Of a stretch of DNA of 51,243 nt, positions 1 to 51,243 are shown one piece after another; within the stretch, counting starts at the first letter, position 1, and each line of letters opens with the position of its first letter. The notes beneath the pieces are model-generated. The model saw only the letters and a program-made list of their open reading frames with translations, was not told where the DNA came from and ran no database searches. The position numbers and the translations under genes were made by a program. The DNA is from Bacteroidales bacterium (GTDB lineage: Bacteria > Bacteroidota > Bacteroidia > Bacteroidales > PUMT01): assembly GCA_007132225.1 (NCBI GenBank), contig SLPB01000139.1:1-51243 (forward strand). The letters are read 5' to 3'.

Positions 1-381
1 CAGTTAATTTATAAATAGTCTATATAAAGAATTTATCCTAAAGCATAATAAACAATAAACCTTTTAAAATCATGATATTATTTTTCACAAAAAACATAAA
101 CTTCTTAAGGTATAGTTTGCCATTATATAATACTAAATTTATTTATGAAACCCCATCAGCCTTCGGCAGACAAAATAACATGAACAAACCATGCGGGTTC
201 CATGAGAGTGAAATACTGAATATGAATACCATGTCTTAGTAAATGATTGATTTTATATTAGATAACTATACTTTATTCTCATAAAATTTGTACCTGAGTT
301 ATATAAAATTAAATGATTTTTTGTAAATTGGAGATTAAAACTCTCAAAAGACTTAATAATACTGGTAAATAATCAATCATA
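1..381. other. AT-rich non-coding stretch before the first gene
   Basis: This opening stretch has no convincing reading frame on either strand. It is AT-rich and presumably holds the promoter of the methyltransferase gene at 382. I could not find a clean match to the Bacteroidetes promoter pattern (TTG, then TAnnTTTG about 19-21 bases later), and no tRNA or strong hairpin is visible. Confidence 0.5.
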
Positions 382-1194
382 ATGCATAATGATGTAAGAA
401 AATATTACAATAAACATGTGGAGGAGGAAGATCGCCGACTGGATAATCATCCTTTCGAAATTCCTGTTATGATGCATTTTGTGGACAGGTATCTTAAAAA
501 AGGAGATCACATTTTTGATGTAGCCTGTGGCACGGGCCGAATTGCCAACCTATTAATGGAAAAGGGATATTACATGGGACTGAACGATATCTCAGATAAA
601 AACATTGAACTTGTAAAACAACGCTCAGGCGATGATCCCAATATACTATTCATAGAGTGTGCCGATGCGCTGGATACAAAAACATGGGACCACGAAAAAA
701 AATGGGATGCCGTTCTTATCCTGGGACCTATGTATCACATGATAAGCAAGGAGAAAAGGCTTAAAGTCCTAAAGCTGGCCGGCGAGCATTTAAAGCCCGG
801 AGGATATCTTTTTACCTCATTCATGACCAGGGTCGGGGCACTGGTTTACGGGATCAAAAACAACCCCAAAGGGATCCTCTATCCTGACGGAGCAGGTAAA
901 CTATGGGAAACCGGAACGGACGACAGGTTTGTGGAAGCTACCGAATGGTTTACAAATGCCTATTTCTCTCATCCGGAGGAAGTTAACCCGCTTATTGAAC
1001 AAGCTGGATTTCAACCATTGCATCTTGCCGGCGCTGAAGGTGTTTTTGGAGAAAGATTTGAGCTGTATCATCAGCTCGAGGACCATCTAAAACAAGCATG
1101 GATGGACTTCATTGTCACTCATTGTGAAGATCCTCATATGGTAAATAATGCAAAACATCTCTTAAGCGTATCGAAAATGCCGGTTACAGACTAA
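382..1194 (+). CDS. Class I SAM-dependent methyltransferase
   Basis: A 270-residue protein with a Rossmann-type methyltransferase fold. The SAM-binding motif I is visible near residues 44-52 (FDVACGTGR), and an acidic post-motif follows (GLNDIS, about residue 65). The later LILGPMYHM stretch is typical of the ubiE/YcgJ-like methyltransferase group. The acceptor substrate cannot be told from sequence. ATG start at 382. It ends four bases inside the convergent STAS-like gene (1191-1553), so the two genes share their 3' ends and are not co-transcribed. The protein looks soluble and cytoplasmic. Confidence 0.85.
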   Translation: MHNDVRKYYNKHVEEEDRRLDNHPFEIPVMMHFVDRYLKKGDHIFDVACGTGRIANLLMEKGYYMGLNDISDKNIELVKQRSGDDPNILFIECADALDTKTWDHEKKWDAVLILGPMYHMISKEKRLKVLKLAGEHLKPGGYLFTSFMTRVGALVYGIKNNPKGILYPDGAGKLWETGTDDRFVEATEWFTNAYFSHPEEVNPLIEQAGFQPLHLAGAEGVFGERFELYHQLEDHLKQAWMDFIVTHCEDPHMVNNAKHLLSVSKMPVTD

Positions 1195-1553
1195 ACCGGT
1201 TCTGTTATCCAGTCCCTGGCTATAAGTGTTTCCGAGTGATTGAAAAACTTTATCTCCCCGGAAATAAAAGGCTTACTTAATTTGGAAAGTGTTTCAACCA
1301 TCTTTCCTGACCCAACAATTGCTACCCGGTTAAAATTTTTGATGTGCTTGAAATAAACTTTGAAATCTTCCCATAAAGCTGCAGGATCAATACCCTCAAT
1401 TTCTATTATTTCAACATACAGTTTCCGGGTATCGAATTCACGACCTGTCTTTTCCAGAATAGGATTCAGTTTATCATAATCTGATTTCTCAACTTTACCT
1501 TTAACCTGAAACGCAATCAGGTTATCTTTTGTAATATCCAGTATTTTAAACAT
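1191..1553 (-). CDS. SpoIIAA/STAS-like domain protein
   Basis: A 120-residue protein matching the SpoIIAA-like (STAS/SEC14-like) family: an N-terminal beta strand with FQVKGKVEKSDYDKL, the central LYVEIIEIEGIDPAALWEDFK segment, and the RVAIVGSGKMVETLSKL helix-strand unit. Members are small cytoplasmic proteins of unclear role that may bind lipids or act as regulators. The sequence shows no phosphorylatable anti-sigma antagonist context: no anti-sigma kinase or phosphatase lies nearby. ATG start. It overlaps the methyltransferase tail to tail by four bases. Confidence 0.75.
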   Translation of the reverse strand: MFKILDITKDNLIAFQVKGKVEKSDYDKLNPILEKTGREFDTRKLYVEIIEIEGIDPAALWEDFKVYFKHIKNFNRVAIVGSGKMVETLSKLSKPFISGEIKFFNHSETLIARDWITEPV

Positions 1554-1668
1554 AATATAAATTTTTTATGATCATACATTTTTCATAATCACTAATTCAA
1601 TAATTATGGTGAATATTGGTGCAGGCACGGAAAATTGTCTTAACCACCAAACGGCAGTTTCAAAAAAA

Positions 1669-2058
1669 TTATCTGAGTATACCCCACAGAGCAATAAAAA
1701 GAAGCAAGACAATAAACAGCCAAAAAAAAGCACTTAATGCTAACTGCGGATATGCACTTCGGTTGACCCTGTACCCTGAATCTTCGCTTTCCTCCATTCC
1801 GCCACGGGCAGGAGGAGTAGCTGCAGCAAGGAACAAGGCAAACAAAAGAATTACAAATATTACCGGCAGCCAGGCAAGGTCCCAGTATACAGGCCCCACC
1901 GGTTCAACCCAGGCGGCAGCTGCCAGTCCGGCCAGAACAAGAATCAGTAAAAAAGTCCACAATCTGCCCCACGGACCGGTGTATTTGAAAATATAATAGA
2001 AAATAATGCCAATCAAGCCGGCAACCAGAACCGTTAAAACAATTTGCAAAAAGTCCAT
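1669..2058 (-). CDS. Small integral membrane protein, function unknown
   Basis: A 129-residue hydrophobic protein with about four membrane segments: roughly residues 3-25 (IVLTVLVAGLIGIIFYYIF), 33-50 (LWTFLLILVLAGLAAAAW), 62-82 (AWLPVIFVILLFALFLAAA) and 108-127 (ALSAFFWLFIVLLLFIALWG). A short charged loop (ARGGMEESEDSGYRVNR) lies between the third and fourth. No family was recognised. I start it at the ATG at 2058, because the reading frame before that offers only a TTG at 2064. The opposite strand is also open here, but the regular hydrophobic pattern favours this strand. A large inverted repeat lies immediately upstream of the start. Confidence 0.6.
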   Translation of the reverse strand: MDFLQIVLTVLVAGLIGIIFYYIFKYTGPWGRLWTFLLILVLAGLAAAAWVEPVGPVYWDLAWLPVIFVILLFALFLAAATPPARGGMEESEDSGYRVNRSAYPQLALSAFFWLFIVLLLFIALWGILR

Positions 2059-2060
2059 AA

Positions 2061-2127
2061 ACAAGTTATTTAATATTAATATTTACTTATGAATCCCTAT
2101 GTTACCGGGTAACACAAAATAACTTGT
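2061..2127. repeat. Nested inverted repeats upstream of the small membrane protein
   Basis: ACAAGTTATTT (2061-2071) is the exact reverse complement of AAATAACTTGT (2117-2127). Between these arms lies TGTTACC-G-GGTAACA (2100-2114), a second palindrome with 7-base arms, and an AATATTAATATT palindrome at 2072-2083. The near arm ends two bases from the ATG of the membrane protein gene, so folding could mask its start; alternatively the inner palindrome could be a repressor site. Which applies is not shown by the sequence. Confidence 0.6.
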
Positions 2128-2394
2128 ATAAAGCATGAGAGTTCCGTGGGAATTGAAAAGTAAAATATCCGAATCATAAATTATTAACACGTTGTTAAAC
2201 AAATTGCTAACTATACAATGAAAAAGTTGTGCCACAAAATGAATTACGCACAATAATCAGGGTAGTCCCTAATTTCAATTCATATGCAGAGAGACGGGGT
2301 AAATTTCAAAGTATTTGAAGTGCCCCAAAGTGGGTAATCTGGCAACATAATGTAGAAAACCGTGTACATTTACAGGAAGTAACCTATAAAGAAA
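2128..2394. other. Non-coding stretch between the membrane protein gene and the metY terminator
   Basis: No supportable gene on either strand and no RNA gene recognised. The stretch is AT-rich, and the repeats on its left and the terminator on its right are listed separately. Confidence 0.5.
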
Positions 2395-2425
2395 GCGGGG
2401 CGCAGGATCTTTACCTGTGCCCCGC
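2395..2425 (-). terminator. Intrinsic terminator after metY
   Basis: A 12-base-pair stem, GCGGGGCGCAGG (2395-2406) with CCTGTGCCCCGC (2414-2425), loop of seven. On the minus strand it is followed by TTTCTTTATAGG. It lies about 55 bases past the metY stop codon. Confidence 0.75.
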
Positions 2426-2481
2426 AATATTTCAGGGGTGTTACAATAATTAGATGTACCGTAGCTGACTGTATTGGAATA

Positions 2482-5222
<2,741 letters not shown>

Positions 5223-5496
5223 GAGATTGTATTTTAAAAATTATAATTGAATAGAAAAACAGGTGTCCTGCCAACAAATAGTCAGAGTAATCCAGACCGG
5301 TATAAAAACCGTGTAAAGCAGGAAATTGTCAATGCATGCTGTGCATGCATTGCATCAACATATGTCTGGGTATTAGCAATGGATAGAAAGGAATAAATAA
5401 AAACGCGGGAAGTGCAGCAGTTGGCTGTCCCGGTGTATAAATCCTGATGTTTAGTATTAAACTTTTCATTATAAAAGATTTTGACTTTATAATCCC
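5223..5496 (-). other. Leader between S-box and aspartate kinase start
   Basis: About 270 bases of untranslated leader on the minus strand. It contains one perfect hairpin (5330-5352, listed separately) and no gene. I see no classical terminator with a T-run in it, so whether the riboswitch works by termination or at translation is open. Confidence 0.5.
5330..5352. repeat. Perfect 10-bp inverted repeat in the S-box leader
   Basis: CAATGCATGC (5330-5339), TGT, GCATGCATTG (5343-5352). On the minus strand the following bases (ACAATTTCCTGC) do not form a good T-run, so it is not a standard terminator. It may belong to the expression platform of the riboswitch. Confidence 0.55.
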
Positions 5497-5580
5497 CTTT
5501 GGGCAGGTATTAGCACCTTTTCTCCGGTGAGACGGTTGCTAGAGCTTCATGGAGCCTGTTCTCTCTGCTCTTCTTTATAA
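5497..5580 (-). promoter_or_regulatory. SAM-I (S-box) riboswitch
   Basis: Reading the minus strand from 5580, the S-box core is present in order: AGAGCAGAGAGAACAGGCTC (P2 region), CATGAAGCTCTAGCAACC (the conserved GAAgc...GCAACC block), a P3 arm with TCACCGGAGAAAAGG, and GGTGCTAATACCTGC, the strongest marker of the class (usual form GGTGCTAATTCCTGC). The leader belongs to the aspartate kinase-metY transcript that starts at 5222, a usual target of this riboswitch. Exact P1 ends are uncertain by about ten bases. Confidence 0.88.
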
Positions 5581-5816
5581 ATCAAACCCTTATCTGGATG
5601 GGTATGAAATTTAAACTTGTACAAAAATAATTGTTTTTATTATAACTCAAAACAAAGTTTAACACAAAATGCGGGTCAATAATCAACAATTTAAATAACA
5701 TTAGGCACCTTTAATATTGTAAACTACTAATAATAAAGATGAATGACGCATAATAAGGAGGCCTGATATAAATAGTATGATTGTTATAATCACCTGTAGT
5801 TCCTGCTTTTGTAAAT
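5581..5816. other. Non-coding stretch upstream of the S-box
   Basis: AT-rich, no gene. It should contain the promoter of the S-box transcript (minus strand) and the 3' end of the hox operon transcript. No clear terminator with T-run was found for the hox operon here. Confidence 0.45.
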
Positions 5817-6791
5817 TTATAAAAGGGTTCTCTCAAGGTATTGAATCCTCTCGAAGGCAGCTTTCTGAAGGGTATCACTGCCTACTTTACCGCGAAAATC
5901 GTCAATTTTATCAAATCCTTTACCATCCATCCAGCTTTCCAATCCATCCTTCATCTTAGCGATCTGCTCAATGCCATTTTTATAAAGGGTGGAACAAAAC
6001 TGAGTAGTGACAGCCCCGGCAAGAAGTTGTTTAACCACATCGTCCGGACTATGAATACCTGTTGAAGCTGAGATGTCAATATCCAGCCGTCCGGAAAGCA
6101 GGCCGACCCATCTCAGGGGTATGGTAAGCTCGCCGGGAGAGCTTAAATAGTTATGATTTACAATTTCAAGAGAACCGGTATCGATATCGGGTCTGTAAAA
6201 ACGGTTAAACACTACCAGTCCCCCGGCACCTGCATCCTGAATTGTTTTTGACATCTTGACGATATTCGAAAAATAAAAGCCCAGCTTTACAATAACAGGG
6301 ATACCGACGGTGTCAACAACACTTTTTACTATTCTCCGGTAAACATCCTCGACGGTATTGCCATCCATATTTTCATCATAGGGCACGACAGCAATATTAA
6401 GTTCAATGGCATCTGCACCTGCCTCCTCAATCCTTCCTGCAAAGTCCACCCAAAGGTCACCTCCGATACAATTTACACTGGCAATTACCGGAATATCAAC
6501 GGCGGATTTGGACTCTTTTATAAGGTTTAAATAGGGTTGAACTCCCTGGCCGGTTGATAGTGATTTCACATGTTCCTCCGCCTCGGGAAACCAGAAATAC
6601 ATATCATCCTTACTGAACTGCTCCTGAATGGCATCCAGTATCTGCTCTTCAAAAACAGATTTTAAAACAATCGCCCCTGAACCCATATCAGCACATTTTT
6701 TAATGTTGGCCACACTTCCAGTAATCTTTGAGGAGCTCACAATAAGTGGATTCCTGAGTTGCAGACCGGCATATTTTGTTGACAGATCCAT
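5817..6791 (-). CDS. Dihydroorotate dehydrogenase-like flavoprotein, altered active site
   Basis: A 324-residue TIM-barrel protein of the DHOD family, with the N-terminal substrate/FMN-site segment GLQLRNPLIVSSSKITGS, a KLGFYFSNI segment equivalent to the family's KLxPxF, and C-terminal phosphate-binding strands (ISASTGIHSPDDVVKQLLAGA). The usual catalytic motif LNxSCPN is replaced by LNIAVVPYD (residues 131-139), so the Cys/Ser base of true DHODs is missing. It is therefore unlikely to oxidise dihydroorotate. It begins eight bases after the maturation protease stop and is the last gene of the hox operon, which suggests a redox task tied to the hydrogenase. Its substrate is unknown. ATG start. 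Confidence 0.82.
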   Translation of the reverse strand: MDLSTKYAGLQLRNPLIVSSSKITGSVANIKKCADMGSGAIVLKSVFEEQILDAIQEQFSKDDMYFWFPEAEEHVKSLSTGQGVQPYLNLIKESKSAVDIPVIASVNCIGGDLWVDFAGRIEEAGADAIELNIAVVPYDENMDGNTVEDVYRRIVKSVVDTVGIPVIVKLGFYFSNIVKMSKTIQDAGAGGLVVFNRFYRPDIDTGSLEIVNHNYLSSPGELTIPLRWVGLLSGRLDIDISASTGIHSPDDVVKQLLAGAVTTQFCSTLYKNGIEQIAKMKDGLESWMDGKGFDKIDDFRGKVGSDTLQKAAFERIQYLERTLL

Positions 6792-6799
6792 AATTTAAG

Positions 6800-7312
6800 T
6801 CAGTTTAGTTGGTTCGAATATTTATCAAAAAAACCCTTTATTCCTGATATGTCCGGGAACGACAGAGCCTCTTTAAAAAAATCAATTGCTTTATTCAGGT
6901 TCTCTCCGGCACCCGGTGTCATCGCTTCTAAAAATTCCCACTTATAACCCCGGATATGCACCAGGTAGGTTGCTGGATTTTCATTATAGATATTCCGGCA
7001 TAAATTCAGCACAAATGAAGGAGAAACCGAATGCATGGTAAATTCAACTTTTGAATCAGGTTCAACCCTGGTAACCATCATGTCGCCGACCCTTTCATCA
7101 ACAGTTGCATCTATAAAAACCACAATTTCCTTCCCTCTCATGGCGTGGGCATCTTCAATGTTAAGCTGGTAATTGGAATCAAAAACAATACCTGCTGACC
7201 GGTTGCCGGTGATCCACTCATCAAGACGGCTGACCAGTTCGTTGCCCAGCCCGTCATCCTGCAGTCCCGGATTACCGTAGCCATATATCAATATGTTATG
7301 CAGGTTATTCAA
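6800..7312 (-). CDS. [NiFe] hydrogenase maturation protease (HoxW/HycI type)
   Basis: A 170-residue HycI/HoxW-family endopeptidase that removes the C-terminal tail of the large subunit after nickel insertion. Visible are GYGNPGLQDDGLG (residues 11-23, first metal-binding acidic residue), the FIDATVD strand holding the second, and HSVSP (third metal ligand His). Its target would be the HoxH tail after DPCLSCATH. The start is a TTG at 7312, backed by AAAGGAG a few bases upstream; no ATG fits without losing the first strand. It lies 26 bases after hoxH. Confidence 0.88.
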   Translation of the reverse strand: MNNLHNILIYGYGNPGLQDDGLGNELVSRLDEWITGNRSAGIVFDSNYQLNIEDAHAMRGKEIVVFIDATVDERVGDMMVTRVEPDSKVEFTMHSVSPSFVLNLCRNIYNENPATYLVHIRGYKWEFLEAMTPGAGENLNKAIDFFKEALSFPDISGIKGFFDKYSNQLN

Positions 7313-7338
7313 ATAAACTCCTTTAAAAAAATTGACAA

Positions 7339-8802
7339 TTACTGCCGGGAACGCTTATAATCAATCAGTTTACCATCGACATCCAATAACTCCATCTCCA
7401 GGGGCATTTTACCAAGGGCATGGGTTGCACAGCTCAGACAGGGGTCATAGGCCCTGATAACCACCTCCACCGCATTCATCATTGGCTCTGTTATCTTCTC
7501 TTTCCCGGTCATCCGGGCTTTGGCAACATAATTGACAGCCCTGTTCATCGGCTCATTATTGTTGGTAGTAGAGACAATAAGGTTCGCCATATCGATCAGA
7601 TCATTATCATTAATACTGTAGTGATGAAACAGGGTTCCCCTCGGGGCCTCTATTAAGCCAACCCCCTCCTTTTTCTTTTCTCCTTTGGTAACAAGATCGT
7701 TGCCCTGCAGATCCGGATCTTCCAGCAACTCTTTTATCATTTCGGCAGCATACAGGGTTTCAATCAGCCTGGCCCAATGGGTGTGCAGGCAAAAATTGTT
7801 GGGTTTGCCCCCGGTATGATCTTTAAATATTTCAAATTCCTTCTGTGCCTGGGGGGAGGGTATGAAATCACAGGTATTTAACCGGGCAAGGGGACCAACA
7901 CGGTACCATCCCTTTTCTTTCCCGAGACTTTTAATGAAGGGAAACTTCATATAGCTCCAGGAGCGAACCTCCTCGCCTATAAAGTCAAGGTATTCCTGGT
8001 AATCCACATTATCAAATATCACCCTTCCTTCAGAATCTACGGCCTTTAACAGTCCGTGATAAATATCAAGTGCACCGTCATCTCTTACCAGGCTCAGATG
8101 ATTGGATGGGAACCGGGAAAAGTGGTCGACAAACTCCCGGTTTTTCTTATAATAATCCTTAAACAGGTCTACCGCGCTCTGTGCCCATTCAACCATTTTA
8201 CGGGCATTTAAAGGATCGTCTCCTTTCAAAAGGAAATCACGCTCTTCTGGACTGAGATTCTTGTTTATCCCTCCCGGGATCGCGCCTGTTCCGTGAATTT
8301 TTTTTCCTGCGGTCAACCGTATCACCTCCTGGCCGAATTTCCTCATCATAACCCCCTGTATAGCAAGCTCCCTGAACTCCTCGCTTCTGGTCAGCGCAAC
8401 CACATTCCTCATTTCAGGATCAGCATCAAAGCCAAAGAGAAAATCGGGTGAGGACAAATGGAAAAAATGGAGCGCATGGGACTGGAAAAATTGCCCGTAA
8501 TGCATCAGCCTCCTCATTTTTTCCCCGGTGGGCGTGAGCCCCTTTCCCGTTCCTGCTCCTACTATGACATCCAGTGCCTTGGCTGCAGCAAGATGATGGC
8601 TGACCGGACAAATGCCGCATAATCGTTGCACCAGAACGGGTGCTTCCCAGTAGGGCCTGCCCTGCACAAAACGTTCAAATCCCCTGAATTCAACTATATG
8701 CAGCCTCGTCTGTTCAATATTATTCTGATCATCCAGTTTAATTGTGACCTTGCCATGACCTTCTACCCGGGTTATTGGTTCTATTGTAATTTTTTTGCTC
8801 AT
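7339..8802 (-). CDS. hoxH: NAD-reducing [NiFe] hydrogenase large subunit
   Basis: A 487-residue large subunit of the cytoplasmic group 3 type, holding the NiFe(CN)2CO site. L1 reads RLCGICPVSHH with C62 and C65, and L2 reads DPCLSCATH with C455 and C458; all four metal cysteines are present. A 26-residue tail follows H461 and is the expected substrate of the protease encoded next. Gene order F-U-Y-H-protease is that of the Ralstonia soluble hydrogenase (group 3d). ATG start, 21 bases after hoxY. No twin-arginine partner or membrane subunit is nearby, consistent with a soluble enzyme. Confidence 0.95.
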   Translation of the reverse strand: MSKKITIEPITRVEGHGKVTIKLDDQNNIEQTRLHIVEFRGFERFVQGRPYWEAPVLVQRLCGICPVSHHLAAAKALDVIVGAGTGKGLTPTGEKMRRLMHYGQFFQSHALHFFHLSSPDFLFGFDADPEMRNVVALTRSEEFRELAIQGVMMRKFGQEVIRLTAGKKIHGTGAIPGGINKNLSPEERDFLLKGDDPLNARKMVEWAQSAVDLFKDYYKKNREFVDHFSRFPSNHLSLVRDDGALDIYHGLLKAVDSEGRVIFDNVDYQEYLDFIGEEVRSWSYMKFPFIKSLGKEKGWYRVGPLARLNTCDFIPSPQAQKEFEIFKDHTGGKPNNFCLHTHWARLIETLYAAEMIKELLEDPDLQGNDLVTKGEKKKEGVGLIEAPRGTLFHHYSINDNDLIDMANLIVSTTNNNEPMNRAVNYVAKARMTGKEKITEPMMNAVEVVIRAYDPCLSCATHALGKMPLEMELLDVDGKLIDYKRSRQ

Positions 8803-8823
8803 TACCTGAAACTATTTCTTGAA

Positions 8824-9375
8824 TTAGTCATATTTTATTACTTCGTATGGCAGCTCCAGCTCATTTCCTTTTATCAGTGCTGTAAGCGCCCCCCAGAGAA
8901 GTTCGGCATCCGGGGGACAGCCGGGCAGATAGTAATCCATCTTAACCACCTCATGGCAGGGATAAACCTTGTCCAGGAGGATCGGGAGCTCAACATCATT
9001 GGGCATTATACCTTCGGGATTTTCATCTTTGGTGGAAGGTCCGTTAAGATAGGCTTCTTCCAGACAATCGCTGACCGGCAGGCCGTTCCTGAGGGCCGGC
9101 AATCCGCCCATTATAGCACACTCGCCCACCGACACAAGTATTTTGCAGTGCTTTCTGAAATCCTTTAATACATGAACGTTATCATTATTACAGCAACCAC
9201 CTTCTATCAAGCCGATATCACATGGCCGGGTAAATTTTTTTATGTCGTTAATTGGCGATTTGTTAAAATCGACAAGTTCTATCAGTTCAAGTATTCTTTC
9301 ATCTATATCCAGAAGAGACATATGACATCCGAAACATCCTGCCAGGGAGGCCGTCGCTAATATGGGCTTACTCAT
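8824..9375 (-). CDS. hoxY: NAD-reducing [NiFe] hydrogenase small subunit
   Basis: A 183-residue short small subunit that carries a single proximal [4Fe-4S] cluster. The cysteine motifs are in order: CFGCH (residues 14-18), EGGCC, GECA and LPGCPP. There is no signal peptide and no C-terminal medial/distal cluster domain, as expected of HoxY. It passes electrons between HoxH and the HoxU clusters. ATG start, 24 bases after hoxU. Confidence 0.94.
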   Translation of the reverse strand: MSKPILATASLAGCFGCHMSLLDIDERILELIELVDFNKSPINDIKKFTRPCDIGLIEGGCCNNDNVHVLKDFRKHCKILVSVGECAIMGGLPALRNGLPVSDCLEEAYLNGPSTKDENPEGIMPNDVELPILLDKVYPCHEVVKMDYYLPGCPPDAELLWGALTALIKGNELELPYEVIKYD

Positions 9376-9399
9376 AATAATGGTATATTTTGATATTTA

Positions 9400-10098
9400 T
9401 TATTTTTCAATGTCACTTCCAATTGGTAAATGATCATATTTCCGCTGGCCTATAGGTGTACGGAAGCCCGACTCCTTTATCAGCAGTGCGCCAACCGGAC
9501 AAATATCCATGGATTCCCGGGCTAGCCGGTCGGTCATCTTGTTTGCCATTTCGTGATTGATATTGATCTCCACCTCATGGCCCCTCTTCTTAAAGGCAAA
9601 ATAGCTCCTGTCATTTTCATCCCTGATGCCCCTGATACAGCGCTTACATAAAATACAGCGGTTATGGTCCTTAATCAGTTTGGGATTCGAAGCATCTACC
9701 TCTCTTATCGGGAACATGAAGGGGAACCGGGGCACTAACATTTTGTACTTGTAAGCAAGTGCCTGGAGCTCGCACGATCCGCTTTTCTCGCAGGAAGGAC
9801 AAAAGTGATTTCCCTCGACAAAGAGAGCCTCGATAATGGTTTTCCGTATACCTTCAATCTGTGCAATATTGTTTTCAATCTCCATGCCGCTTGTTACCGG
9901 TGTGGTACAGGCAGTCATCGGGCGACCGTTGACCAGTACGCTGCAGATCCGGCAGGCCCCCTTTGGCTTCAGTCCCTCGATATTGCAAAGAGTCGGAATA
10001 TAAACACCGTTGTCTTTTGCGGCGTCTATAATATATTTACCCTCCTCGGACATGCATTTTTTTCCATCTATTATGAATTCAACGAAATTTTTACTCAT
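9400..10098 (-). CDS. hoxU: NAD-reducing hydrogenase diaphorase subunit, NuoG-like
   Basis: A 232-residue iron-sulfur protein equal to the N-terminal part of NuoG. It has a plant-type [2Fe-2S] domain (C38, then GACRICSVLVNG, then AC), the NHFCPSCEKSGSC [4Fe-4S] motif, and a C-terminal cluster motif CILCKRC paired with CPVGALL; this last half has one complete set of cysteines. It wires HoxY to HoxF. ATG start. It lies 70 bases after hoxF, the widest gap in the operon. Confidence 0.93.
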   Translation of the reverse strand: MSKNFVEFIIDGKKCMSEEGKYIIDAAKDNGVYIPTLCNIEGLKPKGACRICSVLVNGRPMTACTTPVTSGMEIENNIAQIEGIRKTIIEALFVEGNHFCPSCEKSGSCELQALAYKYKMLVPRFPFMFPIREVDASNPKLIKDHNRCILCKRCIRGIRDENDRSYFAFKKRGHEVEININHEMANKMTDRLARESMDICPVGALLIKESGFRTPIGQRKYDHLPIGSDIEK

Positions 10099-10168
10099 AA
10101 CCTTATAATTAAATTGTTACCTGTTTATGAACTTATCTCAGCGTGGGGGTTTTCCAGGGTGATATAAA

Positions 10169-11971
10169 TTAATGGGCAATGGGAATTCTTCCGACAGCGT
10201 CACTACCCTCACGGATCGCTTTATGAAGATCAAAGCCCGTGTCGAATTCAACATCTTTTTTCACCTTCCTTTCATAAAGGTTACGCAGATTCTTTATGCT
10301 GGTTAAAATCGGGTTTGCTGCTGTATGACCCAGTCCGCACCGGCTGTGCTCCAGTGGCCTGGCCCATTCCTTAATATCTTTTATATCCTGCTCAGTACCA
10401 TGCCCTTCCAGTATCTTCTCCATCTTCTGCTTCATCAGAACGGGCAGTATCCTGCAGGTCGAACAGGATCCGCAGGATTCCTCGATAAAGAATTCCATAA
10501 AGTTCAGAACTACATCTTTCAGCAGATCACGGTTTTCATCGAAGATCATTATCGATCCGCCGGTGGATAGATCCGAATAACACAATACCCTGTCGAATTC
10601 ATCAGGTCCGATCAGTGCACCTGAAGGCCCTCCAACCTGAACGGCTTGTACCTGTTCTGCATCAACAGTTTTCAGTACATCGTTCACGGTAAATCCCCAG
10701 GTCACTTCATAGACTCCGGCTTCCCTGCAATCGCCCGAAACAGACAGGATCTTGGTCCCCGTAGAATCTTCCGTTCCCTGATCCCTGAACCAGGCAGCAC
10801 CGTTTTTCAATATCTTGACTGCCAGGCAGAGGGTTTCCACATTATTTACAACGGTGGGCTTTTCCAGGTAACCTTTCTGAACGGGAAAGGGAGGACGGTC
10901 CCTTGGCTCCCCTCTTTTTCCTTCAGCCGATTCTATAAGAGCCGATTCCTCACCACAAACGTAAGCACCAGCACCAAGCTGTATCCTTACATCAAAATCA
11001 AAACCGTCAATACCCGCTATATTTTTCCCAAGAAGGTTACCGGCCCTCATCTCATCCATCACCTTATTAAGATATTTTACAAGGTACTTATACTCATGTC
11101 TCACGTACAGCAATCCTTCACTGGCTCCCACTGCATAAGCCGCGATAACCATTCCTTCGATTATAAGGCCCGGGGCTTCCGTTAAAATCACCCTGTCTTT
11201 AAAAGTCCCGGGTTCTCCCTCATCGGCGTTACAGAAAATATATTTCTGGTCACCTTCCGCCCTGCGGCAGAAATCCCACTTCATGCCGGTGGGAAAACCT
11301 GCTCCCCCCCGCCCCCGTATGTTTGATTTTTTAATGGTTTTTATTACCTCCCGGGGAGACATGTTAGTAAGGTGCTCGCGGATTACCGAACCAACCTTGT
11401 AGCCATCTTCAAGCACAGGGCCTTTTCTTTTTATATTGTTTCTTACCAGGGAACGGACCAGTTCATGGCTGTTTGCCCCGTCTCCGAAATCATTACCCCT
11501 TAACTCCTCCACAGGCCTGCCTTCCCTCATACCCTTTACGATTTGCCTTACCTTTTTGGTAGTTAGCCGGGGAAAAATTTCGTTATTGATTATTGCAGCA
11601 GGTTCCTGGTCATTCATCCCGATACAGGCAGTATCAAAGAGACCGATCAAACCATCGCCGGTAACTGAATTAAATGAACAGCCCGCTTCTTGTTCAAAGG
11701 CCCCGGCTATCATATCCCGCCCCATCATAATTGCAACCGCACTGTTATTGAGATAAACAGTGTACTTACCCCTGGGCTCTGAAGAAAAAAAGTGATAAAA
11801 TGACAATGTCTGCTCAACATCTACAACTGATATTCCAATGGCATCAGCTATTTTATGGACAGCATCTTCATTAACACAGCCAGCTTCATCCTGAACATCA
11901 ATCAGGATATCCATCAGCCTTGTATAATCCTTATTATACTTTTCAATAATATTGATAACCGGGTCATTCAT
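10169..11971 (-). CDS. hoxF: NAD-reducing hydrogenase diaphorase subunit, NuoE-NuoF fusion
   Basis: A 600-residue flavoprotein, close to the usual HoxF length. Residues 1-150 are a NuoE-like domain, and residues 180-560 a NuoF domain with FMN motif RGRGGAGFPTGMKW (219-232), NAD motif GAGAYVCGEESA (333-344), and [4Fe-4S] ligands C500, C503, C506 and C545. The NuoE part has lost three of the four [2Fe-2S] cysteines: where the HydC of this window has C79, C84, C120 and C124, this protein has N75, A80, C116 and N120. The domain is thus probably structural. First gene of the hox operon; ATG start, 150 bases from the divergent hypF. Confidence 0.93.
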   Translation of the reverse strand: MNDPVINIIEKYNKDYTRLMDILIDVQDEAGCVNEDAVHKIADAIGISVVDVEQTLSFYHFFSSEPRGKYTVYLNNSAVAIMMGRDMIAGAFEQEAGCSFNSVTGDGLIGLFDTACIGMNDQEPAAIINNEIFPRLTTKKVRQIVKGMREGRPVEELRGNDFGDGANSHELVRSLVRNNIKRKGPVLEDGYKVGSVIREHLTNMSPREVIKTIKKSNIRGRGGAGFPTGMKWDFCRRAEGDQKYIFCNADEGEPGTFKDRVILTEAPGLIIEGMVIAAYAVGASEGLLYVRHEYKYLVKYLNKVMDEMRAGNLLGKNIAGIDGFDFDVRIQLGAGAYVCGEESALIESAEGKRGEPRDRPPFPVQKGYLEKPTVVNNVETLCLAVKILKNGAAWFRDQGTEDSTGTKILSVSGDCREAGVYEVTWGFTVNDVLKTVDAEQVQAVQVGGPSGALIGPDEFDRVLCYSDLSTGGSIMIFDENRDLLKDVVLNFMEFFIEESCGSCSTCRILPVLMKQKMEKILEGHGTEQDIKDIKEWARPLEHSRCGLGHTAANPILTSIKNLRNLYERKVKKDVEFDTGFDLHKAIREGSDAVGRIPIAH

Positions 11972-12121
11972 AAAAACCTTGGATATTAAATAATTATATT
12001 ATTGTTATTTTTATGATATCAAATATAAATTATATTCCCTTTATAACAAGGCTTACCTGAGTACAATAATTATAAATAAGCAATGATTTTTCTCATATTT
12101 TCTTAATTTAATACCGGCAAA
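11972..12121. promoter_or_regulatory. Divergent hox/hyp promoter region
   Basis: A very AT-rich 150-base gap between the divergent starts of hoxF and hypF; it must hold the promoters of both operons. The palindrome TGATATCA (12014-12021) lies in it and could be part of a regulator site. No exact promoter consensus was identified. Confidence 0.4.
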
Positions 12122-14377
12122 GTGACAAAAGCTTCCTCCTTAATAACTATTAGCGGACTGGTTCAGGGTGTCGGGTTCCGCCCGGCAGTTTACCGGATTG
12201 CCTGCGAACTGGGAATAAAAGGATGGGTTAAAAACACCAATGAGAATGTCATTATATGCGCCACGGGGGATCCCGCTCAGATTGAAAAACTCACCCAACG
12301 AATCAGGATAGAACACCCCCCTGCTGCCGTTATTGAATCGATCAGGGAAGAACCTGCAGCATTGACGGAAGTCCAAGATTTCCACATCGCCTCAAGTCAA
12401 AGCACTTCATCGGGGATAACCAGGATAAGTCCCGATATATCGGTCTGCGGGGATTGTTTAAATGACCAGAAAAACCAACAGCACAGGCTGAACTATCCCC
12501 TTATCAACTGCACTAATTGCGGCCCGCGCTTCTCAATCATCAAATCACTTCCTTATGACCGCTCGCAGACAACCATGACCGGATTTGATATGTGTACACA
12601 ATGCAGGCAGGAATACCGGGATAGTGGTAACAGGAGGTTCCATGCCCAGCCGGTAGCCTGCAATCAATGCGGTCCGGGTTATTTGATGCATTACCAGGAG
12701 GAAAAGATCACCAGTATACAGGAAATCATCTCCAAAACAGCCGGTCTGGTTGATAACGGGGGAATTGCCGCCCTTAAAGGCACGGGAGGCTATAATCTCA
12801 TTTGCAATGCCTTTGATCCCCATCCGGTTGAAAAGCTGCGTACACTGAAAAACCGGGATCATAAACCTTTTGCCCTGATGGGAAGATCCTCAGAGCTTAT
12901 TAAAAAATATGCCTGCCTGAATGATCAGGAAATGCAGTTGCTTAATTCCTGGCAGCGCCCTATAGTTTTGCTGGAAGAGAAACAAAAGATCGGCGAGGGA
13001 ATTAACCCGGGACTTGACAAAATCGGGATTCTTCTACCCTGTATGCCTTTTCATTTCCAGCTTTTCGAATATCTCAAAACAGACCTGATAGTTTTTACCA
13101 GCGGCAACCTGAGTGATGAACCGGTAACCATTTCAGACAGCCAGGCACTGAAGCTGTTTCTGCCCGGTACAGATGCCGTTATCAGCTATAACAGAGAAAT
13201 TCATAATCGTGTTGACGACTCCGTTGTTTTTGTTTCCAACGGCAAAAACAGGTTCATAAGACGATCCAGGGGATATGCACCCTCCCCTGTAAAGGTGGAC
13301 TTTAATTGTGAAGGGATCATAGGAGCGGGGGCCGAACTAGCCAGTACCTTTGCAATAGGAAAAGAGCGGGAAGCAATTCTGAGCCAGCATACAGGCGATT
13401 TGAAGAACCCGGAAACACTGGAATTCTACGAGGAAAGCCTTAACAGGTTTGGCAAACTTTTCCGTTTCCGCCCAAAACTCATAGCATGTGACCTCCACCC
13501 GGACTATCTCTCCTCCCGATTTGCCGAATCAACGGGATTGCCATTGATAAAGATCCAGCACCACCATGCCCACATAGCTTCTGTAATGGCAGAACACCGG
13601 CTAGAAAAAGAGGTGATTGGCATCAGCCTGGACGGAACAGGACTGGGTGATGACGGCCATATATGGGGAGGCGAGTTTTTAATCTGCGATCTTAAAAACT
13701 ATGAACGTATTAATCACTATGAATACCGGCCCCTTCCCGGAGGAGATAAAGCAATAAAAGAACCGTGGAGAAATGCACTCGGACTTCTGTCCCACTTTTT
13801 CGGAGCTCAATGGGACAGGTTTGATATACCCTTTATCCATTTCATTAAACGTCAACCCAATTATGAGCTACTGCTGCAGGCGATCGGGAAAAAAATTAAC
13901 TGTCCCCTGACCTCCAGTGCCGGAAGGTTGTTTGACGCGGTTGCCGCACTGCTTATGATCTGCCCGGTCGCCGGACACCATGCCCAGGCACCCATGCTGC
14001 TTGAGGCTAAATTATACCCGGAAATTAAAGAAGAGTATTCCTTTGCCATTAAATCCCCGGTAGAATTAAAGCCTATGATTACGGACCTGCTCGGGGATAT
14101 TGAGAAGAAGAAGGATTTGGGATTTATCATCACCAGGTTTCATAATACCATTGTTTCTCTTAATTTTGCAATAGCCTGCCGGATCCGGAAAGAACGGGGA
14201 ATAAACCGGGTTGTATTGAGTGGGGGTGTTTTTCAGAACCGCTATATCCTTGATAAAACGGAGAACCGGCTGAACGAAAATGGGTTTGAAACCTATTCGA
14301 ACCAGCAGGTTCCGGTAAATGACGCAGGTATTTCGCTTGGCCAGCTGGCCATTGCCGCCTGCCGGATTAAAAAATAA
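12122..14377 (+). CDS. hypF: Carbamoyltransferase HypF
   Basis: A 751-residue enzyme that makes the cyanide ligand precursor for the NiFe site by carbamoylating HypE from carbamoyl phosphate. Domains in order are acylphosphatase (GLVQGVGFRPAVYRIA, residues 12-27), two zinc fingers with CGDC/CTNC and CTQC/CNQC, a YrdC-like domain (about 200-380), and a Kae1-like domain with HHHAHIASVMAEH and VVLSGGVFQNRYI. Full length. GTG start at 12122; no ATG upstream in frame fits. First gene of the hyp cluster, with hypC five bases after it. Confidence 0.95.
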   Translation: MTKASSLITISGLVQGVGFRPAVYRIACELGIKGWVKNTNENVIICATGDPAQIEKLTQRIRIEHPPAAVIESIREEPAALTEVQDFHIASSQSTSSGITRISPDISVCGDCLNDQKNQQHRLNYPLINCTNCGPRFSIIKSLPYDRSQTTMTGFDMCTQCRQEYRDSGNRRFHAQPVACNQCGPGYLMHYQEEKITSIQEIISKTAGLVDNGGIAALKGTGGYNLICNAFDPHPVEKLRTLKNRDHKPFALMGRSSELIKKYACLNDQEMQLLNSWQRPIVLLEEKQKIGEGINPGLDKIGILLPCMPFHFQLFEYLKTDLIVFTSGNLSDEPVTISDSQALKLFLPGTDAVISYNREIHNRVDDSVVFVSNGKNRFIRRSRGYAPSPVKVDFNCEGIIGAGAELASTFAIGKEREAILSQHTGDLKNPETLEFYEESLNRFGKLFRFRPKLIACDLHPDYLSSRFAESTGLPLIKIQHHHAHIASVMAEHRLEKEVIGISLDGTGLGDDGHIWGGEFLICDLKNYERINHYEYRPLPGGDKAIKEPWRNALGLLSHFFGAQWDRFDIPFIHFIKRQPNYELLLQAIGKKINCPLTSSAGRLFDAVAALLMICPVAGHHAQAPMLLEAKLYPEIKEEYSFAIKSPVELKPMITDLLGDIEKKKDLGFIITRFHNTIVSLNFAIACRIRKERGINRVVLSGGVFQNRYILDKTENRLNENGFETYSNQQVPVNDAGISLGQLAIAACRIKK

Positions 14378-14382
14378 ATATT

Positions 14383-14655
14383 ATGTGCCTGGCAATACCT
14401 GCTTTAATTATCGGAATTGAAAACGAAACAGCCACCGCTTCGGTTGGCGGAACAACCTTGGAAATCAACATCTCTTTGGTCGACGACGTGAAGGAGAATG
14501 ATTATGTACTGGTCCACAGCGGCTTTGCTCTTGAAAAAATTGATCGCGAAGAAGCGGAAAAAACACTTGAACTCTTCGGGGATTTTGAAGAGTTTAACAA
14601 AAAGCTGGATAAAGAGGAAGAGTCGTGGCGCCTGTCAGAGAAAAACTCATTATAA
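14383..14655 (+). CDS. hypC: Hydrogenase chaperone HypC
   Basis: A 90-residue protein starting MCLAIPALI; the cysteine after the initiator Met is the residue that binds the iron complex and the large subunit precursor. A small beta-barrel body follows (ATASVGGTTLEINISLVDDV, VLVHSGFALEKID). It works with HypD to carry the Fe(CN)2CO unit to HoxH. ATG start, tightly packed between hypF and hypD (one base separates its stop from the hypD start). Confidence 0.94.
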   Translation: MCLAIPALIIGIENETATASVGGTTLEINISLVDDVKENDYVLVHSGFALEKIDREEAEKTLELFGDFEEFNKKLDKEEESWRLSEKNSL

Positions 14656-14656
14656 T

Positions 14657-15742
14657 ATGAGATATATTGAGGAATATCGTGACAGGAAGATTACGGAACA
14701 GATCATCGATGCAATACACAGGATATCAACCAGCCCAGTCTCTATAATGGAGGTGTGCGGAGGGCACACCATGGCCATCCGGAAATCAGGCATACCTTAC
14801 CTGCTACCCGGCACAATAGACCTTATATCAGGCCCGGGGTGCCCGGTATGCGTTACAGGCAGGCAATTTATAGATCATGCCATCGAATTGAGCCGTATGC
14901 CGGGAGTAATCATAACCACCTATGGGGACCTTATGCGGGTTCCGGGAAGTAGCTCAACCCTCGGTAAGGAAAAAGCAGAAGGCTCAGATATACGTATGGT
15001 TTATTCCACCATGGAAGCTTTTACAATATCCCGGAATAATCCTTCCAGTAAAATTATTTTTCTGGCAATAGGTTTTGAGACCACAACTCCTCCCACTGCG
15101 GTAGCAGTTAAGCAGGCATATGACCGGAAAGCTGACAACTTTTTTGTTCTCAGCTCCCATAAAGTGATGCCCCCTGCCATGTCTGCCCTGATCGACGAAG
15201 GGGTAGCCATTGACGGCTACCTTGCTCCCGGTCATGTAAGCGTTATCACGGGAAGCAGCATTTACAACACTATTGCCGGCAAGTACAAAAAAGGAGTTGT
15301 TATATCAGGATTTGAACCTGTGGATATTCTTCAGTCCATCTACATGCTGGTTGACCAGATTGAAAAAAAACGGCCCCACGTGGCAATCCAGTATAAACGC
15401 GCCGTTAATCCCGGCGGTAATCCCAAAGCCAGGAAGGTGATTAACGAGGTTTTTGAACCGCGGGATGACTGGTGGAGGGGACTGGGAACCATCGGGGAGA
15501 GCGGACTGGGACTGAAAGGTAAATATGAACATCTGGATGCGGGAAAGGTTTTTAATGTTACCCTGCCAAAAACCCGGGAACCCGCAGGTTGTATTTGCGG
15601 GGAAATATTGAAGGGGACACGTAAACCCCCTGAATGTCAGCTTTTCGGGAAGGCATGCACTCCCATGAATCCTGTGGGAGCCTGCATGGTGTCAACCGAA
15701 GGATCCTGTGCCGCTCATTACCGCTATAACCAATATTGCTGA
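14657..15742 (+). CDS. hypD: Hydrogenase maturation iron-sulfur protein HypD
   Basis: A 361-residue protein that with HypC assembles the Fe(CN)2CO group. It shows MEVCGGHTM, GPGCPVCV and the C-terminal [4Fe-4S] region with CICGEILKG, PPECQLFGKACTP and GACMVSTEGSCAAHYRY. The open frame extends further upstream to 14498, but that part lies inside hypC and is unlike HypD. I therefore start at the ATG at 14657, one base after hypC, which gives the family's normal MRYIEEYRD opening and length. Confidence 0.95.
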   Translation: MRYIEEYRDRKITEQIIDAIHRISTSPVSIMEVCGGHTMAIRKSGIPYLLPGTIDLISGPGCPVCVTGRQFIDHAIELSRMPGVIITTYGDLMRVPGSSSTLGKEKAEGSDIRMVYSTMEAFTISRNNPSSKIIFLAIGFETTTPPTAVAVKQAYDRKADNFFVLSSHKVMPPAMSALIDEGVAIDGYLAPGHVSVITGSSIYNTIAGKYKKGVVISGFEPVDILQSIYMLVDQIEKKRPHVAIQYKRAVNPGGNPKARKVINEVFEPRDDWWRGLGTIGESGLGLKGKYEHLDAGKVFNVTLPKTREPAGCICGEILKGTRKPPECQLFGKACTPMNPVGACMVSTEGSCAAHYRYNQYC

Positions 15743-15744
15743 GG

Positions 15745-16752
15745 ATGACTGAAAAGATCTTACTGGAGCACGGAAGCGGGGGACGGCTGTCCCACCACCT
15801 GATTGCCAGTCTTTTTTTTAAATATTTCAACAATCCGGTTTTAAACCAGAACGGCGATTCAGCGCTGCTTAACAGCATCGATAACCCCGCTTTCACCACA
15901 GATTCATACGTTGTCGACCCCATCTTTTTCCCGGGGGGCAACATTGGCAAATTAGCTGTCTGTGGTACGGTCAACGACCTGGCAGCAACTGGTGCCGTGC
16001 CTTTATATCTTTCGGCCGGTTTTATCATAGAAGAGGGGTTGCCTTTTGCTGAGCTGGAAGAGATAGTTAAAACCATGGCAGAAGAGGCCGAAAAAGCAGG
16101 TGTAAAGATTGTAACCGGTGATACCAAGGTTGTCAACAGGGGACAATGCGACAAAATATTCATCAACACATCAGGAATAGGAACCATAGGGCCTGGCAAA
16201 CAAAACATTTCGGCAGGGACAATGATCAGGCCCGGAGACTCCATACTGATAAACGGATTTATAGGCGATCATGGGATTGCCGTAATGGGAAAAAGAGAAT
16301 CCCTTCAGTTCGGCTCGGATGTCCTTTCCGATTGTGCTTCGCTGCACCATATCTCAAAAAATTTAGTGGACAGGGTTGATGTTCATTTTATGAGGGATGC
16401 AACAAGGGGGGGACTGGCAACGGTGCTGACCGGGATATCTGAACAATACGGACTGGGAATTGAGATCGAGGAGGATAAGGTACCTGTCCGCGACAGCATC
16501 AGGGGACTGTGTGAGCTGTTTGGCTTTGATCCGCTATATGTTGCCAATGAAGGCAAAATGGTGGTGGTTGTACCCCCGGAGCAGGAGCAATCAGCCCTGG
16601 ACATAATACGGAGCAATGAACATGGAGAAGCAGGCTCGGTCATCGGCCGGATAACCGGCGATCATCCCGGAAAAGTGATCATGCACACCACTATTGGTGG
16701 AAAAAGGTTTGTTGATATGCTCACCGGGGAGCAGCTGCCCAGGATATGCTAA
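15745..16752 (+). CDS. hypE: Carbamoyl dehydratase HypE
   Basis: A 335-residue ATP-dependent enzyme of the AIR synthase/selenophosphate synthetase fold. It carries the carbamoyl group on its C-terminal cysteine, dehydrates it to a thiocyanate, and passes cyanide to the HypCD complex. The N-terminal LLEHGSGGRLSHHLI and C-terminal LPRIC-COOH are both present. I choose the ATG at 15745 over an in-frame TTG at 15736, because the ATG gives the normal MTEKILLEHGSGG start and has GAGG next to it. The gene starts just after the hypD stop. Confidence 0.95.
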   Translation: MTEKILLEHGSGGRLSHHLIASLFFKYFNNPVLNQNGDSALLNSIDNPAFTTDSYVVDPIFFPGGNIGKLAVCGTVNDLAATGAVPLYLSAGFIIEEGLPFAELEEIVKTMAEEAEKAGVKIVTGDTKVVNRGQCDKIFINTSGIGTIGPGKQNISAGTMIRPGDSILINGFIGDHGIAVMGKRESLQFGSDVLSDCASLHHISKNLVDRVDVHFMRDATRGGLATVLTGISEQYGLGIEIEEDKVPVRDSIRGLCELFGFDPLYVANEGKMVVVVPPEQEQSALDIIRSNEHGEAGSVIGRITGDHPGKVIMHTTIGGKRFVDMLTGEQLPRIC

Positions 16753-16779
16753 AGCAGTTACCCGGAATTTGCTAAGACG

Positions 16780-17121
16780 ATGCACGAATTTTCAATAGCA
16801 CTTAATATTGTTGAAATCGCCGAAGAATCGGCCAAAAAGGAGAATTGCCGGAAGATCATCTCCGTAAAGCTTGAGGTGGGGACACTCTCGGGGATTGTTT
16901 TTGAAGCACTGGAAACTGCCCTGGAGTTTGCAGTAAAAAAAACCATGCTTGATGGAGCGCAGATTGAAATCATGAAAACGGATGCGGAGGCTGAATGCGA
17001 AAATTGCCGGCGCCGGTTTCCTGTCAACGCTCATTTTGAAGCCTGTCCAAGTTGCAATAATTACAAGCACCGGCTTTTGCGGGGCGGAGAAATAAAGGTA
17101 ATTTCCATTGAAGCGGAATAA
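16780..17121 (+). CDS. hypA: Nickel insertion protein HypA
   Basis: A 113-residue metallochaperone that delivers Ni(II) to the large subunit together with HypB. It opens MHEFSIA, in which His2 (with the N-terminal amine) is the nickel ligand. A structural zinc site is formed by CENC and CPSC (about residues 73-76 and 90-93). ATG start, 27 bases after hypE. The order E-A-B is less common than A-B-F-C-D-E but all parts are present. Confidence 0.94.
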   Translation: MHEFSIALNIVEIAEESAKKENCRKIISVKLEVGTLSGIVFEALETALEFAVKKTMLDGAQIEIMKTDAEAECENCRRRFPVNAHFEACPSCNNYKHRLLRGGEIKVISIEAE

Positions 17122-17291
17122 GTCCCCGTTCCCCATGATACAAAAGTCCCACAAAAAAATATGAATATATTTTTGTTATTTTTATTACTTTGGAAATCAC
17201 AGATTAAATTTGGAACATATCATTAAATTCCGTTTTGCAGTATGAACCGCTTTGCTTTTAAGTTGAATTTTTTCCAAAAAAAATAAAGTAT

Positions 17292-18128
17292 ATGTGCAAC
17301 ACTTGTGGCTGCAGTGATAATGATCCGGTGCGGATGACAAGGCCTGGTAAAGACTCACCTGATCACGTAAATCATGGCGAAGCAAACCATCTACATGATG
17401 AGCATGACCACGATCACCATCACGGGCACCATCACGAGCATGATCAAGGCCATAAGCATGATCACGGGCACAGCCAATCCAGAACCATTGAAATCAAAGA
17501 AGATGCCCTTTCCCAAAATAACCTTCAGGCACGCCGCAACCGGGAATTACTGGAAAACAAAGGCATATTTACCCTTAACCTGGTCAGCTCTCCCGGCTCC
17601 GGAAAAACCTCCCTGCTTGAAAAGACCATACATGACCTGAAAGACAGGTGGCCCCTCTTTGTGATAGAGGGAGACCAGCAATCCATGAACGATGCCAACC
17701 GCATTGATGCCGCCGGGGCCCCTGTTATCCAGATTAATACAGGAAACGGCTGCCACCTGGATGCCGGAATGATAAAGAATGCCATCCGGCAGCTTCAGCC
17801 CGCAAAACACAGCCTGTTGTTTATAGAGAATGTGGGTAACCTTGTCTGCCCCGCACTCTTTGATTTAGGGGAAAAAAAGCGGGTGGTTATCATAAGCGTT
17901 ACCGAAGGTGATGACAAGCCCCTTAAGTATCCCGGCATGTTTGCTTCTTCGAATCTATGCATTATTAACAAAACCGACCTGCTTCCATATGTCGATTTTG
18001 ATATGGCAAAAGCCAGGGAATTTGCCAGCCGGGTCCGGCCGGATATAGAATTCATAGAAACATCCGTGCGGAATGGAGAGGGACTGGAGAGGTGGTATGA
18101 CTGGCTGGGAAAAAATAAACCCCGGTAA
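17292..18128 (+). CDS. hypB: Hydrogenase nickel GTPase HypB
   Basis: A 278-residue GTPase of the SIMIBI class. It has the N-terminal high-affinity nickel motif CNTCGC (C2, C5, C7), then a histidine-rich stretch with 17 His between residues 25 and 60, which suggests nickel storage. The GTPase domain follows with the P-loop SSPGSGKTSLLE, VIEGDQQ, FIENVGNLVCPA and NKTDLLPY. ATG start. It is separated from hypA by 170 bases, so it may also have its own promoter; TTATTACTTTGG at about 17183-17194 is one mismatch from the TAnnTTTG element. It is last in the cluster. Confidence 0.95.
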   Translation: MCNTCGCSDNDPVRMTRPGKDSPDHVNHGEANHLHDEHDHDHHHGHHHEHDQGHKHDHGHSQSRTIEIKEDALSQNNLQARRNRELLENKGIFTLNLVSSPGSGKTSLLEKTIHDLKDRWPLFVIEGDQQSMNDANRIDAAGAPVIQINTGNGCHLDAGMIKNAIRQLQPAKHSLLFIENVGNLVCPALFDLGEKKRVVIISVTEGDDKPLKYPGMFASSNLCIINKTDLLPYVDFDMAKAREFASRVRPDIEFIETSVRNGEGLERWYDWLGKNKPR

Positions 18129-18221
18129 CCCGGTTCTGGGGTAAACATGATGGGACCTGATTACAGCCTTAAACCCAAAAGTAAGCCGGTGGGGACAACT
18201 GGTGCTAATGCAGGCCCCTGA

Positions 18222-19424
18222 TTACTGCCTTTCGATCCAAAATGGCTGGCTTCCTATAAGTGCTCCCTGTTGCCTGTCTATAGAAAAATCAGAGGTATAC
18301 GCCATAAAATAGACATAAAACACGTCATCCGATCCATCTTTTAAAAAGTCAAATGACTCTCCGTTATGAATTTTTTCATTGTTAAAGTACCATGCAACAT
18401 GATCATAGCCAGTACCACTGACTGTTATACGGGAACCATTAAAATCAACTGATCCGATAACCGGTGCCTGTTCATCAGGCGCTTTGGCCACCCAGAAAAA
18501 AGCTCCCTCTTTCAAACTCTTGTAAACATTTTCTTGATCCAGTTTATCAAGAAGCTGGACCTGGTATCCCTGATCAATATCTTCAATTCTATGTAAATCG
18601 TCAGTTGATGTCATCCAGACAGGCCGCCAGTTGTCGGATCCCGGGGAGCCATAATGCATCAATAACCCGGACAACAGCTCTTTGCTGTACGGCCATCTTC
18701 CAGGTTCCCTGAATGTAGCCCGGGTGAATATGTCAATTCCAAAAATATGAGGATAATTATCAAAAAAATAAATATAATCCTCAACATCATTGTTATCCCG
18801 TTCCCTGCTCCTTGCCGGATGGGCAAAAGAGCTGAGTCCTCCTGCCTTTTCATTGGCTGCAAGGGTTTCCTCAAAATCCATACCTTCTCCTGAAACATCT
18901 GAAAACAAAGAAACCATATGATGATTTCGCGGACCGGTATGTGAGGGTTCCGCACCTTTAACCGCCAGCATTCCCAAATCTTCAGGGTTACGGTTGTTGT
19001 AAACAAAAACATCGTTATGAGAAAGTCCCACCAGGTCGCCTTCATCCTGTCGCCTGTAGGTCCGGCTGGAAACTTCAAAGGAAGAAAATTCCTGCCAGGG
19101 ATAAGTTACAAGCCAGTGGTCTGTGATAGCAAGAATATCATATCCCAGTTCATGATACCGGTCAACCACGTAGTGGGGACTGAAATAGCCATCGCTTGCT
19201 GTTGTGTGAGTATGAAGCTGTGCCCGTGCCTGGATAACATTGTCCCAGTCGATTCCCTTATAGGGACTAAATATTTCAACCTTTGAGGAACAACCAGTAA
19301 AGAAAGTCAATATTATAAATATCAAATAAGCACTTACTGACAATAAATACCGGCGAATAATTATAATCCTTGATCCCTCCTTATGGTTATACTGACTTTT
19401 AAATCCATTTGATAGTGAAATCAT
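18222..19424 (-). CDS. PHP-domain phosphoesterase, predicted lipoprotein
   Basis: A 400-residue protein with a lipoprotein signal: positive start (RRY), hydrophobic stretch LLSVSAYLIFIILTFF, then the TGCSS lipobox near residue 44. The PHP metal motifs follow: AQLHTHTTASDG, LAITDHW, EPSH, SSFAHPARS and a late GSDNW/STDD region. The family holds trinuclear-metal phosphoesterases; the substrate is unknown. It would be anchored on the outside of the inner membrane or in the outer membrane. It is convergent with hypB and stands alone. A structured sequence lies upstream at 19453-19532. Confidence 0.82.
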   Translation of the reverse strand: MISLSNGFKSQYNHKEGSRIIIIRRYLLSVSAYLIFIILTFFTGCSSKVEIFSPYKGIDWDNVIQARAQLHTHTTASDGYFSPHYVVDRYHELGYDILAITDHWLVTYPWQEFSSFEVSSRTYRRQDEGDLVGLSHNDVFVYNNRNPEDLGMLAVKGAEPSHTGPRNHHMVSLFSDVSGEGMDFEETLAANEKAGGLSSFAHPARSRERDNNDVEDYIYFFDNYPHIFGIDIFTRATFREPGRWPYSKELLSGLLMHYGSPGSDNWRPVWMTSTDDLHRIEDIDQGYQVQLLDKLDQENVYKSLKEGAFFWVAKAPDEQAPVIGSVDFNGSRITVSGTGYDHVAWYFNNEKIHNGESFDFLKDGSDDVFYVYFMAYTSDFSIDRQQGALIGSQPFWIERQ

Positions 19425-19452
19425 AATTATTTATTATTAATAAATGAAATTT

Positions 19453-19532
19453 TTTTCCCTGTTAGTTTGTGAGTTATAAATAACCGATTGAAAGCAGTCC
19501 CGTTAAATTCCTTTTAACGGATACAGGGAAAA
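19453..19532. repeat. Two nested inverted repeats upstream of the PHP gene
   Basis: TTTTCCCTGT (19453-19462) pairs exactly with ACAGGGAAAA (19523-19532). Inside it CCGTTAAA (19500-19507) pairs with TTTAACGG (19513-19520). On the minus strand this would fold in the leader of the PHP gene, whose ATG is at 19424. No known riboswitch class was recognised. Confidence 0.55.
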
Positions 19533-19571
19533 TACAACAGGTAAGTATATAAAAAATAACTGATTATACCA

Positions 19572-19610
19572 GAAGAAGGGGGAATTTATTTTAACTTATT
19601 CCCCCTCTTC
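19572..19610 (-). terminator. Hairpin just after lysA, possible terminator
   Basis: GAAGAAGGGGGAAT (19572-19585) pairs with ATTCCCCCTCTTC (19598-19610) with one bulged base. It lies directly after the lysA stop. A good T-run is lacking, so it may act as a transcript-end stabiliser rather than a full terminator. Confidence 0.45.
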
Positions 19611-19612
19611 CT

Positions 19613-20806
19613 TCAAAGGTTTGCAGATTGCATGGATTGAATTGCCTCATACTCTTCTGCCTTTAAAATATTACCTTCTGACATGAAAAGTGATGCAGGT
19701 TTATCCCTGAGGTTGAAATTAAGGGTCATCGATTCGGCATAGGCACCGCAGGAAAGTATCTGAAGCAAATCACCGCGGTTTGTTACCGGTAAAATGGCAT
19801 CTTTTGCAAAAATATCACTGGACTCACATACGGGGCCTACAATATCATAGGTTTCCGGATCACCTGATGAGCTGATGTTACTTATTTTATGAACCGCCTG
19901 GTATAATGAGGGCCTCATAAGTTCAGTCATGCCGGCATCGGTTATCACGAACTTTTTTCCGATACCCTGCTTGGTATATATAACCCTGGTAACTATTCTG
20001 CCACATTGTCCGACCAGGCTGCGCCCAAGCTCGAAATGAATCTCAATACCGGCAGGTAAAGTCAGTGTTTCAGAGAATACTTCAAAAAAAGAGGCAAAAT
20101 CAGGTATGGGATTCATTTCAGGATCATTATAATCAATTCCAAGGCCTCCTCCCATATTTAAAATATGTCCTCCGTAACCTGATATATTAAATTCTTTCCA
20201 TATCTGGTTAACCCTTTCACACAATCTCCGGTATGGCTCCAGCGAAGTTATCTGTGAACCTATATGAAAATGCAATCCGATAAAATCCAGGTGTTCAGAA
20301 CCACTGCAGACATCCAGGGCCGCCTGCAGATATGGAAGACTTATACCGAATTTATTTTCGTCCATGCCCGTTGCTATATAGTGATGAGTGGGAGCTTCAA
20401 CAGAAGGGTTGACTCGCAATGCAACCCGTGCAACTTTACCGGAATTCTTAGCAATTTCTTCAATGACCCTGAGCTCTTCCACCGATTCACAATTCAAACA
20501 CAAAATATCCTCATCAAGAGCTACTTGTATTTCTTCGTCTGTTTTACCCACACCTGCGAATACAACTCCCTTCCTGGGAAATCCCAGTTCGATGGACTTA
20601 ATAACTTCGTTTCCGCTTACGCAATCAACACCAATCCCACTGTCTCTGATAATGCCTGAAACTAAAGGATTACTGTTTGCCTTGATAGCATAATGAATTA
20701 CAAATCCGTGCCTGGCGGCTTCTTTCATAGCATATGAAACCGTTTTCTCAAGCAAATTAAGGTCATATAAGTAAAAAGGAGTTCTTATGTTTGTGAAATC
20801 AACCAT
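19613..20806 (-). CDS. lysA: Diaminopimelate decarboxylase
   Basis: A 397-residue PLP enzyme of the alanine racemase/ornithine decarboxylase fold-III family that converts meso-diaminopimelate to lysine. The PLP lysine is in HYAIKANSN (about residue 43). The phosphate-binding GGGLGIDY (about 217), the substrate motif CESSD (about 329) and CGAYAESM are all present. ATG start; its first 22 bases overlap the end of the upstream aspartate kinase gene, so the two are translationally coupled. This marks that kinase as the lysine-branch isozyme. Confidence 0.93.
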   Translation of the reverse strand: MVDFTNIRTPFYLYDLNLLEKTVSYAMKEAARHGFVIHYAIKANSNPLVSGIIRDSGIGVDCVSGNEVIKSIELGFPRKGVVFAGVGKTDEEIQVALDEDILCLNCESVEELRVIEEIAKNSGKVARVALRVNPSVEAPTHHYIATGMDENKFGISLPYLQAALDVCSGSEHLDFIGLHFHIGSQITSLEPYRRLCERVNQIWKEFNISGYGGHILNMGGGLGIDYNDPEMNPIPDFASFFEVFSETLTLPAGIEIHFELGRSLVGQCGRIVTRVIYTKQGIGKKFVITDAGMTELMRPSLYQAVHKISNISSSGDPETYDIVGPVCESSDIFAKDAILPVTNRGDLLQILSCGAYAESMTLNFNLRDKPASLFMSEGNILKAEEYEAIQSMQSANL

Positions 20807-22137
20807 GAATCATTGGTTTTAGACTGATTATCAAATAAAAACCGGTTTAATGAACAAAGAATATCTTTTCTCTCTTCTTCGGGGACCACAATTGTTATAT
20901 TATTTCTGCTGCCTCCAAAAGATATCATCTTAACATTAAAGTGCTTCACAGAATCAAGAATTTTAACTGCACTGTCCTGATGTTGCTCAAGAACATCTCC
21001 AACTACACATACTATAGCCTGCTGGCCTTCAACAGATACAGTTCCGAATTCCTTTAACTCAGCTTCAATCTCCCTGATATAAGTTGAATTGTCAACAGTA
21101 ACGGAAACAGCAACCTCGGAGGTAGTGATAACATCAATGGGGGTTTTGTATTTCTCAAAAATTGCAAATATCCGGTTGAGAAAACCATACGCATTAAGCA
21201 TCCTGTCCGATCTGACCCTTATTACAGATATTCCTTCCTTTGCTGCCACTGCAGTTATCCCTTTTTGTTGTTTCCGGGAACTTATTACAGTTCCCGGAGC
21301 ATCGGGCACCAGGGTATTTTTTAGCTGAATAGGAATGCCATTTGTGCTTGCCGGCCACACACAAGAAGGGTGTAATATTTTTGCACCAAAATATGCAAGC
21401 TCAGCAGCTTCATCGAATGATAACTGCCTTATGGGAAAAGTACCCTCAACAAATCGCGGATCGTTGTTCCTTACCCCGTCTATATCCGTCCAGATCTCTA
21501 TAATCCCGGCATCAATTGCAGCTCCCAGAAGAGTTGCAGTATAATCGCTGCCTCCCCTTTTTAAATTACTTGTGTTTCCGGCATAATCGAGACAAATATA
21601 CCCCTGGGTAAGAAACCTGCCCCCGGGATTGTCACCTAAGATATTATTAAGCCTGGCCCTGATGTCAGCTACGGAAGGTTCATTATCACTTCCCGTCTGC
21701 ATAAAATCAAGAGCATTCAACAAAGTTATCTTAACGCCTGTTGAATTAAGGTAAAATGCAATTATTTCAGATGTTACAATCTCTCCCCGGGCCAGCAACC
21801 AGTTCTCCTCATTAACATTAAAGCTATGGCTGAGCCGGTCCCTTATAACGTTAAAATGATCGTTCACAGATGTGATTAACGATTCGGGCGATCCGGACTT
21901 TTCAAAAAGATCGTAACAGGTTTGCAGGAAAAGGTTCCTTAGGTTTTCAACCTGTTCTTCAGCTTCATTAACTCTTCCCCTTCTCCAATATGCTGCGATA
22001 TCGACTATTTTATTGGTAACACCGCTCATAGCGGAACAAACAACTATACAATCATTGTTTTTTGCTATCAAACCGGCCACATCACTAATTCTTTCCGCAT
22101 TACCGAGAGAGGTCCCTCCGTACTTCATTACTTTCAT
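20785..22137 (-). CDS. lysC: Aspartate kinase (lysine-branch isozyme, inferred)
   Basis: A 450-residue monofunctional aspartate kinase. It has VMKYGGTSLGN at the start, LKRGGSDYTATLLGAA (about residue 190) for aspartate binding, EAAELAYFGAKILHP, and two ACT repeats from about residue 300. Feedback by lysine is usual for this type but cannot be proved from sequence. No lysine riboswitch is visible in the 265-base AT-rich gap upstream. The reading frame runs 22 bases into lysA, a strong sign of a lysC-lysA operon. ATG start. Confidence 0.92.
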   Translation of the reverse strand: MKVMKYGGTSLGNAERISDVAGLIAKNNDCIVVCSAMSGVTNKIVDIAAYWRRGRVNEAEEQVENLRNLFLQTCYDLFEKSGSPESLITSVNDHFNVIRDRLSHSFNVNEENWLLARGEIVTSEIIAFYLNSTGVKITLLNALDFMQTGSDNEPSVADIRARLNNILGDNPGGRFLTQGYICLDYAGNTSNLKRGGSDYTATLLGAAIDAGIIEIWTDIDGVRNNDPRFVEGTFPIRQLSFDEAAELAYFGAKILHPSCVWPASTNGIPIQLKNTLVPDAPGTVISSRKQQKGITAVAAKEGISVIRVRSDRMLNAYGFLNRIFAIFEKYKTPIDVITTSEVAVSVTVDNSTYIREIEAELKEFGTVSVEGQQAIVCVVGDVLEQHQDSAVKILDSVKHFNVKMISFGGSRNNITIVVPEEERKDILCSLNRFLFDNQSKTNDSWLISQT

Positions 22138-22402
22138 TTCACTTTATTTTTGATACAAAGAAAACAAAGTAATAATTCACAGGAAAATTTTCAGGGGATC
22201 TAAACAATTTTATAACCTTGTGTTTAAAATTTAACATCCATCACGGAAATTTTAAATATAAGATTCAAGCGTATTGACAGAATACATGGAATGACCTAAA
22301 GCATGAGAAGAGATCAACAGGATGCTGTAAAATGTAAAATATTCAGAATAATGCCTATTTTTGTTATGTGAATAAGTAATCACTGGTGTTAAAAGTTTCA
22401 CT

Positions 22403-22594
22403 ATGGGAAAAGCAATTGTAAAATTAAATATCGCCACTTACGCATACGAGGAATACGTGGTTCAGGTGCCCTGCGAAGAAGATGATGTGGAAGAGATAAT
22501 AATCGCCAAAGCCTGGAAACTGCTTAAGGAGCAGGAGGGTGGTTCTTTGCCTTACGGACACCGTACAGCTGAAATAATCAAGCGTACAGAATGA
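22403..22594 (+). CDS. Small conserved-looking protein, function unknown
   Basis: A 63-residue acidic protein (VQVPCEEDDVEEIIIAKAWKLLKEQEGGSLPYGHRTAEIIKR) with an ATG start. The composition and the strand-strand-helix pattern look like a real small protein, and it resembles hypothetical proteins I associate with Bacteroidales. A 69-residue frame on the other strand overlaps it but has no such pattern. No function can be given. It stands alone before the TonB-dependent receptor gene. Confidence 0.55.
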   Translation: MGKAIVKLNIATYAYEEYVVQVPCEEDDVEEIIIAKAWKLLKEQEGGSLPYGHRTAEIIKRTE

Positions 22595-22739
22595 TAAGGA
22601 ATTGTAATGACCCGTTAACCGGGTATCTGCCATAAGTTAACTTAACCAACAAAAAAATATCTGCCTTACTTTTGCTCATTTCGGACAATTACCGAAATAT
22701 ACGAACTGTATTAAGCATTCTGAAGGGATGCAATAATTT

Positions 22740-24686
22740 ATGGAGATAAAAAGTGTGAAAATTTATCTGAAGTTTGCTATTATTTATGTCCAGATTATTA
22801 GCATGATTAGCAGCCTTTCAGGCCATGAACCTGATACTCTTTCAATTGAAGAAATCATTATCTCAGGTAAGCAGTCACCTGAGATATATTCAGACCTGGC
22901 AAGGATAGTACATACTATTACTCCCGAGGTTATCCGGAGTATGCCGGTAACCAGCATCCAGGACATACTTGAATATGTTACAGCACTTGACATCAGGCAG
23001 CGGGGGTCCCATGGAGTACAGGCTGATATCAGTATGCGTGGAGGCTCATTCGAGCAGGTTCTCATTCTGCTTAACGGTGTCAGAATTAATAATCCCCAGA
23101 CCGGACATCACAATCTGAATATTCCGGTTAACGCTTCAGACATTCAACGTATTGAAATTCTGGAAGGGCCGGGTTCACGTATTTATGGTCCTAATGCATT
23201 TAGCGGAGCTGTGAATATTATTACCAAAGATCCGGGAGAGAATATTTTTTTAGCTCATGTTAAAGGAGGAGAATACGGATATCTGGATCTCTTTGCCTCA
23301 GGTGGATTTCAAACAGGGTCATTGGGAAACTATATTTCTCTTGGAAACAGTTCTTCCCAGGGCTTTACCGAAAATACCGATTTCAAAACATCAAATGTTT
23401 TTTACCGGGGACTGACTGATACCGGTATAGGGATAATAGATTTCCAGGCAGGTTATTTAAATAAGAGTTATGGTGCAAATAGTTTCTATTCAGCTTTATA
23501 TCCGGAGCAATATGAAAAAATCGAATCGACCTTTACCAATCTGAATTTTAAATCGGGAGGCCGTGTCACATACAGCCAATCAGTTTACTGGAAAAGACTT
23601 CTGGATCGTTTTGAACTTTTCCGTTACGATAAACCATCCTGGTATGATGGGCATAATTTCCATAAGACAGACATATACGGGACTAACGCCGTATTGAATA
23701 TCCCCTATTCGCTGGGCAACATATATCTGGGATCAGAAATAAGGAATGAACTTATTCACAGCTCTGTGCTGGGAGAAAAACTTGAAACCCCAAAAGAGGT
23801 GAATAATCAAAACGGGGCTTTTTATAATTATTATAAAAAACGGGAACAAGTCAATATCACTGCCGGAAGTTCATTAATAAAAGACCGTTTTACTTTCTCA
23901 TCAGGAATATTACTAAGTAAAACAAGCTCTAACAAATGGGGGGTTTATGGTGGTATTGACATGAGCATACGGGTTAACAAAAATATAAACTGGTTTTCTT
24001 CCTGGAATCAATCACTTCGCATACCTTCCTTTACGGAAATGTATTATAGCGGACCCGTACATAAGGGAAATCCTTATTTAATGCCTGAAGAAGCAAATAC
24101 AGCAGAAACAGGATTAAGGCTGCACGGCGGAGATTGGAGCGGTTGCATTGCTGTATTCAGAAGGAAAGGGAAGAATATAATTGACTGGGCAAAAAAGGAT
24201 AATGAACTGATCTGGGAAAGCAGAAATATAACTTTGATTAATACCTACGGATTTGAACTCGAACTTGTATGGGGTAGACCCGAAGGGCTTAAATTTCCTG
24301 TCAAAGAGATCCGCACCGGGTACTCATTTCTGGATATATCAAAGCAAAGCGAAAACTACATTTCGGCTTACGCTCTTGATTATTTGAATCATAAAATTGT
24401 TACCGGTTTAACCATACCTCTTTTTTCTTATGCCGATCTGGTATTAATGACGGTATACCAGGACAGGGCTGGAACCTATACAAACGTTCATTCCGGGGCG
24501 GAGGTTCCCTATACCCCGTTTCTGCTTGTAGATATTGGTTCAACTTTTCAGCTCAGGGAAGGATTACATATTTCACTGGATGTAAGCAACCTTTTTAATA
24601 CCGGATATACAGATATTGGGAACGTACCCCTTCCGGGCAGATGGATAAAAGGAGGCATTAATTTAGGCTTACCGTTTAAGCGCTAA
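22740..24686 (+). CDS. TonB-dependent outer membrane receptor
   Basis: A 648-residue outer membrane transporter. A hydrophobic signal sequence opens it. The TonB-box-like IEEIIISGK (about residues 36-44) is followed by a plug domain (about 50-170) with SIQDILEYVTALDIRQRGSHGVQADISMRG-type pattern, RIEILEGPGSRIYG and GAVNIITK. The rest is a beta barrel with alternating strands ending in a C-terminal PFKR. There is no CarboxypepD-like N-terminal domain, so it is unlike SusC and closer to BtuB/siderophore receptors. The ligand is unknown; no cobalamin riboswitch is visible upstream. It ends before a strong shared terminator. Confidence 0.88.
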   Translation: MEIKSVKIYLKFAIIYVQIISMISSLSGHEPDTLSIEEIIISGKQSPEIYSDLARIVHTITPEVIRSMPVTSIQDILEYVTALDIRQRGSHGVQADISMRGGSFEQVLILLNGVRINNPQTGHHNLNIPVNASDIQRIEILEGPGSRIYGPNAFSGAVNIITKDPGENIFLAHVKGGEYGYLDLFASGGFQTGSLGNYISLGNSSSQGFTENTDFKTSNVFYRGLTDTGIGIIDFQAGYLNKSYGANSFYSALYPEQYEKIESTFTNLNFKSGGRVTYSQSVYWKRLLDRFELFRYDKPSWYDGHNFHKTDIYGTNAVLNIPYSLGNIYLGSEIRNELIHSSVLGEKLETPKEVNNQNGAFYNYYKKREQVNITAGSSLIKDRFTFSSGILLSKTSSNKWGVYGGIDMSIRVNKNINWFSSWNQSLRIPSFTEMYYSGPVHKGNPYLMPEEANTAETGLRLHGGDWSGCIAVFRRKGKNIIDWAKKDNELIWESRNITLINTYGFELELVWGRPEGLKFPVKEIRTGYSFLDISKQSENYISAYALDYLNHKIVTGLTIPLFSYADLVLMTVYQDRAGTYTNVHSGAEVPYTPFLLVDIGSTFQLREGLHISLDVSNLFNTGYTDIGNVPLPGRWIKGGINLGLPFKR

Positions 24687-24753
24687 TTATTTTTCAAACA
24701 GCACCTTTACCAGATAATCTGAGCCTGAAGGTACAGAAATCAAAATTTATTTA

Positions 24754-24802
24754 TCAGCCATAGATAAGCCGGGATTACCTTTCCCGGCTTATCTATGGCT
24801 GA
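24754..24802. terminator. Bidirectional terminator between the receptor gene and hydA
   Basis: A perfect 21-base-pair stem (24754-24774 with 24782-24802, loop of seven) between convergent genes. On the plus strand it is followed by CTGTTTTTCTC; on the minus strand by ATAAATAAATTTTG. It should end the receptor transcript and the hydABC transcript. Confidence 0.88.
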
Positions 24803-24840
24803 CTGTTTTTCTCAAAGTTTTGTTTTTCTTTCTTTCTATA

Positions 24841-26634
24841 TTAATACCTCTTTCTTTCTTTATAATGAGTATGGAGAAGTTCGTGGGATTTATGGCTCAG
24901 GGGTTCACCAAGAAATTCCTTGTAAATTGCCACAACCTCAGGATTTTCATGCGACTTCCTGATCGGCTTTCCGGCGTCTTCCAGGTAGATTGCCTCAGTA
25001 CGTTTTTTCCGTATCTCCATATTTGTAGGAATTGGCTGTCCTCCTCCCCCTATACATCCTCCGGGACATGCCATTATCTCAATAAAATGGTAATCAGCTT
25101 CACCTGACTTTACCTTCTCCATTACATATTTAGCATTGGTAAGGCCGTGTGCAGTTACTGTTTTAAGTTCTGCGCCCTCGAGAAAGCTCCACTCTGGAAC
25201 TGTACCTTCAATCTTAACAGTTACTTCCTTAATACCATTCATTCCTCTTACCGGGGTGATATTCAAATTTTCGAACGGCACCTCGCGTCCGGTAACTATT
25301 TCATATGCAGTACGCAAAGCTGCTTCCATAACACCGCCTGTTGCACCGAAGATAACAGCGGCTCCGGTAGACTCACCCATAATGCTGTCATAATTTTCTT
25401 CCGGAAGAGCATCAAAATCCAGTCCTGCCTGTTTTATCATAATAGCCAGCTCCCGCGTGGTAAGTACATAATCGACATCCTTGTGGCCGCTGCTCCTCAT
25501 CTCAGGCCGGTCAGCCTCAAATTTCTTTGCCGTGCAGGGCATAATGGAAACGGACACAATGTTCTCAGGGTCTATATTCCTTTTCTTTGCATAATAGGTC
25601 TTTGCCAGTGCACCGAACATCTGCTGGGGTGATTTACATGTTGAAAGGTTATCCAGGTATTCCGGGAATGTATGTTCTATGAACTTAATCCAGCCGGGGG
25701 AACAGGAAGTTGCCATTGGCAGTTTAACGGTAGGATCCTTGTCAACCAAAGCCTTTTTAAGTCTGGTAAGCAATTCTGTCCCTTCCTCCATAATTGTCAG
25801 GTCGGCAGAAAAGTCGGTATCAAGAACAGAGTCAAAACCTATTCTTTTCAGAGCTGCCACCATTTTACCGGTAACCACATGTCCGGCTTCCAGTCCAAGA
25901 TCTTCGCCGAGAGCTACTCTTGTTGCAGGAGCTGTTTGTACTACAACATGTTTATTATCTTTGTAAATAGCATCCCAAACCTCATCCACGTAGTTTCGTT
26001 CTATAAGTGAACCTGTCGGGCAGCGGTTAATGCATTGTCCGCAATTGGTGCAAACTACATCGTACATGGAGTTTTCAAAGAAAGTGGAGATCTTCATCTT
26101 ATCTCCTTTATATGCCACACCCAGTGCACTTACATGCTGAAGCTCCTCGCAGGTTCGAACGCAACGCTGACAGCGTATACATTTACTGTCATCCTTTATA
26201 ATGGAGGGCGAGAAATTATCGATTGTATAATTCTTCAGTGGTACCAGGTCAATGAACATGGGTTCGCCGGTATTCTTGTACTCACTTGCAAGGTCCTGCA
26301 GTTCGCACGATTTGTTTTTGTAGCACTGAGTGCAATCGGCGTTATGCTCTGAAAGCAGTAACTCAATAATATTCTTACGGGCAGACCGGACCTTCAGACT
26401 GTTGGTATGAATATCCATGCCATCTGAAACAGGCATTGCACATGAAGCTACCAGGGCACGTGCCCCTGTTACCTCCACCACGCAAACCCTGCAGTTTCCG
26501 GCTACACAAAGGTCCTCATGATAGCACAATGTTGGAATGTGCACATTTATATTCCTGGCTGCATCCAATATGGTTTTACCCTCTTCAACCTTTACATCAA
26601 CACCGTTAATTTTTAAGCTTATATTTTTAGCCAT
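24841..26634 (-). CDS. hydA: NADH-dependent [FeFe] hydrogenase catalytic subunit
   Basis: A 597-residue NuoG-like [FeFe] hydrogenase (HndD/HydA type). Order: plant-type [2Fe-2S] domain (C37, C43, C48, C51 region), HNADCTQCYKNKSC (97-110), two [4Fe-4S] motifs CIRCQRCVRTC (152-162) and CTNCGQCINRC (195-205), then the H-cluster domain. L2 (MPCTAKKFE, C367) and L3 (MACPGGCIGGGGQP) are standard. L1 reads TSCSPGW (309-315), with Ser312 where the usual TSCCPxW has its second Cys. Length matches HndD, without the long C-terminal extension of Thermotoga HydA. ATG start; last gene of the hydC-hydB-hydA operon. HydE/F/G maturases are not in the window. Confidence 0.94.
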   Translation of the reverse strand: MAKNISLKINGVDVKVEEGKTILDAARNINVHIPTLCYHEDLCVAGNCRVCVVEVTGARALVASCAMPVSDGMDIHTNSLKVRSARKNIIELLLSEHNADCTQCYKNKSCELQDLASEYKNTGEPMFIDLVPLKNYTIDNFSPSIIKDDSKCIRCQRCVRTCEELQHVSALGVAYKGDKMKISTFFENSMYDVVCTNCGQCINRCPTGSLIERNYVDEVWDAIYKDNKHVVVQTAPATRVALGEDLGLEAGHVVTGKMVAALKRIGFDSVLDTDFSADLTIMEEGTELLTRLKKALVDKDPTVKLPMATSCSPGWIKFIEHTFPEYLDNLSTCKSPQQMFGALAKTYYAKKRNIDPENIVSVSIMPCTAKKFEADRPEMRSSGHKDVDYVLTTRELAIMIKQAGLDFDALPEENYDSIMGESTGAAVIFGATGGVMEAALRTAYEIVTGREVPFENLNITPVRGMNGIKEVTVKIEGTVPEWSFLEGAELKTVTAHGLTNAKYVMEKVKSGEADYHFIEIMACPGGCIGGGGQPIPTNMEIRKKRTEAIYLEDAGKPIRKSHENPEVVAIYKEFLGEPLSHKSHELLHTHYKERKRY

Positions 26635-26667
26635 CTCTAATCTTTTAATAATTTTATTTGCGATTTA

Positions 26668-27828
26668 TTAATATATCATCTCTTCCCTGAAGTTGTTAAC
26701 AATTGAAGAGAAAGAATTTGCAACCGACTGTCCCAGTCCGCATTTAGAAGCCATCTTCATGGTATCACTCAATTTAAGCAACTGCTCAAGATAAACAGCT
26801 TTCTTCTCTCCTTTTTTTACAGCTTCCACACCCTTCATTAACTGCTGGCAACCAACACGGCAGGGGGTGCATTGTCCGCATGATTCTTCTTCAAAAAACT
26901 CGAGATAATTATGCAAAACATTGTACATGGAACGTGAACTGTTGAATACCTTCATGGATCCCCCGGTTGGTACCCCTTCAAAACCGATAATGGTTTCCTT
27001 GAACTTCTTCCTGGGAACGCAAAAACCGGCAGCCCCGCCAACCTGTACGGCTTTAGTATCGCCGTCACCAAATTCCTCAACAAAATGTTCGAGTGACATG
27101 CCCAGTTCCAGCTCATAAATACCCGCAATAGGTGTATCTCCTGATACGGAAAACACTTTTGACCCCCGGGAATCCGATGTACCCATCTCCTTGAAGCGCA
27201 ATGGTCCGTGCTTGCAAATCATAAATGCATAAACCAGGGTTTCAACATTGTTTATTACAGTCGGCTTATTTTTAAAGCCTGCAACTGTAGGATACGGGGG
27301 CTTATTCCTGGGCTCCCCCCTCTTGCCTTCCATTGATTCAAACAGAGCACTTTCTTCCCCGCAGATATATGCACCGCTACCCATCTGGATAAAAATCTCA
27401 AAATCAATAAGATCCTTGATGTCCCGGTGAAATGTATCCAGAGCTTTTTGTAACTCGGGTAAGAGGTAACGATATTCCCCCCTGAGGTAAATATATCCCT
27501 TTTTGGCTCCTATAACTTTTGCACAAACTGCCATTCCACTAAAAACTTTGCTGGGTACTTTAAAAAGTATCTCCCTGTCCTTGAATGTACCAGGCTCCCC
27601 TTCATCTGCATTGCAAATCACAAAACGTTCGTCAGCAGGCTGTTCGGCGGTGAACTTCCATTTTAGTCCGGTAGGAAATCCGGCCCCTCCCCTTCCTTTC
27701 AGTCCTGACTCCAGGACATCGTTAATAATATCATCATTGGATTTACTAAAGGTCTTTTCCAGCACCTGGCGGCACTCGCAATCCTCATGAAAAATAAGAT
27801 CTATTCTCTTTAATGTGTTAACTGTCAT
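26668..27828 (-). CDS. hydB: [FeFe] hydrogenase NuoF-like subunit, short form
   Basis: A 386-residue flavoprotein with the NuoF core only: FMN motif KGRGGAGFPTGLKW (44-57), NAD motif GSGAYICGEESA, and [4Fe-4S] ligands in EESCGQCTPCR plus CGLG. The N-terminal thioredoxin-like [2Fe-2S] domain and the C-terminal two-cluster ferredoxin domain of the roughly 600-residue bifurcating HydB/HndC proteins are both absent. It moves electrons between NAD(H) and HydA. ATG start, 35 bases after hydC. No stop or frameshift suggests the shortening is a recent truncation. Confidence 0.92.
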   Translation of the reverse strand: MTVNTLKRIDLIFHEDCECRQVLEKTFSKSNDDIINDVLESGLKGRGGAGFPTGLKWKFTAEQPADERFVICNADEGEPGTFKDREILFKVPSKVFSGMAVCAKVIGAKKGYIYLRGEYRYLLPELQKALDTFHRDIKDLIDFEIFIQMGSGAYICGEESALFESMEGKRGEPRNKPPYPTVAGFKNKPTVINNVETLVYAFMICKHGPLRFKEMGTSDSRGSKVFSVSGDTPIAGIYELELGMSLEHFVEEFGDGDTKAVQVGGAAGFCVPRKKFKETIIGFEGVPTGGSMKVFNSSRSMYNVLHNYLEFFEEESCGQCTPCRVGCQQLMKGVEAVKKGEKKAVYLEQLLKLSDTMKMASKCGLGQSVANSFSSIVNNFREEMIY

Positions 27829-27863
27829 AGCGAGATTCTCCTTTATTTAAATATTTTATATTA

Positions 27864-28334
27864 TTATTTGTTTTTGGCATAATCGGTGATAATTTCAATA
27901 GCCTTATCAACCGTCAGTTTAGTGTATGCCTGATCATTAATAAGCATGGCCGGCCCTTCGTGACACCATCCCATACAATTGGTTTCCAACAGGGTAAACT
28001 TATTATTTTGGGTTGTCTCACCTAATTTTATTTTCAGGGAGTCTTCAATTGCCTGAATAATCTGGTTCTTCCCTTTCATATCACAACTGATTGTCCGGCA
28101 TACACGTATTACATATTTACCTCTTGGCTCGGTATCCAGAAAAGTGTAAAATGTAGCAGTACCGTATACCTGTGCGGCAGACAAATCAAGTTCCCGGGCA
28201 ACTTCACTAAGGGCTACATCTGACAAATATCTCTCCTCTTTAACTATGCCTTGCAAAATATGTAAAAGATTTTCTCTCTTTCTGCCATATTTGTCGGCCA
28301 AACTTTTTACTAATTCCTGAACTTCTGGCATCAT
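27864..28334 (-). CDS. hydC: [FeFe] hydrogenase NuoE-like subunit
   Basis: A 156-residue thioredoxin-like [2Fe-2S] protein. All four ligands are present: C79 and C84 (CRTISC) and C120 and C124 (CMGWC), the normal Cx4C...Cx3C pattern of NuoE/HydC. It pairs with HydB to form the NADH-handling module. First gene of the operon; ATG start at 28334 (a second in-frame ATG follows at once). Confidence 0.93.
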   Translation of the reverse strand: MMPEVQELVKSLADKYGRKRENLLHILQGIVKEERYLSDVALSEVARELDLSAAQVYGTATFYTFLDTEPRGKYVIRVCRTISCDMKGKNQIIQAIEDSLKIKLGETTQNNKFTLLETNCMGWCHEGPAMLINDQAYTKLTVDKAIEIITDYAKNK

Positions 28335-28450
28335 TTTTCTTTTTTAATTAGACAATTTCGAAATTTATCTGTTATAAATATATCACTGTTATTTTATTAA
28401 CAATTAATTCCACGACCATTCCATTGATACGATCACTAAATGTATATTAA

Positions 28451-28496
28451 CATAAAGATCGAAAACATAATAAAAGTCATGTTTTCGATCTTTATG
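28451..28496 (-). terminator. Perfect 18-bp hairpin after the S46 peptidase gene
   Basis: CATAAAGATCGAAAACAT (28451-28468) pairs exactly with ATGTTTTCGATCTTTATG (28479-28496), loop of ten. It lies between the S46 peptidase stop (28552) and the hydC start (28334), both minus strand. The minus-strand sequence after it (TTAATATACA) is only weakly T-rich, so it is a probable terminator or a barrier before the hyd operon. Confidence 0.6.
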
Positions 28497-28551
28497 AGAT
28501 AAAAATAAAATTTAAACTCAGATTAAATAAAGTGGGGAGCGCTGGTAAAAT

Positions 28552-30702
28552 CTAAAATATTGTCATCTCATCAAGCAGGTAACCGGCTCCCGCATACCGA
28601 TCAGTAATAAACAATATATAATTGATATCCACGCTGATATTTCTGCATTTTTCAGGATCAAACATTATATCACTCATAGTTCCCTCCCATGCCCTGTCAA
28701 AATTAATCCCGATAAGATGTCCATCCCCATTTATAACCGGACTGCCAGAGTTTCCGCCGGTAGTGTGGTTGGAAGCAATAAACCCTATTCTCATTTCATT
28801 GTCAGCCGACCATGGGCCATAGTCATTTGCATGGTATAATTCCTCCAGATGCCCGGGAATTTCATAATCAGGATTACCGCTGATGCTTTTTTCAATCACC
28901 CCCTGCAATGTCGAATAGTATTTGTAATTAACTGCGTCCCTGGGAGAATAACCTTTTACCTCTCCAAATGAAACCCGGAGAGTACGGTTGGCATCAGGGT
29001 AATAAGCACTGTCTGGTTCCATAAGCCGGAGCCCCCGGACATATGGCCTGTATAAAGAAGTTAGCTGGTCATTAATGTTATTGTACTCCACAAGAACATG
29101 CTCATCATAAACCAATCTTATATCATCAAGTATTTGAATCAGCGGGTCGTTCATTAACTCTTCCAGTTTAAAATCATCAGGAATATCAAGCAGTTCCAGG
29201 ATATCATGTTTATCAGTAAATATACTTTCAGAAAAAACATGTTCTGCATACAAATCATAGTCCCGGTCAAACTTATTTTCAATATCAGTGAAAAAGGAGG
29301 GATGAAATTGCCGGTCAATATTAGCATAGTATTCCCTGATCATATTACTGAATATCTCCTTGTCGACAGAAATGCTGAAATCTTTGAAAAAATTCTCTGT
29401 TCCGGCCCTGATAATATTAGAAAACCGTTCAAATTCAACCTCACTGTATTCCGGGTCATAAGCTTCAAGCAGAATGCGGAATTCATTTACAAACCTGATA
29501 ATTTCAATGGAGTACAAAGCTTCGTGGCCATAATACCGTGGAAGAGTATAATGTTGAAGCTTATCATACAGGCTGTCGAAAGCAGGCATAATATGACCAT
29601 AAACCTCAATACGCCGGGGAGAGGTATGCACCCAGGCCGAAAAACGGTTTTCAATTTCTTTTTTCTTTTCAACGGCATCCAGCCTGGCAAGACCAATATT
29701 CTCTCCCTGCCATCTTTTCCAGGCATTACTTACACTTGCAAATTTTGAGGAATACTGGATCCTTACCGTGTCACAAAATTCCATCTCCCTCTCCATTATA
29801 TTCATACGTATTTCCCTGAGCCTTATATTATGGGGATTAATCAGTTCTGTTATCAGCCTTACAGCATGAGAAGTAAGATATTGACGGGTACTGCCGGGAA
29901 AGCCATAAACCATGGTGAAATCTCCTTCTTCAACCCCGTTGGTTGAAATTGGAAAATGCACGGGAGACTGAAAAACGACATTGTTATCTGAAAAGCGAAC
30001 CGGTCGGTTATCTTCATTGGCATATATCCGGTAAAATGCAAAATCCCCGGTATGCCTTGGCCACATCCAGTTGTCAGTATCACCTCCGAACTTACCTATA
30101 GCCGATGGCGGGGCTCCGACCAGCCTGACATCTTCAAATGTATCATAAACGAACAAATAATATTCATTTCCGTAATAAAAGGAGTTCACTTCAGCATGGT
30201 AACTGGTGCCTGCTACAGCATCTTTTTTGATACTTCCGGATGCAACCATTATTGCATCCCGCATTTCACCCTCACTCATTCCCTCATTAACCTCCCTGGT
30301 AACAATCTCTGTTACATCTTCCATCCTTACAAGGAAGGTGACCGACAATCCGGGATTTGGCAACTCCTCATCGGCCGACAATGCCCAAAAACCATCTGTA
30401 AGGTAATCATTGTCAATACTACTGTGGGACTGAACAGAACCATAGGCACAATGATAATTAGTAAGAACCAGTCCCCGATCCGAAACCACAACCCCTGTAC
30501 ATCCACCTATCCGCACAACAGCATCCTTCATACTGTTATGGTTAATACTGTAAATATCTTCGGCAGTAAGCCTGAATCCTTTTTGCTGCATTTCTTCAAT
30601 ATTATATTTTTCAAGCAGCAAAGGAAGCCACATTCCTTCCCGGGGAGTTGCATGCTGAAACAAAACTGAAAAACAGATCAAAATCAGAAACAAAAACTTC
30701 AT
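28552..30702 (-). CDS. S46 family dipeptidyl-peptidase, DPP11-like (acidic P1)
   Basis: A 716-residue exported serine peptidase that cuts dipeptides from peptide N-termini. It has a signal peptide (MKFLFLILICFSVLFQHA). The catalytic triad is His84 (TNYHCAYG), Asp220 (WPRHTGDF) and Ser652 (TGGNSGSP), with a helical domain between about 300 and 560. Residue 670, eighteen after the Ser, is Arg (INFDRAWEG). This matches Arg673 of Porphyromonas DPP11, which selects Asp/Glu at P1, rather than the Gly of DPP7. It suggests periplasmic use of peptides as carbon source. ATG start; alone in its orientation block, about 15 bases after maf. Confidence 0.9.
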   Translation of the reverse strand: MKFLFLILICFSVLFQHATPREGMWLPLLLEKYNIEEMQQKGFRLTAEDIYSINHNSMKDAVVRIGGCTGVVVSDRGLVLTNYHCAYGSVQSHSSIDNDYLTDGFWALSADEELPNPGLSVTFLVRMEDVTEIVTREVNEGMSEGEMRDAIMVASGSIKKDAVAGTSYHAEVNSFYYGNEYYLFVYDTFEDVRLVGAPPSAIGKFGGDTDNWMWPRHTGDFAFYRIYANEDNRPVRFSDNNVVFQSPVHFPISTNGVEEGDFTMVYGFPGSTRQYLTSHAVRLITELINPHNIRLREIRMNIMEREMEFCDTVRIQYSSKFASVSNAWKRWQGENIGLARLDAVEKKKEIENRFSAWVHTSPRRIEVYGHIMPAFDSLYDKLQHYTLPRYYGHEALYSIEIIRFVNEFRILLEAYDPEYSEVEFERFSNIIRAGTENFFKDFSISVDKEIFSNMIREYYANIDRQFHPSFFTDIENKFDRDYDLYAEHVFSESIFTDKHDILELLDIPDDFKLEELMNDPLIQILDDIRLVYDEHVLVEYNNINDQLTSLYRPYVRGLRLMEPDSAYYPDANRTLRVSFGEVKGYSPRDAVNYKYYSTLQGVIEKSISGNPDYEIPGHLEELYHANDYGPWSADNEMRIGFIASNHTTGGNSGSPVINGDGHLIGINFDRAWEGTMSDIMFDPEKCRNISVDINYILFITDRYAGAGYLLDEMTIF

Positions 30703-30717
30703 AACAGAAATTATTTA

Positions 30718-31314
30718 TTAAAAACTCAGAAGATTTTCATAAAGTTTGCTAACCGGTAAACCCATAACATTGAAATAGGACCCGCTTATTGATTCCACAC
30801 CTATATATCCAATCCATTCCTGAATACCATAGGCGCCTGCCTTATCGAAAGGCTTGTACTGATCAACGTAATAAATGATCTCCTGTGTATGTAACTTTCT
30901 GAACTTAACTGATGTAAGGGAATGAAAAGTGATTGTCTTTTTTCTGCTCTTCAGACACACTCCGGTAATGACCTTGTGCTTAAGCCCGGAAAGTTCCCTG
31001 AGTATCTGGATTGCATCATCTCTTCCAGCCGGCTTGGTCAGTACCTTTTTATTGCACCAAACTATTGTATCTGCTGTAATAAGCAATGTATTATCATCCA
31101 TTTTATCATGAAGTGCCTCAGACTTCTTAACAGCAAGATAAACCGGGATCTCCGTTTTCTTAAGAGTGGCCGGATAATTCTCCTCAACTTTTAAATTATC
31201 GATTACCTGGAAATAAATTCCGAGTTCACTCAGCAAAAATTGACGCCTGGGTGATTTAGATGCAAGAATAATATTGGTGTTTTTGAATTTGTCTTTTAAA
31301 AAAAGCATGCTCAT
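30718..31314 (-). CDS. maf: Maf-family nucleotide pyrophosphatase
   Basis: A 198-residue Maf/HAM1-like pyrophosphatase that hydrolyses non-canonical or excess nucleoside triphosphates in the cytoplasm. Motifs: ILASKSPRRQFLLSELG (16-32), the catalytic ADTIVW (about 90), and SGSYFNVMGLPV near the end. Slightly extended N-terminus (two Met at 1 and 3). It starts four bases after the prenyltransferase stop, in the run DUF2520/HAD fusion - UbiA - Maf seen in many Bacteroidetes. Confidence 0.9.
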   Translation of the reverse strand: MSMLFLKDKFKNTNIILASKSPRRQFLLSELGIYFQVIDNLKVEENYPATLKKTEIPVYLAVKKSEALHDKMDDNTLLITADTIVWCNKKVLTKPAGRDDAIQILRELSGLKHKVITGVCLKSRKKTITFHSLTSVKFRKLHTQEIIYYVDQYKPFDKAGAYGIQEWIGYIGVESISGSYFNVMGLPVSKLYENLLSF

Positions 31315-31318
31315 ATAA

Positions 31319-32302
31319 TTATAATGAAGCAGTAATAATATATCTTACCACTAAAGCATACATCAGCCCAAGCAGCATAATATATTTTGTGAGGTTATTG
31401 GCAGATTTGTATTCCTCACTGGAACGGGCCGTTACGACTTTATATAATAGTATTGATATGGGAATTAATAGAAAAAACAGAAAATACAAAAGACTCAGAT
31501 AATCTCTTTCTCCGTAAAACCCTGTCATCAGGTAATTACTATAGAGATATGCAATAGATAATAGGATTACACCCAGAAGTCCGCCAACAATCAATTTAGT
31601 ATAAAAAACACCAAGCACAATAGGTACAGATCTTCTTCCCTGAGCCAAATCTCCTTCACGATCCTGCAGATCCTTAATCAATTCCCTGATAAGCGTTGTA
31701 AAGAATGCAAAATAGCCAAATGAACCAACCCAGAAGAATATATAATTAAAATTTGATTGATGAATTCTTAAAATATCACCATATTCCCTGTTAAGGAGAG
31801 GAATTTCAAAAAGAATAACCATTACGGGGACCATAGCTGTTAAAAAAGCAATAATAACATTACCAATTAAAAACTGGCGGTTATAATTAGTTGAATAAAA
31901 CCATAACAGTCCGCCGACAAGAACAAAAGTAATCCCCAGTAAGGGCACTCCAATGTATAAGGCCAGATAGAACCCGGTAATAATCCCTGCAAAGTTTAGT
32001 ATCCAGTGAAGAATGATTGCAGTGCGTCGTGAGATTAACCTGCCAATTATCACCTTTTCAGGGCGGTTAAGCATATCGGTGCGTGTATCAAAATAATCAT
32101 TTATAACATATCCCGCTGCTGTAATGAATATGGTTGAAAGAACCAGCAAAAAAAAATGAAAATCACCCATCTGAAGCTCAAAGTCATTAATTCCAAGTAT
32201 TGGTTTAATGATTGCATATCTGATCAAATATTGGGTCAGGGCTACAATCAGAAGATTGTTGAACCTGATAAGCCGCAAATAATGTAAAATATTTTTTTTC
32301 AT
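31319..32302 (-). CDS. UbiA-family prenyltransferase
   Basis: A 327-residue integral membrane enzyme with about eight or nine membrane segments. Both Asp-rich prenyl-diphosphate/Mg motifs are present: NDYFDTRTDMLNRP (about 68-81) and DLQDREGDLAQGRRS (about 215). Bacteroidetes homologues are often named geranylgeranylglycerol-phosphate geranylgeranyltransferase, but the acceptor here cannot be deduced. Its ATG overlaps the stop of the DUF2520-HAD gene by four bases, so the two are coupled. Confidence 0.85.
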   Translation of the reverse strand: MKKNILHYLRLIRFNNLLIVALTQYLIRYAIIKPILGINDFELQMGDFHFFLLVLSTIFITAAGYVINDYFDTRTDMLNRPEKVIIGRLISRRTAIILHWILNFAGIITGFYLALYIGVPLLGITFVLVGGLLWFYSTNYNRQFLIGNVIIAFLTAMVPVMVILFEIPLLNREYGDILRIHQSNFNYIFFWVGSFGYFAFFTTLIRELIKDLQDREGDLAQGRRSVPIVLGVFYTKLIVGGLLGVILLSIAYLYSNYLMTGFYGERDYLSLLYFLFFLLIPISILLYKVVTARSSEEYKSANNLTKYIMLLGLMYALVVRYIITASL

Positions 32303-33627
32303 AAAATAAAGGCGTCAGCATCCATCCATATACCATGTGCTCGTAAAACCTGTTCTATAACATCCCTTACGCATCCCTCCCCGCCTTTACGGTCAGAGAC
32401 ATATACAGATATATTTTTAATTTCAGGGTCGGCATCAAGGGGACAGGTTGGAAATCCTGCTTGCTTCATTACCGGATAGTCTGGAAGGTCATCTCCCATA
32501 TACAAAATATTTTCCGGTTCCAATTTATATTTATTGCAAAAATCTGTGAAATCATCGAGCTTTTTGGATGATTTCAGGTACAAATCATGAACACCAAGCA
32601 TATTAAACCTTTTTCTTACCGCCTCAGAATTTCCGCCGGTAATTATTGCAACCGGATAGCCCTTGCGCACAGCAAGCTGAAGGGCATAACCGTCTTTGAT
32701 ATTCATACTGCGTATTAAATCACCATTAGGGTCCAGCAATAAGGATTCATCGGAAAAAACACCATCTACATCAAAAACAAATGCTTTAACCTTGTGTAAT
32801 TCTTCTTTAAAAAGTTTCATTATTTCTGCTTTATTAGCTTTATTATGGCCTCCGGGCATCCGGATACTTGAAGTAAGATGGTGATAAATGGATCGTAATT
32901 CCGGGGAGAAAGATAATAATTCAAGATGCTTGTTTATTACTACCATGTCATTTCTTACGGCAGGTCCGGTTTGAGAATTCAATGGTCCTGTATCAATAGC
33001 CTTTTCGGCAGTTTCCCGTATTAATGGTTTGAAAAGTTCAAAAGGCAACCCTGCCGTTTCAGCTACTCTTTCGGCAAGGGCATACATATGGTTTGAGAAA
33101 TTACAGGCAAAAACAGCTGCAAGGTGCAAGTAAACTCTTTTTTCTGAACTAACATTATAAACATCAGAACCAATGCTCCGGGCAAGCGATCTTAGCGTTG
33201 CAAGTGCACTTTCATGGTTTGCTTCAATGCAGAAAGGAATATCTGATAAAACGGCAAGCCTGTGTTTTGATATGGTTTGCAGGGGATATAAGACACCATA
33301 CTGTTCAGAGTGGCCTGAGAAAATGCTCATTGGCAGGCTTCCTGCCGTGTGAACCAAAAGGCTTTTACTGAAGTTCATGTTCTCAACCCTTTCAATAATA
33401 GCCTGATCTGTAAGGGCAAATATCATTACATCAGCATCCTGATCAATTTTGTCAAAATCAGATGTCCACCTGGCACTTACTTTTTCTGCAAGTCTCCTGG
33501 CATTAGACAAGGTGCGACTGTATATCATATCAATACAATGCCCGGCCCGGTGAAGAGAAACAGCCATATATGAAGCCACATTTCCGGCACCTATTATCAC
33601 AATTCCGGGATCTGATAACTTAGTCAT
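32299..33627 (-). CDS. Fusion of a DUF2520/Rossmann oxidoreductase-like protein and a KdsC-type HAD phosphatase
   Basis: A 442-residue two-domain protein. Residues 1-275 have an NAD(P)-binding GIVIIGAGNVASYMAVSLHR start, the SRTLSNARRLA strand-helix and the C-terminal helical DUF2520 part. Residues about 280-430 are a HAD domain like KdsC (KDO-8-phosphate phosphatase): FVFDVDGVFSD (nucleophile Asp), IITGG and YMGDDLPDYPVM. No cap domain is present, as in KdsC. The two parts usually are separate neighbouring genes. I start at the ATG at 33627, because the frame before it offers only a TTG at 33642. Confidence 0.82.
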   Translation of the reverse strand: MTKLSDPGIVIIGAGNVASYMAVSLHRAGHCIDMIYSRTLSNARRLAEKVSARWTSDFDKIDQDADVMIFALTDQAIIERVENMNFSKSLLVHTAGSLPMSIFSGHSEQYGVLYPLQTISKHRLAVLSDIPFCIEANHESALATLRSLARSIGSDVYNVSSEKRVYLHLAAVFACNFSNHMYALAERVAETAGLPFELFKPLIRETAEKAIDTGPLNSQTGPAVRNDMVVINKHLELLSFSPELRSIYHHLTSSIRMPGGHNKANKAEIMKLFKEELHKVKAFVFDVDGVFSDESLLLDPNGDLIRSMNIKDGYALQLAVRKGYPVAIITGGNSEAVRKRFNMLGVHDLYLKSSKKLDDFTDFCNKYKLEPENILYMGDDLPDYPVMKQAGFPTCPLDADPEIKNISVYVSDRKGGEGCVRDVIEQVLRAHGIWMDADAFIL

Positions 33628-33678
33628 ATTTGTATCTTTCAAAAAGAAACAAAATCAATGTAAATTAATGAAAAACCA

Positions 33679-33712
33679 CCGGATTTCTGCCAGTTTGATT
33701 AATATAATCCGG
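33679..33712 (-). terminator. Probable terminator after the acyl-CoA dehydrogenase gene
   Basis: CCGGATT (33679-33685) pairs with AATCCGG (33706-33712). On the minus strand the hairpin is followed by TGGTTTTTC. It lies about 85 bases after the acyl-CoA dehydrogenase stop and before the next operon. The loop is long (20 bases), so the call is moderate. Confidence 0.5.
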
Positions 33713-33797
33713 CATCTGGAATGATTATCCCGAAACCAGGGCGGAACTTCACCAGATCATTACTTTATTCGTGCCCTCAGTGAACGTATAAATCATA

Positions 33798-35510
33798 TTA
33801 ATGGCTGAACTTAAATGAAGACAGATCCTTTAATTTGAAATTTCTGATATAATTTGCTCTTTCAATGTTTTGTGCCTTTGATTTACCAATAAAGATGAGG
33901 GCGGACTGCAGATAAGATTCATCTCGTTTGGAGTCCCGTAAAAGTAAATAACACATTATTATATTACCTGCCATTTCGACCAGGCGCCGGGCATGAAAAT
34001 CCATGAGCTCATTATTATCGGCCTCTGTTACTATTCTGACGCATTCTTCATATTCATCTGTCATGGACGTTAAGACAGGTTTCAGATGCTCAAGTTCAGA
34101 ACTAAAAGTTTCTTTCTGATAAGTTTCCCTGATGTAGCCAAGGTAAGTGCCGGAAGTTACCCCACGGATAGCAGCAACAACCTGAAGCTGGGACGTTCCT
34201 TCATATATTGAAGTTATCCTGGCATCCCGGTATATACGTTCAATTGGAAAATCCTTCATAAATCCGGCTCCGCCATGTACCTGCAATGAATCATATGCAA
34301 TCTCGTTTGAGTATTCGCTTGCTATTAATTTTAGCAAAGGAGTAAACACATCGGCAAGGCGCTGATACTTCTTCTGTTCATTACGTTCTTCAGGTTCTAA
34401 TTTACGCTCTTCGGATAAAAAGTTTAAATTCTTGTAAATATCAACAAACCTGGCTGTTTCATAAAGAAGTGAGCGCTGGGCCTTGATTCTGACTTCCATA
34501 TTCCTCAGCATTTCATAAACTCCGGGAAAATTGATAATAGCCTTGCCAAACTGGGTTCTCTCCTCAGCATATTTAAGTGCTTCCCTGTATGCAGCTTCTG
34601 ATATGCCGACCGACTGGGCCGCCACGCCAAGCCTGGCACTGTTCATAAGTGACATAACATATTTTATAAGTCCAAACTTTCGGTTTCCTATGAGTTTGGC
34701 AGGAGCATTTTTAAAAACAAGTTCACAGGTCGGCGATCCCTTTATACCCAGTTTATTTTCAATTCTCCTTACAGTAAGAGCCTTATCCTTTTTGTCATAG
34801 ACAAAAAGTGACAGGCCCCTGCCATCGGAAGTTCCGTCTTCCGACCTGGCCAGAACAAGGGATATGTCGGCATCCCCGTTGGTAATAAAACGTTTCACCC
34901 CGTTCAGTATCCAGCTATCTTTCTGCTCATCATATGTAGCTTTAAGCTGTACTGCCTGAAGATCAGAACCGGCATCAGGTTCAGTAAGATCCATAGCTGC
35001 AGTTGCTCCTTTATTAAAACGTGGAAGAAACTCGTCCTTTATCTCTTCCGAAGCAAACTCATGCAGTGTTTCTGCACAATCCTGCAATCCCCAGATATTT
35101 GCAAAACCGGCATCAGCCCGGGAAACTATTTCAGCTGCCATTACATAGGGCACCATCGGAAAATTCAGTCCCCCATATTTTCTTGGCAACGACATACCGA
35201 TCAATCCGGCCCTTGTAAGAGCTTCGTGATTTTCCTGGGTACCCCTGGCATATTTTACCTCATTATTCAACAGGGTGGGGCCTTCAGCATCAACAGATTC
35301 TGCATTGGGTGAAATAATATTACCGCAAATATCGCCTACGATTTCCAAAATCTTATCATAGCTGTCCATTGCATCTTCAAAATCGAGAAAAGCATAATCA
35401 CAACTATCCTTTTCAATAAAATCAAGTTCTTTAAGCTGTACTATCTTTTTCATCAGGGGATGACCCAGATGAAACTTAAGATCCTTATTATCTGTATAAT
35501 AATTTGCCAT
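33798..35510 (-). CDS. Acyl-CoA dehydrogenase
   Basis: A 570-residue flavoprotein, longer than the usual 380-400 because of an N-terminal lead (about 50 residues) and a C-terminal extra helical domain (about 430-570). The core is normal: LTEPDAGSDLQAVQLKA, WILNGVKRFITNGDAD, the arginine-containing ERTQFGK, and IYEGTSQLQV with the likely catalytic Glu. It oxidises acyl-CoA to enoyl-CoA (or the reverse) with ETF as partner. Its ATG overlaps the etfA stop by one base (TAATG), so the three genes etfB-etfA-acd form one operon set. Chain-length specificity is unknown. Confidence 0.9.
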   Translation of the reverse strand: MANYYTDNKDLKFHLGHPLMKKIVQLKELDFIEKDSCDYAFLDFEDAMDSYDKILEIVGDICGNIISPNAESVDAEGPTLLNNEVKYARGTQENHEALTRAGLIGMSLPRKYGGLNFPMVPYVMAAEIVSRADAGFANIWGLQDCAETLHEFASEEIKDEFLPRFNKGATAAMDLTEPDAGSDLQAVQLKATYDEQKDSWILNGVKRFITNGDADISLVLARSEDGTSDGRGLSLFVYDKKDKALTVRRIENKLGIKGSPTCELVFKNAPAKLIGNRKFGLIKYVMSLMNSARLGVAAQSVGISEAAYREALKYAEERTQFGKAIINFPGVYEMLRNMEVRIKAQRSLLYETARFVDIYKNLNFLSEERKLEPEERNEQKKYQRLADVFTPLLKLIASEYSNEIAYDSLQVHGGAGFMKDFPIERIYRDARITSIYEGTSQLQVVAAIRGVTSGTYLGYIRETYQKETFSSELEHLKPVLTSMTDEYEECVRIVTEADNNELMDFHARRLVEMAGNIIMCYLLLRDSKRDESYLQSALIFIGKSKAQNIERANYIRNFKLKDLSSFKFSH

Positions 35511-36529
35511 TATTTTGTGTTCTTTTGATAAAACTTAATCATTTTAGGAATGATCTCTGTAAGATCACCATTTATTGTATAATCGGCTATTTGATTAATT
35601 GGTGCCTCTGTATCATTGTTAATTGAGATTATGATTGCAGACTGGTCCATGCCTGCCCTGTGTTGTATCTGGCCGGATATTCCACATGCAATATATAATT
35701 TTGGGCGTACCGTTACCCCCGTCTGTCCCACCTGGCGCTCATGCTCAACAAAACCGCCATCTACTGCAGCCCTGGATCCAGCAACCTCGCCACCCAGAAC
35801 CGCTGCCAGTTCATAGAGAAGATTAAAATTTTCCCTTGAACCAACACCATATCCGCCGGCAACAATAATTCCGGCATTTTTAATATTTACCTTGCTGCTT
35901 TCTATGTGCCTTTCGATAATGCGGACAACAAAATCATCATCACTAAGCCAGTCAGCGACATCAATCTGATTGACATCCCCGTAGTGATCGGCAGAATTTA
36001 TCTCTTTTTTCATTACACCCTCTCTTACCGTGGCCAGTTGCGGACGGGTATCAGGATTGATAATGGTGGCAATTATATTGCCGCCAAAAGCAGGCCTGAT
36101 CTGGTAAAGTAAATCCTTATATTCTTTCTTTGTTTTGTTTTCGGTATGATTGCCGATTTCCAGCGCTGTACAGTCCGCCGTTAGTCCGCATTTCAATACT
36201 GATGCTATTCTCGGTGCAAGGTCCCTTCCAATTGAAGTTGCACCAAACAACCCTATAGATGGTTTTTCCTGCTCAAAAAGTCTCTTTACTATGGCAGTAT
36301 GCGGATTTGTAGTATAGGGATAAAGTCGCTTTTCATCGGCAACATGAACTATATCTGCTCCGTAGGGGAATATCTGTTTCTCTATGCTTTTAATATCAGA
36401 TCCGATAACAACAGCTTCAAGTTTGCATTTTTTCAGGTTGGCAAGTGACCGTCCTTTTGAAAGCAGTTCAAGACTTACTTCTGCAATTTGTCCCTCTTCT
36501 ATTTCACAATAAACAAAAACGTTGTTCAC
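35510..36529 (-). CDS. etfA: Electron transfer flavoprotein alpha subunit
   Basis: A 339-residue EtfA/FixB protein. The C-terminal FAD domain shows GYGVGSRENFNLLYELAAVLGGEVAGSRAAVDGGF, QVGQTGVTVRPKLYIACGISGQIQHRAGM and ISINNDTEAPI, the standard FAD-binding signature. The N-terminal domain interacts with EtfB. The start is a GTG at 36529; there is no ATG nearby. It lies 84 bases after etfB and overlaps the acyl-CoA dehydrogenase start by one base. Confidence 0.93.
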   Translation of the reverse strand: MNNVFVYCEIEEGQIAEVSLELLSKGRSLANLKKCKLEAVVIGSDIKSIEKQIFPYGADIVHVADEKRLYPYTTNPHTAIVKRLFEQEKPSIGLFGATSIGRDLAPRIASVLKCGLTADCTALEIGNHTENKTKKEYKDLLYQIRPAFGGNIIATIINPDTRPQLATVREGVMKKEINSADHYGDVNQIDVADWLSDDDFVVRIIERHIESSKVNIKNAGIIVAGGYGVGSRENFNLLYELAAVLGGEVAGSRAAVDGGFVEHERQVGQTGVTVRPKLYIACGISGQIQHRAGMDQSAIIISINNDTEAPINQIADYTINGDLTEIIPKMIKFYQKNTK

Positions 36530-36613
36530 TTTTTTCTTATTTAAATTATCAATAGTTAAATGGTTATAAAAGAATGATCATATTATATGGCCTTTAAATT
36601 TCCAGGCCTCATC

Positions 36614-37489
36614 CTAACCTATGGTATGATTATCAATCAATTCTTTCATCAGGTATTCAATATCTCCATCAGCCGCTGAAAGTACTTTGGACTCCCGGCT
36701 GGTGAAGACCACGTTTTCAATCTTTTTAACCTTGGTTGGAGATCCTGATAAACCCAACTGTTCAAGGTCCGCATCTATATCGTCAATTCCCCACTCCCGA
36801 ATAAGTAAATAAGGTCTGTCTTTTTGCAGTTGAAGATAGTCTTCACTGGTATCCTGGAGCTCGCTGAGACTTCTAGCATGTTTATACTTGATTGTATATT
36901 TGGCATGACGTGCACGACATTCGGGTGCCGAACTGTGAACCGTTATAACAACAGGCATGGGAGCGGCCACTGTTTCCACACCCCTTTCAAGCCGTCTTTT
37001 AACGGTAATTACCCCTTTTTTTACCGAAAGTATATCTTCGGCATAAGTAATCTGGGGCAAGCCTAGTTTTTCAGCTACCTGAGGGCCTACCTGGGCTGTA
37101 TCACCATCTATAGCCTGCCGGCCGGCTATGACGATATCAAAAGGAGAAAGTTTCCTGATAGCAAGAGAAATACTATAAGAGGTAGCCAGGGTATCGGACC
37201 CTGCAAATTTACGGTCTGTAAGAAGATACCCGTCATCGGCGCCACGATACATTGCCTCCCTTATTATCTCGGCAGCTCTCCCGGGTCCCATAGTCAGAAC
37301 AGTGATAGTGGTACCAGGATATTTATCCTTTATTCGGAGCGCCTGCTCCAGGGCATTCAGGTCTTCAGGATTGAAGATCGCAGGTAAAGCAGCCCGGTTT
37401 ACAGTACCATCAGCTTTCATCGCATCTTTACCAACATTACGTGTATCGGGCACCTGCTTGGCCAGTACAATTATTTTTAATCCCTTCAT
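36614..37489 (-). CDS. etfB: Electron transfer flavoprotein beta subunit, bifurcating-type motif
   Basis: A 291-residue EtfB/FixA protein, longer than the roughly 250-265 of classical EtfB. Residues 123-136 read GRQAIDGDTAQVGP, whereas classical EtfB has a GKQAIDDDCNQTGQ-like sequence with AMP bound. The DGDTAQVGP form is the one reported for ETFs in which FAD replaces AMP and that can bifurcate electrons. This is a motif-based inference only. ATG start; first gene of the ETF-acyl-CoA dehydrogenase operon. Confidence 0.92.
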   Translation of the reverse strand: MKGLKIIVLAKQVPDTRNVGKDAMKADGTVNRAALPAIFNPEDLNALEQALRIKDKYPGTTITVLTMGPGRAAEIIREAMYRGADDGYLLTDRKFAGSDTLATSYSISLAIRKLSPFDIVIAGRQAIDGDTAQVGPQVAEKLGLPQITYAEDILSVKKGVITVKRRLERGVETVAAPMPVVITVHSSAPECRARHAKYTIKYKHARSLSELQDTSEDYLQLQKDRPYLLIREWGIDDIDADLEQLGLSGSPTKVKKIENVVFTSRESKVLSAADGDIEYLMKELIDNHTIG

Positions 37490-37735
37490 TATTATATTTT
37501 CAGTTTTAAAAATTAAGTGACAAATATAAAAAAAAAATAATCAGTCAAATCAGAAATCACATCAATCGGAAGTAAACTTCACCTTAACAATTGAATATCT
37601 GATTTATGGTGTAAAAAAACAAACATAAGAAAGTGGACCCACCCTTGTCTTAAGCTTACGGCTGGCAACGACAAACACCCGTAGTGGACTTAAGACAGCG
37701 AGTTATATGCCAATCCACGGCACACCGGTAAATTT
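37490..37735. other. Non-coding stretch between etfB start and the rpoC-operon terminator
   Basis: No gene. It carries the promoter of the etf operon and a strong inverted repeat at 37646-37697 that is listed separately. Confidence 0.5.
37646..37697. repeat. Long imperfect inverted repeat, unexplained
   Basis: TGTCTTAAG (37646-37654) pairs exactly with CTTAAGACA (37689-37697). Inside, TACGG (37657-37661) pairs with CCGTA (37679-37683), leaving a 17-base loop. The sequence around it (GTGGACCC before, GTGGACTT inside) also repeats in part. It could be a structured RNA, a recombination site or the end of a lost mobile element; I recognise none of these. Confidence 0.55.
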
Positions 37736-37762
37736 AAAACCCCGGTTTGAAACCGGGGTTTT
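37736..37762 (-). terminator. Intrinsic terminator of the rpoB-rpoC-DUF3467 transcript
   Basis: AAAACCCCGGTT (37736-37747), TGA loop, AACCGGGGTTTT (37751-37762): a perfect 12-base-pair stem. On the minus strand it ends in TTTT followed by AAATT. It lies 28 bases past the DUF3467 gene. Confidence 0.85.
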
Positions 37763-37789
37763 AATGCAGTTTTCAGTTAAAACAAATTA

Positions 37790-38119
37790 TTATGCCTGTG
37801 CCGAGGGACCGCCAAAATTCATCGGCATGCCCGTGCTCCCTTTACCTTCAATATTTTTAATTGGTCCATGAACCGATTCGAATTTCTGAACGTTCTCCTT
37901 AAGAGCATGTAAAAGTCTTTTGGCATGTTCAGGTGTAATTATTATCCTGGATTTAACCGAAGCCTTGGCTGTCCCCGGTACTACCCTTACAAAATCCAGC
38001 ACAAATTCGGAGCTGGAGTGGGTAATTACTGCAAGATTCGAATAGGTACCCTGAGCAATATCCTCCTTGAGTTCAATGCTTATCTGATTTTGTTTTTTGG
38101 GTTCATTAGAACTACTCAT
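37790..38119 (-). CDS. DUF3467 protein
   Basis: A 109-residue protein of the DUF3467 family: NQISIELKEDIAQGTYSNLAVITHSSSEFVLDFVRVVPG, then the SRIIITPEHAKRLLHALKENV helix. It ends in a Gly/Met-rich tail. Function is unknown. It sits directly after rpoC, as it often does in Bacteroidetes, and is the last gene before the terminator; so it is probably co-transcribed with RNA polymerase. ATG start. Confidence 0.85.
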   Translation of the reverse strand: MSSSNEPKKQNQISIELKEDIAQGTYSNLAVITHSSSEFVLDFVRVVPGTAKASVKSRIIITPEHAKRLLHALKENVQKFESVHGPIKNIEGKGSTGMPMNFGGPSAQA

Positions 38120-38154
38120 AATAAATCAGGTTAATAAATTAAAAATATTTACTG

Positions 38155-41100
38155 TTATGTAACACGAACATTCCCGGTTTCTTTTTCTTTTTCTGACATA
38201 AGTGATTCGTACTCCTCTTTCGAGCCGACAACAAGTTTACCGAATTCTTTCTGACCTGTCCCGGCAGGTATAAGATGCCCAACAATAACATTCTCTTTAA
38301 GTCCCTCGAGATGATCAATCTTACCATGAATAGCCGCCTCATTAAGCACTTTTGTGGTTTCCTGGAATGACGCTGCAGAAATAAACGATTTTGTCTGCAG
38401 TGCAGCCCTGGTTATACCCTGAAGCACCTGGCTGGAAGTAGATGGTATTGCATCCCTTGAGGTCACAAGTTTAAGGTCCTTTCTCTTCAGCATGGAGTTC
38501 TCATCGCGCAGCTTCCTGGCAGTCACTACCTGTCCGGCTTTCATTGTAGTAGAATCTCCGGGGTCAAGAACAATCTTTTTACCATAGATCCAGTCATTTT
38601 CATCCATGAATGCCCATTTGTCGACTATCTGTTTTTCCAGGAACTTGGTATCGCCGGGATCATCAATTGACACTTTTCTCATCATCTGCCTCACAATAAC
38701 TTCAAAATGCTTGTCATTGATCTTCACTCCCTGGAGACGATAAACCTCCTGTACCTCATTTACAATATATTCCTGCACCTTTGTTGGTCCTTTGATAGTC
38801 AGAATATCTTCAGGAGTAATTGCTCCATCAGATAAAGAGATGCCTGCTTTAACATAGTCACTCTCCTGTACAAGAATCTGTTTTGCCAGAGGAATAAGGT
38901 ATTTTTTGAGTTCTCCGGTTTTAGATTTAATGCTGATCTCCCTGTTACCACGTTTGATTTTCCCAAACTGCACTTCTCCGTCAATCTCACTCACAACTGC
39001 CGGGTTTGAAGGATTCCTGGCTTCAAACAGTTCTGTCACCCGTGGCAGACCACCGGTTATATCACCTGATTTTCCAACTGCCCTGGGTATTTTGACAATT
39101 ATTTCACCAGCCTTTACCAGGGAGTCAGCTGAAACAGACACGTGAGAACCAACAGGCAGGTTATATGACTTTAATATTTCACCTTCATCGCTGATAATCC
39201 TGATCATGGGGTTTTTCGACTTATCACGTGTCTCAATGATAACTTTTTCCGTAAAACCGGTCTGTTCATCCGTCTCTTCCTTATATGTAACCCCTTCTAT
39301 CAGTGCATCAAATTCCACCCTTCCTGTGGATTCGGTTACAATCACTGCATTATATGGATCCCATTCACATATAAGGTCTCCCTTGCTTACATCCGAGCCG
39401 CTCTTAAAGAATAATTTTGCGCCATATGGAATATTTTGGGTAGTCAGGGCGATATTTGTATGCTTATCGATGATACGAAGCTCAGCAAGACGGCTGATAA
39501 CAATATCAACCTTGTTTCCAAGTTCATCAGCCCGTTCAACGGTACGTAGCTCATCTATCTCGGCTATACCATCATACCGTGCATGTATATTTGATTCAGC
39601 AGCAATATTCGATGCTGTACCCCCCACATGGAAAGTCCTTAATGTCAACTGGGTACCGGGTTCACCAATGGACTGAGCAGCTATAACGCCGACTGCTTCA
39701 CCCATCTGGACCATTTTTCCTGTTGCCAGGCTGCGCCCGTAACATTTAGCACAGACACCCTTCTTAGATTCACAGGTGAGGACAGACCGTATTTCTACCT
39801 GCTCAATCGGAGAATCTTCTATTAATGAAGTTATCTCCTCTGTCAGCTCTTCACCAGGAGAAACAATCAGATCACCTGTAAGAGGATGATACACATCATG
39901 TACTGTAGTCCGACCAAGAATACGGTCATACAGGGATTCTACAATTTCTTCATTGTTCTTAATGGCGGTTGCCTGTAATCCCCTCAGTGTTCCGCAATCA
40001 GGCTCTGAAATTATCACATCCTGTGAAACATCAACAAGTCTGCGTGTGAGATAACCAGCATCAGCAGTTTTAAGTGCGGTATCAGCCAGACCTTTTCTTG
40101 CTCCGTGGGTGGATATAAAGTACTCCAGAACCGATAATCCTTCCTTAAAGTTAGATAATATCGGGTTTTCAATGATTTCAGATCCTGCTGAACCGGATTT
40201 CTGAGGCTTGGCCATCAATCCCCTCATACCGGACAACTGCCTGATCTGTTCCTTGGACCCCCTGGCTCCGGAATCCAGCATCATAAATACCGAATTGAAC
40301 CCTTGCTGGTCAGAGATAAGCTGATTCATAAGCGTGTGGGTAAGCTTGGCATTTATATGTGTCCAGATGTCAATTATCTGGTTGTAACGTTCATTATTGG
40401 TGATAAATCCCATATTATAGTTACTGAAAACCTCCTCAACCTGGGCATAACCCTCATTGACAAGTTCTATCTTCTGTTCGGGAACGATTACATCATCAAG
40501 GTTGAAAGAGAGTCCGCCGCGGAACGCCATATCATAACCAAGATTTTTTATCTGATCAAGAAATTTTGCAGTCTTTGCAGTCCCGGTCTTCTTTAAAACC
40601 CGGCCTATAATATCTCTCAGTGACTTTTTCGTAAGGAGCTCATTAATATACCCGACCTTTTCAGGAACAGCCTTATTAAAAATAACCCTTCCAACCGTTG
40701 TTTCAATAATGGAACTTTCACCGGTTTCAATGTCTTTTATCCTGACCTTAATGATTGAATGAAGATCAGCAACTCTTTCATTATACGCTATGATCACCTC
40801 ATCAGGTGAGTAAAAAACCATGTTTTCGCCCTTTACCTGATGAGCCTCTTCGCTTTTCCTGCCCTTTGTAAGATAATAGAGCCCAAGCACCATGTCCTGG
40901 GAAGGAACTGTAATGGGTGCACCATTGGCGGGATTGAGAATATTGTGAGAGGCAAGCATCAATATCTGGGCCTCGAGAATTGCAGCGTTACCCAGTGGCA
41001 GGTGAACCGCCATCTGGTCGCCGTCAAAATCAGCGTTAAAAGCCGTACATACAAGGGGGTGTAACTGAATAGCTTTTCCCTCAATCATCTTTGGCTGGAA

Positions 41101-42444
41101 TGACTGTATACCAAGACGGTGAAGAGTAGGTGCACGGTTTAGCAGTACAGGATGACCCTTAATTACATTTTCAAGTATATCCCAAACAACCGGATCCTTC
41201 CGGTCTACTATTTTTTTAGCTGACTTGACAGTTTTTACTATCCCGCGTTCAATCAGCTTTCGTATAATAAAGGGCTTGTAAAGCTCAGCGGCCATATCTT
41301 TTGGAATGCCGCACTCATGAAGCTCCAGCTCAGGCCCAACAACAATAACAGAACGTGCAGAGTAATCAACACGCTTACCAAGAAGGTTTTGCCTAAATCG
41401 GCCCTGCTTACCTTTAAGACTGTCACTTAAGGACTTAAGGGGTCTGTTGGCATCGGTTTTTACTGCATTGGCCTTTCTGGAATTATCAAATAATGAATCG
41501 ACAGATTCTTGCAACATCCTCTTTTCATTCCTGAGAATGACTTCCGGGGCTTTAATTTCAATAAGTCGTTTAAGTCTGTTATTACGTATGATGACCCTGC
41601 GGTAAAGGTCATTCAGATCTGAGGTTGCAAACCTGCCACCGTCAAGGGGAACAAGGGGGCGCAATTCAGGGGGTATAACAGGAACAACTTTAACCACCAT
41701 CCATTCCGGACGATTTATTCCTTTCGAGGCCCTAAAAGCTTCAACCACCTGGAGCCGTTTAAGAGCCTCATTTTTCCTTTGCTGCGATGTCTCGGTATTT
41801 GCTTTATGACGAAGGAAAAAAGACAGCTCATCCAAATCGATCCTTGAAAGCAATAACAGGAGAGCTTCTGCCCCCATACCGGCAATGAATTTATTCGGAT
41901 CGTCATCTTCAAGATGCTGGTTGTCTTTTGGTAAAGTTTCCATTATATCAAGATATTCCTCTTCAGTAAGAAAATCAAGATATTCAATACCGTCACCCTG
42001 TTTTACTCCGGGACTGATAACTACATACCGTTCATAATATATAATTGATTCAAGTTTCTTGGTAGGAAGCCCCAACAGATAACCTATCTTGTTAGGCAAA
42101 GATTTGAAATACCATATATGAGCAACGGGGACAACCAGATTAAGGTGCCCCATTCGCTCACGGCGGACTTTCTTTTCAGTTACCTCAACGCCACAACGGT
42201 CACAAACTATACCCTTATAACGGATACGTTTGTATTTTCCGCAATGACATTCATAATCCTTTACCGGTCCAAAGATCCTTTCGCAAAACAAACCGTCACG
42301 TTCGGGCTTATAGGTACGGTAATTAATAGTTTCCGGTTTTAACACCTCGCCGCTTGAACGCTCAAGAATCTCCTCGGGTGATGCTAGACCAATAGAGATT
42401 TTTGTAAAACTGCTCTTTACTTTGGTATCTCTTCTGAATGACAT
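38155..42444 (-). CDS. rpoC: RNA polymerase beta' subunit
   Basis: A 1429-residue full-length beta' subunit. The N-terminal zinc ribbon is at C66, C68, C81 and C84; the catalytic NADFDGDQ lies at residues 470-477. The second zinc site uses the ECGTLRG-like DCGTLRG and [13 protein letters not shown] segments. Length and lack of large insertions fit Bacteroidetes. ATG start, 68 bases after rpoB. No intein or frameshift. Confidence 0.98.
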
Positions 42445-42512
42445 ATATTTAAAAATTAATTAATTATGCAACTAAATACCGGTTTTATTAACCGGCAGTA
42501 ATAATAAACGTA

Positions 42513-45500
42513 TTAAACCATATTAATACTCAACCCAAGTCCACGAAGCTCGTGAAGCAATACATTAAGGGATTCGGGTATACCTGCCTGAGGCATGGGA
42601 TCTCCTTTTACGATGGTTTCGTATGCTTTGGCACGTCCAACAACATCATCAGATTTAATGGTTAGAATCTCCTGGAGAATATGTGATGCACCAAATGCTT
42701 CAAGAGCCCACACTTCCATTTCTCCAAAACGCTGACCTCCGAACTGTGCCTTACCACCAAGTGGCTGCTGGGTAATAAGGGAGTATGGACCAATTGAACG
42801 GGCATGCATTTTATCATCAACCATATGACCAAGTTTCATCATATAAATTACACCTACTGTGCCGGGTTGATCAAACCGTTCTCCTGTACCGCCGTCATAA
42901 AGATAGGTCTTGCCAAAATCAGGTAGTCCGGCTTTCCTTGTGTATTCAGTTATCTGTTCAATCTTTGCGCCATCAAATATGGGGGTTGCAAAATTCAAAC
43001 CCAGTTCTTCACCGGCCCAGCCAAGGACAGTTTCATATATCTGTCCGAGATTCATCCTTGAAGGAACGCCAAGAGGGTTAAGAACGATATCCACTGGAGT
43101 TCCGTCTTCCAGGAAAGGCATATCTTCCTGACGAACTATTTTGGAAACAATACCTTTGTTACCGTGCCTTCCTGCCATTTTATCACCAACCTTTATTTTA
43201 CGTTTTTTGGCAATATGCACCTTGGCCATTTGAACAATGCCGGCAGGTAACTCATCTCCAATGGTAAGATTGTACTTTTTCCTCTTATATACAGCGTCAA
43301 GTTCTTTATTTTTCAAAATATAATTCTGAAGAAGCTTTTTCACGGTTTCATTACGCTCCTTGTCCGTTGTCCACTTATTTGGATTGACATTCATAAAGTC
43401 AATTTCCTGCAGCTGTTTTTGTGTAAACTTGACACCCTTGGGCACAACTTCCACGTTGAGGTAGTTTTTAACCCCCTGTGAAGTTCTCCCGTTAACAAGA
43501 ATAAACAATTTATCAATAAGTTTGCCGGTCAGATCTTCAATTTTCCGTTCAAACTCCTGATCCAGTTTATTAAGATCAGACTTTTCAGTAAGCTTAATCT
43601 TTTTGTCTTTAACAGATCTTGAAAACAACTTCTTATCGATAATAACGCCGTGTAATGAAGGAGATGCCTTCAATGATGCATCCTTAACATCACCCGCCTT
43701 ATCGCCGAAAATAGCCCGAAGGAGCTTTTCTTCAGGAGAAGGGTCAGACTCACCCTTGGGAGTGATCTTGCCAATAAGTATATCCCCGGGATTAACCTCG
43801 GCTCCAATGCGTATTATACCATTCTCATCAAGATCTTTTGTAGCTTCTTCACTGACATTGGGTATATCTGAAGTTAATTCTTCCATGCCACGTTTAGTAT
43901 CGCGTACTTCAAGCACATATTCATCAACATGTATTGATGTGAAAAAATCTTCTCTCACAAGCCGTTCACTAACAACAATAGCATCCTCAAAGTTGTATCC
44001 TTTCCATGGCATAAACGCCACTTTTAAATTTCGTCCCAGAGCGAGCTCTCCATTCTGGGTCCCATAACCTTCTGTCAGAATCTGTCCTTTCTGAATCCTG
44101 TCTCCAGCCCTGACAATTGGTTTCAGGGTAAGAACAGTATTCTGATTTGTCTTTTTGAATTTTGGCAGTTGATATCTTTTAACTTCAGGATCGAAACTTA
44201 CAAACTGTTCTTTATCGGACCGGGTATACCTGACAAGTATCTCTTCGGAATCAACATACTCAACAACACCATCACCTTCGGCAATCAAAAGCACACGTGA
44301 GTCAGCTGCGACCTTTGCCTCCAGACCCGTCCCAACAACAGGAGCCGCCGGATTAAGTAGGGGCACTGCCTGTCTCATCATATTTGATCCCATAAGTGCA
44401 CGGTTGGCATCATCATGCTCCAGAAACGGAATCAGGGATGCTGCAATAGAGGCAATCTGATTGGGTGCCACATCCATTAGTTCCACCTTATCCCATTCGG
44501 AAAGTGGAAAATCACCGTTAAATCTTGCTTTTATCTTTTGGCTGACAAAAGTACCATCATCATTCAACAGTGCATTTGCCTGGGCAATAATCTTCGCCTC
44601 TTCCTCCTCGGCACTGAGATAAATTATATCATTCGGGTCAAGATTCACTTTCCCGGTATCTACCTTACGATAGGGTGTTTCGATAAAACCAAGGTCATTG
44701 ATCTTGGCATAAACACACAGTGAGGAAATAAGTCCGATATTCGGTCCTTCCGGAGTTTCTATCGGGCAAAGCCTTCCGTAATGTGTATAATGGACATCCC
44801 TTACCTCAAAACCTGCACGCTCACGCGACAAGCCTCCGGGTCCAAGTGCAGACATTCTTCGCTTATGAGTCATCTCAGCCAGGGGGTTAGTCTGGTCCAT
44901 AAACTGTGATAACTGGTTAGTCCCGAAAAACGAATTAATAACCGATGAAAGAGTTTTTGAGTTGATAAGGTCAATGGGAGTAAAAACTTCATTATCCCTT
45001 ACATTCATCCGCTCCCGTATAGTACGGGCCATCCGTGCCAGTCCAACACCAAACTGATTTGCCATCTGCTCACCGACAGTCCTTACCCGGCGGTTGCTCA
45101 GGTGGTCAATATCATCAACATCTGTCTTGGAATTGATCAGCTCAATGAGGTATTTAATAATGCTTATAATATCTGCCCTGGTAAGCACCTTGGTATCAAC
45201 ATCAGTATCAAGACTAAGTTTCTTGTTTATCCTGTAGCGGCCAACATCTCCAAGATCATACCGCTTATCTGAAAAGAAAAGTTTCTCAATAACATCACGG
45301 GCTGTTGTTTCATCGGGTGGTTCGGAATTTCTAAGTTGACGGTATATATGAAGCACAGCTTCTTTTTCGGAGTTACACGGATCTTTTTGCAAAGTATTGT
45401 AAATGATTGCAAAATCAGCCAGGTTCTGATTTTCCTTATTCAGAAGGATAGTCTGGACTCCGGAGTCAATAATTTCATCAATGTGTTCATTCTCAAGAAC

Positions 45501-46328
45501 TGTCTCCCTGTCTATAATAACTTCGTTACGTTCTATGGAAACAACCTCCCCTGTATCTTCATCCACAAAATCTTCAATCCAGGACTTAAGCACACGGGCA
45601 GCAAGCTTTCTTCCAACCACCTTTTTAAGTGCTGTTTTCGAAACTTTTATCTCATCAGCAAGATCAAATATCTCAAGAATATCTTTATCGCTTTCAAAAC
45701 CAATGGCACGCAGAAGTGTAGTGACAGGTAATTTCTTTTTCCTGTCAATATATGCATACATTACGTTATTGATATCAGTCGCAAACTCGATCCACGATCC
45801 CTTAAAAGGTATTACACGTGCTGAATAAAGTTTGGTGCCATTGGCATGAATACTCTGACCAAAGAATACCCCGGGCGAACGGTGCAACTGCGAAACAATA
45901 ACCCTCTCGGCCCCGTTTATAACAAAAGTACCCCGGTTAGTCATATAAGGTACAGTTCCAAGATAAACATCAGATATCACGGTATCAAAATCTTCATGTT
46001 CAGGATCAGTACAGTATAGCTTAAGCTTAGCCTTAAGAGGTACACTGTGGGATAATCCCCTTTCAATACACTCTTCTATTGAGTACCGGGGAGGGTCAAT
46101 GAAATAATCAATAAATTCCAGTACAAAATTGTTCCTGGTATCACTTATTGGGAAATTTTCATTAAAAACCTTAAATAAACCTTCATTTTTTCGATTCTCC
46201 GGGGACGTCCCCATTTGAAAGAAATCGGTAAATGATTTGAGCTGGATCTCCAGGAAATCGGGATAATCCAGTTGAATTTTAGAGGATGAAAAATTTATCC
46301 TTTTACTTCCAGTATTAGTTGCGTACAT
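42513..46328 (-). CDS. rpoB: RNA polymerase beta subunit
   Basis: A 1271-residue full-length beta subunit. The rifampicin region reads [26 protein letters not shown], with the sensitive-type residues. The C-terminal [15 protein letters not shown] and [21 protein letters not shown] regions are intact. I start at the ATG at 46328 ([17 protein letters not shown]), because the frame before it offers only TTG at 46337. A possible attenuator hairpin lies between rplL and this gene. Confidence 0.98.
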
Positions 46329-46376
46329 TGTATACAAGATATTAAATGAAGCTAAACAATAATAACGTAAAAAGGC

Positions 46377-46401
46377 TTAGAACCTTGTCTCAAGATTCTA
46401 A
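46377..46401 (-). terminator. Attenuator-like terminator between rplL and rpoB
   Basis: TTAGAA-C-CTTG (46377-46387), TCT loop, CAAG-A-TTCTAA (46391-46401), one C/A mismatch. On the minus strand it is followed by GCCTTTTTACG. Its place between rplL and rpoB is the same as the attenuator known in E. coli, where partial termination lowers rpoBC relative to the ribosomal protein genes. Confidence 0.65.
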
Positions 46402-46432
46402 ACCCCTGAATACCACTGATTTCTGGCTAATA

Positions 46433-46807
46433 CTATTTAAGTTCAACTTCTGCTCCTGCTTCTTCAAGTTGTGATTTAAGTGACTCGGCTTCTTCTTTGG
46501 AAACTCCTTCTTTTACAGCCTTTGGTACACTGTCAACCAATTCCTTTGCTTCTTTCAGGCCGAGTCCTGTTAGTTCTTTAACTAATTTAACTATCTGCAG
46601 CTTGGCACCACCTGGCGCTGTAAGAATAACATCAAATTGTGTTTGTTCTGCGGCCGCAGCACCTTCACCTTCAGCGGGACCCGCAACTGCAACTGCAGCT
46701 GCAGCAGGCTCAATACCATATTCATCTTTAAGTATCTGAGCCAGTTCATTAACTTCTTTTACAGTCAAATTAACCAATTGTTCTGCAAACGTTTTTAAAT
46801 CTGCCAT
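46433..46807 (-). CDS. rplL: Ribosomal protein bL12 (L7/L12)
   Basis: A 124-residue acidic stalk protein. Its parts are an N-terminal dimerisation part ([28 protein letters not shown]), an Ala-rich hinge ([21 protein letters not shown]), and a C-terminal factor-binding domain ([35 protein letters not shown]). ATG start. It follows rplJ with a 114-base gap. Confidence 0.98.
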
Positions 46808-46921
46808 TTTTAGTAAATTTTAATTTTGATTGTTCTAATTTTTATTTTTCTTTTTCACCTGTTAATATTTTCTTAATCAAGGCCAGATGTTACACCTTAA
46901 CCCTTTACCCTGTCAAAACTT

Positions 46922-47443
46922 TTAAGCGGGTCTTTCGGATAATGTTTTTACAATCCCAGCCAGCTTTCCCCCACCTGATTGAAGTGAAGAGATAACATTT
47001 TTCGCAGGCGACTGAAGTATCATGACTATATCGCCAATCAGTTCTTCGCGGGACTTCAGTTTTGAAAGAACTTCTACCTGGTCATCGCCAAAATATAAGG
47101 ATTGTTCAACATAAGCAGCCTTAAGTACAGGCCTTTCTTTATTCTTACGGAATTCCTTAATAAGCTTTGCAGGAAGATTAGCGTTTTCTGAAAACATAAC
47201 TGATGTTGATTCTTTCAACACATCGTAAAGGTCTTCATGATTTTTCTCAGATTGTTCAAAAGCTTTTTTGAGCAAGGTATTTTTCACCACAATGAGATTA
47301 ATGTCTTTATCAAAACACTTCCTTCTCAACATGCTGGTATCCGGGGCATTGAGCCCGGATATATCTGTCAGGTAAAAATGATCATACCTGTTTAGCTTCT
47401 CGGTCAGCTCCTGAATAATCACGTTCTTGTCTTCTCGTTTCAT
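46922..47443 (-). CDS. rplJ: Ribosomal protein uL10
   Basis: A 173-residue stalk base protein: N-terminal KNVIIQELTEKLNRYDHFYLTDISGL and NLIVVKNTLLKKAFE (rRNA-binding domain), then a C-terminal helix for bL12 dimers. ATG start. It is preceded by an unusually wide 265-base gap that probably holds its leader. Confidence 0.97.
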   Translation of the reverse strand: MKREDKNVIIQELTEKLNRYDHFYLTDISGLNAPDTSMLRRKCFDKDINLIVVKNTLLKKAFEQSEKNHEDLYDVLKESTSVMFSENANLPAKLIKEFRKNKERPVLKAAYVEQSLYFGDDQVEVLSKLKSREELIGDIVMILQSPAKNVISSLQSGGGKLAGIVKTLSERPA

Positions 47444-47708
47444 TATTTTTAGTTACGGTTATCAGTTTACATTCGGATAATCAGCTCCGGACAATATTTG
47501 TCATACAAAACTTACCCTATATAAGCATCCATATTTTAAAAACAGTCACATCTGATAAATATTGTAACATTGATCACACTGCGAATTGAATTGAATGTCA
47601 TTATTTCAGGTTCGTTAAATAGGATTGAATTGATCTGGTTTATTTAAAAACTAACTGTGCTGTTCATGCTTCCTTCCCGGATTAAAGGACGGAAATTCAC
47701 AAAAGTTG
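47444..47708 (-). promoter_or_regulatory. Candidate uL10 leader region between rplA and rplJ
   Basis: A 265-base gap in an otherwise dense ribosomal protein operon. In many bacteria the uL10-bL12 complex binds the rplJ leader RNA and represses translation; the place and length fit. I could not match it base by base to the known leader consensus, so this is a positional inference. It may also hold an internal promoter. Confidence 0.35.
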
Positions 47709-48401
47709 CTAATCAGTTGATTTTGGATCAATCTTCAAACCGGGACTCATAGTACTTGAAAGGTAAATGCTTTTTATATAAGTGCCTTTGGCTGAAGAAG
47801 GCTTAAGTTTGACAATAGTCTGGATAAACTCCCTGGCATTTTCAACAAGTTTGGAAGTTTCAAAAGACACCTTCCCAATAGAGGTGTGAACTATACCAAA
47901 CTTATCAACCTTAAAATCAATCTTTCCTGCCTTAACTTCCTCCACAGCCTTACCGACCTCCATTGTAACGGTTCCGCTTTTTGGATTGGGCATGAGTCCG
48001 CGGGGACCCAGTATTCTACCCAACTGGCCAACCTTGGCCATTACAGACGGCATGGTAATAATCACATCCACATCTGTCCAGCCACCCTTGATTTTCTCAA
48101 CATATTCTTCAAGACCAACATAATCAGCCCCGGCAGCTTTAGCTTCTTCCTCCTTGTCAGGTGTACATAAAACCAGAGCCCTGATCTGCTTACCAGTGCC
48201 ATGCGGGAGTGTAACAACCCCTCTTACCATCTGGTTGGCTTTTCTTGGATCAACCCCCAGGCGAATGTCAATATCAACCGATGCATCAAAACTGGAAGAA
48301 GTAATTTCCTTTACAGTCTCTAATGCCTCGCTTAACTTATACAATTTACCCGGTTCAATCTTTTCCAGAGCTGCTTTTCTATTTTTTGTAAGTTTAGTCA
48401 T
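47709..48401 (-). CDS. rplA: Ribosomal protein uL1
   Basis: A 230-residue protein of normal length. Markers are [63 protein letters not shown] and the C-terminal [21 protein letters not shown] start. It lies 18 bases after rplK; the two form a unit that uL1 usually represses. Confidence 0.98.
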
Positions 48402-48419
48402 TATTCATACATGTATTTA

Positions 48420-48863
48420 TCAATTAGCAAAAGGGGCAGCACCTTTAACGGTTATCCCCATACTTCTGGCTGTACCGGCTACCATCTTCATTGCCGACTC
48501 AACAGTGAAGGCATTTAGATCAGTCATTTTGTCCTCAGCAATCTGTTTTACCTGTTCCCATGTCACAGCAGCCACCTTAATGGTGTTAGGTTCGGATGAA
48601 CCTTTCTTCAATTTGGAGGCTTCCATCAACTGTGTTGCTACCGGTGGTGTTTTTACAACAAAATCAAATGATTTGTCTGTATAAACATTAATGATAACAG
48701 GTAACAGTTTTCCGGCGCTTGACTGGGTTCTTGCATTGAATTGCTTGCAAAACTCCATGATATTGACCCCTTTGGCACCCAACGCAGGGCCTACAGGAGG
48801 AGAAGGATTTGCAGCACCACCTCTGATTTGCAATTTAATTAGTCCAGCAACTTGTTTTGCCAT
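48420..48863 (-). CDS. rplK: Ribosomal protein uL11
   Basis: A 147-residue protein with the N-terminal [34 protein letters not shown] (the proline-rich thiostrepton-site region) and the C-terminal rRNA-binding half ending in [13 protein letters not shown] start. Follows nusG with a 113-base gap. Confidence 0.98.
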
Positions 48864-48976
48864 AATTATAACTATTTACTTTTAATGCGACAGTTAATTT
48901 TTGGAAGCGATTCTATAACTATCATTAATATATGAAAGGATGCGTAACAGTTTCTTTTTTATGCTGCATAGCACAG

Positions 48977-49522
48977 CTATTCTTTTTCAACCTGTAAAAA
49001 ACTAAGTTCAAGAGGAGTCTTACGTCCAAAAATCTTAACCATAACCTTTAACTTTTTTTTCTCCTCATTGACCTCTTCAATAATTCCTGAAAAACTATTG
49101 AAAGGTCCGTCAATAACTTTTACTGTTTCTCCAACAAAGAAAGGTATATTTAACTCCTCTTCACTCGCGGCAAGTTCATCAACTTTCCCAAGTATACGGT
49201 TAACCTCAGATTGCCTGAGAGGAGCAGGTTCCTCACCCTTACTTCCAAGGAAACCAATAACATTTGGAATATTTTGAAGTATATGGGGAATTTCTCCTGC
49301 CAGAACTGCTTCAATAAGAACATAACCGGGGAAAAAATTACGTTCCTTGCTGATCTTTTTTCCGCTGCGTATCTTATAGACTTTTTCGGTTGGTATAAGT
49401 ACCTGGGAAATATATTCCTTAAGGTCCAGGCGATTAATTTCACTTTCAATATACTCCTTGACCTTCTTCTCTTTACCTCCGATAGCTCTGAGTACGTACC
49501 ATTTTTTTATGTTCTCACTCAT
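48977..49522 (-). CDS. nusG: Transcription elongation factor NusG
   Basis: A 181-residue factor with an N-terminal NGN domain ([29 protein letters not shown]) and a C-terminal KOW domain ([26 protein letters not shown]). The open frame begins earlier, at 49594, but that lead is not NusG-like; the ATG at 49522 gives the normal [13 protein letters not shown] start and sits 13 bases after secE. Confidence 0.96.
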
Positions 49523-49535
49523 TAGAATTCCTGCA

Positions 49536-49727
49536 TTAATAGAACAGACTGTAAACCCCTTCCATGAAATTTTCAAAAACAGTGTCCATTCCAAAGATTA
49601 TCAGTGCGATGATAAAAGAGGCTATCATTACCACAACGGCAGAGTTCTGTAGCTCAGCCATTGTTGGCCATGACACTTTATGCACAAGTTCCGTAAAAGC
49701 TTCCTGAAAATAATTTATAATTCTCAT
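49536..49727 (-). CDS. secE: Preprotein translocase subunit SecE
   Basis: A 63-residue single-span SecE of the short bacterial type: an amphipathic [21 protein letters not shown] (the conserved VSWP), then one membrane segment ([22 protein letters not shown]). The frame is open further upstream to 49772, but that part lies in tRNA-Trp; the ATG at 49727 ([11 protein letters not shown]) is the real start. Confidence 0.95.
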
Positions 49728-49741
49728 ATTGAAAAAATTAG

Positions 49742-49814
49742 CACGGGTGGAGAGACTCGAACTCCCAGCCAACGGTTTTGGAGACCGCTACTCTACCAAT
49801 TGAGCTACACCCGT
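49742..49814 (-). tRNA. tRNA-Trp (CCA)
   Basis: A 73-base cloverleaf: acceptor ACGGGTG/CACCCGT, D arm GCTCAATTGGTAGAGT, anticodon stem GCGGT/ACCGT with loop CTCCAAA (anticodon CCA), T arm with GTTCGAGT, discriminator G. CCA end not encoded. Lies between tuf and secE, its usual place in Bacteroidetes. Confidence 0.97.
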
Positions 49815-49827
49815 GTCTGGAGTGCGA

Positions 49828-49862
49828 AAAGGCATAACTTCCCGTGAAATTATAATGCCTTT
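49828..49862 (-). terminator. Weak terminator or processing hairpin after tuf
   Basis: AAAGGCAT (49828-49835) pairs with ATGCCTTT (49855-49862). On the minus strand the stem ends in CCTTTTCGC. It lies 12 bases after the tuf stop and 13 bases before tRNA-Trp, and may separate the two. Confidence 0.45.
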
Positions 49863-49874
49863 AAGTATTTCATT

Positions 49875-51059
49875 TTAATCAAGTACTTCAATTACCTGTC
49901 CTGCGCCTACAGTACGCCCGCCTTCACGAATTGCAAATCTCAGATTCTGGTTAATAGCAACAGGGTAAATAAGCTCAACGGTAATCGTCACATTATCACC
50001 CGGCATAACCATCTCTGTTCCTTCAGGAAGTTGGATCTCACCGGTAATGTCAAGTGTCCTGAGGAAGAACTGCGGACGGTAATTATTGTGAAAGGGAGTA
50101 TGACGGCCACCTTCATCTTTCTTCAAAACATAAACTTCAGCTTTGAATTTTGTATGAGGAGTGATGGTTCCTGGCTTGGCAATAACCATACCTCTTTTTA
50201 TCTCTTTTTTATCAACGCCTCTTAGCAGAAGTCCAACATTATCTCCGGCCTCACCCCGGTCAAGGATCTTACGAAACATCTCAACACCGGTAACAACGGT
50301 TTTCCTCTCGGCTCCAAGTCCTACCAGCTGCATTTCTTCACCGGAGTTTACAACTCCCGTCTCAATCCTTCCGGTAGCAACAGTACCACGTCCTGTAATG
50401 GAGAATACATCTTCAACAGGCATCAGAAATGGTTTTTCAACATCTCTGGGGGGAACAGGTATAAATTCATCGACGGCATCCATAAGTTCCATAACTTTTT
50501 CTTCCCATTTTTCATCACCTTCAAGGGAACCAAGAGCTGATCCATGAATCACAGGAGTATTGTCCCCGTCAAAATCATAAAAACTCAAAAGCTCACGAAC
50601 TTCCATTTCAACAAGCTCCAATAGCTCAGGATCATCTACTAAATCGACTTTATTTATAAATACAACAAGACAGGGTACGTTCACCTGACGTGCAAGAAGA
50701 ATATGTTCACGGGTCTGAGGCATGGGGCCGTCAGTTCCGGCTACAACAAGAATGGCACCGTCCATCTGTGCAGCACCTGTCACCATGTTTTTAACATAGT
50801 CGGCGTGACCGGGACAGTCAACGTGGGCATAATGACGGTTTGCGGTTTGATATTCAACGTGCGACGTATTGATGGTAATACCCCTTTCTTTTTCTTCAGG
50901 TGCATTGTCGATCTGATCAAAGGTTTTAATCTCAGAAAGTCCCTTTTTTGAAAGTAAAAGTGTAATCGCGGCAGTCAGGGTAGTTTTGCCGTGGTCAACA
51001 TGACCTATGGTCCCAACATTGACGTGAGGTTTGTTTCTTTCAAATTTTGCTTTTGCCAT
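49875..51059 (-). CDS. tuf: Elongation factor Tu
   Basis: A 394-residue EF-Tu. G motifs: GHVDHGKT (about 19-26), [13 protein letters not shown] (about 136) and GSAL. Domains 2 and 3 are complete and end in [14 protein letters not shown] start with GGAG just upstream. It lies between tRNA-Thr and tRNA-Trp on the same strand. Only this copy is visible. Confidence 0.98.
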
Positions 51060-51127
51060 AACTCCAAAATTATTTGATAAAATTGATGAATAATATTATT
51101 TTCGGTAACAATATAAATTGCGTTTTG

Positions 51128-51199
<72 letters not shown>

Positions 51200-51207
51200 A
51201 AAGAAAG

Positions 51208-51243
51208 AGCGGGAGACGGGACTCGGACCCGCGACCCTCAGCG
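51208..51243 (-). tRNA. tRNA-Gly, 3' half, cut by the window end
   Basis: The last 36 bases of a tRNA (positions 38-73) in minus-strand reading: anticodon stem half GCTGA, T stem GCGGG/CCCGT, acceptor half CTCCCGC, discriminator T. The acceptor (GCGGGAG on the other side expected), the T discriminator and its place before tRNA-Thr and tuf point to tRNA-Gly. The anticodon itself is outside the window. The T loop reads TCCGAGT. Confidence 0.8.

Follow-up and report, generated by a model that had tools for sequence, protein, structure and literature searches.

The 51,243-nucleotide stretch of DNA analysed here (the window), which comes from a Bacteroidales-type draft genome, carries a three-gene operon, hydCBA, whose product is very probably a non-bifurcating, NADH-dependent [FeFe]-hydrogenase of the kind represented by Hyd1ABC of Syntrophomonas wolfei, an assignment made by likeness of sequence. 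We know of no Bacteroidales member of this kind that has been characterised biochemically. Earlier publications already describe the short architecture of the beta subunit, explain what it means for function and report that it occurs together with bifurcating forms, as the available parts of three sources make clear (Losey et al. 2017, Losey et al. 2020, PMC11406978). The main text of Losey et al. (2020, PMC7311640) contains no word starting with 'bacteroid', and no description of the short form in Bacteroidales was found in the titles and abstract openings of a partially covered literature or in the available portion of PMC7382037.

The hydCBA operon and the architecture of HydB

The three genes lie on the minus strand. 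hydC (27864..28334, 156 aa) encodes a NuoE-like [2Fe-2S] thioredoxin-fold gamma subunit (Pfam 2Fe-2S_thioredx, 158.6 bits), hydB (26668..27828, 386 aa, ATG start) a NuoF-like beta subunit consisting of an NADH/FMN domain and one [4Fe-4S] site, and hydA (24841..26634, 597 aa) the [FeFe]-hydrogenase catalytic subunit (Pfam; NCBIfam NF040763). HydA combines NuoG-like [2Fe-2S] and [4Fe-4S] domains, a two-cluster ferredoxin-like domain and the H-cluster domains; the Pfam search of this protein found no C-terminal [2Fe-2S] domain. The operon partners expected of the Hyd1ABC kind, an H-cluster HydA and a NuoE-like HydC, are present, and the maturases HydE, HydF and HydG are encoded in the genome, each above its cut-off.

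HydB matches two Pfam domains, Complex1_51K (residues 39-199) and NADH_4Fe-4S (304-384), and no other family. The GRGG of the FMN/NADH motif starts at residue 45, and the chain extends 24 residues from the C of CGLG, which bears out the sequence-only reading that HydB starts near the FMN motif and stops soon after the NuoF [4Fe-4S] motif. That reading had also held that the N- and C-terminal iron-sulfur domains of bifurcating HydB are missing, and the two core Pfam domains and the motifs agree with it: Pfam and motif searches of the window HydB found neither a [2Fe-2S] domain at the N-terminus nor a ferredoxin domain at the C-terminus, and no zinc-hinge-like motif. By the same means, the complement of clusters B2-B5 that belongs to the definition of an electron-bifurcating HydABC/Bfu enzyme was not found in this HydB; B2 is the zinc or B2 site, B3 and B4 are C-terminal and B5 is N-terminal (PMC9304861, PMC9499530, PMC11406978). 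There is no room for hidden domains around hydB, because only 35 bases separate it from hydC upstream and 33 bases from hydA downstream.

Comparison with long homologues

Outside the window, the source genome encodes three further HydB paralogues, all of the long kind (597 aa on contig C122, 592 aa on C128, 650 aa on C109); the window itself also encodes a 600-residue HoxF-type protein, a fusion of NuoE-like and NuoF-like domains. The collection assembled for comparison consisted of 133 open reading frames containing both GRGG.GF and ESCG.C..CR, a filter that excluded the partial genes of L025 and L077, L092, and a partial short HydB of 289 residues at the end of L136. Removal of copies left 111 distinct sequences, 100 of them short (78 from named records, 22 from the source genome and related genomes) and 11 long, the latter comprising ten bifurcating-type proteins (three from the source genome, seven from relatives) and one HoxF-type protein.

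Lengths among the 100 distinct short sequences, of which the window HydB is one, span 385-413 residues, and in every one 24 residues extend from CGLG to the end, as against 97 in the ten bifurcating-type HydB and 56 in the HoxF-type protein. At the other end, GRGG, which stands at residue 45 in the window HydB, is preceded by 159-219 residues in the 11 distinct long homologues. A His-Cys-Cys motif after CGLG, which we take as part of the zinc site described for Thermotoga maritima HydB (PMC9499530), occurs in all ten bifurcating-type long HydB and in none of the 100 short ones. The two C-terminal Cys-rich cluster motifs are likewise a feature of the ten bifurcating-type proteins and are found in none of the 100 short ones. 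The L158 stretch ends early and hence shows one such motif instead of two.

A tree of the shared NuoF core was built from 57 rows (26 drawn from the 100 short sequences, all 11 long ones and 20 others), sampled from the source genome, same-order relatives and named Bacteroidota-type records; it is unrooted, with a midpoint used for drawing. The 26 short rows form one group with support of 100/100, and a branch supported at 100/99 separates the 16 bifurcating-type rows from the short rows, 13 HoxF-type rows and two NuoF-like rows of ~410 residues. Short and HoxF-type rows appear as sisters (93/78 in this unrooted tree), a relation that is unsure because the program warned of long branches joined there. 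Among solved structures, the best match of the window HydB is 5xf9_A, a chain of an NAD-reducing hydrogenase, at 322.9 bits over residues 177-546 of its 591, and bifurcating-family chains score lower (9n5u_B (NfnB) 300.2, 7q4w_B 277.2 and 7p5h_B 273.0). We take 5xf9_A to be a HoxF whose partner is a [NiFe] enzyme. In the window, by contrast with that 591-residue chain, HydC and HydB are separate proteins and the partner is [FeFe].

Residues that mark non-bifurcating beta subunits

Losey et al. (2020, PMC7311640) put forward residue criteria that divide non-bifurcating from bifurcating beta subunits. In the part of that source available, the non-bifurcating pattern consists of T/S at position 232 and K/S/A at position 234 of T. 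maritima HydB, in the NADH site, Tyr at T. maritima HydB position 367 near FMN, and an SLBB region without GGPSG (PMC7311640). With positions located by motif, rather than by aligning to the T. maritima sequence, the window HydB shows the non-bifurcating state in all three places: T and K at the NADH site, in NADEGEPGTFKDR, Y in PPYP near FMN, and GGAAG where GGPSG would stand in the SLBB region.

How far these criteria hold outside the window varies from one to the next. T and K occupy the NADH site in all 100 distinct short HydB, and the first criterion also holds in 13 of 13 HoxF-type proteins (window 10169-11971 and L143-L154). GGPSG occurs nowhere in the 100 short HydB and is present in the ten bifurcating-type long HydB, one of which (the divergent C109 protein) is without A/M at the NADH site. 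The HoxF-type proteins, 7 of 13 of which have GGPSG, yielded neither hinge nor C-terminal ferredoxin motifs in the motif search and are expected to be non-bifurcating according to the available text of two studies (PMC9304861, PMC11406978). The Tyr criterion is soft, because the residue near FMN is Y in 83 and F in 17 of the 100 short HydB, Y instead of F in two of the ten bifurcating-type proteins, and F in all 13 of the HoxF-type ones. Given these exceptions, the published criteria are useful, yet not absolute beyond the set behind them.

Annotation of the catalytic subunit was dropped as evidence for non-bifurcation. The window HydA scores 884.3 bits against NCBIfam NF040763 'group A6' (NADH-dependent; cut-off 765), the HydA of C109 falls below at 732.4, and the bifurcating-type HydA of C136 passes at 899.5; since both the window HydA and that of C136 pass, the label does not discriminate. 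Generic hydrogenase labels of this sort (NF040763) thus fail to separate the NADH-only and bifurcating kinds, and models that take every HydABC as bifurcating would misjudge the balance of H2 and NADH in such genomes.

Distribution of the short form in relatives

For the named loci, comparison was confined to the best 80 of 585 relatives, each at least 68% identical to the window HydB. Within these best 80 of 585, HydC lies upstream of the short HydB in all 80 and HydA downstream in 79, the exception ending at a contig end. Most of the 80 are labelled Bacteroidales or Bacteroidetes, a few Alphaproteobacteria, Chlorobiota or Chitinophaga; the divergent labels are taken as a reflection of uneven label quality. 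Cultured relatives such as Marinifilum and Carboxylicivirga are among the carriers of hydCBA.

Short hydB, called where identity reached at least 62% in an open frame of fewer than 430 residues, was found in 49 of 99 genomes (the source and 98 same-order relatives), a count in which five genes are broken, partial or at a contig end (G083, G054, G098, G004 and G075). Within the genus it is present in 12 of 13 genomes, G008 being the sole one without it. In this sample, roughly half of the same-order genomes thus appear to share a kind of non-bifurcating hydrogenase that is biochemically characterised elsewhere.

Functional assignment and known systems

Purified S. wolfei Hyd1ABC oxidised NADH and reduced NAD+ without ferredoxin, and its 407-residue HydB1 has neither the [2Fe-2S] domain at the N-terminus nor the [4Fe-4S] domain at the C-terminus (Losey et al. 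2017, PMC5626996, in the portion available). The window enzyme, likened to it by description, also has three subunits and a short HydB (386 residues) in which both domains are missing. The hosts differ, S. wolfei being a Firmicute and fatty-acid syntroph and the window's host a Bacteroidales-type draft genome that also carries bifurcating-type [FeFe]-hydrogenase genes and Rnf. By analogy, the likeness to Hyd1ABC and the residues of Losey et al. (2020) lend support to the initial suggestion that the complex may oxidise NADH directly with no need of ferredoxin, as reported for some syntrophs.

Other systems are described in partially available sources. Such clusters are stated to be absent from non-bifurcating homologues by Schut et al. 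(2022, PMC9304861) and in the eLife 2022 study of the T. maritima structure (PMC9499530). HydAB of Syntrophus aciditrophicus, NADH-dependent without ferredoxin, shares the non-bifurcating beta subunit, although there HydB (66 kDa) carries the gamma part as an N-terminal fusion, whereas HydC is separate in the window (PMC7311640). Sub-type II BfuABC of Hydrogenedentota, again without clusters B3, B4 and B5 and judged non-bifurcating, is nearly always found beside a putatively bifurcating sub-type in one genome, as here; it belongs to a different phylum, and the likeness is taken from its description (PMC11406978). The bifurcating HydABC of T. maritima (7p5h, 7q4v) has a homologous HydA, HydB core and HydC, but its HydB of ~600 residues includes a zinc hinge and a ferredoxin-type bridge domain, neither of which is present in the window HydB (PMC9499530).

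In the electron path that these features suggest, NADH would hand hydride to FMN in HydB, and electrons would then leave FMN singly, cross the sole [4Fe-4S] cluster of HydB, enter HydA by its NuoG-like clusters and reach the H-cluster, the site at which protons would be converted to H2 or the reverse would take place. The ferredoxin branch, made up of the N-terminal [2Fe-2S], the hinge site and the two-cluster C-terminal HydB domain, is missing, and without it the reaction should be reversible and governed only by NADH/NAD+, pH and H2 pressure. H2 would be made only where its level is very low, and taken up with formation of NADH where it is high.

It is possible, if doubtful, that in the cell the enzyme runs mainly in reverse, as an H2-uptake, NAD+-reducing hydrogenase rather than an H2 producer. 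Hyd1ABC of S. wolfei also reduced NAD+ with H2 (PMC5626996, available portion), and all seven named relatives with at least 90% identity among the best 80 of 585 (L036-L041 and L077) carry the label CSSed or T3Sed10, names given to sediment metagenomes from soda lakes; the brine of Cock Soda Lake has a pH of 10 (PMC6704655, available text). With textbook potentials, equilibrium H2 at an NADH/NAD+ of 1 comes to ~65 Pa at pH 7 and is tenfold lower per pH unit, so that H2 release would be disfavoured if the cytoplasm were alkaline. However, many relatives without a soda-lake label have the same short HydB, and the argument depends on the organism's cytoplasmic pH, H2 level and NADH/NAD+.

It is very improbable that the complex still bifurcates because another polypeptide, for example the 132-residue product of the gene next to long hydB or a ferredoxin-like subunit, brings the missing domains. 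Subunit composition is variable across the superfamily (PMC7311640, in the part available), and a gene for a protein of 131-132 residues stands just before long HydB in C122, G039, G096, G054 and G002, the source-genome copy (C122) having no Pfam match. Yet no such gene lies within or directly next to the window hydCBA, the long HydB of relatives has its own HydA and HydC-like protein alongside, and the hinge and NADH-site residues of the short form stay non-bifurcating in pattern. That HydB is a truncated remnant or an assembly error and the complex inactive can be dismissed as vanishingly improbable, for although the genome is a fragmented draft of 181 contigs, the frame and operon are intact, length and C-terminal end are alike in 100 distinct sequences, and stop codons occur in one of 49 short-form matches among related genomes (G083). 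A frameshift or assembly artefact at hydB is ruled out by the intact open reading frame, the small intergenic gaps and the many distinct sequences of like length.

Neighbourhood of short and long HydB loci

On C109 the long hydB is followed by a HydA gene. C122 ends 134 bases past its long hydB, C136 starts with hydA at base 6, and long hydB and hydA are adjacent in the relatives mapped; the bifurcating-type operon of the source genome is therefore probably divided over C122 and C136. The third long-HydB operon (C128 4119-10263) has no hydrogenase partner. Its large partner of 1237 aa contains [2Fe-2S], pyridine-nucleotide oxidoreductase and molybdopterin oxidoreductase domains, and the operon encodes a bifurcating-family enzyme other than a hydrogenase, a candidate formate dehydrogenase.

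The short and long loci of the source genome lie on separate contigs. Gene maps were drawn for 11 relatives, chosen partly for having both genes on one contig and hence biased towards pairs, and in six of these 11 (G039, G094, G096, G062, G072 and G054, the last with its short hydB cut by a contig end) a long-HydB locus lies ~8-11 kb from short hydB. The module between the loci encodes DRTGG-like, HATPase-like, ~450-residue iron-sulfur and PHP-like proteins, named from the C122 copies; the 453-residue iron-sulfur protein on C122 has a hydrogenase-domain match of 82.8 bits. Short and long hydB are ~21 kb apart in G002. In G020 the module follows hydCBA up to the contig end, as it does, minus the iron-sulfur protein, in G047, and it was not seen in the gene maps of G046 and G037. 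Eleven of the 80 named loci (the best 80 of 585, in stretches that cover 4 kb or less on the downstream side of HydB) contain the module.

A tentative proposal is that the NADH-only HydCBA and the bifurcating-type HydABC of Bacteroidales are a conserved pair, often adjoining, which would have in common a module of regulatory genes and a putative sensory hydrogenase, and that the cell might switch with H2 level between ferredoxin-coupled and NADH-only H2 exchange, uptake included.

Physiological context

The genome carries an rnf cluster on C30, with RnfB, C, D, G, E and A each above a subfamily cut-off, and matches the [FeFe]-hydrogenase domain six times, one of them in the window. It also has four POR-family matches; these alone are no proof of a pyruvate:ferredoxin oxidoreductase, because the family also matches in 11 of 14 control genomes. 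An NADH-only enzyme is unlikely to serve as a sole indicator of syntrophy (Losey et al. 2020, PMC7311640, available part), and syntrophy was dropped as a conclusion for this genome, which encodes Rnf, POR-family proteins, bifurcating-type [FeFe]-hydrogenases and a Hox-like [NiFe]-hydrogenase.

As a separate observation, genes for an acyl-CoA dehydrogenase and both electron-transfer flavoprotein subunits form one cluster (window 33798-37489) ~5.5 kb upstream of hydC.

Genes for a predicted Hox-like [NiFe]-hydrogenase

A predicted Hox-like, NAD-linked [NiFe]-hydrogenase is encoded by genes for the large subunit (7339-8802), small subunit (8824-9375), a HoxU-like protein (9400-10098) and the HoxF-type protein (10169-11971). 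They belong to a stretch of ~14 kb (window 5655-19696) that also contains hypF, hypD, an AIR-synthase-like gene, which we take to be hypE, and cobW/HypB-like genes. At the corresponding place in the genus-mate G002 this stretch is missing, the flanking DNA blocks standing ~130 bases apart there, and across the other 12 genus members the best match to the window HoxF has at most 49% identity. The ~14-kb stretch looks like an insertion in the source lineage or a loss in the others.

The [NiFe] Hox-like genes (7339-11971) and the [FeFe] hydCBA operon (24841-28334), both NAD-linked and predicted to be non-bifurcating, lie ~13 kb apart in the window.
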